Of a stretch of 64,000 bases of DNA, positions 1-64,000 are shown one piece after another. The first letter of the stretch is position 1; the number at the start of each line of letters is the position of its first letter. The notes beneath the pieces were generated by a model. The model had not been told where the DNA came from. It saw only the letters and a program-made list of their open reading frames with translations, and did no database searches. Origin of the DNA: Clostridia bacterium (GTDB lineage Bacteria; Bacillota; Clostridia; Oscillospirales; Acutalibacteraceae); NCBI GenBank assembly GCA_017507805.1, contig JAFWAC010000022.1, forward strand, positions 1-64,000, given 5' to 3'. The translations under genes and the position numbers were made by a program.

Positions 1-23
1 AATATATTGAAGGAAACAAAACT

Positions 24-149
24 ATGGAAAAGAAATTATATAAATCCAATAAGAACAAGATGATTGATGGTGTTTGTGCTGGTATTGCGGAATACTTTAA
101 CATTGATCCTACGCTTGTGCGCTTGGGTGCCGTTGTATTGATTGATTAA
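24..149 (+). pseudogene. Truncated PspC-domain protein
   Basis: This encodes 41 residues starting [12 protein letters not shown] and containing the PspC signature ([14 protein letters not shown] followed by [10 protein letters not shown]). AGGAAA lies upstream as ribosome binding site. PspC domains normally continue through a hydrophobic helix and end near residue 60. Here a stop follows VLID, exactly where the membrane helix should extend, so the protein is cut inside its domain. The same frame stays open after the stop for 16 more codons of unrelated sequence, as expected at an insertion or deletion junction. I read it as a disrupted gene; a genuinely short PspC protein is less likely. Confidence 0.65.
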
Positions 150-431
150 TTTAATACATACGCCCGGTCATACGCCCAATTTACGCCCAAAAGTAGTTGA
201 AATATGATATTTAATAAATTATATTCTTACATTTTGGACAAAGAAAAACGGCGTATAAAAATGAATAAGCTTTATTATCTTATATTGAAAATTGCGGAGA
301 ACTTTTCCCTACGATGAAACCCCTTGATTAAAAAAGTGCCGTAAAATAGCGGTATTACAGGGTTTTTGAAACTCTATCAAAACCGATTTACGACACATTT
401 ACGACAAATGAAAAATGATAACACCCTATGA
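150..431 (+). other. Gene-free stretch with possible integrase C-terminal tail remnants
   Basis: This stretch has no intact gene. Two short open frames end in sequences that resemble the C-terminal tails of clostridial tyrosine integrases. One (150-200) reads YARSYAQFTPKSS and is built on three ACGCCC units spaced 11-12 bases apart. The other (345-431) reads LYQNRFTTHLRQMKND and is built on two TTTACGACA units. The resemblance is from memory and is not a domain match. Together with the truncated pspC it suggests an integration scar. Confidence 0.3.
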
Positions 432-452
432 CCGTTAAAAGTCATAGGGTGT
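421..452. terminator. Rho-independent terminator, possibly bidirectional
   Basis: A perfect 12-bp stem (ACACCCTATGAC and its complement) encloses an 8-base loop. On the plus strand it is followed by TTTTCTGTTTT. On the minus strand it lies 18 bases past the stop of the DMP19-like gene and is followed by an AT-rich run, so it can serve that gene too. Confidence 0.75.
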
Positions 453-469
453 TTTTCTGTTTTATGTAA

Positions 470-1225
470 TTAATCAAAGGAACTACGATGGTTCATAATA
501 TATATGTAATTTAGTTCTTCCAAATTATCCTCATACTCATAAAATTCATCATCGCACTCACTTAACACATCGTCGCAATCCAAACTATCAAGTAATTCTT
601 CGCGTTCATCTCTATCTGTGGGAACTTTGCCATTAAATACTGCCAATGCCTTTTTGCAGATTTCTGCAGTTTTTAATGCACCTATCTTTGTAAATGCATC
701 TACTAACTCGTTTGAAAAATCACCACTTGAATTAAAGAAAAATTGAGAAAAACCACCATTGTTTACTTCCTGCTCCAATATTTGAGTGACATAGAAAACT
801 CTCTCGTGTTCGTTCAATTTTTCAATGTCATCACCATATTCGCATTTTTTACAAATGGCATCACACATATCAACAACGAAATTGTTCTTCTGTATTTCTT
901 CGTCGTCTACTTCTTCGGCAGCATTCTCAACAAAACTTCTAATGTTTTCAAATACATTGCCGTCTTTTGATATTGCATCTTGAAATTGGCGAAATTGTTC
1001 GTTGTCAGAGTCGGAAAGCATTACTTGTCTAATTTTCATTTGCTCAATGAACGAGACAATAATATCAATTCCTAACAAAGCAAGACCTACATACAAACAC
1101 CAATCAACCCAAATGCCGACAATCAGCAAGATAATGCTTGGGATAAAAAGCCAAAAAAAGTGAAAGAGAATGTTTGTGATAAAACCAATCAAGAACAAAC
1201 TGAATGGATATCTTTTTTCTTTCAT
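470..1225 (-). CDS. DMP19/DUF4375-like protein with N-terminal membrane helices
   Basis: The protein has about 251 residues. Residues 1-60 hold two hydrophobic segments (FLIGFITNILFHFFWLF and the stretch around IILLIVGIWVDW), followed by a charged cytoplasmic-type region. The C-terminal half contains the EVNNGGFSQFFFNSSGD block characteristic of DMP19/DUF4375 proteins, then an acidic tail rich in Asp and Glu. The ATG at 1225 is chosen because AGGGGG lies about 9 bases upstream; an open frame continues upstream without a ribosome binding site. DMP19 was named as a DNA-mimic protein in Neisseria, but most family members are uncharacterised, so no function is assigned. It stands alone between two terminators, next to the pspC scar, and may be accessory DNA. 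Confidence 0.75.
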   Translation of the reverse strand: MKEKRYPFSLFLIGFITNILFHFFWLFIPSIILLIVGIWVDWCLYVGLALLGIDIIVSFIEQMKIRQVMLSDSDNEQFRQFQDAISKDGNVFENIRSFVENAAEEVDDEEIQKNNFVVDMCDAICKKCEYGDDIEKLNEHERVFYVTQILEQEVNNGGFSQFFFNSSGDFSNELVDAFTKIGALKTAEICKKALAVFNGKVPTDRDEREELLDSLDCDDVLSECDDEFYEYEDNLEELNYIYIMNHRSSFD

Positions 1226-1273
1226 AGTGTAGCCCCCTATATTTAGTTTCTTATAGTATAACATATAAATAAA

Positions 1274-1304
1274 GAAGGCTTTGAAGCGATGCTTCAAAGC
1301 CTTC
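1274..1304 (-). terminator. Rho-independent terminator of the P-loop gene
   Basis: Arms GAAGGCTTTGAAGC and GCTTCAAAGCCTTC form a 14-bp stem with a 3-base loop. It begins 16 bases after the stop of the minus-strand P-loop gene and is followed on that strand by TTTATTTAT. Confidence 0.8.
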
Positions 1305-1320
1305 TGTTTGTTTGATGTAA

Positions 1321-1728
1321 TCAGATGATTTCAGCAATATCGAAAAGCTTTTTGGGAAGCTCCTCTTTATCAGCCGAAACGGTGAATATGAACTCAATGT
1401 CCTCTATCTTGGAAATTCTCTCCAAAAAAGCGGCAAGCTCATCATAATCTCTTGTGCCGATGCGCAGGGTTGCATCACCAAAAATGTGTGTAACATCGTG
1501 GTTGCCTGCTTTTATACCGGATACCATACCGTAATACTCGCCATAACCGGAGATACCGTAATAATCAGCATCAATGAGGCGTGCTTTATGTGTAACGGAA
1601 TAGGTCAGGGTGTCGCCCTTTTCAATACAAACAACGTTACCCGGGCTTACTGCTGTTGTTTCGTTTACCAAATCAACCAGCTTTTTAGTTTTTCCCGAAC
1701 CTTTTCTTCCAATAATGAGTTTAATCAT
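1321..1728 (-). CDS. Small P-loop ATP-binding protein, function unknown
   Basis: This 135-residue protein opens with a Walker A motif directly at its N-terminus (LIIGRKGSGKTKKL, residues 4-17). A hydrophobic strand near the C-terminus (EDIEFIFTVSADKEELP) could serve as the sensor-like strand. There is no obvious nuclease, kinase lid or helicase motif. AAAGGAG precedes the ATG at a good distance. The gene starts 53 bases after the pgi stop and ends in a strong terminator, so it is probably the last gene of a pgi transcript. Small P-loop proteins of this size are common and uncharacterised in Clostridia. Function is not assigned. Confidence 0.7.
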   Translation of the reverse strand: MIKLIIGRKGSGKTKKLVDLVNETTAVSPGNVVCIEKGDTLTYSVTHKARLIDADYYGISGYGEYYGMVSGIKAGNHDVTHIFGDATLRIGTRDYDELAAFLERISKIEDIEFIFTVSADKEELPKKLFDIAEII

Positions 1729-1781
1729 TAAAATCAGCTCCTTTTATATTTCACTGCCTTGCGGCAGTAGTTTTTTAATAT

Positions 1782-3122
1782 TTATTTTCCGAGACGGGCT
1801 TCAAGCTCAGTCTTAAGCTCCTCATAACCGGGCTTACCCAAAAGGGCAAACATATTCTTTTTATAGCTTTCAACACCGGGTTGGTCAAAGGGATTAACAC
1901 CCAACATATAGCCCGAAATTGCACAAGCCTTTTCAAAGAAATAAATAAGCTCGCCCAAATTTTCCTCATCGGGCTTATCAATGCTTATAACAAGATTAGG
2001 AACGCCGCCGTCTGTATGAGCAAGGACTGTGCCCTCAAAAGCCTTTTGATTAACATAAGACATCGTTTTACCTGCAAGGAAATTAAGACCGTCACCGTTG
2101 TTGCTTTCCGCCTCAATTTCGATATCCTTATCGCTTTCACAGAAGGTTACAACAGTCTCGAACATTATACGGCTACCGTCCTGAACGAACTGTCCCATGG
2201 AATGCAGGTCGGTAGAGAAAATAACCGATGCCGGGAAAAGTCCCTTATTGTCCTTACCCTCACTCTCGCCGAAAAGCTGCTTAAACCATTCTGCCATCAT
2301 TGTAAAGCGGGGCTCATAGCTTACAAGCAGCTCTACCGACTTACCCTTGCGGTAAAAAGCATTGCGCAATGCGGCATAGGTATAGCAATCGTTTTTATAC
2401 ATATCGGCTTCATTGAATTTAGTCGCAGCCACAGCCGCGCCCTGCATAAGCTTATCAATATCTGCACCGGCAGCGGCAATCGGCAAAAGACCAACCGCTG
2501 TTAAAACAGAAAATCGGCCGCCGACATCATCCGGCACAACAAAGCACTCGTAGCCCTTTTCGTCTGCAAGCTGTTTAAGTGTGCCTCTTGCCTTATCGGT
2601 TGTGCAATAAATTCGTTTAGCGGCTTCCTGCTCGCCGTACTGCTCCTCAAGATACTTACGGAAAACTCTGAAAGCGACCGCCGGCTCTGTGGTTGTGCCG
2701 GATTTTGAAATGATATTTACCGACACACGCTTACCCTCGCAAAGCTTAAGCAAATCAGCAAGATAAGCGCCGCTGATGCTGTTACCTGCAAAATAAATCT
2801 CAGGAGCATCACCGCGCAAGGAGTTATAATAAGGCCCCTTTAAAAATTCGATAGCAGCTCTAGCGCCAAGATAGGAGCCGCCGATACCTATTACTATAAG
2901 AATATCGGTGTCGCGGCGGATTTTTTCGGCTGCTGTCTTTATGCGAGAAAATTCCTCCTTATCATAATCAAAAGGAAGGGTTACCCAGCCCAAAAAATCA
3001 TTACCGAGACCCGATTTTGAATTTACTGTTTCGTGTGCAGAGGCAACCTGCGCCTCAAGACCGACAAGGTCATTTTCGCGGATAAAATCCTTTGCATAAG
3101 CAAAATTTAACTTAACTGACAT
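1782..3122 (-). CDS. pgi: Glucose-6-phosphate isomerase
   Basis: The enzyme interconverts glucose 6-phosphate and fructose 6-phosphate in cytosolic glycolysis and gluconeogenesis. At 446 residues it matches the short Bacillus-type form. The sugar-phosphate-binding SIS folds are visible: [16 protein letters not shown], the phosphate-binding loop [15 protein letters not shown], and the C-terminal signature [13 protein letters not shown] carrying the active-site Lys region. The ATG is preceded by GGAGG, and a sigma-A-like promoter lies just upstream. It is separate from pfkA (5592-6551) but on the same strand, so two successive glycolytic steps are encoded within 5 kb. Confidence 0.97.
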
Positions 3123-3136
3123 TTTGTACCTCCAAC

Positions 3137-3165
3137 ATATTATGTTGTCTATTTGTATTTTACAA
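3137..3165 (-). promoter_or_regulatory. Sigma-A-like promoter for pgi
   Basis: On the minus strand TTGTAA and TAATAT are separated by 17 bases, just upstream of the pgi ribosome binding site. The spacing is ideal and the boxes are near consensus. Confidence 0.55.
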
Positions 3166-3213
3166 TATTATTGCATATTTTTCAAGCAAAATATATCAAT
3201 TCATTAAAAGTTT

Positions 3214-4428
3214 TTATAATTTAAACATTTCCTTTAAAATCCAGCCTGCAGTAACCCAAGGAGTAAGTCGTTTTACCTCGCTTTTTGCGGTGATTTTTAT
3301 TTGTCCGACCTGATTATCACCCACATATATATTAACATAGCCCAAAACCTCGCCCTTTTTTATCGGTGCGGTAATATCGGGCTTCCACTCGGTGGTGCGG
3401 GTGATTTCCTCCTTAGAATTTTTCGGCAATAAAATACTTACATTTTCCTCTGTGCAAAGCTCAACCTTTTTCACTGTGCCCTTTGAAACGGAAATTTCTT
3501 TTTCGGAAAGCTCTGCGCCAAGGGATTCAAAGCTATAATTTGCGAAGCCGTAATCCAAAAGCTTTTTGGCGCCGTTAAATCTATCGTTGCTGGATTCTCC
3601 TGCCATAACAACTGCCACAAGCTCCATTCCGTTTCTTTGCGCTGTTGCCGAAAGGCAGTATTTTGCGGTACTTGTTGTGCCGGTTTTAAGTCCTGTTGTT
3701 CCCTCATAAAAGCGGACAAGCTTATTAGTGTTTACAAGCTCGGATTTACCGTCACGCAGGCTATCCATCCAAACGGTGGAATAATCCTTAATCAATGAAT
3801 GTTTAATAAGCTCGCCGGACATAATCGCAACATCGTGAGCAGAGGTAAGATGCCCCTCGGCGTCAAGACCTGTGCAATTCACAAAGTTGGTTTTTGTCAT
3901 ACCAAGCTCGACGGCGCGGTCATTCATCATAGCAACAAAGCCTTCCTCGCTACCGGCAATAAGCTCGCCCAAAGCCACACAGGCATCATTAGCGGAAGCG
4001 ATAACCGCCGCCTTAAGCAGCTCGTCAACCGTCATAGTCTCCCCCGGCTCCAGCCAAATCTGTGAGCCGCCCATACTGCAGGCGTGCTCGCTTGCAGTAA
4101 CTACAGTTTCTAAGCTTATATCACCCCGATCTATCGCTTCCATAACAAGCAACAGGGACATTATTTTTGTAATTGAAGCCGGAGGTAATGCTTCGTCTGA
4201 ATTATTTTCATACAAAACAGTACCTGTATACGGTTCCATAAGTATTACCGACTTAGCTTTAATATCCAAGGTCTGCCCTATTGCCGCATTAACCGTAACA
4301 CTTTCTAAGGGCTCGTTAATATCCTCTATACTACATTCGCTTGATACCGTCACCGCTTCCTGCGAAGCACTGACACCCAATGTTGACAGCAACACTGCCG
4401 CCAAAATCAAAGAAATAATTTTTTTCAA
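3214..4428 (-). CDS. D-alanyl-D-alanine carboxypeptidase (penicillin-binding protein 5-like)
   Basis: This secreted serine peptidase trims the terminal D-Ala from peptidoglycan stem peptides. All three S11 motifs are present: SxxK in PASITKIMSLL, SxN in IASANDACVAL, and KTG in GLKTGTTSTAK. An N-terminal signal sequence (KKIISLILAAVLLSTLGVSAS) precedes the mature domain. The C-terminal PBP5-type beta domain ends in a weakly hydrophobic segment that may contact the membrane. I prefer the TTG at 4428, because GGGGTGG lies 5 bases upstream of it; the ATG six codons earlier (4446) has no ribosome binding site. It begins about 50 bases after the mnmA stop and may be co-transcribed with it. It belongs to the DacF/DacB group common in spore-forming Firmicutes. 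Confidence 0.93.
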   Translation of the reverse strand: MKKIISLILAAVLLSTLGVSASQEAVTVSSECSIEDINEPLESVTVNAAIGQTLDIKAKSVILMEPYTGTVLYENNSDEALPPASITKIMSLLLVMEAIDRGDISLETVVTASEHACSMGGSQIWLEPGETMTVDELLKAAVIASANDACVALGELIAGSEEGFVAMMNDRAVELGMTKTNFVNCTGLDAEGHLTSAHDVAIMSGELIKHSLIKDYSTVWMDSLRDGKSELVNTNKLVRFYEGTTGLKTGTTSTAKYCLSATAQRNGMELVAVVMAGESSNDRFNGAKKLLDYGFANYSFESLGAELSEKEISVSKGTVKKVELCTEENVSILLPKNSKEEITRTTEWKPDITAPIKKGEVLGYVNIYVGDNQVGQIKITAKSEVKRLTPWVTAGWILKEMFKL

Positions 4429-4479
4429 ATCTGCCACCCCAAACACATTTATATAAAATAATATGTTCGAAAGGCGGAT

Positions 4480-5526
4480 TTAATAACTGTCTGTAATTCT
4501 TCCGCCGCCTATTACTGTGTCACCGTCATAAAACACTGCCGCCTGTCCCGGACTTGGAGCGCGTTGCGGCTCCTCAAATTCTATCAATACTCTATCCCCA
4601 TCAAGGCAGCTTATTAAGGCGGGCTGTGCAGAATGTCTGTAACGCAGCTTCACCGTGACCTGCATACCGTCTGTCAATAAATCAAAGGGTATAAAATTAA
4701 TCCTATCAACAACCACATTTCTCTTGAACAAATATTGCTCATCACCTAAAACAACCGTATTGGTTTTACTGCATTTATCTATCACAAATGCCGGCTTCCC
4801 CAACGCAATGCCCAAGCCCTTTCGCTGACCGATAGTATAATGAATAATCCCTTTATGCTCACCCAAAACATTTCCCGATAAATCCAAATAATTCCCCTGT
4901 GCAGAACTAAAATCCGAATACCTCTCTATAAATGAAGCGTAATCCCCGTCAGGCACAAAGCATATATCCTGACTGTCAGGGCGGTCGGCATTGACAAACT
5001 GCATTTCCTCGGCAATTTCGCGCACCTGCTGTTTGGTAAGTTCACCCAATGGGAAAAGCACGCTTTCAAGCTGTGTTTGAGTAAGATTATACAGCACATA
5101 GGATTGGTCCTTCGAAATATCAGCGGCCTTTGAAAGAATATATCTGCCGTTTTCATCCCGTGAAATCCTCGCATAATGACCTGTGGCTATTTTAACATAT
5201 CCGTTTTCTCTTGCAAGTCTCAGCATTGCGCCGAACTTTATGTGCTTATTACATTCTATACACGGGTTTGGTGTGTTACCGTTAATATATTGTTCGGTAA
5301 AATCGGTCATTACAAAATCCGAAAATTCTTTTTTCAGATCAAAAACAAAATGCGGTATTCCAAGCCGCCTGCAGACAGCCGCGGCATCTGCAACATTTCT
5401 ATCATCATCCTCACCGCAAAGTAAAAGGGTTACACCTGCAACAGAGTAGCCCATTCTTAACAGCAAAGCCGCAGTTACCGAGGAATCCACTCCTCCACTC
5501 ATGCCAACCATAACCTTTTCAGCCAA
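4480..5526 (-). CDS. mnmA: tRNA-specific 2-thiouridylase MnmA
   Basis: This enzyme thiolates U34 of tRNAs for Lys, Glu and Gln, using ATP and sulfur relayed from a cysteine desulfurase. The PP-loop is GMSGGVDSSVTAALL near the N-terminus. The two catalytic cysteines are in NPCIECN and in DICFVPDGDY. A C-terminal beta-barrel follows (residues around 270-348). No ATG precedes the PP-loop at a suitable distance. The TTG at 5526 follows GGTGGTGAG and gives a normal N-terminus (LAEKVMVGMSGG); the open frame could also start at the TTG at 5541. A hairpin separates it from pfkA upstream. Confidence 0.95.
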   Translation of the reverse strand: MAEKVMVGMSGGVDSSVTAALLLRMGYSVAGVTLLLCGEDDDRNVADAAAVCRRLGIPHFVFDLKKEFSDFVMTDFTEQYINGNTPNPCIECNKHIKFGAMLRLARENGYVKIATGHYARISRDENGRYILSKAADISKDQSYVLYNLTQTQLESVLFPLGELTKQQVREIAEEMQFVNADRPDSQDICFVPDGDYASFIERYSDFSSAQGNYLDLSGNVLGEHKGIIHYTIGQRKGLGIALGKPAFVIDKCSKTNTVVLGDEQYLFKRNVVVDRINFIPFDLLTDGMQVTVKLRYRHSAQPALISCLDGDRVLIEFEEPQRAPSPGQAAVFYDGDTVIGGGRITDSY

Positions 5527-5561
5527 ACCACTCACCACCAATAGATAAATAGTTACAAGTA

Positions 5562-5585
5562 AAGGGCTGCCGAAAGACAGCCCTT
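5562..5585 (-). terminator. Hairpin downstream of pfkA
   Basis: AAGGGCTG and CAGCCCTT form an 8-bp stem with an 8-base loop, 7 bases past the pfkA stop. The following minus-strand tract (TTACTTGTAACTATTT) is only moderately U-rich, so termination may be partial. Confidence 0.6.
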
Positions 5586-5591
5586 AAAATT

Positions 5592-6551
5592 TTAGATAGA
5601 TGTTGTGTTAGCCACTTCGAACATCTCGGTATCAAAGGGCTTTTTCATATTAAGCGCCTCATAAATATCATAGTCTACAACCTGACCATGATTCATACCA
5701 ACAACACGGTTGCCTATTCCTTTGTTCAAAAGGTGAACTGCGGCATAACCGAAGCGTGTGGCATATACGCGGTCTCTAACAGTGGGCGATCCACCGCGCT
5801 GAACATGACCGAGAATGGTAGCACGGGTTTCGATGCCGGTCTGAGCCTCGATTTCCTTTGCCATACCGTCAACACCGCCAACACCCTCTGCAACAACTAT
5901 AACAAAGTGCTGTTTACCTGTTTTCTGTGATTCTCTTATCTTGTTGATAATATCGTTAAGATTAAACTCAACCTCGGGCACCAGAATTGCGGTTGCGCCT
6001 ACAGCAATACCGCACTGCAAAGCCAGGAAGCCTGCATGTCTGCCCATAACCTCAACCACACTGCAACGGTCGTGAGACTGTGCGGTGTCACGGATTTTAT
6101 CCACCATTTCCATAGCGGTATTCATTGCGGTATCGAAGCCGATTGCATACTCAGTGGAGGAAATATCGTTATCGATTGTTCCGGGAATACCAACACAGGG
6201 AATACCCTTTAAGGATAAATCTCTGGCGCCTCTATAAGAGCCGTCACCGCCGATTACAACAATACCCTCAATACCGAACTTTTTACAGTTTTCAACTGCC
6301 TCATTAACACCCTCCTCGGTTTTAAAGCGAGGACTTCTTGCGGTGTAAAGCACTGTACCGCCGCGATGAATAATATCAGAAACCGAGCGAACATCCAAAT
6401 CAATAATATCGCCCTCAATAAGTCCGTTATAACCGCGGGAAATACCCTTAACATTCATTCCTAAAGAAATTGCAGTTCTTACAACAGCACGCACTGCTGC
6501 GTTCATACCCGGCGCATCTCCACCGCTTGTAAGCACACCTATAGTTTTCAT
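5592..6551 (-). CDS. pfkA: ATP-dependent 6-phosphofructokinase
   Basis: This is the committed step of glycolysis, converting fructose 6-phosphate and ATP to fructose 1,6-bisphosphate. At 319 residues it is the standard bacterial homotetramer subunit. Visible motifs are the ATP-binding GVLTSGGDAPGMNAAV, the GGDGS loop (VVIGGDGSYRG), the catalytic TIDNDI, and the MGRHAGFLAL fructose-phosphate-binding stretch. Gly and Asp at the GGDGS position indicate an ATP rather than a pyrophosphate enzyme. The dnaE-pfkA order is common in Firmicutes. It has its own strong promoter in the 71-base gap after dnaE. Confidence 0.97.
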   Translation of the reverse strand: MKTIGVLTSGGDAPGMNAAVRAVVRTAISLGMNVKGISRGYNGLIEGDIIDLDVRSVSDIIHRGGTVLYTARSPRFKTEEGVNEAVENCKKFGIEGIVVIGGDGSYRGARDLSLKGIPCVGIPGTIDNDISSTEYAIGFDTAMNTAMEMVDKIRDTAQSHDRCSVVEVMGRHAGFLALQCGIAVGATAILVPEVEFNLNDIINKIRESQKTGKQHFVIVVAEGVGGVDGMAKEIEAQTGIETRATILGHVQRGGSPTVRDRVYATRFGYAAVHLLNKGIGNRVVGMNHGQVVDYDIYEALNMKKPFDTEMFEVANTTSI

Positions 6552-6581
6552 CTAAATCATCTCCAAAATAACATTAGAGTA

Positions 6582-6610
6582 AGTATAACTCATAAAGAGT
6601 TATTTTTCAA
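6582..6610 (-). promoter_or_regulatory. Sigma-A promoter for pfkA
   Basis: On the minus strand TTGAAA and TATACT are separated by 17 bases, about 30 bases upstream of the pfkA start. Much of the spacer and the -10 box form a short inverted repeat (ATAACTC/GAGTTAT), which could be an operator. Confidence 0.6.
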
Positions 6611-6622
6611 CAAAAATTTTTA

Positions 6623-9600
6623 TTATTCAACCAATTTAACATTTTCCTGCCCTAAAACATCGGCTATTTTCGATACCGCACCGCTTTGAAGGTTTATTCT
6701 TAATGCAGGCGGTGCTTCAAGCTTTCTGCCTGTTTCGGTGCAATAAATATAAACAGGAAAATCGCCGTTGTTTTCTGCCAAAATACCTTTAATCGTCAAA
6801 AACACGGGCTCCTCGGTGTTCTTTATTTTTAAATAAAGCCCCGACTTGTGTTTTTTTGCGGTTGGTTTTAGTTGCGTTGCCGTTTCGGGAATAATCTCAA
6901 CCTTTTCACAGATAATTTCAATATCACGATCCTCGCGTTCGGAAATTTTACCCGAAAGTACCACGGGCTGAGCAGCCGAAAACAGGTCTTTATACATTAT
7001 ATAAGCCTTTTCAAAAACCGTAACAGGCAAAGAAGCCGTTATATCCTCAATCATTACGGTTACCATGGTTGCACCGCTTTTAAGTCTTCTCGTTTTGAGA
7101 CCGCTTAAAATACCTGCAACGGAAACGCGCTTACCGTCCGAAAGCTTGCCCGAAAGTATATCGGAAATTTTTGTCATTCCCGCAAGCTCTGTAAACGCAG
7201 AAAACTTATCCATCGGGTGTCCCGAAAGATAAAGTCCCGTTGCCTCCTTTTCAAGAGAAAGCCTTAAATCCTCTGACATTTCCTCCATCGGTTCGGGCAC
7301 AAACTCGGTTGTTTCACCCATTTCGCCGAAAAGATTAAGCTGTCCCTCAGCCGAAAAGCGCCGTTCATTCTCGACAGCGTTTAACACACCATCTATATTA
7401 TAAAGCATTTGGCGGCGATTATCCGCAAGTCCGTCCAAAGCTCCGCTTTTAATAAGCCCGTCAAGCGCTTTGCGGTTAAACTCTCTTGAAAAATTACGCT
7501 TGCAAAAATCATACATTGAGGTATATTTGCCATTCTGCTCACGCTCGGCTATAAGTCTTTCAATAAGACCTATTCCTAAATTTTTGATTGCCATAAGACC
7601 GAAGCGAATGTTCTTTCCGTCAGGTGTAAAGCCACTATCGCTATAATTCACAGAGGGCGGTAGTATGGAAATACCGTTGCGTTTACACTCGGACGAATAC
7701 AACACAATTTTAGAAGCGCTGTCCATCATACTCGTCATAAGAGCCGCAAAATATTCTGCCGGATAATGACATTTTAAATATGCCGTTCTGTAAGCCACAA
7801 AGGAATATGCCGCGGCATGGGCCTTATTAAATGCATAGGAGCTGAAGCTTGACATATCGTCAAATATCCGTTTGGCGGCTTCCTCTGAAACCCCTCTTGC
7901 AACAGCACCCTCACAAATTACATTACCATTATCATCCTTTTCACCGTAAAGAAAAAACTCTCTTTCCTTTTGCATTACCGCATGCTTTTTCTTTGCCATG
8001 GCTCTGCGCACAATATCTGCCCTGCCGAGTGAATAGCCCGCCAAGGCTCTGAAAACCTGCATAACCTGTTCCTGATAAACAATACAGCCATAGGTAACAT
8101 CAAGTATGGGCTTTAACAACGGTGTGTCATAGGAAATATCCTGCGGATTATGGCGGTTATGAATATATTTGGGTATCGAATCCATAGGGCCGGGACGGTA
8201 TAGCGACAGTATTGCCGTCAAATCCTCAATGCTTTGCGGGCCTAACTGTCTGAGCACATTTTTCATACCATCAGACTCGAATTGAAAAACGCCGTCAGTG
8301 TTACCCTTCCCCATCATATCATATGTTGCTTTATCGTTAAGGGATATTTTTTCAATATCAAAAGTGGGCTCCGTTTTTCTTATGAATTTTTGGGCATCGT
8401 CAATAACCGTAAGATTTCTAAGCCCCAAAAAGTCCATTTTAAGAAGTCCTAATTCCTCTAAGGAGGTCATTGTAAATTGGGTTACCACTGCTTCGTCATT
8501 TACAGCCAACGGCACATACTCCGAAACGGGCTTGTCCGAAATAACCACACCCGCCGCATGGGTAGAGGCATGACGGGGCATACCCTCAAGGCTTAGTGCC
8601 ATATCAAGAAGCTCTTTAATTTGAAGGTCGTTTTCATAAAGCCCTTTAAGCTCTGCCGAGCTTTGCATTGCCTTGGTAATCGTCATTCCAACAGCCTGAG
8701 GAATGAGCTTGGCTATACGGTCACAGACAGCATAAGGCACATCCATCACCCTGCCGACATCTCTCACAGCCGCCCTTGCCGCCATTGTACCGAAGGTCAC
8801 AATCTGAGAAACGCGGTCGGTGCCGTATTTATCAATTACATAGTCAATCACCTTTTGACGGTTGACATAGCAAAAATCTATATCAAAATCAGGCATTGAT
8901 ACCCTTTCAGGATTTAAAAATCGCTCGAAATAAAGGTCATATTTCAAAGGGTCTACACCCGTAATGCCGATACAGTATGCCGCAAGGCTTGCCGCGCCCG
9001 AGCCTCTGCCCGGACCTACCGAAATCCCGTGGGTTTTAGCGTAATTAACAAAATCTGCCACGATAAGATAATAATCAACATAGCCCATACGGTTTATAAC
9101 CGAAAGCTCATAATCCAAACGGTCTGTAACGGTTTTATCGGGAGTGTCGCCGTAAATACGGTGCATACCCTCAAGGCATTTATTCTTAAAATATTCAAAA
9201 TGGTCCCTGTCCCCTATATCAAACCTTGGAAGCTTGATTTTGCCAAACTCAAACTCAACATTGCATCTTTGGGCGATTTCGGCAGTATTGGTAACAGCCT
9301 GAGGTGTGTCGGGGAAAAGCTCCGCCATTTGCTGTTCGGATTTCAAATAAAACTCATTGGTTTTAAATTCAAGAGGACTTTCCTCACTCAATCGGCTGCC
9401 CGTTTGAATACAAAGAAGCACCTTGTGCATTTTGTAATCATCTGCATTGGTATAATGAACATCGTTTGTGGCAACAAGAGGGATTCCGGTTTCTCTGGAA
9501 ATTCTTATGATTTGCGGATTTATAAGCTGTTGCTCTCTAATACCGTGATTTTGCAGCTCTAAATAAAAATTACCTTTACCGAAGGTTTGCTCATACCAAA

Positions 9601-10075
9601 GGGCAGTTTCCTTTGCTTTTTCATAATCACCGTTTAAAAGACGGCGCGGAATTTCACCTGCAAGGCAGGCTGAAAGCGCAATCAAGCCGCCGCTGTATTT
9701 CTGCAAAAGCTCTCTGTCAACGCGCGGCTTGGAATAAAAGCCCTCGGTAAAGCCCTTTGAAACAAGCTTTATGAGGTTACAGTAGCCCTCAAAATTTTCA
9801 CAAAGCAAAACAAGATGAGCATAGTTAAAATCCCTGCTTTTTTGCTTTTCAAAACGGCTGCCGGCTGCAACATAAACCTCACAGCCTATAATCGGCTTTA
9901 TGCCCTTTGCTTTTGCGTATTTATAAAAATCAATAACCCCATACATAACGCCGTGGTCGGTAACGGCAATAGCCTCTTGACCAAGCTCTGCAGCACGGTC
10001 AATAACACGCTCTATTCGGCAACAGCCGTCAAGCAGACTGTACTCCGTGTGCAAATGCAGATGCGTAAAACCCAT
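6623..10075 (-). CDS. dnaE: DNA polymerase III alpha subunit, DnaE type
   Basis: This 1150-residue C-family DNA polymerase acts in the replisome. An N-terminal PHP domain (HLHTEYSLLDGCCRIE, with further His/Asp clusters up to about residue 270) precedes the polymerase core. The catalytic aspartates are in MPDFDIDFCY, and GPGRGSGAASLAAYC and KAHAAAYSFVAYRTAY are core signatures. Helix-hairpin-helix and OB-fold regions follow after about residue 790. No 3'-5' exonuclease insertion is seen, so it is not PolC. In Firmicutes, DnaE works with PolC in lagging-strand synthesis. It has its own promoter. Confidence 0.97.
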   Translation of the reverse strand: MGFTHLHLHTEYSLLDGCCRIERVIDRAAELGQEAIAVTDHGVMYGVIDFYKYAKAKGIKPIIGCEVYVAAGSRFEKQKSRDFNYAHLVLLCENFEGYCNLIKLVSKGFTEGFYSKPRVDRELLQKYSGGLIALSACLAGEIPRRLLNGDYEKAKETALWYEQTFGKGNFYLELQNHGIREQQLINPQIIRISRETGIPLVATNDVHYTNADDYKMHKVLLCIQTGSRLSEESPLEFKTNEFYLKSEQQMAELFPDTPQAVTNTAEIAQRCNVEFEFGKIKLPRFDIGDRDHFEYFKNKCLEGMHRIYGDTPDKTVTDRLDYELSVINRMGYVDYYLIVADFVNYAKTHGISVGPGRGSGAASLAAYCIGITGVDPLKYDLYFERFLNPERVSMPDFDIDFCYVNRQKVIDYVIDKYGTDRVSQIVTFGTMAARAAVRDVGRVMDVPYAVCDRIAKLIPQAVGMTITKAMQSSAELKGLYENDLQIKELLDMALSLEGMPRHASTHAAGVVISDKPVSEYVPLAVNDEAVVTQFTMTSLEELGLLKMDFLGLRNLTVIDDAQKFIRKTEPTFDIEKISLNDKATYDMMGKGNTDGVFQFESDGMKNVLRQLGPQSIEDLTAILSLYRPGPMDSIPKYIHNRHNPQDISYDTPLLKPILDVTYGCIVYQEQVMQVFRALAGYSLGRADIVRRAMAKKKHAVMQKEREFFLYGEKDDNGNVICEGAVARGVSEEAAKRIFDDMSSFSSYAFNKAHAAAYSFVAYRTAYLKCHYPAEYFAALMTSMMDSASKIVLYSSECKRNGISILPPSVNYSDSGFTPDGKNIRFGLMAIKNLGIGLIERLIAEREQNGKYTSMYDFCKRNFSREFNRKALDGLIKSGALDGLADNRRQMLYNIDGVLNAVENERRFSAEGQLNLFGEMGETTEFVPEPMEEMSEDLRLSLEKEATGLYLSGHPMDKFSAFTELAGMTKISDILSGKLSDGKRVSVAGILSGLKTRRLKSGATMVTVMIEDITASLPVTVFEKAYIMYKDLFSAAQPVVLSGKISEREDRDIEIICEKVEIIPETATQLKPTAKKHKSGLYLKIKNTEEPVFLTIKGILAENNGDFPVYIYCTETGRKLEAPPALRINLQSGAVSKIADVLGQENVKLVE

Positions 10076-10116
10076 AACCGTAACCTCCCACTACAAATTT
10101 TTACATTTACACTTTA

Positions 10117-10145
10117 ATTATACAGCTTTTTTGCCGATATTACAA
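10117..10145 (-). promoter_or_regulatory. Sigma-A promoter for dnaE
   Basis: On the minus strand TTGTAA and a perfect TATAAT are 17 bases apart, about 42 bases upstream of the dnaE ATG. Confidence 0.6.
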
Positions 10146-10199
10146 GGAAATTTATTAGATATTCGCTTCAATTTTTTAAAGGTTCCATTTCAAAAACAA

Positions 10200-10218
10200 G
10201 GGGCGGAAAATCCGCCCC
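10200..10218 (-). terminator. Rho-independent terminator of the subtilase operon
   Basis: GGGGCGGA and TCCGCCCC form an 8-bp GC-rich stem with a 3-base loop, followed on the minus strand by TTGTTTTTG. It lies about 30 bases past the subtilase stop. Confidence 0.8.
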
Positions 10219-10246
10219 CACTTTCATCAAATGTTGCTTGCAAGCT

Positions 10247-11749
10247 TTAGTAGACCACTTGTTTTGAGGAATATATGTTACCCGATACATTAACGCCAAA
10301 AAAATCCGAACGATTATCAGCGTTAATATCTGCAACCCATATTCTTGGGTTATAGTTGGTTGAGAACCAACTTTCATTATAGCCGTCAAAGACATAATTT
10401 TTCTTTTCTGCCGTGTATGTTCCGTTGCTGTTTGCTACCGAGCAATACACATTTCCTTCTGACGACACACCTATAAGGTCAGCTCTGCCGTCAGCATTTA
10501 TATCTCCTGCCCACACTCTGCCTGAATATGCTGTACTGAACCAACCCGAACTTGAGACAAATGCGGTGCCGCCTTTCAATGTGGGTGATGTGAATGTGAA
10601 ATTTCGATTATTTATTGAGGTATAAACCTTACCGGCAACCGAAACACCGATAAAATCGTCATAACCGTCATTGTTTACATCAGCCACCCACACGCGCTGA
10701 TTATAGCCGTTAGAAAACCAACTGTTTGCAAAGCCGTTGCTTATGGTTATTTTGGTTTCTGCACCGTATGTACCATTGCTGTTAGCAAGTGAATAATACA
10801 CATGCCCATCGGTTGATATGCCCATTAAATCTGCTCTGCCGTCCCCGTTTATATCTCCCGTCCATACTCTGCCTGAATATGTTGTGCTGAACCAACCCGA
10901 ACTTGAAACAAATGCGGTGCCGCCCTTGTATTCAGGCGTTTCAAAATTTGCGTAATTGCTGCAGCTTCTTACAGCCTTGTAGGCATTAAGTCTGCCACCA
11001 GATACCGTTATTTCTGCAAATGCGTCTAACTTATCCACCGTGCCGAGGATTATGTTTTTGATTTGCTGATTTGTAAGGTTTGGGTTAAAGCTTAACATCA
11101 GCGCCGCAACACCTGCAACCTGCGGCGCCGCCATTGAAGTGCCCGACAAGCTTTCATAATCATTACCCGGGACAGTACTGTGTATTCCTTCGCCCGGCGC
11201 GGCTAAATCCACACTTGTTGCACCGTAATTGCGTGAAGTACCTAACTGATCATATTCTGTGGATGATGTAACAGATATAATATTGCTACATGTGTGGCTG
11301 GCAGGATATAGCGGTTCTACATCATTATCCGTTCCTTCATTCCCTGCCGAGCAAACAACTAATCCGGGAAAGCTATTTATAGCAGATATTAAATTCAACT
11401 CATAGCTCCCATTGAAACCATATCCGCCGCCGCTGATATTTAAAATATCGATTTCATTGTCAGTTGCATAATTAACAGCTCTGGTTACACTTTCGGTAGA
11501 AAAATATACATCGCCATTTTCAGCAAGAGCACAAATTCTCAAAGAAACAAGCTCTACATTCCAGCAAACTCCGGAAATACCTATTTCGTTATTTCCTTGT
11601 GCACCAATAATACCGGCTACGTGAGTTCCGTGAGCACTTACATACTCGGCATTGCTGTTGTCATCGCTTAAATTCCGACTTAAAGTTAGATTGACTCTGC
11701 TTGCCAAATCCGGATGCGATGAATCAATACCAGAATCTATAACGCCCAC
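10247..11749 (-). CDS. Subtilisin-like serine protease, catalytic and FG-GAP-like part (frameshifted from its prodomain)
   Basis: The 500 residues from a GTG hold a complete S8 catalytic triad: Asp in GVIDSGIDSSHPD, His in AHGTHVAGIIGA, and Ser in SGTSMAAPQVAG. The oxyanion Asn is in VCSAGNEGTDND. After about residue 280 come four FG-GAP/VCBS-like units with calcium-type loops (GDINGDGRADLMG, ADVNNDGYDDFIG, GDINADGRADLIG, ADINADNRSDFFG), arranged as two near-identical blocks of about 104 residues. The frame stays open upstream to 11923 and reads through a typical propeptide end (RPEVAYAGPSYIYYL, then QWAIDKLNLREAWD). The GTG is therefore not the natural start: this is the 3' part of a frameshifted gene whose signal peptide and early propeptide lie at 11904-12359. 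Unless rescued, no secreted enzyme is made. Confidence 0.85.
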   Translation of the reverse strand: MGVIDSGIDSSHPDLASRVNLTLSRNLSDDNSNAEYVSAHGTHVAGIIGAQGNNEIGISGVCWNVELVSLRICALAENGDVYFSTESVTRAVNYATDNEIDILNISGGGYGFNGSYELNLISAINSFPGLVVCSAGNEGTDNDVEPLYPASHTCSNIISVTSSTEYDQLGTSRNYGATSVDLAAPGEGIHSTVPGNDYESLSGTSMAAPQVAGVAALMLSFNPNLTNQQIKNIILGTVDKLDAFAEITVSGGRLNAYKAVRSCSNYANFETPEYKGGTAFVSSSGWFSTTYSGRVWTGDINGDGRADLMGISTDGHVYYSLANSNGTYGAETKITISNGFANSWFSNGYNQRVWVADVNNDGYDDFIGVSVAGKVYTSINNRNFTFTSPTLKGGTAFVSSSGWFSTAYSGRVWAGDINADGRADLIGVSSEGNVYCSVANSNGTYTAEKKNYVFDGYNESWFSTNYNPRIWVADINADNRSDFFGVNVSGNIYSSKQVVY

Positions 11750-11903
11750 TCTAACGGTGGCAGAGCCGGTGGTAATATCCCAAGCTTCGCGTAAATTAAG
11801 CTTATCAATCGCCCATTGTTCGTTTTTTTCACTATCATTAGGTGTAGTAGAGTTTAAATAATAAATATAACTTGGACCGGCGTAGGCAACCTCCGGTCTT
11901 TTT

Positions 11904-12359
11904 TCAAGCTCTTTTATATAGCTTTATGCAAAGTATTCTTTGAAAATTTTCCTCATTTATCCTCCTTCTCTTTTTCAGTGCATTTTCCAAAACGGCTTCT
12001 TCTGTCATTTCCTCGGAATTATATGTATTAAAAACCTCTCCAACCTTATCCTTTTCTCTTTGCAGCTTAATTTTAGCAATTGCACCTGTTGACATATCCT
12101 CCAACGATTTGGCTGGAATTTCAGAAAAATCTTCAAGTGTAAATTCTTTATCAAAGCTTTCATCGGTGAATTTTTTAGTTAAAACCACCATTACCGTATC
12201 ATCAACAAAATTTTCATCTATTGTAGCATTACAATAAACCTTCTCACTTAAATCTACTATTTCAGTTTCTATTTGCATATTACCTATATCTGAACTTGCA
12301 GATACATTTGTTGCAAACAATAATGTAAATATACATATCCAAGCCAATAGTTTTTTCAT
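11904..12359 (-). CDS. Signal peptide and propeptide fragment of the frameshifted subtilase
   Basis: The 151 residues start with a cleavable-type signal sequence (KKLLAWICIFTLLFATNVSAS) without a lipobox cysteine. They continue with a domain that aligns with the three lipoproteins upstream: ATIDENFVDDTVMVVL against ATIDQDFADNEIIVYF, then FTLEDFSEIP against YTVEDFPEIE. The last coherent strand is FQRILCIKL, after which the frame leaves the homology and stops. The missing propeptide end appears in another frame just downstream (ELEKRPEVAYAGPSYI). Comparison with the lipoproteins (about 18 residues between ITL and the Arg before the last strand, against about 8 here) suggests roughly 10 codons plus an out-of-frame base were lost. 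It is the fourth gene of the operon. Confidence 0.8.
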   Translation of the reverse strand: MKKLLAWICIFTLLFATNVSASSDIGNMQIETEIVDLSEKVYCNATIDENFVDDTVMVVLTKKFTDESFDKEFTLEDFSEIPAKSLEDMSTGAIAKIKLQREKDKVGEVFNTYNSEEMTEEAVLENALKKRRRINEENFQRILCIKLYKRA

Positions 12360-12402
12360 AATACTACCTCCGTTTTTAATAGTTCCTTATGGTTTTTCTA
12401 CA

Positions 12403-12999
12403 TTAATCCAATCGAGCATAATACTGAGGAGCTACATAATAAATATCCTCTCGCTTTTCCAATAGATTGATTGCCGATAATACATTTTCTTTGCTTCGTT
12501 CTTTTAATGTAATAGTAACATATCTCCTATGAGTGGTCATATATTTGTTTGATTTTGTCTTATTTTCTCCCAAAACCAATTCCCTTATATACTCATAATT
12601 ATTTACTGCTATACACTCAATTTCAGGAAAATCCTCAACAGTATACTCCCGTTTCCACTTTTCAATATCGGTAGTTTTTGGGAAATAAACTATTATTTCA
12701 TTATCAGCAAAATCCTGATCGATAGTAGCGGTTGAATACTTTTTTTCTTCCGTCTCTACAGGTGTGCTTGTTTCCTCTGTCGATGTGTTTTCATCTGACG
12801 GAGCAGTATCCGAGGATGTGTCGGTCGCATTGTCGCTGACGGTTTGCTCCGGCTCGGAAATTTTTCCGCCGCCGTCTCCTGTGCTTGCCGGCAACTCAGA
12901 GCTTAGCACCTCGCCCGAGCTGTTTCCCACATTACTGCAACCGCTGAAAAACGAAGTAATTAATATCAAACACAAAACAATCGCAAATAATCTTTTCAT
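12403..12999 (-). CDS. Lipoprotein with free-standing subtilase-propeptide-like domain, copy 1
   Basis: The protein has 198 residues. A type II signal peptide ends in a lipobox (FFSGC, Cys about residue 21), followed by a Ser/Thr/Glu-rich linker to about residue 90. The C-terminal domain of roughly 105 residues matches the propeptide of the neighbouring subtilase: ATIDQDFADNEIIVYF, YTVEDFPEIE, YVTITLKERSKENVL and LEKREDIYYVAPQYY. The chain ends a few residues after the last strand, where a mature protease would begin in a full-length subtilase. That makes it look like an Inhibitor_I9-type protein tethered to the outer face of the membrane. Inhibitor or folding-helper activity is inference. 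It precedes the subtilase prodomain gene by 43 bases. Confidence 0.75.
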   Translation of the reverse strand: MKRLFAIVLCLILITSFFSGCSNVGNSSGEVLSSELPASTGDGGGKISEPEQTVSDNATDTSSDTAPSDENTSTEETSTPVETEEKKYSTATIDQDFADNEIIVYFPKTTDIEKWKREYTVEDFPEIECIAVNNYEYIRELVLGENKTKSNKYMTTHRRYVTITLKERSKENVLSAINLLEKREDIYYVAPQYYARLD

Positions 13000-13030
13000 A
13001 AAGCTTCCTCCATGTTTTTTGATGATATTG

Positions 13031-13630
13031 TTATTGGTGTCGCATTAAATATTTAGGTTCCACGCTGTCAAAATCATCATTTTTTTCTAATATCCTAATC
13101 ATTTCCAATACATTCTCTTTGCTTTTTTCTTTCAGTTTGATAGTAATACATCGCTGACTTTTTTCCATATACTCCTTTGCTTTTTCTTGATCCTGACCTA
13201 AAACAATTTCCCTTATATAACAATCGTCATTTTCCACAGCTACACACTCAATTTCAGGAAAATCCTCCACAGTATACTCCCTTTTCCATTCCTCTATATC
13301 GGTAGTTTTTGGAAAAAATACTAATATTTCATTATCAGCAAAATCCTGATCGATAGTAGCGGTTGAATACTTTTTTTCTTCTGTCTCTACAGGTGTGCTT
13401 GTTTCCTCTGTAGGTGTACTTTCTTCTAACAGAGCAGTATCCGTGGATGTGTCGGTCACATTGTTGCTGACGGTTTGCTCCGGTCCGGAATTTTTTTCGC
13501 CGCCATCCCCTGTGCTTGCCGACAAATCGGAGCTTAGATCTTTGTCCGAGCTTCCGGCAACAGAATTACAGCCGTAAAAAAGTGTGGTAATTAATATCAA
13601 ACACAAAACAATCGCAAATAATTTTTTCAT
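13031..13630 (-). CDS. Lipoprotein with free-standing subtilase-propeptide-like domain, copy 2
   Basis: The protein has 199 residues and is paralogous to its two neighbours. Its signal peptide ends in the lipobox FYGC, then a linker rich in Ser, Thr and Asp reaches about residue 90. The propeptide-like domain carries ATIDQDFADNEILVFF, YTVEDFPEIE, CITIKLKEKSKENVL and a final strand FDSVEPKYL, and the chain stops 4 residues later. Its signal-peptide region is almost identical at DNA level to copy 3, pointing to recent tandem duplication. The 31-base gap to copy 1 supports co-transcription. A role as protease inhibitor or chaperone is inferred only from the propeptide similarity. Confidence 0.75.
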   Translation of the reverse strand: MKKLFAIVLCLILITTLFYGCNSVAGSSDKDLSSDLSASTGDGGEKNSGPEQTVSNNVTDTSTDTALLEESTPTEETSTPVETEEKKYSTATIDQDFADNEILVFFPKTTDIEEWKREYTVEDFPEIECVAVENDDCYIREIVLGQDQEKAKEYMEKSQRCITIKLKEKSKENVLEMIRILEKNDDFDSVEPKYLMRHQ

Positions 13631-13676
13631 AAAAAGACCTCCCTATTATTTATGTTTTTTCACCTAATACAAAATA

Positions 13677-14252
13677 TTACGGCCAAGGATAAATATAATA
13701 CGGTTCAACAGAGTAAACATCTTTGCGTTGCTCTAATAATTTAATTGTTACCAATACATTTTCCTTGCTTTTCTCTTTCAGTGTAATAATGATAGATCTT
13801 CTGAGTTCATTCATATATTCCTCTGCTTTTTCAGAATTACTTTCAAAAATTTTTTCTCTTGGATAACAATAATTATCCACCGCAATACACTCAATTTCCG
13901 GGAAATCCTCCACAGTATACTCCCGTTTCCATTTTTCTATATCGGTAGTTTTTGGAAAAAATACGCAAATCTTGTTATCAAGAAAATCCTGATCAATAGT
14001 TGCGGTTGAATACTTCTTTTCCTCCGTCTCTACGGGTGTGCTTCCATCTGACGGAGAAGCGTACGATGAAGTGTCGCTCACATTATCACTGATGTTTTTC
14101 TCCGGCTCGGAATTTTTTTCGCCGCCATCCCCTGTGCTTGCCGGCAAATCGGAGCTTAGATCTTTGTCCGAGCTTCCGGCAACAGAATTACAGCCGTAAA
14201 AAAGTGTGGTAATTAATATCAAACACAAAACAATCGCAAATAATTTTTTCAC
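13677..14252 (-). CDS. Lipoprotein with free-standing subtilase-propeptide-like domain, copy 3
   Basis: The protein has 191 residues and is the first gene of the minus-strand operon. The GTG at 14252 is chosen because GAAAGGG lies 8 bases upstream and the protein then begins VKKLFAIVLCLILI like its paralogs; the open frame extends 19 codons further. The lipobox is FYGC. The linker is shorter than in the other copies. The domain carries ATIDQDFLDNKICVFF, YTVEDFPEIE, SIIITLKEKSKENVL and ends at VYSVEPYYIYPWP. Strong DNA identity with copy 2 over the signal peptide and the first part of the linker suggests duplication or gene conversion. Confidence 0.75.
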   Translation of the reverse strand: MKKLFAIVLCLILITTLFYGCNSVAGSSDKDLSSDLPASTGDGGEKNSEPEKNISDNVSDTSSYASPSDGSTPVETEEKKYSTATIDQDFLDNKICVFFPKTTDIEKWKREYTVEDFPEIECIAVDNYCYPREKIFESNSEKAEEYMNELRRSIIITLKEKSKENVLVTIKLLEQRKDVYSVEPYYIYPWP

Positions 14253-14636
14253 AATAACAACCCTTTCGTTTCTCATTTTAAATAACATTTCCAGAAACAT
14301 TGGTATCAACCCCTTGATAATATTTGTGTTTTGCTACACTCTTGTCGTTGTGAAGCCGTGAAACGGTTGCGGCAATCCGTAAATTTTCCTCTACTATATA
14401 TCTCGTGATTTTTTGCTTTTGGTTGCAAAAGAATAAAAATCCGTTTACAACAAAATTGTACAAAAAACTTAATTCAACCGCCCTGGTTCTATACAATTTT
14501 TACCACAAAACGGATGAGATGTAAATATTTTTTTACAATAATTAAAATATTAAATTTTTTTATTTCATTTAGCAAGGCTTTGTGTTATAATGATAAAGAA
14601 TGTTTATATCTCTTTAAAAGGACGAACAAAAAAGCA
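14253..14636. other. Divergent intergenic region between lipoprotein operon and rlmB-like gene
   Basis: These 384 bases separate the minus-strand lipoprotein operon from the plus-strand methyltransferase gene. An inverted repeat (AAAATTGTA at 14453, TACAATTTT near 14493) flanks about 31 bases and could be an operator. A clear extended -10 promoter for the plus strand sits at its right end. No convincing promoter for the lipoprotein operon was found. A 72-codon minus-strand frame (14278-14496) has no ribosome binding site or recognisable domain and is not called. Confidence 0.5.
14564..14591 (+). promoter_or_regulatory. Extended -10 promoter for the rlmB-like operon
   Basis: TATAAT at 14586-14591 is preceded by TG one base upstream (TGTTATAAT), an extended -10. 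A weak -35 (TTCATT) lies 16 bases upstream of it. The methyltransferase ATG is about 45 bases downstream. Confidence 0.6.
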
Positions 14637-15395
14637 ATGGAAAATACTAACAATGAAAAGCTTTCAAATATTATATGCGGCAGAAATCCTGTTTTGGAAG
14701 CAGTGCGCTCCGGCAGAGAAATTGACCGTTTGCTTGTGGCACACGGGGTTAGCGGCGGTTCTGTAACAGCAATAATTGCCAAGTGCAAAGCCAAAGGAAT
14801 TCTTATAAAGGAAATCAGCCCGCAGAAGCTGGATTATTACTGCGGCGGTGCCAATCACCAAGGCGTTGCCGTTATGTTTGCTTCGCAGGAATATTCCACA
14901 GTGGAGGATATTTTTACCCTCGCGGAGCAACGCGGTGAAAAGCCGTTTATAATTATTTGTGACGAAATTGAGGACCCCCACAATTTAGGTGCGATTATAA
15001 GAACGGCAGAAGCCTGCTCGGTTCACGGCATAATTATTCCCACACGCAGAAGCGCATCGCTCAATGCAACTGTTGCCAAATCTGCAAGCGGCGCCCTTGA
15101 ATATATGAAGGTTGCGCGTGTTACCAATATTCCCAACACTATTGATTTACTCAAGGAAAACGGAATTTGGGTTTTTGGCGCTGATATGGACGGCGAGGAT
15201 TACACACAGACAGATTTTGATATTCCCTGTGCTTTAGTAATCGGTAACGAGGGCAAGGGTATCGGAAATCTTGTTGCAAAAAAATGCGATAAGATTATAA
15301 GTCTGCCCATGTGCGGAAAAATCAATTCACTCAATGCTTCTGTTGCGGCAGGTATCCTTATGTACGAGGTTGTTCGCAAAAGGAGGCAAAAATGA
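14637..15395 (+). CDS. rlmB: TrmH/SpoU-family 23S rRNA 2'-O-methyltransferase, RlmB-like
   Basis: The 252-residue SPOUT methyltransferase uses AdoMet to methylate a ribose 2'-OH. The N-terminal substrate-binding domain starts NIICGRNPVLEAVRSGREID. Three SpoU motifs follow: EDPHNLGAIIRTAEACSVHG, ALVIGNEGKGIGNLV and LPMCGKINSLNASVAAGILM. The ATG at 14637 puts the GRNPV motif at a normal position; the frame is open further upstream but overlaps the promoter. AAAGGA lies upstream at a rather long spacing. The last four bases overlap the next gene (ATGA). The exact target (G2251-type or another site) cannot be told from sequence. Confidence 0.9.
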   Translation: MENTNNEKLSNIICGRNPVLEAVRSGREIDRLLVAHGVSGGSVTAIIAKCKAKGILIKEISPQKLDYYCGGANHQGVAVMFASQEYSTVEDIFTLAEQRGEKPFIIICDEIEDPHNLGAIIRTAEACSVHGIIIPTRRSASLNATVAKSASGALEYMKVARVTNIPNTIDLLKENGIWVFGADMDGEDYTQTDFDIPCALVIGNEGKGIGNLVAKKCDKIISLPMCGKINSLNASVAAGILMYEVVRKRRQK

Positions 15396-17965
15396 GTATT
15401 TTTTCAAAGAAAAACAAGAAGGATATTTTCACAATTCTTGATGAAATAGACGACAATGTCCCGGCAACCGAAAGCGGTGCTGACAAAAGCGCCGAGGATA
15501 AGCCTGCCCCAAAGCACGCCTTGACACCCGAGGAGCTATTAAGTCACGAAACAAAGCCGACAGCCTTTGGCAGCAGTAGCTCAGGTGCATTGGAATCGTT
15601 AAAAAAACGGCTTACAGCCGCCGCAGACAATTACTCCGCTGACACAGAAAATGCGCTTAATGACAGTGAAATTCCCCCTGAGGAAAAGCCCTCTGAAGCA
15701 CAGAGTGACACAAAAAGCGGTTCTTCTCTTTTAGACAAATGCTTACCCTACATTCTGGATGACGAGGGCAACAACACAGCCGAGCAAGCTCCTCCCCTTT
15801 ACAAGCTTCAAACCGTTGCCGAAATTCTTAAATCGGACAGCGAAAAAACCTTGGAGCGCCTTTCGGAAAAATACGGGCTTGATTTTAAAATTCCGGGAAG
15901 CTCGCAGGATAAACCAAAGGAGGAAGCAAAAAAAAGCCAAGCCGCCGAAGCAGAGGAAAACATTTTTGAGGAAAGCATACCGGCAGGCAGCCGCATAAAG
16001 AATGCTCAATCAAATGTGCCGTTTGTCATCTCGGATATTGACACTCCCTCCCAAACGGCGCCGGAAAAGTCAAACGATATAAGCAACACGGCAACCGTAA
16101 CCTTCACCCCCATCAGTGACGAAAACAATAATTCTCACATAACGATTTCCACGCAGACGAGACCGATTGACCTTACAGGTGAGATAACCGATATGCCCGA
16201 GGTAAGCTCTCATTCGCGCCTTGAGGATGAGGTTCATCTTGAAATGAGCGAATTTGAGGAATACATTCCCGACACCGAATTTGACAGTGAAAAATCCTCA
16301 GGAAAGCTTTTAAGGCTTTTTTCGATAAAAAACAGGCGCGCTTTTCTTTCAATGACAGCAACCGTTTTCCTTAATATTTTGCTTGTTGTTGCCGCAATGC
16401 CCTTTTTCTCGCAAATTTTAGCACTGCACCCGACCGTCAGCATGATAATATGCTCGGCAATAGCGGGTATAATTATATTGCTTAACTGTGATATGTTTTT
16501 AAGTCTGCCAAAGGCATTCGGGAAAAAATCCGTCCCGGATATCTGTGCGGCTTTAGCATCTGTCACGACCGCCACATACGCATTTTTTGCAATCGCGGAA
16601 AAAACCGTTTTCATAAATATACTTTTAATGCTTGCAGTTTCTCTCAGCTTCAGAGCAATCTCCAAATTCTTTAAAACCTCTTATATGCTCTCAAATTTCA
16701 AGCAAATCTCCTCATCCTCGCCAAAGCACGGATTGAGGCTTATAAGCGATACTGCAGTGACCTTTGCAATGGCAAAAACCTCGATAGAAGGTGATGCGCT
16801 TATAGCCGCACCCCAGAAAGCAAATCATATTGCCGATTATATGAAATATTCCACCTTCGGCACCACACTTGGCGGAAAATTACCTCTGATAACTGTGCTT
16901 TCTGTTATACTTTCTGTTATATCCGGCTTTGCCTGTGCCGCCTATTTTGACGGTGCGGTTTACGGCTTTTATGCCGCTGCGGCAATCCAATGCTTTACAG
17001 CCCTGCCCGCCTTTTTCCTTATAGAAAGCCTGCCTCTTTACAGAGCTTCCAAAAAGCTAAACCGCGAGGGTGCCGCGATATTCGGAAAAAGTGCTGCCGA
17101 GCAAATTGAAATGGCAAATGCGGCGGTATTCTCCGCTACTGACCTTTTTCCTGCCGGCACTGTGGTTTTGCACCAAATGAAGGTTTTATCCGAAAATGAC
17201 CTTGAGGATACACTTGTGCGCGCCGCATCGCTTACAGATGCATTAGACAGCACCCTGGCACCGATATTCAAGCAAATCGCCGGAACGGGAAATATTGAGG
17301 TTTTACCCGATTCGGACACAGTTAAATATGAGGATAAAATGGGTATTTCCGGCTGGGTTGACAACCGCCTTTTATTCATTGGCAACCGCACACTGATGGA
17401 AGCTCACGGAATTGATGTGCCCTCGGTTGAGGTTGACCGAAAAATATTGAGGCAAGGTTTTTTCCCGGTATATCTTGCAACAAGAGACAAGGCGTGTGCC
17501 TTGCTTGTGATACAGTATAATCCCGACCGCAAGGTTGCGCGTGAATTGCGCCGCCTGACAGTGCTTGGAATCACACTGCTGATAAGCAGCAGTGACCCCA
17601 ATCTCACAGAGGAAATGATTTGCGATTATTTAGGTCTTTATAACGACTCTATAATGGTTATGTCCTCGGCAGGCTGTCACATGTATAAAAACACCGCCTC
17701 TCCCACAAAGGAGCTTTCTGCTCCCGCGGCATACAGGAGAAATAACATAACCTTAGCCAAAATTATTAACTGTGCAACCAAAATCAAACGTTCCGTCACA
17801 CTGCTGACCGCGATTTATATTATCTGCGCGGCGCTTGGCATTTTGTTTTTTGCATACAGCTCTTTGGGCGGCTCCGGAATACTTATAAAGGACTCCACCC
17901 TTTTGCTTTACAGTTTAATCTCCACTGTGATTACCTACTTAATTTATCTTGTTGAACGACCTTAG
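15392..17965 (+). CDS. Membrane protein resembling a degenerate, catalytically dead P-type ATPase
   Basis: The 857-residue protein starts at the ATG at 15392 behind AGGAGG, overlapping the upstream stop. Residues 1 to about 310 are acidic and low-complexity. Membrane segments follow at about 315-375 and 395-435, with more at 515-560 and near the C-terminus (about 795-855). From about residue 555 it follows a P1-type ATPase layout: TALPAFFLIESLP like the metal-site helix, GAAIFGKSAAEQIEMANAAVF leading into FSATDLFPAG where active pumps have FDKTGTLTxG, MGISGWVDNRLLFIGNRTLM like the nucleotide-domain GxGV...GN stretch, and LISSSDPNL in place of MLTGD. The phosphorylated Asp is replaced by Ser (about residue 581), and the TGD and GDGxND motifs are missing. 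I infer a pseudo-ATPase, perhaps a scaffold or sensor. Function is unknown. Confidence 0.6.
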   Translation: MSIFSKKNKKDIFTILDEIDDNVPATESGADKSAEDKPAPKHALTPEELLSHETKPTAFGSSSSGALESLKKRLTAAADNYSADTENALNDSEIPPEEKPSEAQSDTKSGSSLLDKCLPYILDDEGNNTAEQAPPLYKLQTVAEILKSDSEKTLERLSEKYGLDFKIPGSSQDKPKEEAKKSQAAEAEENIFEESIPAGSRIKNAQSNVPFVISDIDTPSQTAPEKSNDISNTATVTFTPISDENNNSHITISTQTRPIDLTGEITDMPEVSSHSRLEDEVHLEMSEFEEYIPDTEFDSEKSSGKLLRLFSIKNRRAFLSMTATVFLNILLVVAAMPFFSQILALHPTVSMIICSAIAGIIILLNCDMFLSLPKAFGKKSVPDICAALASVTTATYAFFAIAEKTVFINILLMLAVSLSFRAISKFFKTSYMLSNFKQISSSSPKHGLRLISDTAVTFAMAKTSIEGDALIAAPQKANHIADYMKYSTFGTTLGGKLPLITVLSVILSVISGFACAAYFDGAVYGFYAAAAIQCFTALPAFFLIESLPLYRASKKLNREGAAIFGKSAAEQIEMANAAVFSATDLFPAGTVVLHQMKVLSENDLEDTLVRAASLTDALDSTLAPIFKQIAGTGNIEVLPDSDTVKYEDKMGISGWVDNRLLFIGNRTLMEAHGIDVPSVEVDRKILRQGFFPVYLATRDKACALLVIQYNPDRKVARELRRLTVLGITLLISSSDPNLTEEMICDYLGLYNDSIMVMSSAGCHMYKNTASPTKELSAPAAYRRNNITLAKIINCATKIKRSVTLLTAIYIICAALGILFFAYSSLGGSGILIKDSTLLLYSLISTVITYLIYLVERP

Positions 17966-17977
17966 GAGGAATAAAAT

Positions 17978-19900
17978 ATGTGTGAAAAAAAGAAATTTTA
18001 CATCACCACTGCAATTGCCTATACCTCGCGCAAGCCGCATATAGGAAATGCCTATGACATTGTGCTTGCTGACATGATTGCCCGTTATAAGAAAATGATG
18101 GGCTTTGATGTGTTTTTTATGACAGGCTCGGACGAACACGGTCAAAAAATCGAGGAATATGCTAAAGCCGCAGGGATTACCCCAAAGGAATATGTTGATA
18201 ACATATCCAATGAAATCAAGGCTGTGTGGAACAGTCTTAACACCGATTACGACAAGTTCATCCGCACGACCGATACAGACCACGAAAAGGCTGTTCAGGC
18301 TATATTTAACAAGCTTTATGAGCAAGGCGATATTTATAAAGGACATTACGAGGGCAAGTATTGCGTACCCTGCGAGTCCTTTTTCACCGCTTCTCAGCTT
18401 GTAGACGGTAAATGCCCCGATTGCGGCAGAGAGGTTATTGATTCTAAGGAAGAAGCATATTTCTTAAAGCTTAGCAAATATCAGGATAAATTACTTGAAT
18501 ATTACGAGCAAAATCCCGATTTCATCAAGCCTGAATCACGCAAAAACGAAATGATAAACAATTTCCTAAAGCCGGGACTTTCCGATCTTTGTGTTTCACG
18601 CTCCTCCTTCAAATGGGGTATTCCCGTAACCTTTGACCAAAAGCATGTTGTTTATGTGTGGTTGGATGCGCTCTCAAACTATATCACAGGTATCGGCTAT
18701 AACCCCGAGGGAAGTACCGAGCAGTTTGAAGCTCTTTGGCCTGCCGACCTGCATGTTATAGGTAAAGATATTGTTCGTTTCCACACCATTTATTGGCCGA
18801 TTATTCTTATGGCTTTAGGTCTCCCCCTCCCCAAGCAGGTTTTAGGTCATCCTTGGGTGCTTGTGGGTGAGGATAAGATGTCCAAATCAAAGGGAAATGT
18901 CATCTATGCCGATGAGCTTGCAAAGCGCTTTGGTATCGATGCTGTGCGTTACTACTTACTTTCTGAAATTCCCTTCGCACAGGACGGCACCATAACCTAC
19001 GAAAGCTTTATTTCAAAATTCAATGCTGACTTAGCAAACACATTAGGAAATCTTGTCAACCGTTCTATCGCAATGACAAACAAGTATTTCGGCGGTAAGG
19101 TTTGCTTTGGCGAAGCTACAGAGGATTGCGACAGGGAGCTTTTAAGCACCGTCAGCAGTACAATCAGCGATTATCATAAATATATGGACTTGTACCGCAA
19201 CGCTGACGCCTGTGAAGCAATTATGAATCTTGCAAAGCGCTGTAATAAATATATTGACGAAACCACTCCTTGGACACTTGCTAAAGACGAAGCGATGCTC
19301 CCCCGTCTTTCTACCGTGCTTTATAATCTGCTTGAATGTATCAGAATTTTAAGTGTTTTGCTCAGCCCCATTATGCCCGATAGCTGTAACAGCATAAAGC
19401 AACAGCTTGGTTGTGAGGAAAATTCCCTCAGCTTTGGTGCAGTAACCGAGTATTCCGTTGGCGAAGCCGCACCCCTGTTTGCGCGTATTGACACTGCAAA
19501 GGTTTTAGAGGAAATTGCTGCCGAGCAGGAAGCCGCTAAAAAAGCAGAGACCGCCGAGAATGTTACAACAATGGCTCAGATTGCGATTGATGATTTTTGC
19601 AAGGTTGAGCTTAAAGCTGCAAAAATCATTGCCTGCGAGCCTGTTCCCAAAGCCAAAAAGCTTTTGAAGCTCACCCTTGACGATGGCAGTGGCGCCAACC
19701 GCACGGTAGCTTCCGGAATTGCTAAATGGTATAAACCTGAGGAGCTTCTCGGTCACACAGTTGTTCTTGTTGCAAACCTTAAGCCTGCCGTACTTTGCGG
19801 TGTTGAATCTAACGGTATGATTCTTGCCGCAGACTGTGCTGAGGATGATGTAAGAGTATTGTTTATTGACGGTATACCGGAAGGCAGTAAAATCAGATGA
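17978..19900 (+). CDS. metG: Methionyl-tRNA synthetase
   Basis: The 640-residue class I aminoacyl-tRNA synthetase charges tRNA-Met. The HIGH-like motif is KPHIGNAYD, and KMSKS is in GEDKMSKSKGNV. A zinc knuckle with two CxxC pairs (CVPC and CPDC) lies near residue 130-150. The anticodon-binding helical domain extends to about residue 510. A C-terminal OB-fold tRNA-binding/dimerisation domain (IDDFCKVELKAAKIIACEPV to the end) is present. TAGGAGG lies 9 bases upstream of the ATG. The stop overlaps the tatD start by four bases, so the two are translationally coupled. Confidence 0.97.
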   Translation: MCEKKKFYITTAIAYTSRKPHIGNAYDIVLADMIARYKKMMGFDVFFMTGSDEHGQKIEEYAKAAGITPKEYVDNISNEIKAVWNSLNTDYDKFIRTTDTDHEKAVQAIFNKLYEQGDIYKGHYEGKYCVPCESFFTASQLVDGKCPDCGREVIDSKEEAYFLKLSKYQDKLLEYYEQNPDFIKPESRKNEMINNFLKPGLSDLCVSRSSFKWGIPVTFDQKHVVYVWLDALSNYITGIGYNPEGSTEQFEALWPADLHVIGKDIVRFHTIYWPIILMALGLPLPKQVLGHPWVLVGEDKMSKSKGNVIYADELAKRFGIDAVRYYLLSEIPFAQDGTITYESFISKFNADLANTLGNLVNRSIAMTNKYFGGKVCFGEATEDCDRELLSTVSSTISDYHKYMDLYRNADACEAIMNLAKRCNKYIDETTPWTLAKDEAMLPRLSTVLYNLLECIRILSVLLSPIMPDSCNSIKQQLGCEENSLSFGAVTEYSVGEAAPLFARIDTAKVLEEIAAEQEAAKKAETAENVTTMAQIAIDDFCKVELKAAKIIACEPVPKAKKLLKLTLDDGSGANRTVASGIAKWYKPEELLGHTVVLVANLKPAVLCGVESNGMILAADCAEDDVRVLFIDGIPEGSKIR

Positions 19901-20685
19901 CAGACCTACTCAAAGAATTACCTGAATGTCCTGCCCCGATTTTTGACAGTCACGCTCATTATGACGATGACTGCTTTGACCAATTCAGGGACACTCTGTT
20001 TTCTCAGTTGCCGAAAAATAATGTTGGCGGTATTATTACCTGCGGATGTGACGGCGAATCCTCAGCAAAGGCTTTAGCTTTGGCAGAAAAATATGATTAT
20101 ATTTACGCCGCTGTGGGAATACATCCCGGTAACATACAAAAAAACACACCCATTTCCGAAATAGAAAGCCTGGCAAAAAACAAAAAATGTGTTGCAATCG
20201 GTGAAATCGGGTTAGACTATTATTGGGACAAGGATAACAAGGAAGCGCAAAAGCAAGTTTTTGAAAACCAATTAATCCTTGCAGGCAAGCTTTCTCTCCC
20301 TGTTATAGTGCACGACCGCGAAGCCCATTCCGACACCTTAGAGCTTCTTAAAAAGCATCATCCCAAGGGTGTTGTTCACTGCTTTTCCGGCAGTGAGGAA
20401 ATGGCGGCAGAGATTTTAAAGCTTGGTATGTATATCGGTATCGGCGGTGTAATCACATTTAAAAATGCCAAAAAATTGCCTGATGTTGTCAAAATGCTCC
20501 CCCTTGACCGCTTTGTTCTGGAAACGGATGCACCCTATCTTACCCCTGTGCCCTACCGTTCTAAAATTAACAATTCGGCAATGATTTATTTCACAGCAGA
20601 AAAAATTGCTGAAATTCGCGGAAGCGATACCGCAAGCGTCCTTAATGCTGCCTATCAAAACACGGTAAAATTATTTAATCTGTAA
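19897..20685 (+). CDS. tatD: TatD-family metal-dependent hydrolase (DNase)
   Basis: This 262-residue TIM-barrel hydrolase has the metal ligands of TatD: DSHAHYDDD at the N-terminus, Glu in GEIGLDYYWD, His in VHDREAHSDTLELL, His in VVHCFSGS, and Asp in LETDAPYLTPVPYR. Family members are 3'-5' exodeoxyribonucleases or related hydrolases in the cytosol. The metG-tatD pairing is a recurrent arrangement in Firmicutes. The ATG overlaps the metG stop (ATGA), and a terminator follows directly. Confidence 0.93.
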   Translation: MTDLLKELPECPAPIFDSHAHYDDDCFDQFRDTLFSQLPKNNVGGIITCGCDGESSAKALALAEKYDYIYAAVGIHPGNIQKNTPISEIESLAKNKKCVAIGEIGLDYYWDKDNKEAQKQVFENQLILAGKLSLPVIVHDREAHSDTLELLKKHHPKGVVHCFSGSEEMAAEILKLGMYIGIGGVITFKNAKKLPDVVKMLPLDRFVLETDAPYLTPVPYRSKINNSAMIYFTAEKIAEIRGSDTASVLNAAYQNTVKLFNL

Positions 20686-20690
20686 GAATA

Positions 20691-20733
20691 AACACCCCGA
20701 CTTTACAAATAATATTTGTGAAAGCGGGGTGTT
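20691..20733 (+). terminator. Terminator after tatD that also carries the next ribosome binding site
   Basis: AACACCCCG pairs with CGGGGTGTT, and an inner stem (CTTTACAAAT with ATTTGTGAAAG, one bulge) extends it; TTTTTA follows. The 3' arm contains GGGGTG, positioned as the Shine-Dalgarno of the microprotein gene starting at 20738. Confidence 0.75.
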
Positions 20734-20737
20734 TTTA

Positions 20738-20866
20738 ATGGATAACAATAAAAATCAAAATAACCAGAACAAAAACGACCAAAATAGAAATGACCAGAAC
20801 AGAAACGATCAGAACAAGAACAACCAGAACAAGAAGGACCAAAACAAAAACGATTTAAACAGATAA
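20738..20866 (+). CDS. Asn/Gln-rich repeat microprotein (42 residues)
   Basis: The protein is almost wholly Asn, Gln, Lys, Asp and Arg, in five-residue repeats of the type NDQNR/NDQNK/NNQNK. It contains no hydrophobic core, Cys or aromatic residue, so it is expected to be disordered and highly soluble. Start ATG is supported by GGGGTG about 8 bases upstream, inside the tatD terminator stem, and a terminator follows the stop closely, framing it as its own unit. The codons AAC/AAT and CAG/CAA alternate, arguing against a simple recent trinucleotide expansion. Function is unknown. A non-coding repeat is the alternative. Confidence 0.5.
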   Translation: MDNNKNQNNQNKNDQNRNDQNRNDQNKNNQNKKDQNKNDLNR

Positions 20867-20876
20867 TTAAATCATT

Positions 20877-20904
20877 AAAACCTGCCTGTTATCAGGCAGG
20901 TTTT
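20877..20904 (+). terminator. Rho-independent terminator after the microprotein gene
   Basis: AAAACCTGCCTG and CAGGCAGGTTTT form a 12-bp stem with a 4-base loop. It begins 10 bases past the microprotein stop; the 3' arm ends in TTTTAATAT. Confidence 0.8.
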
Positions 20905-20930
20905 AATATCAAATAAATCAAGGTGACAAA

Positions 20931-21443
20931 ATGGTATTGCTCTTTTCCGACCGCAAATCAAAGGACGAAAAAGAAATAATTGAAATTCTCGCCGCAAACG
21001 GCGGTGATTATATTTCAGATAAAACCGTAAGCTATGGCGGAGGTGCTTTTACTTTTATAAGTAAGTATAAAAGCACAGAACTCAGGCTTAACAACGGCAT
21101 TGCAGTTTTTATCGGTAATACCGACAAATTCAAGCAACAACGCTTTCCAAAGGGAATTATCGGTGTTTGCGAGGAAGGAAACCGCAACGCACTCGAATTG
21201 TTTTCAAAAAGTCCTATATCGGTTATATGCTGCGGAATGAACTCTAAAAACACGATAACCCTTTCAAGCTTAAGTGACGATACTGTACTTACAACCGTTC
21301 AACGCACTATTATTACCGATAACGGCACAGAAATAGAGCCCTGTGAGTTTCTTATAAAGCTCACCAAAAGCTACTCGCCGTTTGCTATAATGGCGAGTAC
21401 AGCAGCACTGTTACTTTGCGGTATCATACCTAACAAGTATTAA
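20931..21443 (+). CDS. Conserved-looking hypothetical protein with C-terminal hydrophobic segment
   Basis: The 170-residue protein begins MVLLFSDRKSKDEKEIIEIL behind AAGGTGA. It has alternating beta-like stretches (GGAFTFISKYKSTELRLNNG, IAVFIGNTD, ISVICCGMNSKNTITLSSL) and a C-terminal hydrophobic segment (FAIMASTAALLLCGIIP). The balanced amino-acid composition and the ribosome binding site support it as a real gene. No family is recognised. It precedes another small membrane-anchored protein by 76 bases. Confidence 0.65.
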   Translation: MVLLFSDRKSKDEKEIIEILAANGGDYISDKTVSYGGGAFTFISKYKSTELRLNNGIAVFIGNTDKFKQQRFPKGIIGVCEEGNRNALELFSKSPISVICCGMNSKNTITLSSLSDDTVLTTVQRTIITDNGTEIEPCEFLIKLTKSYSPFAIMASTAALLLCGIIPNKY

Positions 21444-21519
21444 CCTTAGGGTAGCAATCAGAATATTATGAATAAAAAGGCAAAAAAAGGTTAAAAATAC
21501 TTTCAAAGAAGGTGCGTTT

Positions 21520-21819
21520 ATGGAAAAAAGCCTGCAAAGAAAGATTTGCATTGCCGCATTAGCTATTACCGTTTCACTCGCAGGGATAATAATTGCCTGC
21601 GGCTTTGTGGCGCGGGACCAAAAAAATTCTCACGAAAAATGGGTGCTTTTGTCCTATGGCAACAATGTTGCACTTTATAACGGCAACGAAATAATCGAGG
21701 TCTACGGAAATATTGTACTCGACACCCTCCCTGCCGAGGATAAGCGTCTGCTTGACAATGGCATTGTTTTTCAAACCCGTGATGAGGCTGTAAGCGCCAT
21801 TGAGGATTTTGACGGATAA
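21520..21819 (+). CDS. Small membrane-anchored protein with BofC-like C-terminal segment
   Basis: The 99-residue protein has one N-terminal transmembrane helix (ICIAALAITVSLAGIIIACGF), then an extracytoplasmic domain: WVLLSYGNNVALYNGNEII, followed by VLDTLPAEDKRLLDNGIVFQTRDEAVSAIEDF. The pattern 'Y-gn-valY-gneiiev-y...LP..D...L..GI.......a...iEDF' resembles small clostridial proteins sometimes annotated as BofC C-terminal-like; this is from memory and moderately sure. AGAAGG precedes the ATG at a normal distance. It faces uvrB tail-to-tail 8 bases away. Confidence 0.65.
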   Translation: MEKSLQRKICIAALAITVSLAGIIIACGFVARDQKNSHEKWVLLSYGNNVALYNGNEIIEVYGNIVLDTLPAEDKRLLDNGIVFQTRDEAVSAIEDFDG

Positions 21820-21827
21820 TTTGCCCG

Positions 21828-23786
21828 TTAATTACCGCTTCGCAATTTATTTATCTTATCTCTCAGTATGGCAGCGTGCTCAAACTCCAGGAGCTTCGCT
21901 GCCTGCTTCATTTCGGCTGTAAGTCGCTTTATTTCCTGTTCACGCTCTATTTTAGACATACGCGATACTGTCTTTTCGCCCTTGGGCTTCTGTCCGATTT
22001 CGATAATTTCATGAACATCCTTAACAATCGTTTTCGGAACGATACCGTTTTCCTCGTTATAGCGTTGCTGTATACTTCGTCTGCGTTCAGTTTCGGTTAT
22101 TGCGCGCTCCATTGAGGGAGTGACACTGTCGGCATACATAACAACCTTACCCTCAGCATTTCGCGCCGCCCTGCCCACAGTTTGTATGAGCGATGTTTCG
22201 CTTCGCAAAAAGCCCTCCTTATCGGCATCAAGAATTGCCACAAGTGAAACCTCAGGAATATCCAAGCCCTCACGCAAAAGGTTAATTCCAACCAACACAT
22301 CGAACTCACCGAGGCGCAAATCGCGGATTATTTCCATTCTTTCGATTGTATCAATATCGTAGTGCATATACCGCACCCTGACACCGACATTTTCAAGATA
22401 ATCGGTTAAATCCTCTGCCATTTTCTTGGTAAGGGTGGTAATTAGCACCCTTTCCTTTTTCTCGGTACGAATATTTATTTCTGTAATCAAATCATCAATC
22501 TGACCGTCTGTCGGGCGGACGGAAATTTCGGGGTCTAAAAGTCCTGTAGGACGAATTACCTGCTCGGCAATTTGTGCCGCGTGGTCTTTTTCAAAATCGC
22601 CCGGTGTGGCAGACACAAAAATCGCCCGATTTACATGCTTGTAAAACTCCTCAAAATTAAGAGGACGGTTATCAAAGGCAGATGGCAAACGGAAGCCATA
22701 CTCAACAAGATTTTCCTTTCTTGCCCTATCCCCTGCATACATACCGCGCACCTGCGGCAATGTAACATGCGATTCATCCACAAAAAGCAGAAAATCATCC
22801 GGAAAATAATCAAGCAGGGTTGATGGCACGCTGCCCGGTTTCCGGCGCGAAAGCACGCGCGAATAGTTTTCAACACCTTTACAGGTGCCTATCTCTCTGA
22901 GCATTTCAATATCGTATTCTGTACGCTGGCGGATGCGCTGTGCCTCAATCAACTGTTCGTTTTCTATAAAATATTTTACCCGTTGCTCCATTTCCTCTTT
23001 AATCTCATCAAGTGCATCGTTCAATTTTTCCTGAGGTACAATATAGTGAGAAGCCGGATAGATTGCTATGTGTGAAAGCAGGGCTTTAATCTCGCCCGTA
23101 ACGGTGTTTATCTCGGAAATTCGGTCTATTTCATCACCGAAAAATTCTATTCTAACGGCATTCTCCATTGAATAAGCAGGATATATTTCCACCGTGTCAC
23201 CGCGCACCCTAAACTTGTTACGCACAAAATTTATATCATTTCTTTCGTATTGCAAATCCACAAGCTTGGCTATAAGCTCATCGCGGTTTTTCTCCATTCC
23301 ACAACGCAGAGAAATAACCATATTACGATAATCAATAGGATTACCTAACGAATATATGCAAGATACACTTGCAACAATTATAACATCATTTCTTTCGGAC
23401 AAAGCGCAGGTTGCAGAATGGCGAAGCTTATCAATTTCGTCATTAATGGCCGAATCCTTTTCGATATAAGTGTCTGTCCCGGGAATATAAGCCTCGGGTT
23501 GGTAATAGTCATAATAGGATACGAAGTATTCAACGGCGTTTTCGGGGAAGAATTCTCGGAACTCACTGCAAAGTTGTCCGGCAAGGGTTTTGTTGTGTGC
23601 GAGAACGAGGGTCGGGCGGTTGACTTTTTCAATAATATTTGCCATTGTGAAGGTCTTACCCGAGCCGGTTACACCGAGCAGCACCTGTTCCCTATTACCC
23701 GCCTTTATACCCTCAACCAATTTTTCAATTGCCTGCGGCTGGTCACCTGTTGGCTTATAGTTTGAGTGTAGAATAAACTTATCCAC
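21828..23786 (-). CDS. uvrB: UvrABC excinuclease subunit B
   Basis: This 652-residue damage-verifying helicase-like subunit acts in nucleotide excision repair. Walker A is [14 protein letters not shown]. The beta-hairpin that clamps the non-damaged strand is [18 protein letters not shown]. Helicase motifs ([27 protein letters not shown]) follow, with a C-terminal UVR motif ([26 protein letters not shown] region) that binds UvrC. The start is a GTG with AAAGGAGTGA upstream. No uvrA or uvrC is in the window. Confidence 0.97.
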
Positions 23787-23825
23787 TTGTTCTCACTCCT
23801 TTCCAAGTGTTGTGAACAGCAACAT

Positions 23826-25484
23826 TTACTGCGGTAATATAACTATTGCCTGTCTGCCCATTTCGGCAAACCGATCTTCAGTTAATGCCTTTTCATAAGC
23901 AACTAATTTTCCGGCATACGGGTCATTAAAATAATATTGTTTACTATCATAGCCCACAAGTAGCATACAGTGTTCGTTCCCGGGCCAAGTAAACCGAGTT
24001 CCATCGCTTAAATGCCACGAATTTTGAGGATTCGTTTCAAGCATATGGATTGTTGCCCAAAATATTACCGGAATGTTGTTATTTATATATTGCTCACAAA
24101 TTTCCTCGATAGTAATACCTGTTACCTTTTTGACAAATTGGGAATCACCAAGACATTCACAAAGGGCTTTTTCAATAACCGGTGCCATACAACCGTAAGA
24201 AGCCGAGGATTTTGGATTCCCGATAAAATATTCATATGGAGAAGGTCCAAAATTCTTTCCGTTTTCAATATAGAAATTACGGCTGGTAGGTAAAAATTCA
24301 TCAACAAACCTCTCTACCGAAATTTCGTTTCCGAAATAATTTAAAGCCATAACTGCACTAACAGCTTCGCAGCCTGTAGGATACTTCGGGAATTGAGCAA
24401 TTACAGGCACATTATCTATTATTTTATTAGGGGTTGAGGTCACCTCTTGAGAACTGCTATGTTCCGCCTCGGTATTAACAGTAGCATCCTGTGATAATAC
24501 TGTTATTTCTTCGGAGGATGTTGGTTTGCATATAATAATTTTATGCTTTTTCTCCATTGGATAACCTGTCACAGCTAATATTCTTTGATTATCAATGCAG
24601 CATAAACCTTCAACCGGCTCGGTTGTGTAGAAATATGAAACGGTTTTTTTCTTTAAATCATAAAAACGAAGCAGATTTTTATTTCCGGAAACAGTTGTTG
24701 TGACAAACCCGTTTTCCAATACTTCAAGAACAACCTCATCGGCAGACGATATAGGGACATATAAACATTCGTCTTGGTTTGTCAACAAAAAATTAGTTTC
24801 AGTTTCGCCAAGACAATAGTTAGAGGAAAACAGCTTTATTCTTTGGTCTACCAATACGATAGTACAGCTTAATTTTGTTACATCAAGCTCAAACACCTGT
24901 TGGTCAATGCTTACAGCTCGTAATATGTTGTCCTTGAAGGAAAGCGTATCACGAAGCGGCGACTCAAGCTCAATATAGCTTTTTTGGTTATTCGATAAAT
25001 TTATAACCGTTATCTGTGTTCCTGCGGAATTCGAATAGAGAAAATACATCTCATTCTCGCTTAAAGCACAAAAGTTTATAGGCTCTGTAATGCTTGAGAG
25101 GTCTTCATCCCTTGTGATTTTTCCATTCCTATCATACAATAAAAGCTCTTTTTTTGAGGTGTCAACAGCATAAAATCCTTTTTCGGTCAAACCGCTTATC
25201 CAAGCACCTTCGGGAAATGATATACTGCATAATTCTTTGCTTTTTTCCAAATCAAAAATAACGGTGTCAAACGAGAATGTATCAAGTCCTGAGAGTATAG
25301 AGTCTATTTTGACGATTCCGTTTAATTCTGAAATTTCGGCAAGGTCTTTATCAAGAACAATGTTTTCAAATGCTTTTTCATCAACATTTTTTAATTTTGT
25401 TGTTGAATCCTTGTTTTCAAAACAACCGGAACAGCTCAAAAGGACAGATATAAAAAGTAATATACAACAAATTCGTTTTTTCAT
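23826..25484 (-). CDS. Lipoprotein with C39-like papain-fold peptidase domain
   Basis: The 552-residue protein has a lipobox near residue 21 (CSGC after a hydrophobic signal). Residues about 40-320 are beta-rich repeats resembling a propeller (WISGLTEKGFYAVD, EMYFLYSN, FVTTTVSGNKNLLRFYDL). The C-terminal 200 residues form a Peptidase_C39_2-like domain: catalytic Cys in PTGCEAVSAVMALNYFG, His in GNEHCMLLVGYD, and the NDPYAG block. It is predicted to sit on the outer face of the membrane. Substrate is unknown; family members act on peptides or cell-wall material, or bind rather than cut. It lies between eutH and uvrB on the same strand. Confidence 0.82.
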   Translation of the reverse strand: MKKRICCILLFISVLLSCSGCFENKDSTTKLKNVDEKAFENIVLDKDLAEISELNGIVKIDSILSGLDTFSFDTVIFDLEKSKELCSISFPEGAWISGLTEKGFYAVDTSKKELLLYDRNGKITRDEDLSSITEPINFCALSENEMYFLYSNSAGTQITVINLSNNQKSYIELESPLRDTLSFKDNILRAVSIDQQVFELDVTKLSCTIVLVDQRIKLFSSNYCLGETETNFLLTNQDECLYVPISSADEVVLEVLENGFVTTTVSGNKNLLRFYDLKKKTVSYFYTTEPVEGLCCIDNQRILAVTGYPMEKKHKIIICKPTSSEEITVLSQDATVNTEAEHSSSQEVTSTPNKIIDNVPVIAQFPKYPTGCEAVSAVMALNYFGNEISVERFVDEFLPTSRNFYIENGKNFGPSPYEYFIGNPKSSASYGCMAPVIEKALCECLGDSQFVKKVTGITIEEICEQYINNNIPVIFWATIHMLETNPQNSWHLSDGTRFTWPGNEHCMLLVGYDSKQYYFNDPYAGKLVAYEKALTEDRFAEMGRQAIVILPQ

Positions 25485-25525
25485 TAGTTACTCCCTTATT
25501 ATAATCTTTTGAATTTAATATTTTA

Positions 25526-26590
25526 TTACTTTTCCTTATAAATCAGTAATGCTAAAATAACTGCCGATATACCTGAAATGATTTTTCCAACAATCATAGG
25601 CAATATGTAATCGGTATTAAATACCATTGTCAGCGCCAAATGGCTGCCAAGCGTAAACGCCGCCGAAACAGCAAAGGCTGAGTTTAGAACAACGCCCTTT
25701 TTATTCATTTTTTCCATAGAGCTCAGTGTAGTTGCATTGGTAACAAGCGTTGATATAAAAGAAAAGGCGGAAAAGGAATCTATACCGATTTTTGTTCCCA
25801 TTTTACTCATAGGCTTATTAAGCAATTTGGAAACCATATTCATAAACGGCAGCATTCCCGACAAGGTTACGCAAGCATTTACGCAGATGAATGACGCATT
25901 TTCAAGACTGTCAAAATGCTTGCAAATTTCAATTTTTGTAAGAAAGGTAAATATTGCACAGACAAGACCTATCATAGCAACCCATCTGATAATATGCCCA
26001 AACGCAACAAATAATTTAATACAGGTGCTTGTGAACAAAACAAGTACCGCACCTAAGACAACAGAAAAAACGATTAACGGCAAAAGGTTCATAAACAAAT
26101 CAAAAATGTTAATGCCACAGACCAAACCTGCCGCAAAGCAGCCTATGGGAATGGTTACTATGCCGCAAAGAATACCAAAAAACATTTCCTTGTGTTGTTC
26201 TTTTTTGACCACTCCGATTGCAAATGGAATTGTAAAAGAAACAACGCATCCCATCATAGCAGACACAACAAAAGCATTAAAATCTCCTATATTCTCAGAT
26301 TTGCAAATTGTATTTGCAAGAGTCATACCGCCCATATCGTTTGCAAAAAGCGATGCAGGTATTATTGAAGGATCAATTTTAAAAACAGCATAAAACCAAT
26401 CGAAAAAAGGCGTAAGCCAAACACCGATGGCGGGTGCAATTACAAGTATTCCAAGCATTGAAAATGCCATTGGAACAAAAAGCTCAAAGCCTTTTTCAAA
26501 TTCTTTTCCAATGCCGAGTTTATTTCCTAACAGCTTATCAGTTGCACCTAAAACAGAAAAGACAAGGATTATTATGGTTAGTATGTTCAT
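25526..26590 (-). CDS. eutH: Ethanolamine utilization permease EutH
   Basis: This 354-residue multispanning membrane protein (about ten helices) matches EutH across its length, including FANDMGGMTLANTICKSE and the glycine-rich LSGMLPFMNMVSKLLN stretch. EutH is the ethanolamine transporter/facilitator found in eut operons. No eutBC ammonia-lyase or microcompartment gene lies in this window, so it is an orphan here. Its ATG overlaps the stop of the upstream PHP phosphatase gene (ATGA), which implies translational coupling with that enzyme. Confidence 0.9.
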   Translation of the reverse strand: MNILTIIILVFSVLGATDKLLGNKLGIGKEFEKGFELFVPMAFSMLGILVIAPAIGVWLTPFFDWFYAVFKIDPSIIPASLFANDMGGMTLANTICKSENIGDFNAFVVSAMMGCVVSFTIPFAIGVVKKEQHKEMFFGILCGIVTIPIGCFAAGLVCGINIFDLFMNLLPLIVFSVVLGAVLVLFTSTCIKLFVAFGHIIRWVAMIGLVCAIFTFLTKIEICKHFDSLENASFICVNACVTLSGMLPFMNMVSKLLNKPMSKMGTKIGIDSFSAFSFISTLVTNATTLSSMEKMNKKGVVLNSAFAVSAAFTLGSHLALTMVFNTDYILPMIVGKIISGISAVILALLIYKEK

Positions 26591-27405
26591 AATTCAACCT
26601 CTTTAAAACCGTTTGCGGTAAGAATCCATTTTGTGTTAAAGCCTGCTTCTAAGAGCAGCTCTCTTGCCTCGCTATAATAGCAATCTATAAAATCTTTATT
26701 ATGACAATCAGATGTTATTACCACACCGAAGCCGCAATTTTTAAATTCTCTCAGGAATTCCGTTTGAGGATACGGTGTTGTCCTGTATCCCCGTGCTATA
26801 GCGCCTGTATTAACCTCAAATAACGGGATTTTTCCTTTTAGATTATTAATAGCTTCGTATCCATAATTCAGATATTCTTTAGAGGTAGTATCAATAAAAT
26901 TCCGCAATTCATTTGTTTTGGTTAATATATCAAAATGACCTAATATATCAAATGTGTGTTTTTGGGGTAACAGCAGAAGTGTTTCAAAATATTTTTTTGC
27001 AAACCTCAGACCATCGGCGCCAAAATTCTTGTTGATAAAATCTTTTACTTCATCAACACCCTTATCAAAGCTAATCTTTTTTCCTTCGAAATCAAGATAA
27101 TGTACCGAGCCTATTAAATAATCAAAGCCCTCTACCGGCACTTCCGAAAACAATTCATATTCCAAACCACAAAAAATATTTATTTGATTTTTATATTTTT
27201 CTTTAAGAGTATATATTTCAGCTTTGTATTTGACCATATCCTCTATCGTCATTTGATACGGAAAATCCGAAAACTCCATATATGTATGCTCAGAAAACCC
27301 AATAGAATCGAAGCCCTTTGCAATAGCCGCCAAAACGATTTTTTCGGGTGAATCCTTACCGTCAGCATAGGTTGTATGAATATGTAAATTTTGTTTGTTT
27401 TTCAA
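26587..27405 (-). CDS. PHP-domain phosphatase, histidinol-phosphatase-like
   Basis: The 272-residue protein has PHP metal-ligand motifs: NLHIHTTYADGKDSPE, GFSEHTYMEF, GLEYELFSEV, SVHYLD, LGHFDILTK and SDCHNKDF. These fit the HisK family of histidinol-phosphate phosphatases. No other his gene is nearby, and the coupling to eutH (4-base overlap) leaves open another phosphoester substrate, for example an ethanolamine- or phospholipid-derived one; that is speculation. The chain length is normal for the family. Confidence 0.8.
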   Translation of the reverse strand: MKNKQNLHIHTTYADGKDSPEKIVLAAIAKGFDSIGFSEHTYMEFSDFPYQMTIEDMVKYKAEIYTLKEKYKNQINIFCGLEYELFSEVPVEGFDYLIGSVHYLDFEGKKISFDKGVDEVKDFINKNFGADGLRFAKKYFETLLLLPQKHTFDILGHFDILTKTNELRNFIDTTSKEYLNYGYEAINNLKGKIPLFEVNTGAIARGYRTTPYPQTEFLREFKNCGFGVVITSDCHNKDFIDCYYSEARELLLEAGFNTKWILTANGFKEVEL

Positions 27406-27523
27406 AATAAACTCTCCTCCAAAACAAACCTTTAAAATATATTATACCACAAAATCAAGCTAAGTAAATGCTTTTATGAATATATTTGCAGGAGATGCCG
27501 CTAAATCAACCTAACAAATAACA

Positions 27524-27551
27524 AAGGGACGATTTATAATATCATCCCCTT
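27524..27551 (-). terminator. Probable terminator of the membrane LuxR gene
   Basis: An imperfect stem (AAGGG.. with ..CCCTT and a second paired block) lies 25 bases past the stop, followed on the minus strand by TTTGTTATTTG. Confidence 0.45.
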
Positions 27552-27575
27552 ACAACAAAATTTGAATAATTGTAT

Positions 27576-29003
27576 TTATTCCTTCTTTTCCAAACGGTAA
27601 TTACTCACAAGAGTGGCTAATTCTATACGGCTGTGAACACCAATTTTGCGATAAATATTCTTAGTATGATCTTTTGCAGTGTTTTCCGAAATATAAAGAG
27701 CCTTTGCAATATCCTTATTGGTATATCCGTGGCATATAAACTCTGCAACTTCTTTCTCCTTGGCAGTAAGAATACGAAAGGGGTTTTTTTCATTACCGTC
27801 CGCGGTAGAAATCACTTCAGCAACAGGTGTTTCATCTTTTTTCTTGCCAATAGCAATATCGGTATCAACATCAGCTATTCTGTACCGAAGAGCAAACAGG
27901 AGAAAAGGTTCAATTTGTGTATATACAAACGCAAGCACTGCCATAATCACTGCATAAACAAGATAAAGCATGGTGGAAGCGGCACGGAATATTTCGACCA
28001 TACTGCCCTGTACGATAACGGCTATGAGAGCAAGCCCGATAATGATTGGCGAGATATACCTCGATGGGTAGGACTTCATCATCACCGCACCGTAAAGCGG
28101 TATCATTTGGCAGGTGAACATACCGAAACCAATAAATCCACAGGCGATATAGCTAAAGGTTGATACATAATCGGAGGCGAACATCAAAAGGAAACCAATA
28201 CCGCCAAGCCCAACGAGAAACGGAATCGAACGAAACGGATGAATATTTGCTTTTTTGTAAAGAAGGTATATGGCAAAGCTGATTACCGCATCTACAAGGT
28301 ACATAATGAAAACACCGTGTTTCACTTCATCTGCAAGCGCAGGTCCGGACACTCCCATCAGCGAGGCAACGAAAATAAGAAAGCAGGTTCCAAGCATCAA
28401 CCGTTTAGGGGCTGTTAAGTCATCACTTTTTTTCACATAACATGGCTGAACATCCTTGCCTGTCGGCATACTAAGGAAAAAAATCATAAGAAGCGCAAGT
28501 GCAACAATCATAATAAAGCGGAAGGTGGGAAAAGCAACGGGCAGAAATTCATTCTGCAGTACCGCAATCATCAAAACGGCAACACCGTATGCTAAGCTCA
28601 TATGCTTGATATTGCTCCTTTCAGAGAAGTAGTTGACAATAAGGAAGGTCTCAAATCCAATCATCAGGCAACAGGAAAAGATCTGCACATAAATAAGCAG
28701 GCGCATCGCATCCTCCGGCAGAGGAATAAACAATCCCACTGCCGTGACAATCGCAATACCCGTAGCGATCCGCTGAACCCACAACACCGTCCCCGGCGAA
28801 AAAATCATCCAAAGGATGGAAAGAAGATAACACACTGCAATCAGTGAAGTAGCGTTATCCACATCGATCGGTAATGGGGTTTTTCCGTCAATGGTTAAGC
28901 TCGGCCCAACGAAATAAATAAACCCCATCTGCCAAAAGCTGAACATAGCAAAGCAGATTAGCAACCATAAGGGTTTATCCTGTCTTTTCTTTTGGTTTTC
29001 CAT
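27576..29003 (-). CDS. Membrane-bound LuxR-family transcription regulator
   Basis: The protein has about 475 residues. Roughly twelve hydrophobic segments (residues 15-380) form an MFS-like membrane domain, and a C-terminal LuxR-type helix-turn-helix follows (AKEKEVAEFICHGYTNKDIA to KIGVHSRIELATLV, last 65 residues). The design resembles the large family of membrane LuxR regulators in gut Actinobacteria and some Clostridia, where the membrane part is thought to sense a ligand. The ATG at 29003 lacks a good ribosome binding site; the open frame begins at a TTG at 29042, and an upstream TTG behind GAGG is a possible start. It is divergent from a small LuxR protein, with paired palindromes between them. 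Confidence 0.85.
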   Translation of the reverse strand: MENQKKRQDKPLWLLICFAMFSFWQMGFIYFVGPSLTIDGKTPLPIDVDNATSLIAVCYLLSILWMIFSPGTVLWVQRIATGIAIVTAVGLFIPLPEDAMRLLIYVQIFSCCLMIGFETFLIVNYFSERSNIKHMSLAYGVAVLMIAVLQNEFLPVAFPTFRFIMIVALALLMIFFLSMPTGKDVQPCYVKKSDDLTAPKRLMLGTCFLIFVASLMGVSGPALADEVKHGVFIMYLVDAVISFAIYLLYKKANIHPFRSIPFLVGLGGIGFLLMFASDYVSTFSYIACGFIGFGMFTCQMIPLYGAVMMKSYPSRYISPIIIGLALIAVIVQGSMVEIFRAASTMLYLVYAVIMAVLAFVYTQIEPFLLFALRYRIADVDTDIAIGKKKDETPVAEVISTADGNEKNPFRILTAKEKEVAEFICHGYTNKDIAKALYISENTAKDHTKNIYRKIGVHSRIELATLVSNYRLEKKE

Positions 29004-29080
29004 AAGAATCGAATGCTTCAAGAAGCTCACATCCTCTATCAAAAAATCATTTGAAGCAAATGCCCTATTTTTAGATAAAA

Positions 29081-29098
29081 ACTACCCAACTTGGTAGT
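29081..29098. promoter_or_regulatory. Palindromic operator candidate 1 (LuxR site)
   Basis: ACTACCCAACTTGGTAGT has 6-bp inverted ends (ACTACC/GGTAGT). It shares 16 of 18 positions with the second palindrome 153 bases away and lies in the 5' leader of the membrane LuxR gene. Confidence 0.6.
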
Positions 29099-29106
29099 GT
29101 TCCCCT

Positions 29107-29134
29107 TTAAAATCCCCCGAACGGGGGATTTTAA
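29107..29134. other. Perfect 13-bp inverted repeat in the LuxR intergenic region
   Basis: TTAAAATCCCCCG and its exact complement are separated by two bases. On the minus strand it falls inside the predicted leader of the membrane LuxR gene and could act as an attenuator. Neither side has a long U-tract. Confidence 0.6.
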
Positions 29135-29189
29135 GAGGTCATCAATTAAGATATAATGTAGTATATAAAATAATAATTTATATAAATAA

Positions 29190-29218
29190 ATTATACATTA
29201 CTCAAATGTTTTTTTCAA
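29190..29218 (-). promoter_or_regulatory. Sigma-A promoter for the membrane LuxR gene
   Basis: On the minus strand TTGAAA and TATAAT are 17 bases apart. Palindrome 2 lies 15 bases upstream of the -35 box, a position typical for an activator. Confidence 0.65.
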
Positions 29219-29233
29219 GTGAATAACAGCATT

Positions 29234-29251
29234 ACTACCCAAGTGGGTAGT
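29234..29251. promoter_or_regulatory. Palindromic operator candidate 2 (LuxR site)
   Basis: ACTACCCAAGTGGGTAGT is a palindrome of two 8-base arms around AG. It sits between two divergent promoters, 9 bases upstream of the plus-strand -35 and 15 bases upstream of the minus-strand -35, so one bound dimer could control both directions. Confidence 0.65.
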
Positions 29252-29260
29252 AAAAACGGT

Positions 29261-29290
29261 TTGTTTGCACCACTGCTTCTACGGTATACA
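29261..29290 (+). promoter_or_regulatory. Promoter for the small LuxR gene
   Basis: TTGTTT and TATACA are separated by 18 bases, about 39 bases upstream of the small LuxR ATG. The weak -35 with an adjacent palindrome fits an activated promoter. Confidence 0.45.
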
Positions 29291-29328
29291 ATTTAAGATG
29301 ATGAAGGGATTTTTTAAGGAGGTATTTT

Positions 29329-29592
29329 ATGGAACGGTTGAATTATTTTGATTATCTCGCTTTGGCAGAAATTGAATATAAGAGGTTGCTTGAAAAATAT
29401 CCGGAGCTTACAAAGCTTTCCAATCGCGAGATGGAGGTATTTGCGCAACTCTTGACCGATAAAACACAGTCACAGATTGCCGAAGCTTTATTTATTACCC
29501 ACTCCTCGGTTCACTTCCATTGTAAAAACATTTACAAAAAGCTCGAAATAAACAGCAGAAAGCAATTATTAATAAAATACAAAAATGTATAA
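29329..29592 (+). CDS. Stand-alone LuxR-type DNA-binding protein
   Basis: This 87-residue protein is little more than a LuxR/GerE-type helix-turn-helix: LTKLSNREMEVFAQLLTDKT, SQIAEALFITHSSVHFHCKN and IYKKLEINSRKQLL. About 25 N-terminal residues (YFDYLALAEIEYKRLLEKYP) could form a dimerising helix. It has no receiver or sensor domain. AAGGAGG lies at ideal spacing. It is divergent from the membrane LuxR gene and is followed 17 bases later by a large secreted protein, which it may control. Small GerE-like proteins are known regulators in sporulation, but the HTH details here do not identify it as GerE. Confidence 0.85.
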   Translation: MERLNYFDYLALAEIEYKRLLEKYPELTKLSNREMEVFAQLLTDKTQSQIAEALFITHSSVHFHCKNIYKKLEINSRKQLLIKYKNV

Positions 29593-29609
29593 TCAAGGAG
29601 GAAATTACA

Positions 29610-32225
29610 ATGAAAAAAACTTTGGCAATTATTTTAACGGTTATTTTACTGCTATCGTCCGTTAATACATTTGTTTTTGCGACAGAAGTCTATACTCTGA
29701 CCTTGGGTGATACCGTTGCCGTAACGGAGGATAACGTAACCTATACCTTTACAACCGAGGAAGCAGGAGCTTATATTATGTTCTCTCAGGGTGAGGGATG
29801 TCTGTGCGCTTTACTTTATAACAGTGAAGGTAATTGTGTAACCTCGGCATTCCAAAACGCAGAGGACGGCAGAGGCTTTTATATTGAAATGGTGCTTGGA
29901 GCTAATTCTACCTACTCAATCGAGGTATATAACAGATACCCAGAGGAAGTACCTACAGATTATGAGTTAAATGTGGAAAAGCTTGAGTCTGACGGCACTC
30001 TTGCGGTGGGAACAGAAGCTAAAATCAACAAAAAGGAAGCCTATCATTCCTTTACCCCTACTGTCAGCGGATATTATTTTATCTATACAACAGGCACCTG
30101 TGATACCTATGGAGAGCTTTATAACAGTAACGGCGTAAAGGTTTATAATGATGAAAATTTAGGTATGGAAGGAAATTACCGACTTGAATATTACCTTACC
30201 GCCGGAGAAGATTATGTTGTTTACACTAAGTCGTGGTATGCCTACGAAGAATATGATATAGGTCTTTTTGTAATACCCTTTTCCGTTGATGTAGAGGTTG
30301 AAGAGGGCGAAGTACATACCGTAACAGATAAATGGGGTATACTTTCTTTCGTTGCTCCCAAAACCGCTACCTACAGATTCTATTCTGTAGAGGAAGAGGA
30401 TGAAGATTACAATACAGACTATTACGGTAAGATATACAACTCTGATTATGAGGTTATATCCTATGAAAATGAGGAAATTTACAGTGCAAATAACTTCTAT
30501 GTTGAATGTGAAATGACCGCCGGAGAAACATATTATTTAGATTCATGTATGCTTTGGTATAATGAATATTCCCCCCAAACCTATAATGTTACTATCGGTG
30601 AGGTATCTCCGATTACATCACTCGAAATTGTGCCGTTAGACGGAACTGTAGCAGGTGTTAATGAAGACCTTCACTGTGAGCTTATCATAAACCCCGAAGT
30701 TCATAAAAGTGAAGAAATCTTTTGGTCAATCACCCCCGAGAGAGTAGGCAGAATTGAATACGGCGGTAATTGGGGAGCTTCAATTGAGCTTCGTTCACCG
30801 GGCATTGCAGAGGTTGTGGCCTATACCGCAAGTGGCGTAAGCGCTTCTTATACTGTAACCTGCTCAGGGGAGCTTCCTGCGCTTGAAATAAATAAAACGC
30901 AGAAGTCGTATATCGAATATTCCGATGAAATTCACGCATATAGCTTCACTGCCAAAAAAGAGGGTTATTACGGTTTCCTTTCAAAAGGCGATGCCTTAGA
31001 CCTTAAAGTGGCTGTTTACGAGAAGGGGGAAACCTCCCCCTTTAAAACCGAGACCTCGAAGGGCGCAGGAGATAATTTTAATATTCAGTTCTATAATTTG
31101 ACACCCGGTACGGAATATATAATAGAAGTAGCGGTTGAATACGATGAGCATGATTACGAAAACCATAGTGGAAATTATGAGATAATATCTTATGTGCCCA
31201 CTAATGAAATTAAAGGCATTAAGCTCTCGGTTGGTGACACTTATACTGTTTATGCAGATGGTCAGCCTTATAAATTCAGTGCTTCGCTTATTCCTGAAAC
31301 CGCGGATTTATCTGCACTCGAATATGCAGTTTGGAATCTCGAGGGTGATGATATAGGTTTCCAAAGTGTTTACGGAAGGAGCTTTGTTTCATACGGCTTT
31401 TATAATGCAGGTGTTGCAACCCTCACCGTAAGTATCGAATCCGGCAAATTTACCGCTTCTTCTGTTATCACCTCTAAACAAGTAGGCTATAATGACATTG
31501 CGCTTGATGAGGTAAAAACAATTTACGGCAATTCACACCAAAGCGAGGGTTGGTTCAGATTTACCGCTTTAGAGGATGGTGAATACACCTTCTATTCAAC
31601 AGGTAAGGCAGATACATATATGATGATTTATGATTCAGAATATGACAATAGCTATACCGTTGACGATGATTCGGGTTACCGTTATAATTTTCTTTACACA
31701 ACCGAGCTTAAAGCAGGTGAAAAATTGTCATTTGAAGCTTATGTATACGATTCGGACGCGTATGAGTTTAATGTATCGGTTTGCAAGAAGCATTCCCCTG
31801 AAAGTGTGAGCATTGTTAAAAACTCAAGCGATAAGCTTTACGGTCTTTACTCTGCAGTTATGGGTAACGGCGGAGCTACATACGATAAATTTGATGAGCT
31901 GGTATGGACAATCAGTGATAAATCTGTCGCAGAGGTTGCTTATTATTTTGACGATGGCACCATAGAGCTTTATTATTGCAAAAATGGTGTTGCAACTTTG
32001 ACCGTAGAAACCCCTGAAGGATTTACCGCTTCATACACCTTCTGTTCCGGAATGGCCGATGTTAACGAGGATGACAATTTTGATATATTGGATTTAGTCA
32101 GAATGAAATCAATTCTTTCTAAAGTTGATTTTGAATGGTCTGAAACAGCCGATGTTGATGAGAACGGTGAAATCACTGCACAGGATCTATCTTTAATCAA
32201 AAAAATGTTGCTTGCATTTTTTTAG
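29610..32225 (+). CDS. Large secreted protein with beta-rich repeats and C-terminal type I dockerin
   Basis: The 871-residue protein has a signal peptide (KKTLAIILTVILLLSSVNTFVFA). The body contains repeated beta-sandwich domains of about 95-110 residues with recurring YxFTxxxxGxYxFYS-like strands, resembling bacterial pre-peptidase C-terminal or Ig-like modules, at about residues 30-130, 130-225, 225-325, 430-530 and 625-720. They are interspersed with Big2-like segments (SLEIVPLDGTVAGVNEDL, then ITPERVGRIEYGG). The last 60 residues are a dockerin with two calcium-loop repeats (DVNEDDNFDILDLVRMK and DVDENGEITAQDLSLIK). No catalytic domain is recognised. GGAGGAAA precedes the ATG. It probably shares a transcript with the small LuxR gene. 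Role as adhesin or scaffold partner is inference. Confidence 0.8.
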   Translation: MKKTLAIILTVILLLSSVNTFVFATEVYTLTLGDTVAVTEDNVTYTFTTEEAGAYIMFSQGEGCLCALLYNSEGNCVTSAFQNAEDGRGFYIEMVLGANSTYSIEVYNRYPEEVPTDYELNVEKLESDGTLAVGTEAKINKKEAYHSFTPTVSGYYFIYTTGTCDTYGELYNSNGVKVYNDENLGMEGNYRLEYYLTAGEDYVVYTKSWYAYEEYDIGLFVIPFSVDVEVEEGEVHTVTDKWGILSFVAPKTATYRFYSVEEEDEDYNTDYYGKIYNSDYEVISYENEEIYSANNFYVECEMTAGETYYLDSCMLWYNEYSPQTYNVTIGEVSPITSLEIVPLDGTVAGVNEDLHCELIINPEVHKSEEIFWSITPERVGRIEYGGNWGASIELRSPGIAEVVAYTASGVSASYTVTCSGELPALEINKTQKSYIEYSDEIHAYSFTAKKEGYYGFLSKGDALDLKVAVYEKGETSPFKTETSKGAGDNFNIQFYNLTPGTEYIIEVAVEYDEHDYENHSGNYEIISYVPTNEIKGIKLSVGDTYTVYADGQPYKFSASLIPETADLSALEYAVWNLEGDDIGFQSVYGRSFVSYGFYNAGVATLTVSIESGKFTASSVITSKQVGYNDIALDEVKTIYGNSHQSEGWFRFTALEDGEYTFYSTGKADTYMMIYDSEYDNSYTVDDDSGYRYNFLYTTELKAGEKLSFEAYVYDSDAYEFNVSVCKKHSPESVSIVKNSSDKLYGLYSAVMGNGGATYDKFDELVWTISDKSVAEVAYYFDDGTIELYYCKNGVATLTVETPEGFTASYTFCSGMADVNEDDNFDILDLVRMKSILSKVDFEWSETADVDENGEITAQDLSLIKKMLLAFF

Positions 32226-32278
32226 ATTTTAAAAATCTACCTCTATTCATCTGATAAGTAATTATACAAATCAAAAAA

Positions 32279-32341
32279 TGTAGGGACATAGCATCCCGAC
32301 TGTCCGAGTCGCACGGGCAATCGGGGACGCTTGCCCCTACG
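32279..32341. repeat. REP/MITE-like palindromic element
   Basis: About 62 bases have inverted termini GTAGGGACA and TGCCCCTAC and a GC-rich imperfect-palindrome interior, unlike the AT-rich surroundings. 'GTAGGGGC...' elements of this type are common interspersed repeats in gut Firmicutes (from memory). It lies between convergent genes. Confidence 0.5.
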
Positions 32342-32355
32342 ATATTTTTATAGCT

Positions 32356-33237
32356 TCATTTTATAAGATTAATTTCCGGTATATATATTAACAGTAAAAT
32401 CCCTATAAAAGACAAGGCAACAGCAAATACCTCTTTCGGCTTAGGCTTTTTATTGCCGAAAAAGCTTATAACGGTTGATACAATCATTGTACCGCCTGTT
32501 ATAAACGGATATTGCACCGAAGCGGGCAATGTATAAAGAGCAACAAGCACCAACCAATTTGCAGTGTGGCTTAGTGTTCCGTTTCCTGCCATTGCGACAA
32601 TTACTTTCCAATTGATTTTCTTTTTATCGCCCTTTACAAACAACAATAATATTGCACAAATTAAAATTGTGACAACAGTTTTAAGTATTGAATACCCTGC
32701 AGACGAAATTTTAGAGAAGGGCAAAGCCTGATAAAGCTTTGCAATAACTGCCGACATACCGTTAAAGACAAAGATTCCCATATAGTATAGTGTTCCCGAG
32801 CTTTTTTTACCCTTTTCTACGGTAAGAGACAACGCTAAAATTATAACTATAATACAAATCAGCTTATTCAATGTAAAAAGCTCGTTATGAAAAAGTATTC
32901 CTGACAGAAAAGGCAGTATCATACCGCCAAGCATAGTAAACAAAGAATATAACGAAAGGTTAATTTTGCTTAAAGCTTTTAAGCTGCACAAAGAAAACAG
33001 CAGATTGTTTACCGTGGAAACCATACTCATTATTAAGGCAAAAACCGAAAATTCAAATACAAAGCCCTTAATAAGCAAAAGCACAAGCAACCCAAAGGCA
33101 CTTCCGCCAAGATTAACAATCAAGCTTGGTTTTAATCCGCTACCGTAATTTTTACGGAACATATCGCTAAAGAAAAACATAAAACCAAACATAATCGTTG
33201 CGCAGGTCAATAATCCATAGCTGTAAATTTCATTCAT
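32356..33237 (-). CDS. EamA/DMT-family transporter
   Basis: The 293-residue protein has ten predicted membrane helices in two five-helix halves, typical of the drug/metabolite transporter superfamily. Visible segments are LLTCATIMFGFMFFF, LLVLLLIKGFVFEFSVFAL, LICIIVIILALSLTVE and a C-terminal FAVALSFIGILLLIYIP. The ATG at 33237 has GGTGAT upstream and is preferred over the GTG three codons earlier, which lies inside that site. Substrate cannot be predicted. Confidence 0.82.
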   Translation of the reverse strand: MNEIYSYGLLTCATIMFGFMFFFSDMFRKNYGSGLKPSLIVNLGGSAFGLLVLLLIKGFVFEFSVFALIMSMVSTVNNLLFSLCSLKALSKINLSLYSLFTMLGGMILPFLSGILFHNELFTLNKLICIIVIILALSLTVEKGKKSSGTLYYMGIFVFNGMSAVIAKLYQALPFSKISSAGYSILKTVVTILICAILLLFVKGDKKKINWKVIVAMAGNGTLSHTANWLVLVALYTLPASVQYPFITGGTMIVSTVISFFGNKKPKPKEVFAVALSFIGILLLIYIPEINLIK

Positions 33238-33355
33238 TTTGATCACCGCTGTATTTTTTTCTAATTTTATTCCCGTTTTTTACTTTAAGCAAGACAAAAA
33301 CAGTATTAAAAATAGAAATATCGGTAATTAAAACATTACTTTAAAACAAACCTAC

Positions 33356-33673
33356 TTATTCCATTTCAAAAACCTTTATAAGCTTAGGCTGTGCACCGGT
33401 AACGGGGTCCAACTCCATTACCATTACATCCTTCATATATTCATTCCATTTATCAACCACAGGACTGGTCGCCTGCACGCGTGAGGAATATTCCACACCC
33501 TTTTCACACTCATAATAACCGAACAGCTCGTTGCCTACATTCCAAATAGTGTAGTTTTTTATACCTGCGTTTTTCAGAACATCTACCAATTCTTGCCAAA
33601 TTTCATCATGGCGGCGACAGTATTCCTCAAAGCAGCCTTCCTTGATATAGGCTTTCCATGCATATTTTTCCAT
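33356..33673 (-). CDS. rhaM: L-rhamnose mutarotase-like protein
   Basis: The 105-residue dimeric alpha/beta protein resembles RhaM/YiiL, which interconverts L-rhamnose anomers. Matching blocks are YAWKAYIKEGCFEEYCRRHDEIW (His in the RHDEIW motif), NYTIWNVGNELFGYYEC and the WNEYMKDVM stretch. The ATG at 33673 follows AAAGGAG; a longer open frame upstream overlaps the neighbouring gene and is rejected. No other rha gene is nearby; a carbohydrate kinase and a GH127-type glycosidase lie 1.5 kb away. Its physiological sugar could differ from rhamnose. Confidence 0.85.
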   Translation of the reverse strand: MEKYAWKAYIKEGCFEEYCRRHDEIWQELVDVLKNAGIKNYTIWNVGNELFGYYECEKGVEYSSRVQATSPVVDKWNEYMKDVMVMELDPVTGAQPKLIKVFEME

Positions 33674-33687
33674 TCTTTTATCTCCTT

Positions 33688-34590
33688 TTATTTTATACAT
33701 TTAAAGTTTCCGTAAACCTCACTCACATTTTCCGAAAAAGAAAATGTGTTGTCATACTTTTTTAATATATTTTTCAGCTCCACAATCTGATGCTTATTGA
33801 CAATGCAAATAAGCATTGCCTTTTCATCATTTGTATATGACCCCACAGCAGAAATTTTTGTTGCGCTGTGTTTTAAGGTTGCAGTAATTTCCTTAGCAAT
33901 TTCCTCGGCATGGGTGGTTATAATAGTGAACTCACAGGCGGTTTTTGTTCCCTTAATAATATAATTACCTACAAAGGTTGATATAAAGCAATACAGTACA
34001 CACAAGCAGACAGGCTTGTAATCGTATAAATAACTGCCGTTTTCTGTCGGGGTTGCATAAACAAAAAAAGAAACACCTGCAACCACTGCATTTAAGGCAA
34101 ATGTAATTTTAAAAAAATTAAGCTCAGGCTTTTTTGCGCTTATGTATTTAGAAATTATATCCGTTCCTCCCGTAGAGGAATTTGTCCTGAAGCAAATGCC
34201 GTAAACCACACCGCTTACAACACTGCTTAAAATTACGGGATATATAGTATCGTGACCGTTTGCATTGTACTGCAAATTAGTCAAATCAAGCTTTTGAAGC
34301 CACAGATAAACAAAGGAATATGTAAGACAAAAAACCAAAGAACGCTCGGCAAAGCTATTATTTATACAAAAGAATGCAAAAATACAAAGCGGAATATTAA
34401 TAACAAGGGACATATAGCCTATACTAAAGCCGGTTTTATACTGTATCATTGTAGCAATGCCGTTAAGACCTGCAGGTGCAAAACCGTTTTCAATTATAAA
34501 AAGCTTATAATTAAACGCTAACAAAACCGCTGCAAAAGCAACTACCCCATATTTTGAAATCTTTGTGAAAGCCATACTCATTTTTCGCAT
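33688..34590 (-). CDS. YitT-family membrane protein
   Basis: The 300-residue protein has five or six N-terminal membrane helices (GVVAFAAVLLAFNYKLFI; GYMSLVINIPLCIFAFFC) with the family signature FAPAGLNGIATMIQ and the FRTNSSTGGTDIISK loop. A cytosolic C-terminal DUF2179-like domain ends near FSENVSEVYGNF. The ATG at 34590 has GGGGCGAG upstream; the frame is open 11 codons further. The family is widespread in Firmicutes with no settled function. It ends 15 bases before the rhamnose mutarotase-like gene, so they are likely co-transcribed. Confidence 0.85.
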   Translation of the reverse strand: MRKMSMAFTKISKYGVVAFAAVLLAFNYKLFIIENGFAPAGLNGIATMIQYKTGFSIGYMSLVINIPLCIFAFFCINNSFAERSLVFCLTYSFVYLWLQKLDLTNLQYNANGHDTIYPVILSSVVSGVVYGICFRTNSSTGGTDIISKYISAKKPELNFFKITFALNAVVAGVSFFVYATPTENGSYLYDYKPVCLCVLYCFISTFVGNYIIKGTKTACEFTIITTHAEEIAKEITATLKHSATKISAVGSYTNDEKAMLICIVNKHQIVELKNILKKYDNTFSFSENVSEVYGNFKCIK

Positions 34591-34919
34591 AACACTCGCC
34601 CCATGTTTGCAATATATAAACAAATCAAAGCAAATTATTTATATCACATATTTTCGCAAATGTAAAGACCGTAGACTTATAAAATTAATTTTAGAAAGCC
34701 AAATTAAAGGCTAAAAAACATTTATAACTGCACAAAGAACAAACAGCCGCCTGACGGCGACTGCTTGCATAAATCTTTTCTATTTTAACTCTTTACCCCA
34801 ACTATTGACAAAGAGCCTTTTTTCACTTCTTACGCACTTTATTATTTTAACTTGCCTTATTTTATGGTTTTTTTGAGAGTGTAGAGTTTTTTTACAGCCC
34901 CTTTTAATTGAATAACTTA
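34591..34919. other. Gene-free stretch between yitT-like and GH127-type genes
   Basis: These 329 AT-rich bases contain the hairpin at 34744-34761 and T-rich runs, but no credible open frame or RNA gene. The promoter of the yitT-like gene presumably lies near 34640-34690; none is convincing. Confidence 0.5.
34744..34761 (-). terminator. Probable terminator of the GH127-type operon
   Basis: AGCCGCC and GGCGACT form a 7-bp GC-rich stem with a 4-base loop (one G-U or mismatch allowed), followed on the minus strand by GTTTGTTCTTTG. It is about 160 bases past the stop. Confidence 0.45.
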
Positions 34920-36746
34920 TCACTCAATTATTACGGTTTCTGTGATACGAAGCTTTGCGCAACCGTAAGGTATCATTTCCTTTTCCTCCGCCGCACCTAA
35001 TGCCTTTTCGGAAAGAGGTGCTTTATCGGCAACGGTTTCAAAGCCGTCTGCAAAATCCCATTCTATCGGTGCAAACCTTGCCTTAAGCGCAAGCCGCGGT
35101 TTTTGTGAAGAAAAAGGAATTTCATCTCCCTGCTTTTCCACAACCTCAAAGGCGGTATCGGCAAATCCAAAGCGCCACTCGGTTTCAGGATAAAGCTCAT
35201 AATCGCAATATGGGAATTTACGTTCTACACCGCCCTGCTCATATTCATGCATCTGCTTCCTGTATTTTACAGGCAATGAAAATACAAGTGAGCCATATTC
35301 AACAGCATACATACCGTACGGACGGGACACAAGCTCAGGCTCTGCCGTAAGCTCAACCGTTACCGTTTGTCTGCCGTTCCAATTTTTATTTACAGTCACA
35401 TATCCGCTATTGGCAAAGGTGTCTCCGTCAACCGTCACTTCCTTTGCCCATTTCGGAATACGGATTTTAAGCTCAAAGCTTACTTCACCATTGGTTTCCA
35501 CCGTATATACGCCGCGGTTTCTGAAGGGATACTCGGTTTCACAGCTGACGGTAACCTTAACACCGTTCAGAGTAGTTTCAAGCACACTCGGAAGCATAAC
35601 GGCACAGGTAATTCCTTTGTCCGACTTAATATAACTGCTCAATGTAAGCTTCGGCCAGCCCTGATTGTGGTTTGCTGTGCAACAGCCAAAATGAGGCTCA
35701 AGTCCGAAAAGATGGGCTTCACCGTTATTTGTGCGGAAAATTGATCTGCCGGGAAGCTTAACACAGGCTATTTGATTTACCTGCTGGTCATACTGATGGG
35801 TCCACATATCATCACTCATAGCGGCAGGCAATGCATTAAACGCAAGCTTTTCAAGTCTGTCCGCCCAGATATTCTTGCCTGTTATGGCATACATAAGCTC
35901 ACAGGTATACATAAGCTCTACCACACTGCAAAGCTCTGTTCCCTGATTGTTATTAAGCCCCGACAGGCACTCGTCACCCGTAAAGGTACCGACCGCGGTG
36001 CCGTTATAGCTTTCAAGCACTTCCCAAAGCGATTCGGCCGCATCGGTATAATCACCGCCGAGCAACCAACAGCTGACAGCTTCATATTTAAGCATCATAC
36101 AAAGGTTTACTATATGTGTATCCAATGTCCATTTATTAAGCGGTCTTTTCCAAAGCTCTGTAAGCTTGGTATAATCAGCACCCTGCTCGCGCACGAGAGC
36201 ACCAAGCTCTTTAAGCCATTCCTCCCTATAAATTTCATAAAGAAATTGCAGAGGTATCATACATTCAAACCAACGGTATTCACCCCACTCAAACAGCTTG
36301 ATATCACCGCTTTTCATCAGAGAATACAAGCATTTCATTGAGCTGTAAAGTGCTTCCTGTGCCCTAATGCTATGTGTGAAATCGCAATAAACCGCAAGCA
36401 CCTTTCCGATAAGAAAATGCGCCCACACATCATAGCGTCCGCGTTGCTCAGGCTTGCAGGGGCATATCCATCCGTCCTCCTGCTGGCGGTCAAGTATAGC
36501 GTTTATATATTTTTCTGCCCGACCTATCATATCCTCATTTTCAAGCAAAAAGGCAAGCGGAATAAAGCCGTCAAGCCAATAGGGCACTCTTTCCCAGCCC
36601 TCCTTTTCGCCGCCTATCCACGCGCTGTCGCGTATATCAGGCCAAACCTTATCAAGATTTCCCGAAAGTCCGTTTGCCTGAATTTCAAGCTGTTTTAAAA
36701 GCCAGCCCTTCGGTTTTATGCTGTTTGATTCAAAAAAATTATACAT
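34920..36746 (-). CDS. GH127/GH146-like glycoside hydrolase (beta-L-arabinofuranosidase-type)
   Basis: The 608-residue protein has an (alpha/alpha)6 barrel in its first 380 residues and a C-terminal beta-sandwich. The family hallmark is FGCCTANHNQGWPKL, where the paired cysteines include the zinc-bound catalytic cysteine of this family. The N-terminal QANGLSGNLDKVWPDIRDS and WERVPYWLDGFIPLAFLL blocks are also typical. It has no signal peptide, so it acts on imported oligosaccharides. It lies 17 bases downstream of the FGGY kinase gene, forming a two-gene catabolic unit, plausibly for arabinofuranosides. Other GH127-group specificities are possible. Confidence 0.85.
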   Translation of the reverse strand: MYNFFESNSIKPKGWLLKQLEIQANGLSGNLDKVWPDIRDSAWIGGEKEGWERVPYWLDGFIPLAFLLENEDMIGRAEKYINAILDRQQEDGWICPCKPEQRGRYDVWAHFLIGKVLAVYCDFTHSIRAQEALYSSMKCLYSLMKSGDIKLFEWGEYRWFECMIPLQFLYEIYREEWLKELGALVREQGADYTKLTELWKRPLNKWTLDTHIVNLCMMLKYEAVSCWLLGGDYTDAAESLWEVLESYNGTAVGTFTGDECLSGLNNNQGTELCSVVELMYTCELMYAITGKNIWADRLEKLAFNALPAAMSDDMWTHQYDQQVNQIACVKLPGRSIFRTNNGEAHLFGLEPHFGCCTANHNQGWPKLTLSSYIKSDKGITCAVMLPSVLETTLNGVKVTVSCETEYPFRNRGVYTVETNGEVSFELKIRIPKWAKEVTVDGDTFANSGYVTVNKNWNGRQTVTVELTAEPELVSRPYGMYAVEYGSLVFSLPVKYRKQMHEYEQGGVERKFPYCDYELYPETEWRFGFADTAFEVVEKQGDEIPFSSQKPRLALKARFAPIEWDFADGFETVADKAPLSEKALGAAEEKEMIPYGCAKLRITETVIIE

Positions 36747-36763
36747 ATTTGCTCTAACCTCAA

Positions 36764-38332
36764 TTATTTCATTGTTTCTACCGCGCTAATCTCAACGGGT
36801 AATGCTTTTTTATAAAGCTCGAGATACCTTGCAAAGCCTTCAATTTCCTCGGGCTGTGCCATAAGTGTGACCGATTTTGCCGAAGCAAACACCTCGGTCT
36901 CAAGGTACTCATCAAGAGACTTTCCATCGGTATTCCACAGATAATAAGACGCCAACAGCGCCATTCCGTAAGGTCCGCCCTCGCCTGCGGTTTCCATCAC
37001 AGAAACAGGACAGTTAAAAGCCGCAGAAAGTATCCTCTGTCCAACACCGGGTGTTTTAAAGTAGCCACCGTGAGCATTAATTGTCTCGATGCACACATCC
37101 TCTGCCGTTAATATGTCCATACCGATTTTAAGGGTTGCCAAGGCAGAAACCAAATGCGTTCTCATAAAATTAGCAAGTGAAAAATCACTGTCAGGCATAC
37201 GGGCAAAAATAGGTCTGCCCTCATTAAGGCGGGTTATTCCCTCGCCCGAATAGTAGTTATAGCTTAACAATCCACCGCAATCAAGGCTACCCTCCAATGC
37301 TTTCTTGAAAAGAATGGTGTAAAGCTCGCCTTTGCTTACAGAAGCTCCTATAACATCTGCAAACTCACCGAACAGGTTTACCCACGCATTTATATCCGAG
37401 GTGCAGTTACTGCAATGCACCATTGCCACGGGTGTGCCTGCCGGAGTGGCAACCATATCTATTTCCGTGTGCATTTTAAGCTTTTGCTCTGTAACCACCA
37501 TTGCATTGACAGATGTGCCGGCAGAAATATTTCCTGTTCCGCTTTTTACGGAATTGGTTGCAACCATACCCGTACCCATATCACCTTCGGGCGGCACCAT
37601 GGGAATACCGGGGCAAAGCTCGCCTGTAGGGTCAAGGAACAAAGCTCCCGCTTCTGTGAGGGTACCCGCCGCATCGCCTGCTACGAGCGATTTTGGCAAA
37701 ATTTCCCTTATTTTCCAAGGATATGCCTTGTCTGCAATCATTTTCTCAAAGCAATCAAGCATGGTGCTGTCATAATCGTTGGTTTTGCTGTCTATCGGGA
37801 ACATACCTGCCGCTTCACCGACACCGAGCACCCGTTCACCCGTCAGCTTCCAATGAACATAGCCGCAAAGGGTAGTAAGATATTTTATACGCGGAAGATG
37901 CTCCTCGCCGTTAAGTATCGCCTGATAAAGATGCGCAATACTCCAGCGTTGCGGAATGTTAAAATCAAATTTTTCCGTAAGCTCTGCCGCCGCTTTAGCA
38001 GTGGTTGAGTTGCGCCAGGTGCGGAAAGCGGTAAGTATATTACCGTTTTCATCAAGCGGGAGATAGCCGTGCATCATACCCGAAATTCCAATGGCACCCA
38101 CTGTGGTAAGAGGTTGCGCAAATTTTTCCTTAACATCCCGTTTAAGGTCGGCAAAACAGGCACGAAGCCCATCGTGAACCTCGTCCATAGAATATGTCCA
38201 ATATCCGTCTATAAGCTTGTTTTCCCATTCGTAGCCTCCGAAAGCAATCGGTGTGTGCTTACGGTCAAGCAACACTGCTTTAATACGCGTTGAGCCAAGC
38301 TCTATTCCAAGCACCGTCTCTTTAAAATCCAT
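36764..38332 (-). CDS. FGGY-family carbohydrate kinase (ribulokinase/xylulokinase-like)
   Basis: The 522-residue sugar kinase has a two-lobed actin-like ATPase fold. Motifs are the N-terminal [17 protein letters not shown], the sugar-site [16 protein letters not shown], the second-lobe [17 protein letters not shown], and the C-terminal [23 protein letters not shown]-binding stretch. The ATG at 38332 has GGGGGAT upstream and is preferred over a longer frame. Coupling to a GH127-type gene suggests it phosphorylates a pentulose derived from L-arabinose, but no araA or araD is present, so the substrate is open. Confidence 0.88.
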
Positions 38333-38397
38333 ATACAAAATCCCCCAAATATAATTTATCACCCAGACAGTTTAACTTAAGGCTGTTATTTTTGTTT

Positions 38398-39201
38398 TTA
38401 TATATTATTTCTCCATGCGCTGCTTTTTTCTATACGGGCTTCGCGGGAGCGAGTCTGACATTCGAGACGGTGTTTACTGCCTCGGGCACACAGGTTTATC
38501 TGTATGTCATATCCAAAGGTCTGGTGTATTATATCCTCGACAACGCCGCTTTCAAGAAAGCTACAGGAAAACACATCGATATTTGCCGTTCTTTCCTCTA
38601 TAGAATAATGAAATGCTATATGGCTTTGCGCAACTATCAATGCCCCCGAAATATATTGAGGGTTTTCGGTTTTATCGTATATAACATACGGTCGCGCAAT
38701 TGCCTGCATATTAATTTTAGGCGCGATGGTATCCAACCAGCGGTATATGCTTTCAAGGGTTGCATCAATGTTATTGACCGTGATGGTGTAATGAGGCCCG
38801 AAATCATTGAATTTGTCGATTTCCTCATCATCCTTTTCGTTTAACCGCCTGTCAACAACGGTTGAGCTTATGTTGCTTGCATAAATCTGCTTGCAGATCA
38901 TATCGGTGACCTCTGCTTCACCAAAAAACGAATTGGTGAGAATATCAACAAAATAGCAGGCTCTGTAAGGAAAAGTATGTATCGTGATGTGCGAGCCGTC
39001 TGCACAGAAGCAAAAAGCGCTTACACCCACATCCTCGGGATCCTCGCAATAATAAAAGGGTATTACAAAGGGAGGCATAATGGGCTTCATATCCAATTCG
39101 TTTGATATGTCTACCAAAAGATCGTTTACAGTCATAATGCTGTTGGCTTGTTCAACAAGGCAACCGTAAGCATCAAGCATATAATGTCTGTCAGCGAGCA
39201 T
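38398..39201 (-). CDS. Tandem AdoMet-decarboxylase-like (SpeD-fold) protein
   Basis: The 267 residues contain two SpeD-like repeats of about 130. Repeat 1 starts RHYMLDAYGC and has GSHITIH (Ser70, His75), matching the pyruvoyl-serine and catalytic His region ESHLTIH of bacterial AdoMetDC; the catalytic Cys position (LFTCG in SpeD) is ILTNS here (Asn90). Repeat 2 starts PHYTITVNNID and has QSHIAFH (Ser193, His198) and DVFSCS (Cys213), keeping Ser, His and Cys. The self-cleaved Glu-Ser bond is Gly-Ser and Gln-Ser here. Known SpeD homologs make decarboxylated AdoMet or, in neofunctionalised forms, decarboxylate other amino acids. It is the last gene of a TIR/ParA operon, 9 bases after the previous stop; no spermidine synthase is nearby. 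A non-polyamine role is inferred. Confidence 0.75.
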   Translation of the reverse strand: MLADRHYMLDAYGCLVEQANSIMTVNDLLVDISNELDMKPIMPPFVIPFYYCEDPEDVGVSAFCFCADGSHITIHTFPYRACYFVDILTNSFFGEAEVTDMICKQIYASNISSTVVDRRLNEKDDEEIDKFNDFGPHYTITVNNIDATLESIYRWLDTIAPKINMQAIARPYVIYDKTENPQYISGALIVAQSHIAFHYSIEERTANIDVFSCSFLESGVVEDIIHQTFGYDIQINLCARGSKHRLECQTRSREARIEKSSAWRNNI

Positions 39202-39210
39202 AAAATTCTC

Positions 39211-41505
39211 CTATTCTACAAAAATATCATTAAATTCCTTGAAATTAATCAGCAAAGGATCAATCCACCAGCGTTTGTTGGCTCTCAGGGTGTTGGGAAG
39301 ACAATAAAATACATCGCACAGATTATATTTAAATTCTGTAAGCACATTGATTTCGTTTCCTGAGTTTTCCTCCCGACTGTCCCTTTTGAGATTGAGTGTA
39401 AAGGTGACAGTTTTGTATCCGTCATAGTTTTCATTCCCGCGGTTATAGGTAGCCGTGAAGGGATAGATGGTGTTAAGCTCGGATACAGCACCCTTACCGT
39501 AAGAGCCGGAGGTTAAAAACCGCAACAGCTTAAGAGCAGAATGGATAAGGTCATCCCCGTCTTCAACAGTATTGGTTTCGAGGTCCTCAATTAAAGTGCC
39601 GAAGCCTTTTTTGAATAATTGCACATCAAAAATCTCGTATTTACCTATTGCAACATATAAGCCGTTAGAATCGGAATTGCCACCTATTCCCTTGGTTTGG
39701 GCGCACCTGTTGCTGAGCTCGATAAATCTGTTTATAAGTATTGCAACATTTACGGGTTGCTTTGTATCGTACGACCGGATAGCCTCCATCTCTGTTTTTG
39801 CCGCCTGCAAAAACTCGGTGTTAAGCTTTGTCTGATTGGTAAGAATTTCATCAGTAGACAAGGCTTTATCATAGTTTTTCGCATCTATAACCGCCTTTTC
39901 CTTACCATAGGCAATCGTGCCTTTATAGAAGCAAAGCAGATGCTTAAAGGTCTCTCCCAGGACAACGCAGGCATCCTCTTTTTTCTGCTCGTCAGGCTTG
40001 TCAAGCATTATGCTTTTAAGCAAGGCTTCGTTATCGTAAATATTGCCTGCGCAAATAATTCGGTCATCTACAATAGCAGAAAGAGACGAAATAATCAGCA
40101 TTGCCGCCGCACGGGCAAAAAGCCGTTTGTTGCGGATGCGAATTTCATCCCGTTTAATATATCCAAAACCGCTTGCTTCACCGATAATAAGCTTTTTATT
40201 GATGATTTCCTCTACTTTCTCTCTTAATATCTCGCCCGGGATATTATATATCGGCATTTGCGGATTGTCGATGCGCTTGCAAATATTGGAAACGATATAA
40301 TAAAACATCTGCTCGTTGCTCTCAATCAAGGTTTCCAAGACCTTGCTCGGACTTGCCTCTATAAGCAGCATAACAATAATTCCGTCCCAATCTATGGCGG
40401 TATCGTCAATAGATTGGGCATTTTTCACCCTTGCAAAAACATCTGGATATTTTCTGCCGAAAAGGTCATACAAAACCTGCCTTGAGCCGTGAATCAGCAC
40501 CATAGCATCGGATATCGAGAGTGCCAGATTTTTAATATATTTATAGTTTATGGCGTGAATATGGTTTATCAGGTAATCATCATTTTTTTTTACAGTGTCA
40601 TCATCGCCGTCCCACGCAAGACCGGTTATTTCATAAAAGAAATCCTCTGCATCGTACTCGATATAAAGCTGTTCCTTTTCTGGGGCTTCGCTCGAAACCC
40701 TGAAATCCAAGGAATTGTAGTCACCACCCGAAATATAGCGTGCCTGAAGTGATTTTGTGTAGCCCTCTTCTTCCTTTTTCAGACTGAAAAGCGAGAAAAT
40801 TTCTTCAAAGTATTTAACATTATCAATATACAAAAGGTGGTTTATATTGATGATACTGTATTTCTCGTCCTCATAGTTGAACTTATGACGGAAAAAGGTT
40901 TGACCGTCCTCATGCACGAGGGAGTAATTCTCAAGGAAGGGCATATGCTTTACCAATTCGCAAAGCATTTCTGCCGTTTCTTTTATACTCAAATTTGCTC
41001 TAAGCGGAGATGCCTTCCAACGGGCTATCATATTAAAATACTTTACAAGGCTGAAATTGTCATCAAAGGTAGACATATTTGCAAAAACCTCGTAAATCTC
41101 GCCGTCATTATCTATCGCTATGCGTGTTTTCATTTGCTGCATATAGAGCTGTATATCAGACAGCACAAAGCGCTTAAGCTCAAGTGTTACGGGGTGCTCG
41201 TAATATGCCTTTTTAAAGCTGTTTATTATGCGGATGGAGTTTTGTTTCTTGGCATCATAACAGCAAGAACCGTAATCACAATCATATCTGTAACAGCCAT
41301 AAGCAAAAATGAATGCAAGAGACAAAATATTATCTATGTAAGAAATATAATCGCTTTCGTTTTTCTTTATGGCAAATTTGTAATCCGAATCCTTTAAAAT
41401 ATAGATACGGATATTTTCATCGGTAATTTTTGTTTCAAAAAGCTTTAACAGGGTTTGCTTGTAGCGTTCGATTTGTTCGTTTTGTGAAAGTTCTGTGAGA
41501 GCCAT
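39211..41505 (-). CDS. Large unknown protein of the TIR/ParA/SpeD operon (764 residues)
   Basis: No family is recognised. The protein is mostly predicted helical and rich in Tyr, Ile, Asp and Lys. An N-terminal region has a cysteine cluster (YGCYRYDCDYGSCCYD, about residues 69-84). The centre includes SISDAMVLIHGSRQVLYDLF, and the C-terminal 120 residues are beta-like (YPFTATYNRGNENYDGY, VTFTLNLKRDS). No signal peptide, clear membrane helix, Walker motif or nuclease signature was seen. Its ATG overlaps the ParA stop by one base (TAATG), implying translational coupling and perhaps complex formation with the ATPase. The size suggests a structural or effector-partner subunit; that is inference. 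Confidence 0.7.
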   Translation of the reverse strand: MALTELSQNEQIERYKQTLLKLFETKITDENIRIYILKDSDYKFAIKKNESDYISYIDNILSLAFIFAYGCYRYDCDYGSCCYDAKKQNSIRIINSFKKAYYEHPVTLELKRFVLSDIQLYMQQMKTRIAIDNDGEIYEVFANMSTFDDNFSLVKYFNMIARWKASPLRANLSIKETAEMLCELVKHMPFLENYSLVHEDGQTFFRHKFNYEDEKYSIININHLLYIDNVKYFEEIFSLFSLKKEEEGYTKSLQARYISGGDYNSLDFRVSSEAPEKEQLYIEYDAEDFFYEITGLAWDGDDDTVKKNDDYLINHIHAINYKYIKNLALSISDAMVLIHGSRQVLYDLFGRKYPDVFARVKNAQSIDDTAIDWDGIIVMLLIEASPSKVLETLIESNEQMFYYIVSNICKRIDNPQMPIYNIPGEILREKVEEIINKKLIIGEASGFGYIKRDEIRIRNKRLFARAAAMLIISSLSAIVDDRIICAGNIYDNEALLKSIMLDKPDEQKKEDACVVLGETFKHLLCFYKGTIAYGKEKAVIDAKNYDKALSTDEILTNQTKLNTEFLQAAKTEMEAIRSYDTKQPVNVAILINRFIELSNRCAQTKGIGGNSDSNGLYVAIGKYEIFDVQLFKKGFGTLIEDLETNTVEDGDDLIHSALKLLRFLTSGSYGKGAVSELNTIYPFTATYNRGNENYDGYKTVTFTLNLKRDSREENSGNEINVLTEFKYNLCDVFYCLPNTLRANKRWWIDPLLINFKEFNDIFVE

Positions 41506-42461
41506 TATTCGTCCCTCAATTCGATGTTATAAATAATATCGGCAAGCCTTTTATATCTTGACAATGCCAACTGATCATTTTTTGTAAGGGTATCGGGGTC
41601 CTGACAGAAAAGAATGTCCTCTTTCCACATAAATCTTTCAACTGCAGGTATGCCGAAGCAATCCCAATCAAGCAAATCCAAATGATACTTGTGGCGGCTG
41701 CCTTCCATAAAATCGGGGGTTATAAAGGATGACTGTATTTTACTCTTTGCAGTTTCGGGATATTGAACACCGTTAATCGATATTTCCTCAGGAGGGATAA
41801 CATTCGGCACGAGAACGATATCGGTCTCGCTCATATTTTTCATTTCGGCTTCAATTCCGTCTGCATTATCCTTTTCCAATGCAAGCAAAAATCTTTTTGT
41901 GCCGTTCACAAACTGTGTTGTGGGACGCATACAGCAAACGATAACATCCGAAACCTCATTTGATACATTGGCGGTCGCGTTGTTGCCCACAGCAGAATCT
42001 ATGATAACGGCGGGCACCTTAAAGAAGCGTCTGCAGGTTTTAAGGAATTTCTCCATATTATCCTTTGCAAATTCACTGCCGTTATAGTTGGATTTTTCAC
42101 CTGCGGATATTGCCTTATTATCAAAGGCGGGCAATAACAGAATTGCCTCATTGTCGGGGTAGCCGTATGCATTGCCGACAGGGATAAGCTTACTTAAAAA
42201 GGGATGCTCCTTAATGCTTGCCGCCGGCTGAACATAAAACGGTTCGCCAAGCAAATGCTGAACGCAGTTGTCCTTTTCGATTTTGTTTTCCGCTTCAAGC
42301 AGATATGACATACCGCAGCTATCCACATCGGTATCAATTACTATCATGGGGGACTCTTTGGTGGGACGATAGTATTTTTGCGCGAGAATCGGAATAATGT
42401 TATAAGCGAGGGTGCTTCTGCCCGCGCCGCCCTTGTATGAGAAAAAAGAGATAACCTTCAT
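41505..42461 (-). CDS. ParA/MinD-like P-loop ATPase with Arg-variant Walker A
   Basis: The 318-residue deviant-Walker ATPase opens MKVISFFSYKGGAGRSTLAY: the ParA signature Lys (Lys10) is kept but the usual P-loop Lys of KGGxGK[ST]T is Arg15. Walker A' is VIDTDVDSCGM (residues 41-51), and the Walker B-like strand is AVIIDSAVGNN (151-161) followed by VIVCCMRPTTQF, the usual switch region. It has no partner-type ParB or helix-turn-helix domain. 'KGGxGR' ParA-like proteins recur near TIR and other conflict-system genes as far as I recall. Located between two unknown large proteins, it may drive assembly or act as a switch. It is not a plasmid or chromosome partition gene by context. Confidence 0.82.
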   Translation of the reverse strand: MKVISFFSYKGGAGRSTLAYNIIPILAQKYYRPTKESPMIVIDTDVDSCGMSYLLEAENKIEKDNCVQHLLGEPFYVQPAASIKEHPFLSKLIPVGNAYGYPDNEAILLLPAFDNKAISAGEKSNYNGSEFAKDNMEKFLKTCRRFFKVPAVIIDSAVGNNATANVSNEVSDVIVCCMRPTTQFVNGTKRFLLALEKDNADGIEAEMKNMSETDIVLVPNVIPPEEISINGVQYPETAKSKIQSSFITPDFMEGSRHKYHLDLLDWDCFGIPAVERFMWKEDILFCQDPDTLTKNDQLALSRYKRLADIIYNIELRDE

Positions 42462-42487
42462 TTTTAAAATTTCCTTCCAAATTAAAA

Positions 42488-44686
42488 TCAGAATAAACCG
42501 CTTTGATGCTCATCGCTGAACATTACAGCATCTGCAAGCTTGCCTCTTATTCTTGCTATTTCCTTCTTGATTAATGCTCTGGCATCCTCCTTGGTGTCCT
42601 CCCTCAGAGTTTTGTTGTCGGCATTGCCGTCAAAGGCAACCATTTCCAAGAGCAAATCGTCTAAGGCTTCTGTGATTGAGGTGAGCTTTCTGCGATTGTC
42701 GGTTGGCTTCAGGGCGGTACGCTCCTTAAGCGCCTCACGCTCACTCGTCAAAACCTCAAGCAGCATAGTGGGAAGCTGTTCCTTAAGGGTTTCCGAAATC
42801 ATCTGCACAACCGCATCCTCAATCGGCTTTTTAATGGCATCCTTCTCTTGACGGAGGGTTTCAATCTCAAGCTCTTTTTGTTCTATCTCGTTTTGCTGTC
42901 TTGCGATTTCGCCGGTGGTTTCAAGCTCCTTGAAGTATTCCTCACGAATATCCTTAATGGTTGCTTCGTTTTGTTTTGAAATATCCAGATATACCTTTTC
43001 AAAGGTATTGTAGTATCTGTAAAACTCACCCAATGCAGAAATATAGTAGTAGTTGCTGGCGCTGAAAAATCCGTCCGTTTCCCATATCCACTTTGTAACC
43101 TGCTCCCCTGTTTTCGGATCGGTTTCAACAAGGCGGTTTTCAAGGATATAGGTTACATATTTTTTCATATTATACTGCGGATAGCGTATAAGATATTCAC
43201 CGATAACATTATTGGAGTGAATGAGCAGCGGAGCGAGGGAGAACACGCGCATACGGCGTTTACGGAGATCCTTGATAAGGTCGTTATGCACAACAAAGTT
43301 TTCGTTAAAACCAACAAGGAATTGGTCAACAATGTATTCCTTCGAATCCTTCTGCAGCTTTTCGTATGTACGGATAGCCCTCTGAATTGCCAGCTGACAT
43401 ACCTCGAACAATTCGTCATACTCCTCCTGCAGCTTTTTCACATCACCGAAGCGGCGGCTTTCGTTTGCATCCTCCATTTTCATAATGAGGTCCTCGTCAA
43501 TACCGGCATCAATGATAATGTTTACAATATAAACCGAGTTGAACAGCGCGTCACTCGTGGTACTCATTTTAATGGTTTCTTCATCAAGTGTAGAGCCAAG
43601 GTCATTGTAGAAAAATTTATCTGCTAATCCGTTTTTGGTCAGCTCCCATATCTTGTTGGCAACTAATTTGCAATTAAGCTCAAGTTGTCCGTATACAGAG
43701 GCAATCTCGTCCCCCTCGTCATTGAAGGAGTATACCGATGAATCGCCAAAATTAATGGTTTCAAATAATTCTCTGAGCTTTACCTCTCTGCGGTCCTTTG
43801 ACTGTTCATTGTATGCCTTTTTGACTGCAGTCGGCACAGGAATGTCATATTTTCTCTTTTTGTAAAGCGCAAATTCATAATCAATGTGATTTTTAAAGGT
43901 TTCATAAAAATCCACATAGCACTCGCAAACGGCAAATGTAAAGTAAAGTGACGGTTCCTCACACTTTTGTGTAAAATTCCAGCCAATTTCCAGGCGTTTT
44001 GCCGTATCAAGATTTTGAAGCTTTTCCTTATCAACGATAAAGGCATCGTTAATGTAGCGAAGTCCGTGCTTTATAATAGCAACAAGACATCTTTCCCATT
44101 TACAATCCTCTCTTACCTGCCTTGCGTGGTATTTTAAAACAAGAAGGAATGTAGGTATAACCCATGTGATTGAATCTATGTACGAAAACTCAGCCGAAAA
44201 GGAGGTGCTGTCATAAGGAGAAGCATCAAAGCAGAAGGTTGCTTTTTCTAAGAAGCCTTCGGGAAGCTGATGGTTTTCAAGCATATTGACATTATCAATC
44301 TTTTTACCGTTGTAACGGATAATACGGCTTACAATATCCTCAATGACATTATCCATTATTCTGCGGATGGTGGGCTTTGTGCCGTCTGCAAATGTTCTGT
44401 CATCCTCAAAATAGCCTTCCTCGTCAAAAAGGAGTGAAAACTCAGAGGTGAGAAGAAGCAATGCCTGAAGTGACTGACACTGCGAAAGAAGACCTACTTC
44501 ATTTGAGTTATCGTCCATTCTGAAGCCGGTTTTAAAATCAAATCTGGCATAAAGCTCATTAAGAATTTTTTCACCCGTTTCAATGGGTGCTTTGTACTCG
44601 TAAAAGGTACCGTCCTTTGAACTGCCCTCTACCAGAAGCTCGTCAAGGACAGACCGTCCCAAACTTTTAACCTGTGTTTGTGCCAT
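42488..44686 (-). CDS. Large unknown protein of the TIR/ParA/SpeD operon (732 residues), coiled-coil C-terminus
   Basis: No family is recognised. Residues 1 to about 560 are mainly helical with scattered aromatic blocks (TWVIPTFLLVLKYHARQV, EPSLYFTFAVCECYVDFYE, FSASNYYYISALGEFYRYY). From about 585 to 640 comes a charged coiled coil (EIARQQNEIEQKELEIETL and onward), followed by helical segments to the end. No signal peptide or nucleotide-binding motif was seen. It starts 14 bases after the TIR gene stop and ends 26 bases before ParA, inside the operon. A scaffold or sensor role would fit, but nothing in the sequence proves it. Confidence 0.7.
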   Translation of the reverse strand: MAQTQVKSLGRSVLDELLVEGSSKDGTFYEYKAPIETGEKILNELYARFDFKTGFRMDDNSNEVGLLSQCQSLQALLLLTSEFSLLFDEEGYFEDDRTFADGTKPTIRRIMDNVIEDIVSRIIRYNGKKIDNVNMLENHQLPEGFLEKATFCFDASPYDSTSFSAEFSYIDSITWVIPTFLLVLKYHARQVREDCKWERCLVAIIKHGLRYINDAFIVDKEKLQNLDTAKRLEIGWNFTQKCEEPSLYFTFAVCECYVDFYETFKNHIDYEFALYKKRKYDIPVPTAVKKAYNEQSKDRREVKLRELFETINFGDSSVYSFNDEGDEIASVYGQLELNCKLVANKIWELTKNGLADKFFYNDLGSTLDEETIKMSTTSDALFNSVYIVNIIIDAGIDEDLIMKMEDANESRRFGDVKKLQEEYDELFEVCQLAIQRAIRTYEKLQKDSKEYIVDQFLVGFNENFVVHNDLIKDLRKRRMRVFSLAPLLIHSNNVIGEYLIRYPQYNMKKYVTYILENRLVETDPKTGEQVTKWIWETDGFFSASNYYYISALGEFYRYYNTFEKVYLDISKQNEATIKDIREEYFKELETTGEIARQQNEIEQKELEIETLRQEKDAIKKPIEDAVVQMISETLKEQLPTMLLEVLTSEREALKERTALKPTDNRRKLTSITEALDDLLLEMVAFDGNADNKTLREDTKEDARALIKKEIARIRGKLADAVMFSDEHQSGLF

Positions 44687-44700
44687 AAAAAATCTCCTCC

Positions 44701-45888
44701 TTAAATGTTATCCTCTAAAAAGCTATACATAATATCAATTGAAATTTTAATAACGGGTCGCACACCTAATGCCATAGTCCGTACATTGTACCCGTTTTCA
44801 TATATTTTGCCGTTTTCTTTAACCGCTTTCTGAAGCATACTGCTTCCATTGTAGGAAATCCACCACTTGCAATCAGGCTTTTGTGAATCGGCTGACAGCA
44901 TAAGGAAGGCTTTATCCTCCGATTTTTCAATATCGCTTTGGTTCAGCAACCTTAACTCGAGAATTGCTTTTTGCTGTTCCTCGGTAAAGGCGCTTGTGAA
45001 AAAAACATTTTTAAGCCAATCGTCAAGCGCGGCTCCGCCTTTTTGCTCGTCAATAATATCCTTTGTTATCATAACAGCGGCATTGTCCTCACAATAAAGG
45101 CAGAGCCACTCCAAAGCCTTCACGGTGTATGCCGTTTCATTCCGAATCATAAAATACTCATCATTGTATTGAATGATTTTATTCCCCTGCTTCAACCGAC
45201 TTCCCGAAATGTTGGGAGCAGGACGCTTTTTTTCAAATCCGAAATCGATACACAGCAGGTTACCGACATTTTTTGCATTTTTAGATGACCTTAACCGATT
45301 AAGCTTGTGCTTGCTTGAGGTCACCACATCGGGAAGCTTGGTTTCTATCGCTGAAAGAAGCTCCTGTCTGTAATCCTTATCAGACTCGGAATCGACAAAT
45401 ATAAAGGTTTTGTTATCCTTAAAAAGCTCTAATACGGTCTGTATTTTTACCGAAAATTTCTCCGCATCCTGAGCGACCGTTTCAAAGGAATTAGCCTCAA
45501 GCATAGCCTTTATAAGCTCCATTGTTTTTCGCTGACCTATGCTCAGCGGAAAAATCTCAAAGGTTTTTCCCTCGGCTTTAAAGGCGGCAAGCTTTGCCAT
45601 AACCATCTGCCGTTCTTTTTCAACCGCATCACTCGCAAAGGAATCCTTGCTGTTAAAAAATATTATACCAAGACAGTTTTCGTGATTTATAAGCTTTTTT
45701 ACCTTTTCGTCCCAATCATCGCCACACTGCAAATCCTCATCAAACCACAGCCGCACACCTTGGTCAATAAGATAGTTTACGGTGTTTAAAACCACCTGAG
45801 AATCCTCGTGCTTATAGCTTGCTATAATAAATTTTCCTTGAATGATTTCACTCTCGGAATAGTACTCGGGCAAAATCACAACCCCCAT
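44701..45888 (-). CDS. TIR-domain protein fused to a DUF6273-like domain
   Basis: The 395-residue protein is the first gene of the operon. Residues about 17-115 form a TIR domain: the beta-A strand KFIIASYKHEDSQ, the WFDEDLQCGDDWDEKV box and IIFFNSKDSFASDAVEKE, in which Glu92 is positioned like the catalytic Glu of NAD-cleaving TIRs. A middle region (about 160-225, TFIFVDSESDKDYRQELL) is followed by a DUF6273-like module: WLCLYCEDNAAVMITKDII, DDWLKNVFFTSAFTEEQQKAIL, FLMLSADSQK, CKWWISYNG and GYNVRTMALGVRPVIKI. Bacterial TIRs cleave NAD or make nucleotide signals. No ribosome binding site precedes the ATG; a TTG five codons later (45873) behind GGGGG is possible. Confidence 0.82.
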   Translation of the reverse strand: MGVVILPEYYSESEIIQGKFIIASYKHEDSQVVLNTVNYLIDQGVRLWFDEDLQCGDDWDEKVKKLINHENCLGIIFFNSKDSFASDAVEKERQMVMAKLAAFKAEGKTFEIFPLSIGQRKTMELIKAMLEANSFETVAQDAEKFSVKIQTVLELFKDNKTFIFVDSESDKDYRQELLSAIETKLPDVVTSSKHKLNRLRSSKNAKNVGNLLCIDFGFEKKRPAPNISGSRLKQGNKIIQYNDEYFMIRNETAYTVKALEWLCLYCEDNAAVMITKDIIDEQKGGAALDDWLKNVFFTSAFTEEQQKAILELRLLNQSDIEKSEDKAFLMLSADSQKPDCKWWISYNGSSMLQKAVKENGKIYENGYNVRTMALGVRPVIKISIDIMYSFLEDNI

Positions 45889-45904
45889 AAGATATATTTT
45901 TTTA

Positions 45905-45934
45905 ATTATACATCAAATCGTCACATTTTGTCAA
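45905..45934 (-). promoter_or_regulatory. Sigma-A promoter for the TIR/ParA/SpeD operon
   Basis: On the minus strand a consensus TTGACA and a consensus TATAAT are separated by 18 bases, about 17 bases upstream of the TIR-gene start. Consensus boxes suggest steady expression unless repressed. Confidence 0.7.
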
Positions 45935-45991
45935 TGACTATAGAATAAATATGTGGCAAATATTCTGCGGAATTTTAATGATTATATAGCA

Positions 45992-46022
45992 AAAGGAGCT
46001 GCGTTTGAAACGCAGCTCCTTT
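45992..46022 (-). terminator. Rho-independent terminator of htpG
   Basis: AAAGGAGCTGCGTTT and AAACGCAGCTCCTTT form a long perfect stem with a tiny loop, 6 bases past the htpG stop, followed on the minus strand by TTGCTATA. It separates the heat-shock block from the TIR operon. Confidence 0.85.
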
Positions 46023-46028
46023 AAATTC

Positions 46029-47927
46029 TTATTTTGTCATAAGCTCGCAGACAAGATTGCTGTGCTCAACGGGGTCGTCCACAGCAGTACCGCCGATGAG
46101 ACAAGCCTCACCGTAAAGTAATTTAGCATACTTTGCAAGGGTATCCTTGTCCTCTCTATAAAGCTTTTTAAGCTTTTCGGCAATCGGGTGTGAGGCATTG
46201 ATTTCAAGAACCAACTGTGCCTTTACCCTATTCTCAGAGGCTCCGGGCATAGAATTAAGAGTTTTTTCCATTTCAAGGGAAATGCCGCCCTCGCTCGTAA
46301 TACAAACCGGATGCTTTTTAAGCTTATTTGTAAAGCGGACAGCGCTTATTTTCTCCCCTATGCTTTCCTTCATTGCGGCAAGCATATCCTTAGAGGCTTC
46401 GTTTTCTGTTTCAAGCGCCTTCTTTTCATCATCGCTGTCAAGATTTAAGGAATCGTCACAAATATTAACGAATTTCTTGCCGGCATACTCTGCCAACATT
46501 TTAAGTGCAAATTCATCAACATTTTCGGTGAGATAAAGAATTTCATAGCCCTTTTCCTTAACCGCATCGGTCTGAGGCAGCATTTCAATTCTTTCGTCAG
46601 ATTCGCCGCAAGCATAAAAAATACTTTCCTGCGCTTCGGGGCAACGGTCGGTATACTCTTTAAGGGTTACAAACTTTTTCTCCGCCGATGAACGGAAAAT
46701 AAGCAAATCCTTTAAGGTATCCTTATGCATTCCGTAATCATTATAAATGCCGAATTTAAGCTGAATACCGAAGGCTTTGAAAAACTCCTCGTAAGCCTCA
46801 CGGTCACCTGAAAGCATTTTTTCAAGCTCGCCCTTTATTTTCTTTTCAAGGGTTTTGGCGATAAGCTTAAGCTGACCGTCATGCTGAAGCATCTCGCGTG
46901 AGATATTAAGGGACAAATCCTCGCTGTCAACAAGTCCTTTTACAAAGCTGAAATAATCAGGCAGTAAATCGGGGCATTTTTCCATAATAAGAACGCCCTT
47001 TGAATAAAGCTGTAAGCCCTTTTCAAACTCTTTGGTATAATAATCAAAGGGAGGCTTTTTGGGGATATAGAGCAGAGCATTGTAGGTTGCCTGACCTTCT
47101 GTCTTATAGTGGATTACCCTTGCAGGGTCGTTATAGTCATAAAACTTTTCCTTGTAGAAATTGTTATAATCCTCATCCTTAAGCTCGGTTTTTGACTTTT
47201 TCCACAGAGGAACCATACTGTTCAAGGTGCGAAGCTCGGTAACATCTCTGTATTCGGGCTCCTTGCCTTCTTCGGTCTCTACAGGCTCTTTAGTGGTAAA
47301 TTCCATTTTTATAGGGTGGCGGATATAATCCGAATACTTTTTAACCAATGCGCTTATGCGATATTGGTCTAAAAACTCGTCATAACGCTCGTCCTCTGTA
47401 TTTTCCTTGATATGGAGAGTGATAACAGTACCTACATCGTTTTTAGTGCAAGGCTCGATTGTGTATCCGTCTGCACCCTCGGATTTCCAGCAGAAAGCCT
47501 CATCACTGCCGTAGGCGCGGCTTTCAACCGTAACAACATCGCTTACCATAAATGCAGAATAAAATCCAACACCAAACTGACCTATAATATCAACATTTTC
47601 GGTTTTCTCATTTTCCTGCTTGAAATTAAACGAGCCTGATTTTGCAATTGTACCCAAGTTACTGTCAAGCTCATCCTCGGTCATACCGCAACCGTTATCA
47701 ATAATTTTCAAGGTGCGGTTTTCTTTATCAAGCTCAATTCTTATTTCAAAATCCTCTGCCGCAATACCTACATTATTATCGGTTAAGGATTTGAAATAGA
47801 GCTTATCCAGCGCATCGCTTGCATTTGAAATAAGCTCACGCAAAAAGATTTCCTTATGGGTATAGATTGAATTAATCATCATATCCATAAGCTTTTTAGA
47901 TTCTGATTTAAACTGTTTTCTACGCAT
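46029..47927 (-). CDS. htpG: Molecular chaperone HtpG (Hsp90)
   Basis: This 632-residue homodimeric ATP-dependent chaperone acts in the cytosol. The GHKL ATPase domain is clear: FLRELISNASDALDKL, IDNGCGMTEDEL, and the lid-region GQFGVGFYSAFMV. The middle and C-terminal dimerisation domains follow at normal lengths. The ATG at 47927 follows AAGGGTGAT; the GTG three codons upstream lies in that site. It starts 12 bases after the manA stop, in line with co-transcription with the dnaJ block. Confidence 0.97.
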   Translation of the reverse strand: MRRKQFKSESKKLMDMMINSIYTHKEIFLRELISNASDALDKLYFKSLTDNNVGIAAEDFEIRIELDKENRTLKIIDNGCGMTEDELDSNLGTIAKSGSFNFKQENEKTENVDIIGQFGVGFYSAFMVSDVVTVESRAYGSDEAFCWKSEGADGYTIEPCTKNDVGTVITLHIKENTEDERYDEFLDQYRISALVKKYSDYIRHPIKMEFTTKEPVETEEGKEPEYRDVTELRTLNSMVPLWKKSKTELKDEDYNNFYKEKFYDYNDPARVIHYKTEGQATYNALLYIPKKPPFDYYTKEFEKGLQLYSKGVLIMEKCPDLLPDYFSFVKGLVDSEDLSLNISREMLQHDGQLKLIAKTLEKKIKGELEKMLSGDREAYEEFFKAFGIQLKFGIYNDYGMHKDTLKDLLIFRSSAEKKFVTLKEYTDRCPEAQESIFYACGESDERIEMLPQTDAVKEKGYEILYLTENVDEFALKMLAEYAGKKFVNICDDSLNLDSDDEKKALETENEASKDMLAAMKESIGEKISAVRFTNKLKKHPVCITSEGGISLEMEKTLNSMPGASENRVKAQLVLEINASHPIAEKLKKLYREDKDTLAKYAKLLYGEACLIGGTAVDDPVEHSNLVCELMTK

Positions 47928-47939
47928 AATTATCACCCT

Positions 47940-48896
47940 TTAAACAAAGCTGTAAAGTATCTCTGCCTTGCCTGAAAGCTCAACACCGAGACCTGCAGGA
48001 ACAAAAATACTGTCGCCCTTTTTAATTTTAAGTTCACCGTCCCTGAAGGTCAGCTTAGCTGCACCCTCCAAAACCACAAGCGAAACAAAGCTTTCCTTTG
48101 AGCAGACTGAAAATTTTTCCTCAAGCTTTAGCAAATAAGCCTTGAACAAATCACAGCTTGCCAGCTCCCGGAGGCTGTCCTTTCCGTTTTGAACAACCCT
48201 TCCGACCTGTCCGTAGGCAAAATTCGGTTTTTTACATTCTGTAACATCGAGTGCTTTTTCGATATGTAAAGGTCTCGGCTTGCCGTCAGCCCCTAATCTG
48301 CCGTAATCGGATACGCGGTAGGTTGTGTTGGAATTTTGCTGAACCTCGGCAATCAGGATACCCTCACCGATTGCGTGGAGAGTGCCTGCCGCAATAAAGA
48401 AAACATCCCCCTTGTGGACGGGCACAGAATTACAAACCTCTGTCAGGGTGTTATTTTTTATTCTTTCCTCAAATTCCTGCTTTGTGATTTGGCTTTTAAA
48501 GCCGTAAATCAGCTCTGCACCATCATCACAATCCACCACATACCACATCTCGGTTTTGCCGTACTCACCCTCTTTTTCAAGGGCATATTCATCGTTGGGG
48601 TGAACCTGAACCGAAAGCTTTTGCTTGGCATCTATAAGCTTTATAAGTATCGGGAAATAGGAAAACTCTGCCGCGCGGTTGCCTAAAGCCTCGTCACCCC
48701 ATATTTCCAAAGCCTCGTTAAGGGTTTTGCCCTTGAAATCACCGTTCACAATGGTAGAGACACCGTCAATGTGACAGGAAAGCACCCAAGCCTCGGCGGC
48801 AATTTCACCCTCTGCTTCAAAGCCAAACTCGGTTTTCAGTTTACTACCTCCCCACAGATAATCCTTAACTGTGGGCTTCAGCATTAAAGGATACAT
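47940..48896 (-). CDS. manA: Mannose-6-phosphate isomerase, class I
   Basis: This 318-residue zinc enzyme interconverts mannose 6-phosphate and fructose 6-phosphate. It is the short Bacillus-type form. The zinc-site motif is KLSVQVHPNDEYALEKE, with Glu in YGKTEMWYVVDC and His in AAGTLHAIGEGILIAEVQQ, and the arginine lid in NTTYRVSDYGR. It lies 11 bases after dnaJ and 12 bases before htpG, an unusual place for a sugar-phosphate enzyme. It therefore probably shares heat-shock transcription. Confidence 0.95.
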   Translation of the reverse strand: MYPLMLKPTVKDYLWGGSKLKTEFGFEAEGEIAAEAWVLSCHIDGVSTIVNGDFKGKTLNEALEIWGDEALGNRAAEFSYFPILIKLIDAKQKLSVQVHPNDEYALEKEGEYGKTEMWYVVDCDDGAELIYGFKSQITKQEFEERIKNNTLTEVCNSVPVHKGDVFFIAAGTLHAIGEGILIAEVQQNSNTTYRVSDYGRLGADGKPRPLHIEKALDVTECKKPNFAYGQVGRVVQNGKDSLRELASCDLFKAYLLKLEEKFSVCSKESFVSLVVLEGAAKLTFRDGELKIKKGDSIFVPAGLGVELSGKAEILYSFV

Positions 48897-48907
48897 ATAT
48901 TTTTCAC

Positions 48908-50062
48908 CTATTCGTTAAAGAAATCCTTAACCTTATCCATAAAGCTCTTGCGTTTTTTATAGTTACCCTCGTCCGTAGCGGCATCAAATTCCTTGAGCTT
49001 ATCCTTTTGCACCTTGGTAAGCTCCTTCGGAACCTCAACGGTAATCTTAACATATTGGTCGCCCTTGCCGCTGTAATGCAGGCGCTGAATACCCTTTCCG
49101 CGAAGCTTGAACTCGTCTCCGGGTTGGGTACCCTCATGTATCTGGAATTTTACCTTTCCGTCAAGGGTGGGTACGGTTATTTCCGCGCCCAAAGCCGCCT
49201 GAGTAAAGGTTATGGGAATTTCACAGTAAACATCATAGCCATCGCGCTCAAAAATCGGATGCGGACGGACATTTACATTAATGCGCAAATCTCCTGCAGG
49301 ACCTCCGTTTGCGCCTGCGTCACCGCCGCCGCGCAAATTTATAACCTGACCGTCATCTATACCGGCAGGAATATCAACCGTTTGGTCAACAGTATGGCGT
49401 ATTCTGCCCTTACCTGCGCAGGTGTGGCAGGGCTTATCAATTATTTTACCGCTTCCGTGGCAATGGTCACAAACCTTTTGGGTTTGCATTACACCAAACG
49501 GTGTGCGCTGTGTTGCCGAAACCTGACCTGAGCCATGACAAACAGGACAGGTTTTGGGGCTTGTTCCCTTTTCCGCACCGGTGCCCGAGCATTCCTTACA
49601 ATTCTCAATCTTAGTAACCTTAACGGTCTTTTTACAGCCCTTGGCAGCTTCCTCAAAGGAAAGATTAACAGCAGCGGCAGTATCGTTGCCTCTGCGCGGA
49701 GCATTGGGATTTGACCTTCTGCCGCCACCGCCAAAGCCACCGCCGAAAAAGGAGCTGAATATATCTCCCAAATCACCGAAATCACCGGTAAATCCACCGC
49801 CGTAACCACCGCCGCCGGCACCGAAATTAGGGTCAACACCGGCATGACCGAATTGGTCATAACGGGCGCGCTTCTCACTGTCAGACAGTACCTCGTAAGC
49901 CTCATTGACCTCTTTAAAATTCTTTTCGGCAGTAGCATCCCCCGGATTTAAATCGGGGTGGTATTTTTTAGCCGCTTTTCTGTAAGCCTTTTTCAGATCG
50001 TCCTCGGAAACTGATTTATCAACACCAAGGACCTCATAATAGTCTCTTTTCTCGTCAGCCAC
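48908..50062 (-). CDS. dnaJ: Chaperone protein DnaJ (Hsp40)
   Basis: The 384-residue co-chaperone stimulates DnaK ATPase. The J domain includes the HPD motif ([11 protein letters not shown]). A Gly/Phe-rich linker ([18 protein letters not shown]) follows, then four zinc repeats ([32 protein letters not shown]) and the C-terminal substrate-binding domains. The GTG at 50062 is preferred: AGGAG lies 8 bases upstream and the protein then begins [14 protein letters not shown] as expected. A longer frame upstream covers a repeat region and is rejected. Confidence 0.96.
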
Positions 50063-50078
50063 AAGTAATTCTCCTATA

Positions 50079-50259
50079 AAACACCGTTTCGGATTGCAAA
50101 ACGGTGTTTGAAGTAATAAGTAAAAAGTAATAGTGAATAAGTAAGGTGTCCGCAAAGCGGACTATTATATTAGTTTCGCAAAGCGAAACACCATACCACT
50201 TCACTTTTCACTATTACCTATTCACTGACAAATAATCTTTCGGAAAAGATTATTTGTCA
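50079..50259. repeat. Cluster of inverted repeats between dnaK and dnaJ
   Basis: Four palindromes are packed into 180 bases: AAACACCGTTT with its complement (50079-50109), a 15-base palindrome reading GTCCGCAAAGCGGAC (50148-50162), a 17-base one reading GTTTCGCAAAGCGAAAC (50173-50189), and a 15-bp stem (50226-50259) whose arm includes the dnaK stop codon. Loosely repeated AGTAATAGTGAATAAG-type sequence lies on both sides. None has a clear U-tract. They may stabilise the upstream mRNA end or lower dnaJ expression, or be a palindromic repeat element. Confidence 0.65.
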
Positions 50260-52082
50260 TCATCCACATCGGTATAATCCGCCTCATAAACATTGGGGTC
50301 CGGATTACCGCCTGCCTCTGCAGTGGGGTCTGCCTGAGCGCCCTCGGGATTTGCTGCCTTGTAAATCTTTTCGCTTACAGCAAAAATCTCCTTTTGAAGC
50401 TCCTCCTGCTTTGCCTTGATGGCTTCAACATCCTCACCCTTTAAAGCTTCCTTTAAAGCCTCTTTAGCGGTCTCAATCTTAGCCTTTTCGTCATCAGAAA
50501 GCTTATCGCCAAACTCATTAACGGTCCTTTCGGTCTGATAAATCATCTGGTCGGCGTTGTTGCGAACATCAACAGCCTCACGGCGCTTTTTATCCTCAGC
50601 GGCATACTCCTCTGCCTCTTTTACAGCCTTATCAATATCATCCTTGGACATATTTGTGCTGGCGGTGATAGTGATGTCATTTTCCTTACCTGTGCCTAAA
50701 TCCTTAGCCGAAACATGAACAATACCGTTGGCATCTATATCGAAGGTTACCTCAATCTGGGGTACTCCGCGGGGTGCAGAGGCAATACCGTCCAGATGGA
50801 ACACACCGAGAGTTTTGTTATCCTTTGCAAACTCACGCTCACCCTGAAGCACATGAACCTCAACCGAGGTCTGACCGTCCGCCGCGGTGGAGAATATCTG
50901 ACTTTTTTTAGCAGGAATGGTGGTATTTCTGTCAATAACCTTTGTTGAAACACCGCCCATTGTCTCAATACCCAAGGAAAGGGGTGTAACATCGAGAAGC
51001 AGCAAGCCCTTAACATCACCGCCCAAAACACCTGCCTGGAGAGATGCGCCCAAGGCTACACATTCATCGGGGTTAATTCCCTTGAAGGGCTCTGTGCCCA
51101 TAAAGCTCTTAACAGCCTCTTGAACGGCGGGAATTCTTGAAGAACCGCCAACCATGAGAACCTTGTTGATTTCGCCCTTATTAAGACCGGAATCTGCCAA
51201 CGCCTGACGAACAGGTACCATTGTGGCATCAACCAAATCGGCGGTAAGCTCATTGAACTTAGCGCGGGTAAGGGTTGTTTCAAAGTGCTTGGGGCCGGTT
51301 GAGTCGGCAGTTATAAAGGGCAGATTAATGTCAGCCGTGGTCATGCCCGAAAGGTCAATCTTTGCCTTTTCTGCCGCTTCCTTTACGCGCTGCATAGCCA
51401 TTTTATCGCCCGAGAGGTCAATTCCCTGCTCAGCCTTAAAGGTGGCTACGATATAATCCATTACCCTCTTATCAAAGTCATCACCGCCCAAACGGTTGTT
51501 ACCGGCTGTTGCCAAAACCTCCTGAACACCGTCACCCATTTCGATGATGGACACATCGAAGGTACCGCCGCCGAGGTCATAAACCATAACCTTTTGGTCG
51601 TCCTCTTTATCAATACTGTAAGCCAAAGCGGCTGCAGTGGGCTCGTTGATAATTCTCTTAACCTCAAGACCTGCAATTTTACCTGCGTCCTTAGTAGCCT
51701 GACGCTGTGCGTCTGTGAAATAAGCAGGAACAGTTATAACCGCTTCGGTTACTGTCTGACCAAGGTATGCCTCGGCATCAGCCTTGAGCTTCTGCAAAAT
51801 AATAGCAGAAATTTCCTGTGGGGTATACTTCTTACCGTCTATCTCAACGGTATAGGCAGTACCCATCTCGCGTTTGATAGAGCTGATTGTTCTGTCAGGG
51901 TTAGTGATTGCCTGACGCTTTGCAACCTGACCTACCATTCTTTCGCCTGTCTTTGAAAAAGCTACAACAGAGGGTGTGGTTCTTGCACCTTCAGCATTAG
52001 CTATAACTACCGGCTCGCCGCCTTCCATAACAGCAACGCAGGAGTTAGTTGTACCTAAGTCTATTCCTATAATTTTTCCCAT
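50250..52082 (-). CDS. dnaK: Molecular chaperone DnaK (Hsp70)
   Basis: The 610-residue Hsp70 has an N-terminal actin-like ATPase domain ([17 protein letters not shown]; the phosphate loop [31 protein letters not shown]) and a peptide-binding beta domain starting at [18 protein letters not shown]. The helical lid ends in [11 protein letters not shown]. Length and motifs are typical of Gram-positive DnaK. It lies 36 bases after grpE. Its stop codon is inside a perfect inverted repeat. Confidence 0.98.
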
Positions 52083-52118
52083 TTTAAAAAACCTCCAAAT
52101 AAAATATATAAATTAGTT

Positions 52119-52658
52119 TTAATTTGCAACCTTAACCATAGCGGCACGGATAACCGTATCCCCTATTTTATAGCCCTTTTGAAGCACCTCAGCAATCACA
52201 TTCTCGCCAAAGGCTTCATCCTCGATGTGCATTACCGCTTCGTGCATTGTGGGGTTAAAAGCATCGCCCACAGCCGCAAGCTCAACAATTCCCAATCCCG
52301 ATGCCAGAGTTTCGAACTGTTTTATTATCATCTCAATACCCTTGATATAATCGGGACTTTCCTTATCTGCCGCAGATGCGCGGTCAATGTTATCAAGTAT
52401 GGGCAAAAGTGTTTTTATCACGCTTGCCTTGGCATACTCTGCAACCCCTGCGCGCTCGCGCTCAGTTCGCTTTTTGAAATTATCAAATTCAGCGGCTGTT
52501 CTTAACAACAGGTCATTTTTGGCTTCAAGCTCTGTCTTAAGCTTTTCAATTTCCGCCTGTGATTTTGATTTCTTTTCCTTTTTTTCCTTTTCGGGCTTTG
52601 CCGTTTCCTGAGACTGCTCATTCGCGGCGGCTTCGGTCTTTTTTGCTTCCCCTGCCAT
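52119..52658 (-). CDS. grpE: Nucleotide exchange factor GrpE
   Basis: The 179-residue dimeric exchange factor releases ADP from DnaK. The N-terminus is charged and disordered, followed by a long helix (KSQAEIEKLKTELEAKNDLL, RTAAEFDNFKKRTERERAG) and the C-terminal beta domain (DAFNPTMHEAVMHIED to KGYKIGDTVIRAAMVKV). The ATG at 52658 has GGAGG 10 bases upstream, overlapping the 3' end region of hrcA. It is spaced 5 bases after the hrcA stop. Confidence 0.95.
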   Translation of the reverse strand: MAGEAKKTEAAANEQSQETAKPEKEKKEKKSKSQAEIEKLKTELEAKNDLLLRTAAEFDNFKKRTERERAGVAEYAKASVIKTLLPILDNIDRASAADKESPDYIKGIEMIIKQFETLASGLGIVELAAVGDAFNPTMHEAVMHIEDEAFGENVIAEVLQKGYKIGDTVIRAAMVKVAN

Positions 52659-52663
52659 TAAAA

Positions 52664-53698
52664 TCAATCCTCCATATCCTTTTGTGCTTCTGTCATAATT
52701 TTGGTCAGCCTTTCGGCTGTATATTCAATTCCGGGCATTATATGCTCGTAGGACATTCTGTTAGGACCTATCACACCGACATAGCCCCTGTATTTATCTG
52801 CTCCGCTGAATTTGGCGGCGATTATAGTGTCGTTTTTAAGCTCACCGTAAACCGTATCCGTACCGAAAACCGCGCCAACCCCCTCGCCCACTCTTTCAAG
52901 AATGGATATTATCGGGTCTCGCTGTTTTACAAGATTAAGTATTCTTCTTGCCGAAGCATCGTCAGCGCAGATATTATACAAAGCACTTTCACCGCTTAAG
53001 GTAACATCCGCATCCGCAAGCCCTGCCGCAGTTTCAAAAACCGCCGTAAGCAACGGCATTAATTCCAATGCATAAAGCCCTGCGCCTGCAATTACACTTT
53101 GCATATAGGGCTTGGTAAGCTCACTCACCGCTTTGCCCTTAATGCGTTGCTCCACGATTGTATCGAAAAGCTTTTGCTGTTCACTACCGAAATTTCTTCC
53201 AAATCTGAAAACGCGGCTTCGCGTTCTGCCGTCATGCGTGATAACCAACAGCATAGCCGAATATTTACCTATCGGTAAAAGCTCAATCCTTTTTATTCTG
53301 GTGGGCTTTTCGGTGATAAGGCAGGCTATTGCCGGAAGCCCCGTAAAACGGGACAGCGCCTGTGCCGCGGCGGCAGGAATACCCTCCGGCTCGCAATTCA
53401 TACCGTCAAACGCGTTATCTATAAAAGCAACAACCTCACTTGTGGGCTGTGACCTGTGCATAAGGCTTTCTATATACATACGGTAGCCATTATTTGTAGG
53501 AACCCTTCCGGCAGAGGTGTGCGGCTGATGCAAAAAGCCGAGGGAGCAAAGCTCACTCATTTCGTTACGCAGAGTTGCAGAAGACGGTGCATTCTCCAAA
53601 AGGGCTGTAAGGTTTTTAGAGCCGACCGGCTCCCCTGTTTCTATATATGCCTTTATTATAGCTTTAAGCACCGCTTGCTTTCGGGGAGAAAGCTCCAT
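52664..53698 (-). CDS. hrcA: Heat-inducible transcription repressor HrcA
   Basis: This 344-residue repressor binds CIRCE. The N-terminal winged helix (LSPRKQAVLKAIIKAYIETG, EPVGSKNL, SSATLRNEMSELCSLGFLHQPHTSAGRVPT) is classic. The C-terminal GAF-like dimerisation part ends in IGPNRMSYEHIMPGIEYTA. The ATG at 53698 follows GAGGTGA; an 18-codon longer open frame overlaps CIRCE and is rejected. It is first in the heat-shock operon and represses itself through the CIRCE just upstream. Confidence 0.97.
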   Translation of the reverse strand: MELSPRKQAVLKAIIKAYIETGEPVGSKNLTALLENAPSSATLRNEMSELCSLGFLHQPHTSAGRVPTNNGYRMYIESLMHRSQPTSEVVAFIDNAFDGMNCEPEGIPAAAAQALSRFTGLPAIACLITEKPTRIKRIELLPIGKYSAMLLVITHDGRTRSRVFRFGRNFGSEQQKLFDTIVEQRIKGKAVSELTKPYMQSVIAGAGLYALELMPLLTAVFETAAGLADADVTLSGESALYNICADDASARRILNLVKQRDPIISILERVGEGVGAVFGTDTVYGELKNDTIIAAKFSGADKYRGYVGVIGPNRMSYEHIMPGIEYTAERLTKIMTEAQKDMED

Positions 53699-53718
53699 CT
53701 TATTCACCTCACTCGCAT

Positions 53719-53745
53719 TTAGCACTCTGTCACTTCGAGTGCTAA
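53719..53745. promoter_or_regulatory. CIRCE operator
   Basis: TTAGCACTC, a 9-base spacer, and GAGTGCTAA match the CIRCE consensus exactly. It lies between the promoter and the hrcA start, in the early transcribed region, the standard location for HrcA repression. Confidence 0.98.
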
Positions 53746-53753
53746 CAAACATT

Positions 53754-53781
53754 ATTATATGCCATTTTTTTCAAATGTCAA
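53754..53781 (-). promoter_or_regulatory. Sigma-A promoter of the heat-shock operon
   Basis: On the minus strand perfect TTGACA and TATAAT boxes are separated by 16 bases, immediately upstream of the CIRCE element. Confidence 0.85.
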
Positions 53782-53847
53782 TAGTTTTCAGAAAAATAAT
53801 TTGACTTTCCCTGACCTTTTACATTTTATTCACATTTAGATAAAAAA

Positions 53848-53880
53848 CACAGCCTTAAAAGCAAAGCCTTTAAAGCTGTG
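53848..53880 (-). terminator. Probable terminator of the esterase gene
   Basis: CACAGC with GCTGTG, plus inner TTAAA/TTTAA pairing, forms an imperfect hairpin just past the esterase stop. On the minus strand it is followed by TTTTTTAT. Confidence 0.6.
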
Positions 53881-53886
53881 AAGTTA

Positions 53887-54717
53887 TCATTTAAAAATAA
53901 GTCCAAGCCATTTTTTAAGGCTTGTAAGCCAAGCGTTATCGTATATAATTTCCTCGGTCAAATCATCAATTGTTTGCCTGTCGCAGGTGGAAAGACCGTG
54001 GTAGCCGTACGGATAAATATGAAGCTCCGCAGGGATATTATGCTTCAGCAATGCTCCTGCATATAAAAGACTGTTCATACAAGGAACACAATTATCCTGA
54101 GCAGTATGCCACAAAAATGCCGGCGGAGTGTTTTCTTTTACACAGCGGTCACAGGAAAAATAATCAAGCTCATCGCCCTCGGGATAACGACCTAAGAGGT
54201 TAATAAAGCTACCCTGATGTGCAACTTCGGGGTCTGCAGTTATAACCGGATAGCAAAGCACCGATGCATTAACCGCTTTACTTTCGGGGAAAACTGCCCG
54301 TACTTCTTTGCAATCGAACATTGTGGAATAATGCGCCGCAAGATGACCTCCGGCAGAAAAACCGATTATTGCTATTCTTTCGGTATCACAGTTCCATTTT
54401 TCACTGTTTGCATAAATAAGTTCCATAACAGCCGCAACCTCGCAAAGCTGTGTGGGAAAACGGTGGGGTGCTACCGAATATGTAATTATAAAAACATTAT
54501 AACCCTCAGGTAAAAAATTCAAAGCAATAGGCTCTGCCTCGCGCTGACTGCAAAAACCGTAACCGCCACCGGGACAAACTATCATACAAGGTCTTTTTTG
54601 ATTTTCCCTGTGCATCTCTGTCATATTATATGGCAGATACAGCTCCAATGTAGGATTAGCGCCATTTTCACCCAAAATAGGATAAAATTCTTTAAGTTCA
54701 AGCTTTTCGTATACCAT
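53887..54717 (-). CDS. Alpha/beta-hydrolase, acetyl-esterase-like
   Basis: The 276-residue protein has the hormone-sensitive-lipase/Aes-type oxyanion motif CPGGGYGFCS (a variant of HGGG), the nucleophile elbow IGFSAGGHLAAHY, an acid in HTAQDNCVPCMNS, and His in PYGYHGLSTCD. The family includes sugar-acetyl esterases used in polysaccharide degradation. No signal peptide is present. The ATG at 54717 follows AGAGGTAGG; an upstream extension of the open frame is rejected. It is a single-gene unit between the heat-shock operon and the ACT gene. Confidence 0.85.
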   Translation of the reverse strand: MVYEKLELKEFYPILGENGANPTLELYLPYNMTEMHRENQKRPCMIVCPGGGYGFCSQREAEPIALNFLPEGYNVFIITYSVAPHRFPTQLCEVAAVMELIYANSEKWNCDTERIAIIGFSAGGHLAAHYSTMFDCKEVRAVFPESKAVNASVLCYPVITADPEVAHQGSFINLLGRYPEGDELDYFSCDRCVKENTPPAFLWHTAQDNCVPCMNSLLYAGALLKHNIPAELHIYPYGYHGLSTCDRQTIDDLTEEIIYDNAWLTSLKKWLGLIFK

Positions 54718-54797
54718 AAACCTACCTCTTTCAAGTTTCTTTTTTTGAATATTAACACAATTCCTTATCTTAGTCAATTATAAAGTTTAAAATTTTG

Positions 54798-54826
54798 TTG
54801 ATATTAATCATCGGTTATGATAAAAT
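54798..54826 (+). promoter_or_regulatory. Promoter of the ACT/UPF0210 pair
   Basis: TTGATA and TAAAAT are separated by 17 bases, about 33 bases upstream of the ACT-gene start. Confidence 0.55.
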
Positions 54827-54858
54827 AATTCCAATATATTTAAAAGGGGTAATCTTTA

Positions 54859-55128
54859 ATGAAAACCGTAGTTTCTGTTATTGGCAAGGATGCTGTGGGA
54901 ATTATTTCTCAGGTCAGCGCCGTTTGTTCGGAATGCAACGCAAATATAGTCGATATTACACAGTCGGTTTTACAGGACATGTTTGTAATGGTGATGCTCA
55001 CCGAAATTTCCGAGCTTAAATGCACCTTTGCGGAATTTTCTGATAAAATGAAGGCTTTGGGCGAGAAAAATTCCCTTGACATAAGGGTTATGCATGAGGA
55101 TATTTTCAATTCAATGCACCGCATTTAA
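54859..55128 (+). CDS. ACT-domain protein (UPF0237 family)
   Basis: The 89-residue single ACT domain reads MKTVVSVIGKDAVGIISQVSAVC, then NIVDITQSVLQDMFVMVMLTEI, the pattern of glycine-cleavage-repressor-like UPF0237 proteins that bind small ligands. AAGGGG lies upstream. It is followed 18 bases later by a UPF0210 gene; the two occur together in many bacteria and archaea. The ligand is unknown. Confidence 0.92.
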   Translation: MKTVVSVIGKDAVGIISQVSAVCSECNANIVDITQSVLQDMFVMVMLTEISELKCTFAEFSDKMKALGEKNSLDIRVMHEDIFNSMHRI

Positions 55129-55146
55129 AAGCAGAGGTATACATAA

Positions 55147-56505
55147 ATGATAAATCTTAACGATATAATGGAAACCATAAATATGATTTCCGAGGAAAAT
55201 CTTGACATCCGCACCGTGACAATGGGCATTTCCCTGCTCGACTGTGCTGACTCTGACGCAAAGGCAGCCTGCGATAAAATCTATAACAAAATCACCCGTC
55301 TGGCAGGCAATCTTGTAAAGGTGGGCGAGGATATTGAGGGGCAGTACGGTATACCGATAATAAACAAAAGAATTTCGGTAACTCCGATTGCCATGCTTGT
55401 TGCCGCCTCGGGCGGTGACCCTGTGCTTTATGCAAAAACACTTCAGCGCGCCGCAGATGCTACAGGCGTTAATTTTATAGGCGGCTACTCTGCACTTGTA
55501 CACAAGGGCTTTTCCGCCGGTGACGAGGCTCTTATCCGTTCTATCCCCGAAGCCCTTTCGGTAACGAATAATATCTGTTCATCGGTAAATATAGGCTCAA
55601 CAAAATCAGGCATTAATATGGATGCGGTAAAGCTTATGGGACAAATCGTCCGCCAAGCAGCCGAAATCACTGCCGACCGCGACTGCATTGGATGTGCTAA
55701 ATTGGTTGTATTCTGCAACGCGGTTGAGGATAATCCTTTTATGGCAGGCGCTTTTCACGGCATAGGTGAGCCTGACTGTGTGGTTCATGTGGGTGTGTCG
55801 GGTCCCGGTGTTGTGCAGGCAGCATTAAAGAAATGTCCTGACGGGGATTTAGGTCAGCTTGCAGAAATCATCAAACGCACCGCATTCAAAATCACCCGTA
55901 TGGGGCAGCTTGTGGGTACAGAGGCTTCGCGCAGATTGAATGTGCCATTCGGTATTGTTGACCTTTCGTTAGCACCCACGCCGGCTGTCGGTGACTCGGT
56001 GGCTCACATTCTTGAGGAAATGGGACTTGAAACCTGCGGAACACACGGCACGACCGCCGCGCTTGCAATGCTTAACGATGCCGTTAAAAAGGGCGGCGTT
56101 ATGGCTTCATCATCTGTTGGCGGACTTTCTGGTGCTTTCATCCCCGTTTCAGAGGATGCAGGAATGATAGCCTCCGCACGCTCGGGTGATTTGGAGCTTT
56201 CAAAGCTTGAGGCTATGACCGCTGTTTGCTCGGTTGGTCTTGATATGATTGTAATTCCGGGCGAAACTCCGGCAGAGGTTATTTCGGCAATAATTGCAGA
56301 CGAAGCCGCAATAGGAATGGTAAACTCCAAAACCACCGCAGTAAGGGTTATACCTGCCATCGGGAAAAAGGTTGGCGAGGAGTTGGAATTTGGCGGACTT
56401 TTAGGCTCGGGACCGATAATGAAGGTCAATCTCAATAAATCACCAAAGAAATTCATTGACCGCGCCGGCAGAATTCCTGCGCCCCTGCAAAGCCTTAAAA
56501 ATTAA
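55147..56505 (+). CDS. UPF0210/DUF711 family protein
   Basis: The 452-residue protein matches UPF0210 over its full length: [62 protein letters not shown] and [15 protein letters not shown]. The fold is related to pyruvate-formate-lyase-like/glycyl-radical barrels, but no biochemical role is established. It forms a pair with the ACT gene upstream, suggesting ligand-controlled activity or complex formation. Confidence 0.93.
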
Positions 56506-56524
56506 CAATATCAGTCAGCGGATA

Positions 56525-57382
56525 TTACTTGCCGATTGTCTCAACCCTATGCTCTTTTCTGTATTTCAACGGTGATGTGCCGTACATATTTTTAAAGCAG
56601 TTGATAAAATATGCACTGTCACGAAATCCGCAGGATATTGCAATTCCGGTCACCGATGTATCGGTTTTTTCAAGCAGGTATCTGGCGCGTTCAAGGCGTT
56701 GTATGCGTATATATTTAGCGGCGGTCAGACCTGTGTGCTTTTTAAACATACGGCAAAAATAAGCTTCCTCATAATTAAATTTTTGGCTTACTGAATTTAC
56801 CGAAATATTTTTCGTGAAATTTGAATTTATGTAATTTATAACACTGTCAAATTTTTCGGCAGAGTGACTTGAGGGGCTGTTATTATCAATACAGCAATGG
56901 CAAAGCAGACCTAAAAGCCGATAAAGGCTACCCACAATTTCAAGGGTGTGATAATCGTTTCGGTTGACACTCATTTCAACAATATCAGAAGCTAAGCTTA
57001 CTATACGCGGCACATCTGTTTTCGCCTTGAAGCAGATGTGCCCGTTTAATATCTGCTCAAGATATTTTTGAACAGACAATGCTCCGTTATACAAGTCCTT
57101 GATATCGAACATTAAAACAAAATATTCCACACCGCCGTTGTCCGCTGCTCCGCTGTGAATAAATGTGGGAGATATGACGGAAAGCTCCCCTGCCCTTACC
57201 AAAACCTCCTCACCGTTACAGTTAAGCTTAAGGGTGCCCGATTTCACAAGATGCAGTTCAATTCGGTCATGCCAATGCGGCGGAAAGCCCTCTGTGTTTT
57301 CGTCCAAGCGAAAGTAAAGTATTTTTACAGCAGTTTCACCGTAAACCACGGGGGTCAATTCTTTTTTTGAGGTTAGCTTCAT
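56525..57382 (-). CDS. AraC-family transcription regulator with cupin sensor
   Basis: The 285-residue protein has an N-terminal cupin (PPHWHDRIELHLVKSGTLKL and EVLVRAGELSVISPTFIHSG) that probably binds a sugar. The C-terminal AraC DNA-binding domain has two helix-turn-helices (ISVNSVSQKFNYEEAYFCRM and VTGIAISCGFRDSAYFINCF, then YGTSPLKYRKEHR). The ATG at 57382 follows GGCGGTG. It is divergent from the isomerase/oxidoreductase pair that begins 123 bases away, its likely target. Confidence 0.92.
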   Translation of the reverse strand: MKLTSKKELTPVVYGETAVKILYFRLDENTEGFPPHWHDRIELHLVKSGTLKLNCNGEEVLVRAGELSVISPTFIHSGAADNGGVEYFVLMFDIKDLYNGALSVQKYLEQILNGHICFKAKTDVPRIVSLASDIVEMSVNRNDYHTLEIVGSLYRLLGLLCHCCIDNNSPSSHSAEKFDSVINYINSNFTKNISVNSVSQKFNYEEAYFCRMFKKHTGLTAAKYIRIQRLERARYLLEKTDTSVTGIAISCGFRDSAYFINCFKNMYGTSPLKYRKEHRVETIGK

Positions 57383-57505
57383 AATTACACCGCCTGTCAA
57401 TAAGTCAAAATCATATAATCTGAAATCAAAAAATTACAATTTTTATTTTCTTATATATGCTATCATAAACCTATAAAAAAATCAATGCTTTTGGAGGTTT
57501 AAATT

Positions 57506-58342
57506 ATGAAAATCGGTACGCTTGTCGTATTTGACAATGTTGACACCTTAGAAACTAAATTTCAGAAGCTGGTGGAATGCGGTTTTGACAACTGCCAGCT
57601 CAACTGTTGGATTCCCTCCCTGTTCACTGATGAAAACGCAGAATTTATTAACGGTCTTTGCAAGAAGTACGGAATTAAAATTTCGGCTTTCTGGTGTGGC
57701 TGGGAAGGTCCGTGTGTCTGGGATTTTTACGAGGGACAAATCACAATCGGCTTGGTTCCCGCTGAATTCAGACAAGTCCGCATTAAAAATCTTTGTGACG
57801 GTGCGGACTTTGCCAAGAAGCTTGGTGTAATAGATGTGGCAACCCACATGGGCTACATTCCCGAAAATCCGTTGGATGAAAATTTCAATACATTTTGTGT
57901 TGCAGTGCGAACTGTGGCTCAGCATTTAAAGAAAAACGGTCAGTACCTGCTGTTTGAAACAGGTCAGGAAACCCCCGTTACAATGATGCGTTGCTTTGAA
58001 AAGGTTGGTACAGATAACTTGGGTGTCAACCTTGATACTGCAAATCTCATTCTTTACGGCAAGGCAAATCCTGTTGATTCTCTCGATGTTTTCGGCAAAT
58101 ATGTCCGCAACCTTCATGCCAAGGACGGTCTTTACCCCACAGGCGGAAAATTTTTGGGTGCCGAAACCAAAATCGGTGAGGGTAAGGTTGACTTCCGCGG
58201 AGTTATCTCGGGACTTCACAAGCTTGGATACGCCGGATACATTACAATTGAGCGCGAAATCGAGGGTGAACAGCAGATTGCCGACATAATGGAATCAAAG
58301 GAATATTTACAAAATATAATTAACGAGGTTTACGGAGGTTAA
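57506..58342 (+). CDS. Sugar phosphate isomerase/epimerase family TIM-barrel protein
   Basis: The 278-residue xylose-isomerase-like TIM barrel shows metal-ligand strands YLLFETGQETPVTMM, GVNLDTANLILYG and VRNLHAKDGLYPTGG, and near the end KVDFRGVISGL and YITIEREIEGE. Members isomerise or epimerise sugars, inosose or keto-inositol compounds. GGAGG lies at good spacing. It starts an operon with a Gfo/Idh/MocA oxidoreductase 4 bases downstream, a pair typical of inositol- or unusual-sugar catabolism. Substrate unknown. Confidence 0.88.
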   Translation: MKIGTLVVFDNVDTLETKFQKLVECGFDNCQLNCWIPSLFTDENAEFINGLCKKYGIKISAFWCGWEGPCVWDFYEGQITIGLVPAEFRQVRIKNLCDGADFAKKLGVIDVATHMGYIPENPLDENFNTFCVAVRTVAQHLKKNGQYLLFETGQETPVTMMRCFEKVGTDNLGVNLDTANLILYGKANPVDSLDVFGKYVRNLHAKDGLYPTGGKFLGAETKIGEGKVDFRGVISGLHKLGYAGYITIEREIEGEQQIADIMESKEYLQNIINEVYGG

Positions 58343-58346
58343 AGCT

Positions 58347-59291
58347 ATGCTTAAGGTTGGTTTAGTCGGTGTTGGCGGAATAAGCGGTGCACATATTCCG
58401 GCTTGGCTCGGTTTAGAGGATACAGAGCTTGTTGCTCTTTGCGATATCCGTCCCGAACAGATGGAAAAATACCCGGATATAAGGCACTATACCGATTTTG
58501 ATGAAATGCTTGAAAAGGAAGATCTTGATATTTTGGATATTTGCCTTCCTACATATTTGCACGCAGACTTCTCGGTTAAGGCAATGGAAAAAGGAATAAA
58601 TGTTATCTGCGAGAAGCCAATTTCTCTGAAGCGCGAGGATGTTAAGCGCATATATGATACAGCAGAAAAGAACAATGTTAAATTTATGGTAGCTCAGGTG
58701 CTCCGTTTCTGGAGAGAATATGAATACCTTAAAAGCATTTATGAAAGCGGTAAGTACGGAAAGCTTCTTTCGGGCACTATGACAAGGCTCGGCAGTTATC
58801 CCTCCTGGAGCTGGGACGGTTGGATGATGGACGAAAAGCGCAGCGGTCTTGTACCCTACGACCTGCATATCCACGATTTGGATTTTATGGTTTACGCCTT
58901 CGGTGTGCCAAAAAATTCAAACTCCTTCCGTGCAAAACGGCCCGACCAGGATTTTATAAATGTTGTATATGAGTTTGATGACTTCTTTATCGGCTCAGAG
59001 GCTTCGTGGTATGCTTCCCCCTACCCGTTTTCTGCTAAATTCCGCTTCCAATTTGAAAAGGCGGTAATTGCCAACGAGGAAGGCGGTCTTAAAATCTACG
59101 AGCGAGACGGAAAGGTTATAGGACTTAACGAGGCTGCAACAGGAGATACGGGAGAAATCAATCTTCCCAAGAGCGATGCTTACGCCAATGAAATTATCTA
59201 TTTCGTTGATTGCGTCAAGAACAACCGTCCTGTTGAAAAAGTAAAACCATACCAGCTTGAAGCTGTTATAGACATACTTAACAGTCTTTAA
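58347..59291 (+). CDS. Gfo/Idh/MocA-family oxidoreductase
   Basis: The 314-residue NAD(P)-dependent dehydrogenase has an N-terminal Rossmann fold (LKVGLVGVGGISGAHIPAW), the conserved NVICEKPISLKRED block with the catalytic-domain Lys, and the C-terminal alpha/beta domain with DLHIHDLDFMVYAFG. It probably oxidises a sugar or polyol handled by the upstream isomerase. GGAGG overlaps the end of that gene. A terminator follows. Confidence 0.92.
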   Translation: MLKVGLVGVGGISGAHIPAWLGLEDTELVALCDIRPEQMEKYPDIRHYTDFDEMLEKEDLDILDICLPTYLHADFSVKAMEKGINVICEKPISLKREDVKRIYDTAEKNNVKFMVAQVLRFWREYEYLKSIYESGKYGKLLSGTMTRLGSYPSWSWDGWMMDEKRSGLVPYDLHIHDLDFMVYAFGVPKNSNSFRAKRPDQDFINVVYEFDDFFIGSEASWYASPYPFSAKFRFQFEKAVIANEEGGLKIYERDGKVIGLNEAATGDTGEINLPKSDAYANEIIYFVDCVKNNRPVEKVKPYQLEAVIDILNSL

Positions 59292-59309
59292 TAACAAACA
59301 AAAACAGTA

Positions 59310-59355
59310 GCACCTTATTTTATCCGCTGACCGATTGGCTGACGAAATAAGGTGC
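59310..59355 (+). terminator. Terminator of the isomerase/oxidoreductase operon
   Basis: GCACCTTATTT and AAATAAGGTGC form an 11-bp stem enclosing a 24-base structured loop, followed by GCTTTTTC. Confidence 0.75.
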
Positions 59356-59377
59356 GCTTTTTCAAATCGAGCACTTG

Positions 59378-59406
59378 TTGACAGTTCAACAGGCTTGTGC
59401 TATACT
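59378..59406 (+). promoter_or_regulatory. Strong sigma-A promoter ahead of the MarR remnant and thioesterase
   Basis: TTGACA and TATACT are separated by exactly 17 bases. The spacer starts with GTTCAAC, giving a small repeat with TTGACA that could be an operator half. The nearest intact gene starts about 240 bases downstream. Confidence 0.7.
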
Positions 59407-59454
59407 TATTGGGATTTTAACAGCTCAGCAGAGGCAATACAAAGGAATAAAGGT

Positions 59455-59623
59455 TTGAAACTTTCACCGTTTTATTAACAGAATAAGCCGCAATATCCGC
59501 AAAATCAAAAACACCAAAAGATATAGAAGCCCCCTTGTGCTGACCGATAAGGGCTTTGAGGTTGGCAAAAAATTTTCGATAAAATCGCACAAGCCTGAAA
59601 GCATTAACAAACCAAGCAAATAA
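59455..59623 (+). pseudogene. Probable remnant of a MarR-family regulator gene
   Basis: A TTG behind AAAGGAATAAAGG reads LKLSPFY and stops; one frame over the reading continues INRISRNIRKIKNTKRYRS and then PLVLTDKGFEVGKKF, which resembles the wing and following helix of MarR proteins (LTLTDKGREL-type). The normal helix-turn-helix between these parts is absent. Promoter, ribosome binding site, start and two in-order fragments with a frameshift and internal deletion suggest a decayed gene. The MarR assignment rests on one short motif and is tentative. Confidence 0.35.
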
Positions 59624-59644
59624 AATATAATGAGGATTTTAAGC

Positions 59645-60370
59645 ATGAATAATATATGGGAAAGAAATTATACCTTGCGCTCCGGCGATTTTGATAAGTT
59701 CGACCGTATCAAGCCATCAGCCGTTCTCGATTTGTTTCAGGATGCCGCAGGAAGGCATGCCGAGGAAATCGGTGTGGGCTTTGAGGAAATGATAAGCCGT
59801 TCATACCTTTGGGTGATTACAAGGGTTAAATTCAAAATCATTTCTGAGCCAAACCGTTTTCAAAATCTTATTGTTAAAACCTGGCCGCTTGCTCCCAATC
59901 GGTTAAGCTATCGCAGAGAGTATTGCATCGAGAATGAAAAGGGCGAGAAGCTGATTGTCGGCAGCTCAGAATGGGTTGTAGTTCACAGCGAAAAACGGCG
60001 CTTCCTTTCTGTCCCCGACCTGTATAACTTTGAGAACGGCTTTTATCCCGAAATGATGTTTGAAGCAAAGCTTGGCAAGGTGCATGATTTTGAGGCTGAG
60101 GGTGATGCTCACATTGTGAATGCAGGCTTCAGCGAATTGGATGTGAACAACCATGTCAACAACACAAAATACGCAAACTATGTAATAGACGCAATTGTTC
60201 CGTCAAAGGAGGATATTCTTGAGGTATTCCAGATAGATTATCGCAAGGAGGTTTTTGAGGGAACTCAGCTTAATATTTATTACAAACGGGATGATAACAA
60301 CATTCTGGCAAAAGGTCAAAACACAACCGGCGACACTATGTTTGCCTGTGAAATACAGCTCAAAAAATAG
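59645..60370 (+). CDS. Acyl-ACP thioesterase
   Basis: The 241-residue double-hotdog thioesterase hydrolyses acyl-ACP to free fatty acid. The catalytic-site block FSELDVNNHVNNTKYANYV is the second-hotdog signature (Asn/His pair), and SYLWVITRVKFKI and NRLSYRREYCIEN fit the first hotdog. The ATG at 59645 follows GAGGAT; the ATG five codons upstream lies in that site. A truncated degV, whose family binds fatty acids, follows closely. Confidence 0.88.
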   Translation: MNNIWERNYTLRSGDFDKFDRIKPSAVLDLFQDAAGRHAEEIGVGFEEMISRSYLWVITRVKFKIISEPNRFQNLIVKTWPLAPNRLSYRREYCIENEKGEKLIVGSSEWVVVHSEKRRFLSVPDLYNFENGFYPEMMFEAKLGKVHDFEAEGDAHIVNAGFSELDVNNHVNNTKYANYVIDAIVPSKEDILEVFQIDYRKEVFEGTQLNIYYKRDDNNILAKGQNTTGDTMFACEIQLKK

Positions 60371-60380
60371 GAGCGCGCTT

Positions 60381-60677
60381 ATAAAAATACAATTTATTGT
60401 AGATTTTGCCTCGGATTTAACTGCCGAAATCAAAAACAGAGTGAGAGTTGTTCCGCTTACCGTTCATTTCGGCGACCTGAAATATATAGACGGTGTGACC
60501 ATTGACCATAAAGCCTTTTATGAGAAGCTTGCGGAAACCGATGTACATCCCTCCACAAGTCAAGCCTCCCCTGCCGCATTCGCAAAAGAATTTAAATCTG
60601 TTAAAAACCAAGGTAAAAGTGCGGCTGTTGTCACCTTCCCTCCTTTTTACCTCTACGCTGTTAATTATTATAGTTAA
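60381..60677 (+). pseudogene. 5' fragment of a DegV-family fatty-acid-binding protein gene
   Basis: The readable 98 residues match the DegV N-terminus: IQFIVDFASDLTAEIKNRV, VVPLTVHFGDLKYIDGV and HPSTSQASPAAFAKEFK. Intact DegV/FakB proteins have about 280 residues; here homology stops near AAVVTFPPF and a stop follows. AGGAG is correctly placed, but the codon at the expected start is ATA, so both the start and the C-terminal two thirds are damaged. DegV proteins bind fatty acids for phosphorylation by FakA, which fits the neighbouring acyl-ACP thioesterase. A hairpin begins right after the stop. Confidence 0.75.
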
Positions 60678-60678
60678 T

Positions 60679-60850
60679 CAAAGCGGTAAATCAAATTTAC
60701 TGCTTTGATACAAATCTTTGATTTGGAAGCAAATTTTCAAAGAAAATTTGTCGATAATCATTTCAATAAGTGTTATACAGAATTGTATTTTCAATTACAA
60801 TTCTGTATAGCCGATATAATCGGTGCGTCAAAACGTTTTAGCGTTTTGAC
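60679..60850. repeat. Array of five hairpins between degV fragment and vWA gene
   Basis: In 172 bases there are five inverted repeats: CAAAGCGGTAAA.. (60679-60707), CAAATTTTC.. (60730-60750), ATACAGAATTGTA.. (60775-60808), CCGATATAATCGG (60811-60823) and GTCAAAACG.. (60827-60850). The last overlaps the stop codon of the minus-strand vWA gene. No open frame fits. Compare the inverted-repeat cluster between dnaK and dnaJ. Confidence 0.65.
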
Positions 60851-61500
60851 ACATTACGCTTGTTATAGTCTGAGTTAATGTCCTCACTCCAATCGGCTCT
60901 TAGCGGTGCGCTCGCCCGAACATTACAAACCGCTTTCGCAACCGTCTCGTAAAGGATATGGGTACCCTTTCCGTCTGCATTGTAATTTACTGCGCGGTCT
61001 TTATCAATACCGTAACGAGCCGCCGTTTCAACCGCATCAATATTTGCACCGATGAAAAGGAACTCCCAACCATATTTTTCCTTTTGGCGCTCAATCATCT
61101 TTTTGACCTTTTCGCTTGTATACTTGTGACTTGCGTTTTCCTGACCGTCAGTTGTAATAACAAACATCGTATGTTCAGGCACATCCTCAGGGCGGGCATA
61201 CTTATGAATGTTGCCAATGTGGCGAATTGCACCACCGATAGCATCAATGAGCGCTGTGCAACCTCTGACGGTATAATCCCTGTCGGTCATTTTTGGAATA
61301 TCGCGGAGCTTTACGCGGTCGTGCAAAACTTCACTCTCATCATCAAAAAGCACCGTAGATACATAGCAGTCGCCGTCCTGTTTCTTTTGCTTCTCAATCA
61401 TCGAGTTGAAACCGCCGATTGTGTCGCTTTCAAGCCCAGACATCGAACCACTACGGTCCAAAATAAATACGAGTTCAGTAATGTTGTTTTTGTTTCTCAT
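60838..61500 (-). CDS. von Willebrand factor A-domain protein
   Basis: The 220-residue single vWA domain has an intact MIDAS site: DRSGSMSG at residues 15-22, the second-loop Thr in RGCTALIDAIGG, and Asp in VITTDGQENAS. It resembles the small vWA proteins of tellurite-resistance/stress clusters (TerY-like), but no ter gene is in the window. It is cytosolic, with no signal peptide. An inverted repeat overlaps its ribosome binding site and another overlaps its stop codon. Confidence 0.9.
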   Translation of the reverse strand: MRNKNNITELVFILDRSGSMSGLESDTIGGFNSMIEKQKKQDGDCYVSTVLFDDESEVLHDRVKLRDIPKMTDRDYTVRGCTALIDAIGGAIRHIGNIHKYARPEDVPEHTMFVITTDGQENASHKYTSEKVKKMIERQKEKYGWEFLFIGANIDAVETAARYGIDKDRAVNYNADGKGTHILYETVAKAVCNVRASAPLRADWSEDINSDYNKRNVSKR

Positions 61501-61506
61501 AATAGA

Positions 61507-61556
61507 AAACCTCTCTTTTATTTGATGTACTCATTCTACACCAACAAAAGAGAGGT
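61507..61556 (-). promoter_or_regulatory. Hairpin that could mask the vWA ribosome binding site
   Basis: On the minus strand AACCTCTCTTTT and AAAAGAGAGGTT are perfect 12-base complements separated by 26 bases. The 3' arm contains the GAGAGG Shine-Dalgarno, 8 bases ahead of the vWA ATG, so the folded leader would hide it. Confidence 0.55.
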
Positions 61557-61657
61557 TAGGTCGCTTGGTATGCGACAAATTATTTATTTCATTAAATTGT
61601 ATATCGGATTTGTAGTTACCAAGCATACAATAGTTTTTATGCTTCAGAGGTTGCGGT

Positions 61658-62170
61658 TTATAATTCAATATCTATTTTATATTCATCATCAATAAGCACA
61701 TAGTCAGTATTATGCTTTTTACAAAGTTCTAATAATTGCATATTATCCTGTAATAAGCCCTCTATGGTACAGTCATCATCAAGACGGTTTTCGATTACTG
61801 AGGCGAATTTCTTAATGTTATCAAAATGCTTTCTTATATAGCTTTCGCTCATTACAAGGAAATAAGATTTTATGCTGTCAATATATTCCTTATCGAAATC
61901 CTTTTGCCAGGTAACAGGAATATAGCAACCCTCAACAATAAGGTTTTGCCTATTCTCTATGGCGGTTTTAATTATTTCGCGAACTATCGGCCATAGATAT
62001 TCAGTCAAAGCGCGATCATCGCTTAAAGGTGTAAGCTCAGTATTTCCGCTGCGAATTAAACCCATTTTCAAATGGTCAATTGAGAGGTATGGAAAACTAT
62101 ATTTTTCGAGCAGTTTTTGAGCAAGAGCAGTCTTACCTGTATGCGAAGCACCAGAAATTAAAATAATCAT
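61658..62170 (-). CDS. P-loop kinase-like protein
   Basis: The 170-residue protein opens with Walker A (LISGASHTGKTALAQKLL) and has a DxD/H-type strand YLSIDHLKMGLI and VEGCYIP, the layout of small nucleoside/2-phosphoglycerate/zeta-like kinases. A lid region with Arg residues lies near SESYIRKHFDN. No specific substrate can be named. It is one base from the acetyltransferase gene downstream of it on the plus strand numbering, so the two are likely co-transcribed. Confidence 0.78.
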   Translation of the reverse strand: MIILISGASHTGKTALAQKLLEKYSFPYLSIDHLKMGLIRSGNTELTPLSDDRALTEYLWPIVREIIKTAIENRQNLIVEGCYIPVTWQKDFDKEYIDSIKSYFLVMSESYIRKHFDNIKKFASVIENRLDDDCTIEGLLQDNMQLLELCKKHNTDYVLIDDEYKIDIEL

Positions 62171-62171
62171 T

Positions 62172-62777
62172 TTATTCCCCCACCTTATAAAGCTTCAATA
62201 TTTCTTTCTCCTCAGCGGTAAGCTCAGTGTTTATCTCTCGCAAAACTTTACAAGGATTTCCAACTGCAACAACATTAGCAGGAATATCCTTTGTAACAAC
62301 ACTTCCTGCACCGATTACTGTGTTATCGCCAATTGTAACTCCCGGTATAATCAAAGCTCCTGCACCAATCCAACAGTTGTTTCCTATGTGAATGGGTTTA
62401 TTATATTGAAGCGCCATTTCACGAAGCTGTGGCGCAATGGGATGCGCTGCTGTAGCTACCACAACATTAGGACCAAACATGACCTTGTCACCCACATAAA
62501 TGTGAGTATCGTCAACAAAAGTGCAACCAAAATTGCAATAAACCCCGTCACCGAAGTGAATATGTCTGCCGCCAAAATTAGTTCTAAGTGGCGGTTCTAT
62601 ATAGCAACCATCGCCAATTTCTGCGAACATTTCTTTGAGCATTTTCATTCGCTTTTTGTACTGATACGGCTTTGTTTTATTAAACCTATAAAGCTTATTC
62701 AGACATTTAGTTTGCACCTTCATCACTTCCGGGTCGCCCGGATTATAAATTTCTCCTGAATGTAATTTTTTGAACAT
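62172..62777 (-). CDS. Maltose/galactoside O-acetyltransferase-like protein
   Basis: The 201-residue left-handed beta-helix acetyltransferase uses acetyl-CoA. The N-terminal maltose-acetyltransferase segment (YNPGDPEVMKVQTKCLNKLY) is followed by hexapeptide repeats with the catalytic His in ATAAHPIAPQLRE and the loop NCWIGAGALIIPGVTIGDNT, ending VVTKDIPANVVAVGNPCKVL. This fits the Maa/LacA group. The physiological acceptor is unknown. Confidence 0.92.
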   Translation of the reverse strand: MFKKLHSGEIYNPGDPEVMKVQTKCLNKLYRFNKTKPYQYKKRMKMLKEMFAEIGDGCYIEPPLRTNFGGRHIHFGDGVYCNFGCTFVDDTHIYVGDKVMFGPNVVVATAAHPIAPQLREMALQYNKPIHIGNNCWIGAGALIIPGVTIGDNTVIGAGSVVTKDIPANVVAVGNPCKVLREINTELTAEEKEILKLYKVGE

Positions 62778-62782
62778 GAATT

Positions 62783-63148
62783 TTACCTCTCCGTTTTATA
62801 TAATTCTGCGGTTTCCCTATTCCTATATTCGTGTTTTTCGTAATAGCCGATGAGGGTGCCGTTATCGTCACGCAAGGCGACCATATAAACATCCTTGTTT
62901 TCTTTTTCACTATGATATGTAAAAATAATATTGTTATCCTTATTTTCTTTAAACCAAGCAACCACGCGGTCGATTTTCGCGTTAGAGTTGGCATTATGGC
63001 AAGATTTTATACTCTTGCCTGTAATATCAACCTTGTAACGAGTAATCGATGCGGGGTTCATATACACCACCGTATGCTCTAAATCGCAAATGACAATGGG
63101 TGCGGTGTCAGAGTCTATTATGCTTTTGAAAAAGGAATTTAAGTTCAT
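62783..63148 (-). CDS. Small PAS-fold protein
   Basis: The 121-residue stand-alone PAS domain has IIDSDTAPIVICDLEHTVVYMNPAS and the end strand VYMVALRDDNGTLIGYYEKHEYR. There is no attached kinase or DNA-binding domain. The ATG at 63148 follows AAAGGTGA; the GTG three codons upstream lies in that site. PAS-only proteins of this size are found in Clostridia with unknown ligands. It sits in the run of small accessory genes. Confidence 0.8.
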   Translation of the reverse strand: MNLNSFFKSIIDSDTAPIVICDLEHTVVYMNPASITRYKVDITGKSIKSCHNANSNAKIDRVVAWFKENKDNNIIFTYHSEKENKDVYMVALRDDNGTLIGYYEKHEYRNRETAELYKTER

Positions 63149-63190
63149 ATTTTTCACCTTTCGCTATGATGTTATAATTGTCAAATTGCC

Positions 63191-63505
63191 TTACTTCTTT
63201 TTCTTTGGTGCAGGAAGTTCATCATACATCACATTAAACAATTCGGTTAGAAACTCTTTACTGTCAATATTATCAACCAACAACATTTCTTTTGCACCCT
63301 CATAAGGCAATTCATAAATTGCCGTGGGCATAAGAAAAACCGCAGATTTAACAGGCTTTACAAGTAATCTGTCATCATAAATCCCACCCATAATTTTTCC
63401 GCGATAGTAGAGAATGTATTCACCCATCATTGCTTTGTAGGTTATCCCTTCCAAATCGGACAACTGTTCCAACACGAAATTTAAATATTCTTTGCTTGAA
63501 GCCAT
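63191..63505 (-). CDS. TfoX/Sxy N-terminal-domain protein
   Basis: The 104 residues match the TfoX N-terminal domain: YLNFVLEQLSDLEGITYKAMMGEYILYYRGKIMGGIYDDRLLVKP, then a Lys-rich tail. The proteobacterial TfoX controls competence, but single-domain Firmicute homologs are uncharacterised and the competence label should not be transferred. AGGAGG-like sequence precedes the ATG. Confidence 0.85.
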   Translation of the reverse strand: MASSKEYLNFVLEQLSDLEGITYKAMMGEYILYYRGKIMGGIYDDRLLVKPVKSAVFLMPTAIYELPYEGAKEMLLVDNIDSKEFLTELFNVMYDELPAPKKKK

Positions 63506-63528
63506 ACTACACCTCCTTAAATAAGAAA

Positions 63529-63924
63529 TTACTTAATCCACCATTCGGGAGTTATTTTGCCGAGTTTTACGGTGCGTCCTGTGGAATAGTCGAGCATTAT
63601 TTCAATATCGTGATATTTACCTGCCATAAGCTGCACCATAAGCTCACGACAAGCACCGCAAGGTGCGCCGTTGGAACCATCAGGCAAAATACAGAGAACC
63701 TTGTCTATTTCGTGTTCTCCGTTAGTAATCATATTAAAGATTGCATTTCTCTCCGCACAAATACCGAGTGTCGAGCAAGTATCAATGCAAACACCCGTAT
63801 ATATTTTTCCCGATTTTGATAGCACTGCAGAAGAAACCTCTCCGCAAGTAACATATTCTGAAATTCTGCGTTCATTTAATACGGCTTTTGCCGCTTCGTA
63901 CATTTCAGTCCAAACTTTTTCCAT
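63529..63924 (-). CDS. Cytidine deaminase-like protein
   Basis: The 131-residue zinc deaminase has the His/Cys-Glu motif as CAERNAIFNMI and the second zinc pair PCGACRELMVQL, the homotetrameric CDD/blasticidin-deaminase pattern. It probably deaminates cytidine or a related nucleoside. The C-terminus KITPEWWIK resembles blasticidin-S-deaminase-type members, so the substrate is uncertain. No partner nucleoside gene is nearby. Confidence 0.88.
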   Translation of the reverse strand: MEKVWTEMYEAAKAVLNERRISEYVTCGEVSSAVLSKSGKIYTGVCIDTCSTLGICAERNAIFNMITNGEHEIDKVLCILPDGSNGAPCGACRELMVQLMAGKYHDIEIMLDYSTGRTVKLGKITPEWWIK

Positions 63925-64000
63925 ACATATTCACCTTATCAAATTCCACTTGTTTTACTTAAATTGGCATACTTTGCGATTAAAGTTTGCTCTAAACTGT

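Follow-up and report, generated by a model that had tools for sequence, protein, structure and literature searches.

A conserved core of four genes, encoding a TIR domain protein, a large protein named P732, a KGGxGR-variant ATPase and a second large protein named P764, was found in this order in seven loci (the window, L006, L007, L008, L012, L014 and L032), whose hosts, some of them gut bacteria, span Clostridia, Bacilli and Bacteroidota. In the window, by which we mean the whole 64,000-nucleotide stretch of the Clostridia bacterium contig, the core is followed by an exchangeable fifth component, here a SpeD–SpeD fusion (SpeD2). Sequence comparisons mark the core as an accessory, horizontally transferred cassette that is co-inherited as a unit. 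On balance we favour the reading that it is a conflict cassette, most likely anti-phage, in which a TIR effector would be placed under the control of P732, the ATPase and P764, with the fifth enzyme acting as a tuner. As in the initial annotation, the defence role is one that we infer. The features of the window are as follows.

44701 to 45888, minus strand: TIR protein, 395 aa, with an N-terminal TIR domain (24–119) and a C-terminal module resembling DUF6273 below cut-off (Pfam TIR_2 and DUF6273, profile match, alignments)
45613 to 45615, minus strand: Glu92 codon; Glu92 is the candidate catalytic residue of the TIR NADase site (alignments of relatives)
42488 to 44686, minus strand: P732, helical, with a probable alpha/alpha toroid (about 30–560) and then a long helix or coiled coil (543–656) (low-confidence model)
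41505 to 42461, minus strand: KGGxGR-variant ParA/MinD-like ATPase, 318 aa (NCBIfam NF047398)
42417 to 42434, minus strand: KGGAGR motif of the ATPase, with the signature lysine kept and arginine at the place of the P-loop lysine
39211 to 41505, minus strand: P764, helical, with a small C-terminal beta domain (about 683–754) (low-confidence model)
38398 to 39201, minus strand: SpeD2, two AdoMetDC-like domains, 267 aa (Pfam AdoMet_dc, alignment of halves)
38623 to 38625, minus strand: Ser193 codon, at the pyruvoyl-precursor position; His198 and Cys213 accompany it in the C-terminal SpeD half (alignment to 1tlu; kept in L006)
45905 to 45934, minus strand: sigma-70-type promoter-like site before the TIR gene (perfect 12/12 match, TTGACA-18-TATAAT; consensus match only)
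45992 to 46022, no strand assigned: 14-pair terminator-like hairpin between htpG and the operon (hairpin scan)

The five open reading frames (ORFs) of the initial annotation were re-found with their coordinates and tight spacing, transcribed on the minus strand from 45888 to 38398 in the order TIR, P732, ATPase, P764 and SpeD2, and separated by 14, 26, −1 and 9 bases, the −1 being the TAATG overlap. The consensus promoter and upstream terminator that it had placed before the operon are likewise present, as the 12/12 site at 45934–45905 and the hairpin at 45992–46022. Promoter-like sites over the whole scanned stretch are near shuffle level (27 observed versus 20.0 ± 4.4), and therefore only the perfect site is notable; terminator-like sites number 10 versus 7.2 ± 3.4. 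The promoter-like site ends, with its −10 box, 16 bases ahead of the TIR start codon, and no Shine-Dalgarno-like sequence is visible by eye at 45886–45905, which suggests that the TIR transcript may be almost leaderless. Upstream neighbours, judged by eye, are htpG, a mannose-6-phosphate-isomerase-like (manA-like) gene and dnaJ; downstream lie a sugar-kinase-like ORF at 36764–38362, named by eye and after the initial annotation, and a glycosidase-like gene. The operon and the remaining genes of the window have the same GC content (0.416; third position 0.459 for the operon versus 0.405 ± 0.061), and the operon thus carries no import signature.

Co-occurrence of all five genes across genomes, which the initial annotation had named as a check, was found in the window and L006 only, while the four-gene core recurs across loci. 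The order P732, ATPase, P764 is identical in all seven, and the TIR gene comes first in the six of six whose contig reaches that far; the L012 contig begins 136 bases before P732, leaving the TIR place out of view. The core is rare, with P732 present in 4 of 394 genomes of the window's order, its own included. A scan of the genome collection gave 32 pattern matches that resolved to five loci, three of them known already and two new, in a Bacteroidota MAG (L012) and a Bacilli MAG (L014). The order to which the Bacilli MAG belongs, sampled with 196 genomes, gave three matches, namely that MAG itself, genome G1159 with a full operon (L032), and a weak match that was dropped. No further operon was found among 391 genomes of the class, 398 of the phylum and 198 around the Bacteroidota MAG, these order, class, phylum and neighbourhood samples being partly overlapping. 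A P764 profile run on 295 genomes of the window's order recovered the four operons already known from it, plus a single weak match. Candidates in G753 (E = 5.4e-4, L010), G964 (6.1e-4, L017), G093 (4.9e-5, L022) and G1174 (2.5e-4, L030 and L033) were dropped as chance matches, with no second core gene in their short stretches. L017 still gave E = 1e-4 against the seven-sequence P732 profile, and L033 gave 5e-7 against the six-sequence profile, not reaching 1e-3 with the seven-sequence one.

The trees of P732, the ATPase, P764, their concatenation and the TIR protein (the last without L012) share one unrooted topology with support of 84–100, and pairwise identities or distances among core genes correlate at 0.92–0.99 over 15 or 21 pairs, which are few and clustered. 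With the order kept in seven loci, this common topology bears out, for the four core genes, the suggestion of the initial annotation that the genes form a unit. The topology cuts across host taxonomy: the host of L007 belongs to the window's own family, yet its operon clusters with L014, the operon of the Bacilli MAG (ATPase 53% and P732 35% identical, versus 31% and 20% to the window). This discordance, together with the rarity of the core, fits horizontal transfer; an empty site of the operon could not be shown. Just downstream of the L007 operon (14320–19189), a recombinase-like fragment and transposase-like ORFs are seen by eye, which suggests mobile DNA nearby.

The TIR call is secure (TIR_2, E = 3.6e-11). 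A profile built from five relatives also hits bacterial TIR chains of solved structure, including the NAD(+) hydrolase AbTIR (8g83, 5e-5) and 7uwg (2.1e-5). Glu92 is invariant in six of six TIR proteins (5/5 first aligned, plus L032) and, in the profile alignment, stands opposite a glutamate of AbTIR that we take to be its catalytic residue. Matching the window protein to SAVED_TIR (1.8e-6), PADLOC recognised the shared TIR domain only, and no relative of the protein was found in the phage collection. Of the TIR and DUF6273-like fusion initially described, the TIR part stands. The DUF6273 part is below cut-off in the window (E = 0.0063, 16.8 of 23.5 bits) and unmatched in L006, L007 and L008 (E ≤ 1) and in L032 (E ≤ 0.1), so that its assignment rests on a similar closing motif visible by eye in the relatives.

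Neither P732 nor P764 matched any Pfam, NCBIfam or PADLOC model significantly. In PHROGs, P732 had no match and P764 a single one of 42 residues to a family of unknown function (E = 3.8e-4). Relatives of P732 were absent from IMG/VR, plasmid and phage collections, and those of P764 from IMG/VR and plasmid collections. A low-confidence model of P732 points to a probable alpha/alpha toroid that continues into a long coiled coil; P764 matched no known fold.

The ParA-like ATPase with KGGAGR that had been read from the sequence is present, and matches NF047398 (AAA_KGGVGR) over model positions 2–186 of 190 at E = 7.8e-17, with 62.2 bits against a 90-bit cut-off. The ATPases of the five relatives scanned (L006, L007, L008, L012 and L014) also match below cut-off (3e-15 to 8e-12, 45.9–57.0 bits), and a PADLOC match of the window protein to PDC-M28B (2.1e-5) reflects the shared domain only. 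K10, G11, G12 and R15 are invariant across all seven ATPases (6/6 aligned, plus L032), the motif of L012 being KGGSCR. R15 presumably occupies the position of the P-loop lysine of ParA/MinD. By analogy, the variant ATPase may not hydrolyse ATP, since related domains of the MinD/ParA type that occur in other conflict systems have been predicted to be inactive (PMC7159879). The protein thus shares KGGxGR in place of KGGxGK with the NF047398 family but differs in its sub-cut-off score and in being a separate 318-aa protein of a fixed operon, whereas three viral-contig relatives are single large proteins. These viral KGGVGR ATPases measure 938 aa (L023, 8884–11700), 763 aa (L024, 1924–4215) and 682 aa (L025, 4456–6504), and stand without the partners of this operon.

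The fifth position is where the initial five-gene unit needs revision. SpeD2 is, as then described, a duplicated AdoMetDC-like protein (AdoMet_dc in two stretches, E = 4e-23, 82.3 bits against a 25-bit cut-off), whose halves align internally. It occurs after P764 in two of the seven loci, the window and L006 (57% identical). In four others (L007, L008, L014, L032) a GNAT acetyltransferase takes its place, as a C-terminal extension of P764 in L007 (3.4e-12), L008 (1.9e-10) and L014 (1.1e-6), and as a separate gene overlapping the end of P764 in L032 (4.5e-10); the four GNATs are mutually related (29–72% identity). The L012 contig stops 90 bases past P764, with the fifth component out of view. 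Because SpeD2 is swapped for GNAT, the reported unit is better described as a four-gene core, recurring in order, plus an exchangeable enzyme, and a SpeD-like protein is not a constant member.

Ser193, His198 and Cys213 of the C-terminal SpeD half align to positions 63, 68 and 83 of 1tlu (a weak match, E = 0.91, ungapped over 34 residues). Ser63, His68 and Cys83 in Thermotoga maritima numbering are the functional residues of class 1b AdoMetDC. The N-terminal half has Ser70 and His75, with Asn or Asp at the Cys place. Both SpeD2 (61.6 bits) and its L006 relative (67.3 bits) score under the TIGR03330 equivalog threshold of 75.65. A search of the window genome (87.6% complete) found neither a spermidine synthase nor a second SpeD, whereas a spermidine synthase was recovered from 11 of 14 control genomes, in 10 of them above cut-off; ordinary spermidine synthesis by the fusion is therefore unlikely in this genome. 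The other SpeD-bearing genome (G120, 77% complete) gave a sub-cut-off spermidine synthase match only (18.7 of 22.9 bits), and two of the remaining five operon-bearing genomes gave one above cut-off. In a study of SpeD1SpeD2 fusions (PMC10407285), these likewise carry two SpeD domains per chain (271–318 aa, against 267 here), but were noticed immediately upstream of speE, unlike the TIR/ATPase context here; in degraded fusions it is the C-terminal half that has lost residues, while here the N-terminal half is the one without Cys.

A gene for a RyR-domain protein adjoins the operon in two of the seven loci. In L032 (4159–6396) it encodes a 745-aa protein (2.9e-11), divergent from the operon, in which an HD-like stretch and, at the C terminus, a SLOG-like region can be seen by eye. 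The L014 stretch contains the end of a RyR-type gene, on the operon's own strand (2.4e-5, 24.9 of 27.4 bits, below the Pfam cut-off); its product is 51% identical to that of L032 and weakly resembles SLOG (YpsA, E = 0.091). The window and the L006, L007, L008 and L012 stretches yielded no RyR relative. A 2026 preprint (PMC13232231) shows that RyR-domain proteins of phages either cleave cADPR immune signals or sequester them. By analogy with this action, the RyR neighbours make an ADP-ribose-type signal plausible for the cassette.

On the conflict-cassette reading, P732, with its toroid and coiled coil, and P764 would, on low-confidence models, form a scaffold or sensor, which a ParA/MinD-type nucleotide switch lacking the P-loop lysine might assemble or disassemble. 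Upon infection, the complex would release or cluster the TIR protein, whose NADase site would cleave NAD+, either starving the cell or making an ADP-ribose-type signal. The swappable enzyme could tune the response through changes that it makes to a partner protein or to a small molecule derived from an amine or amino acid, and in some loci the adjacent RyR-domain protein may bind or clear the ADP-ribose signal. This reading draws on the fixed order in seven loci, the common topology, transfer, rarity (4/394), the glutamate kept in 6/6, the AbTIR match and the RyR neighbours in 2/7; the initial view of a TIR, ParA-like and two-unknowns module holds to that extent, as the module is recurrent, rare and transferred as conflict systems are. 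Against it stand the unremarkable GC content, the lack of relatives in the viral and plasmid collections searched (IMG/VR, plasmids and phages for P732, IMG/VR and plasmids for P764, phages for the TIR protein) and of a demonstrable empty site, and an ATPase that perhaps does not hydrolyse. The proximity to defence islands that the initial annotation had suggested looking for was not seen either, whether by eye around the window operon or by PADLOC on 10 neighbour proteins of the relatives, where one match was returned, to a TIR–DeoR protein (3.4e-8 at best, through its TIR part).

A Thoeris-like two-step pathway, a real but minor possibility in our estimate, would have the TIR protein make a cyclic or conjugated ADP-ribose, a receptor execute the response, and the ATPase, P732 and P764 sense infection; the receptor would be the RyR protein in some loci and an unlinked protein in others. 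As in Thoeris, where an NADase-type TIR (ThsB) is encoded with partners, the TIR domain and its candidate catalytic glutamate are kept and an ADP-ribose-type signal is plausible by analogy, with the two RyR neighbours and the phage action of such domains on cADPR pointing the same way (PMC13232231). However, ThsA with its SIR2-SLOG or macro domain is absent: no SIR2, SLOG or macro domain was found in the five proteins (Pfam, NCBIfam, PADLOC), the flanking window genes being judged by eye, and five of the seven stretches gave no RyR relative. The four-gene core found here instead combines TIR with an ATPase and two large proteins of unknown kind; if a ThsA partner is taken to define Thoeris, the cassette does not belong to it. 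Doubtful, in our view, is a stress or metabolic regulator outside immunity, sensing polyamine, AdoMet or NAD state with SpeD or GNAT as its enzymatic output. Some GNATs act on amines, and the Ser/His/Cys set is kept in the C-terminal SpeD half. SpeD–SpeD fusions of such size can be active, some decarboxylating both AdoMet and ornithine (PMC10407285), but a search for spermidine synthase found none in the window genome and a sub-cut-off match in G120, the fifth gene is not conserved, and the core is rare and transferred. It is quite unlikely that the operon encodes a machine for envelope or macromolecular assembly, with its ParA/MinD-like ATPase providing the positioning and TIR as scaffold only. 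The class of the ATPase and the long coiled coil modelled in P732 speak for it, but no envelope or secretion family was matched in Pfam, NCBIfam, PADLOC or PHROGs, the candidate NADase glutamate is kept, and the core is too rare for housekeeping.

Also close in outline are the ternary conflict systems that Kaur et al. described in 2020, which, like the cassette, are multi-gene, use TIR effectors and follow a logic of NTPase control, and which sometimes include MinD/ParA-like or GCN5-type acetyltransferase domains (PMC7159879). The cores of their NTP-dependent systems are, by contrast, MoxR-vWA or a GTPase with tubulin and HSP70, and MinD/ParA is one effector among many there, unlike the core ATPase here; no MoxR AAA+/vWA or TRAFAC GTPase/HSP70 was matched in the five proteins (Pfam, NCBIfam). 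In the literature searched, no description of this gene composition was found, in agreement with the initial annotation, KGGVGR being mentioned in an unrelated context only. What the cassette contributes is a TIR module that is both conserved and transferable and that includes two large proteins outside any known family. A bolder, and to our mind improbable, extension is that it represents a new class of immune machine, in which the ParA/MinD-like switch would load a complement-TED/cyclase-like toroid sensor (P732) and TIR, SpeD or GNAT amine chemistry would make or clear a nucleophile that TIR joins to ADP-ribose, and the lineage-specific signal would be read or destroyed by RyR-type proteins. 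The non-homologous swap of a pyruvoyl-type decarboxylase and an acetyltransferase at one operon position is unusual, and offers a direct way to test what small-molecule chemistry does in TIR systems.

The TIR–DeoR protein matched by PADLOC is encoded past the end of the L014 operon, on the opposite strand (8525–9862). In it a DeoR-type sensor domain (DeoRC, 3.2e-23) is joined to a TIR domain (3.9e-13), and no DNA-binding part was matched.
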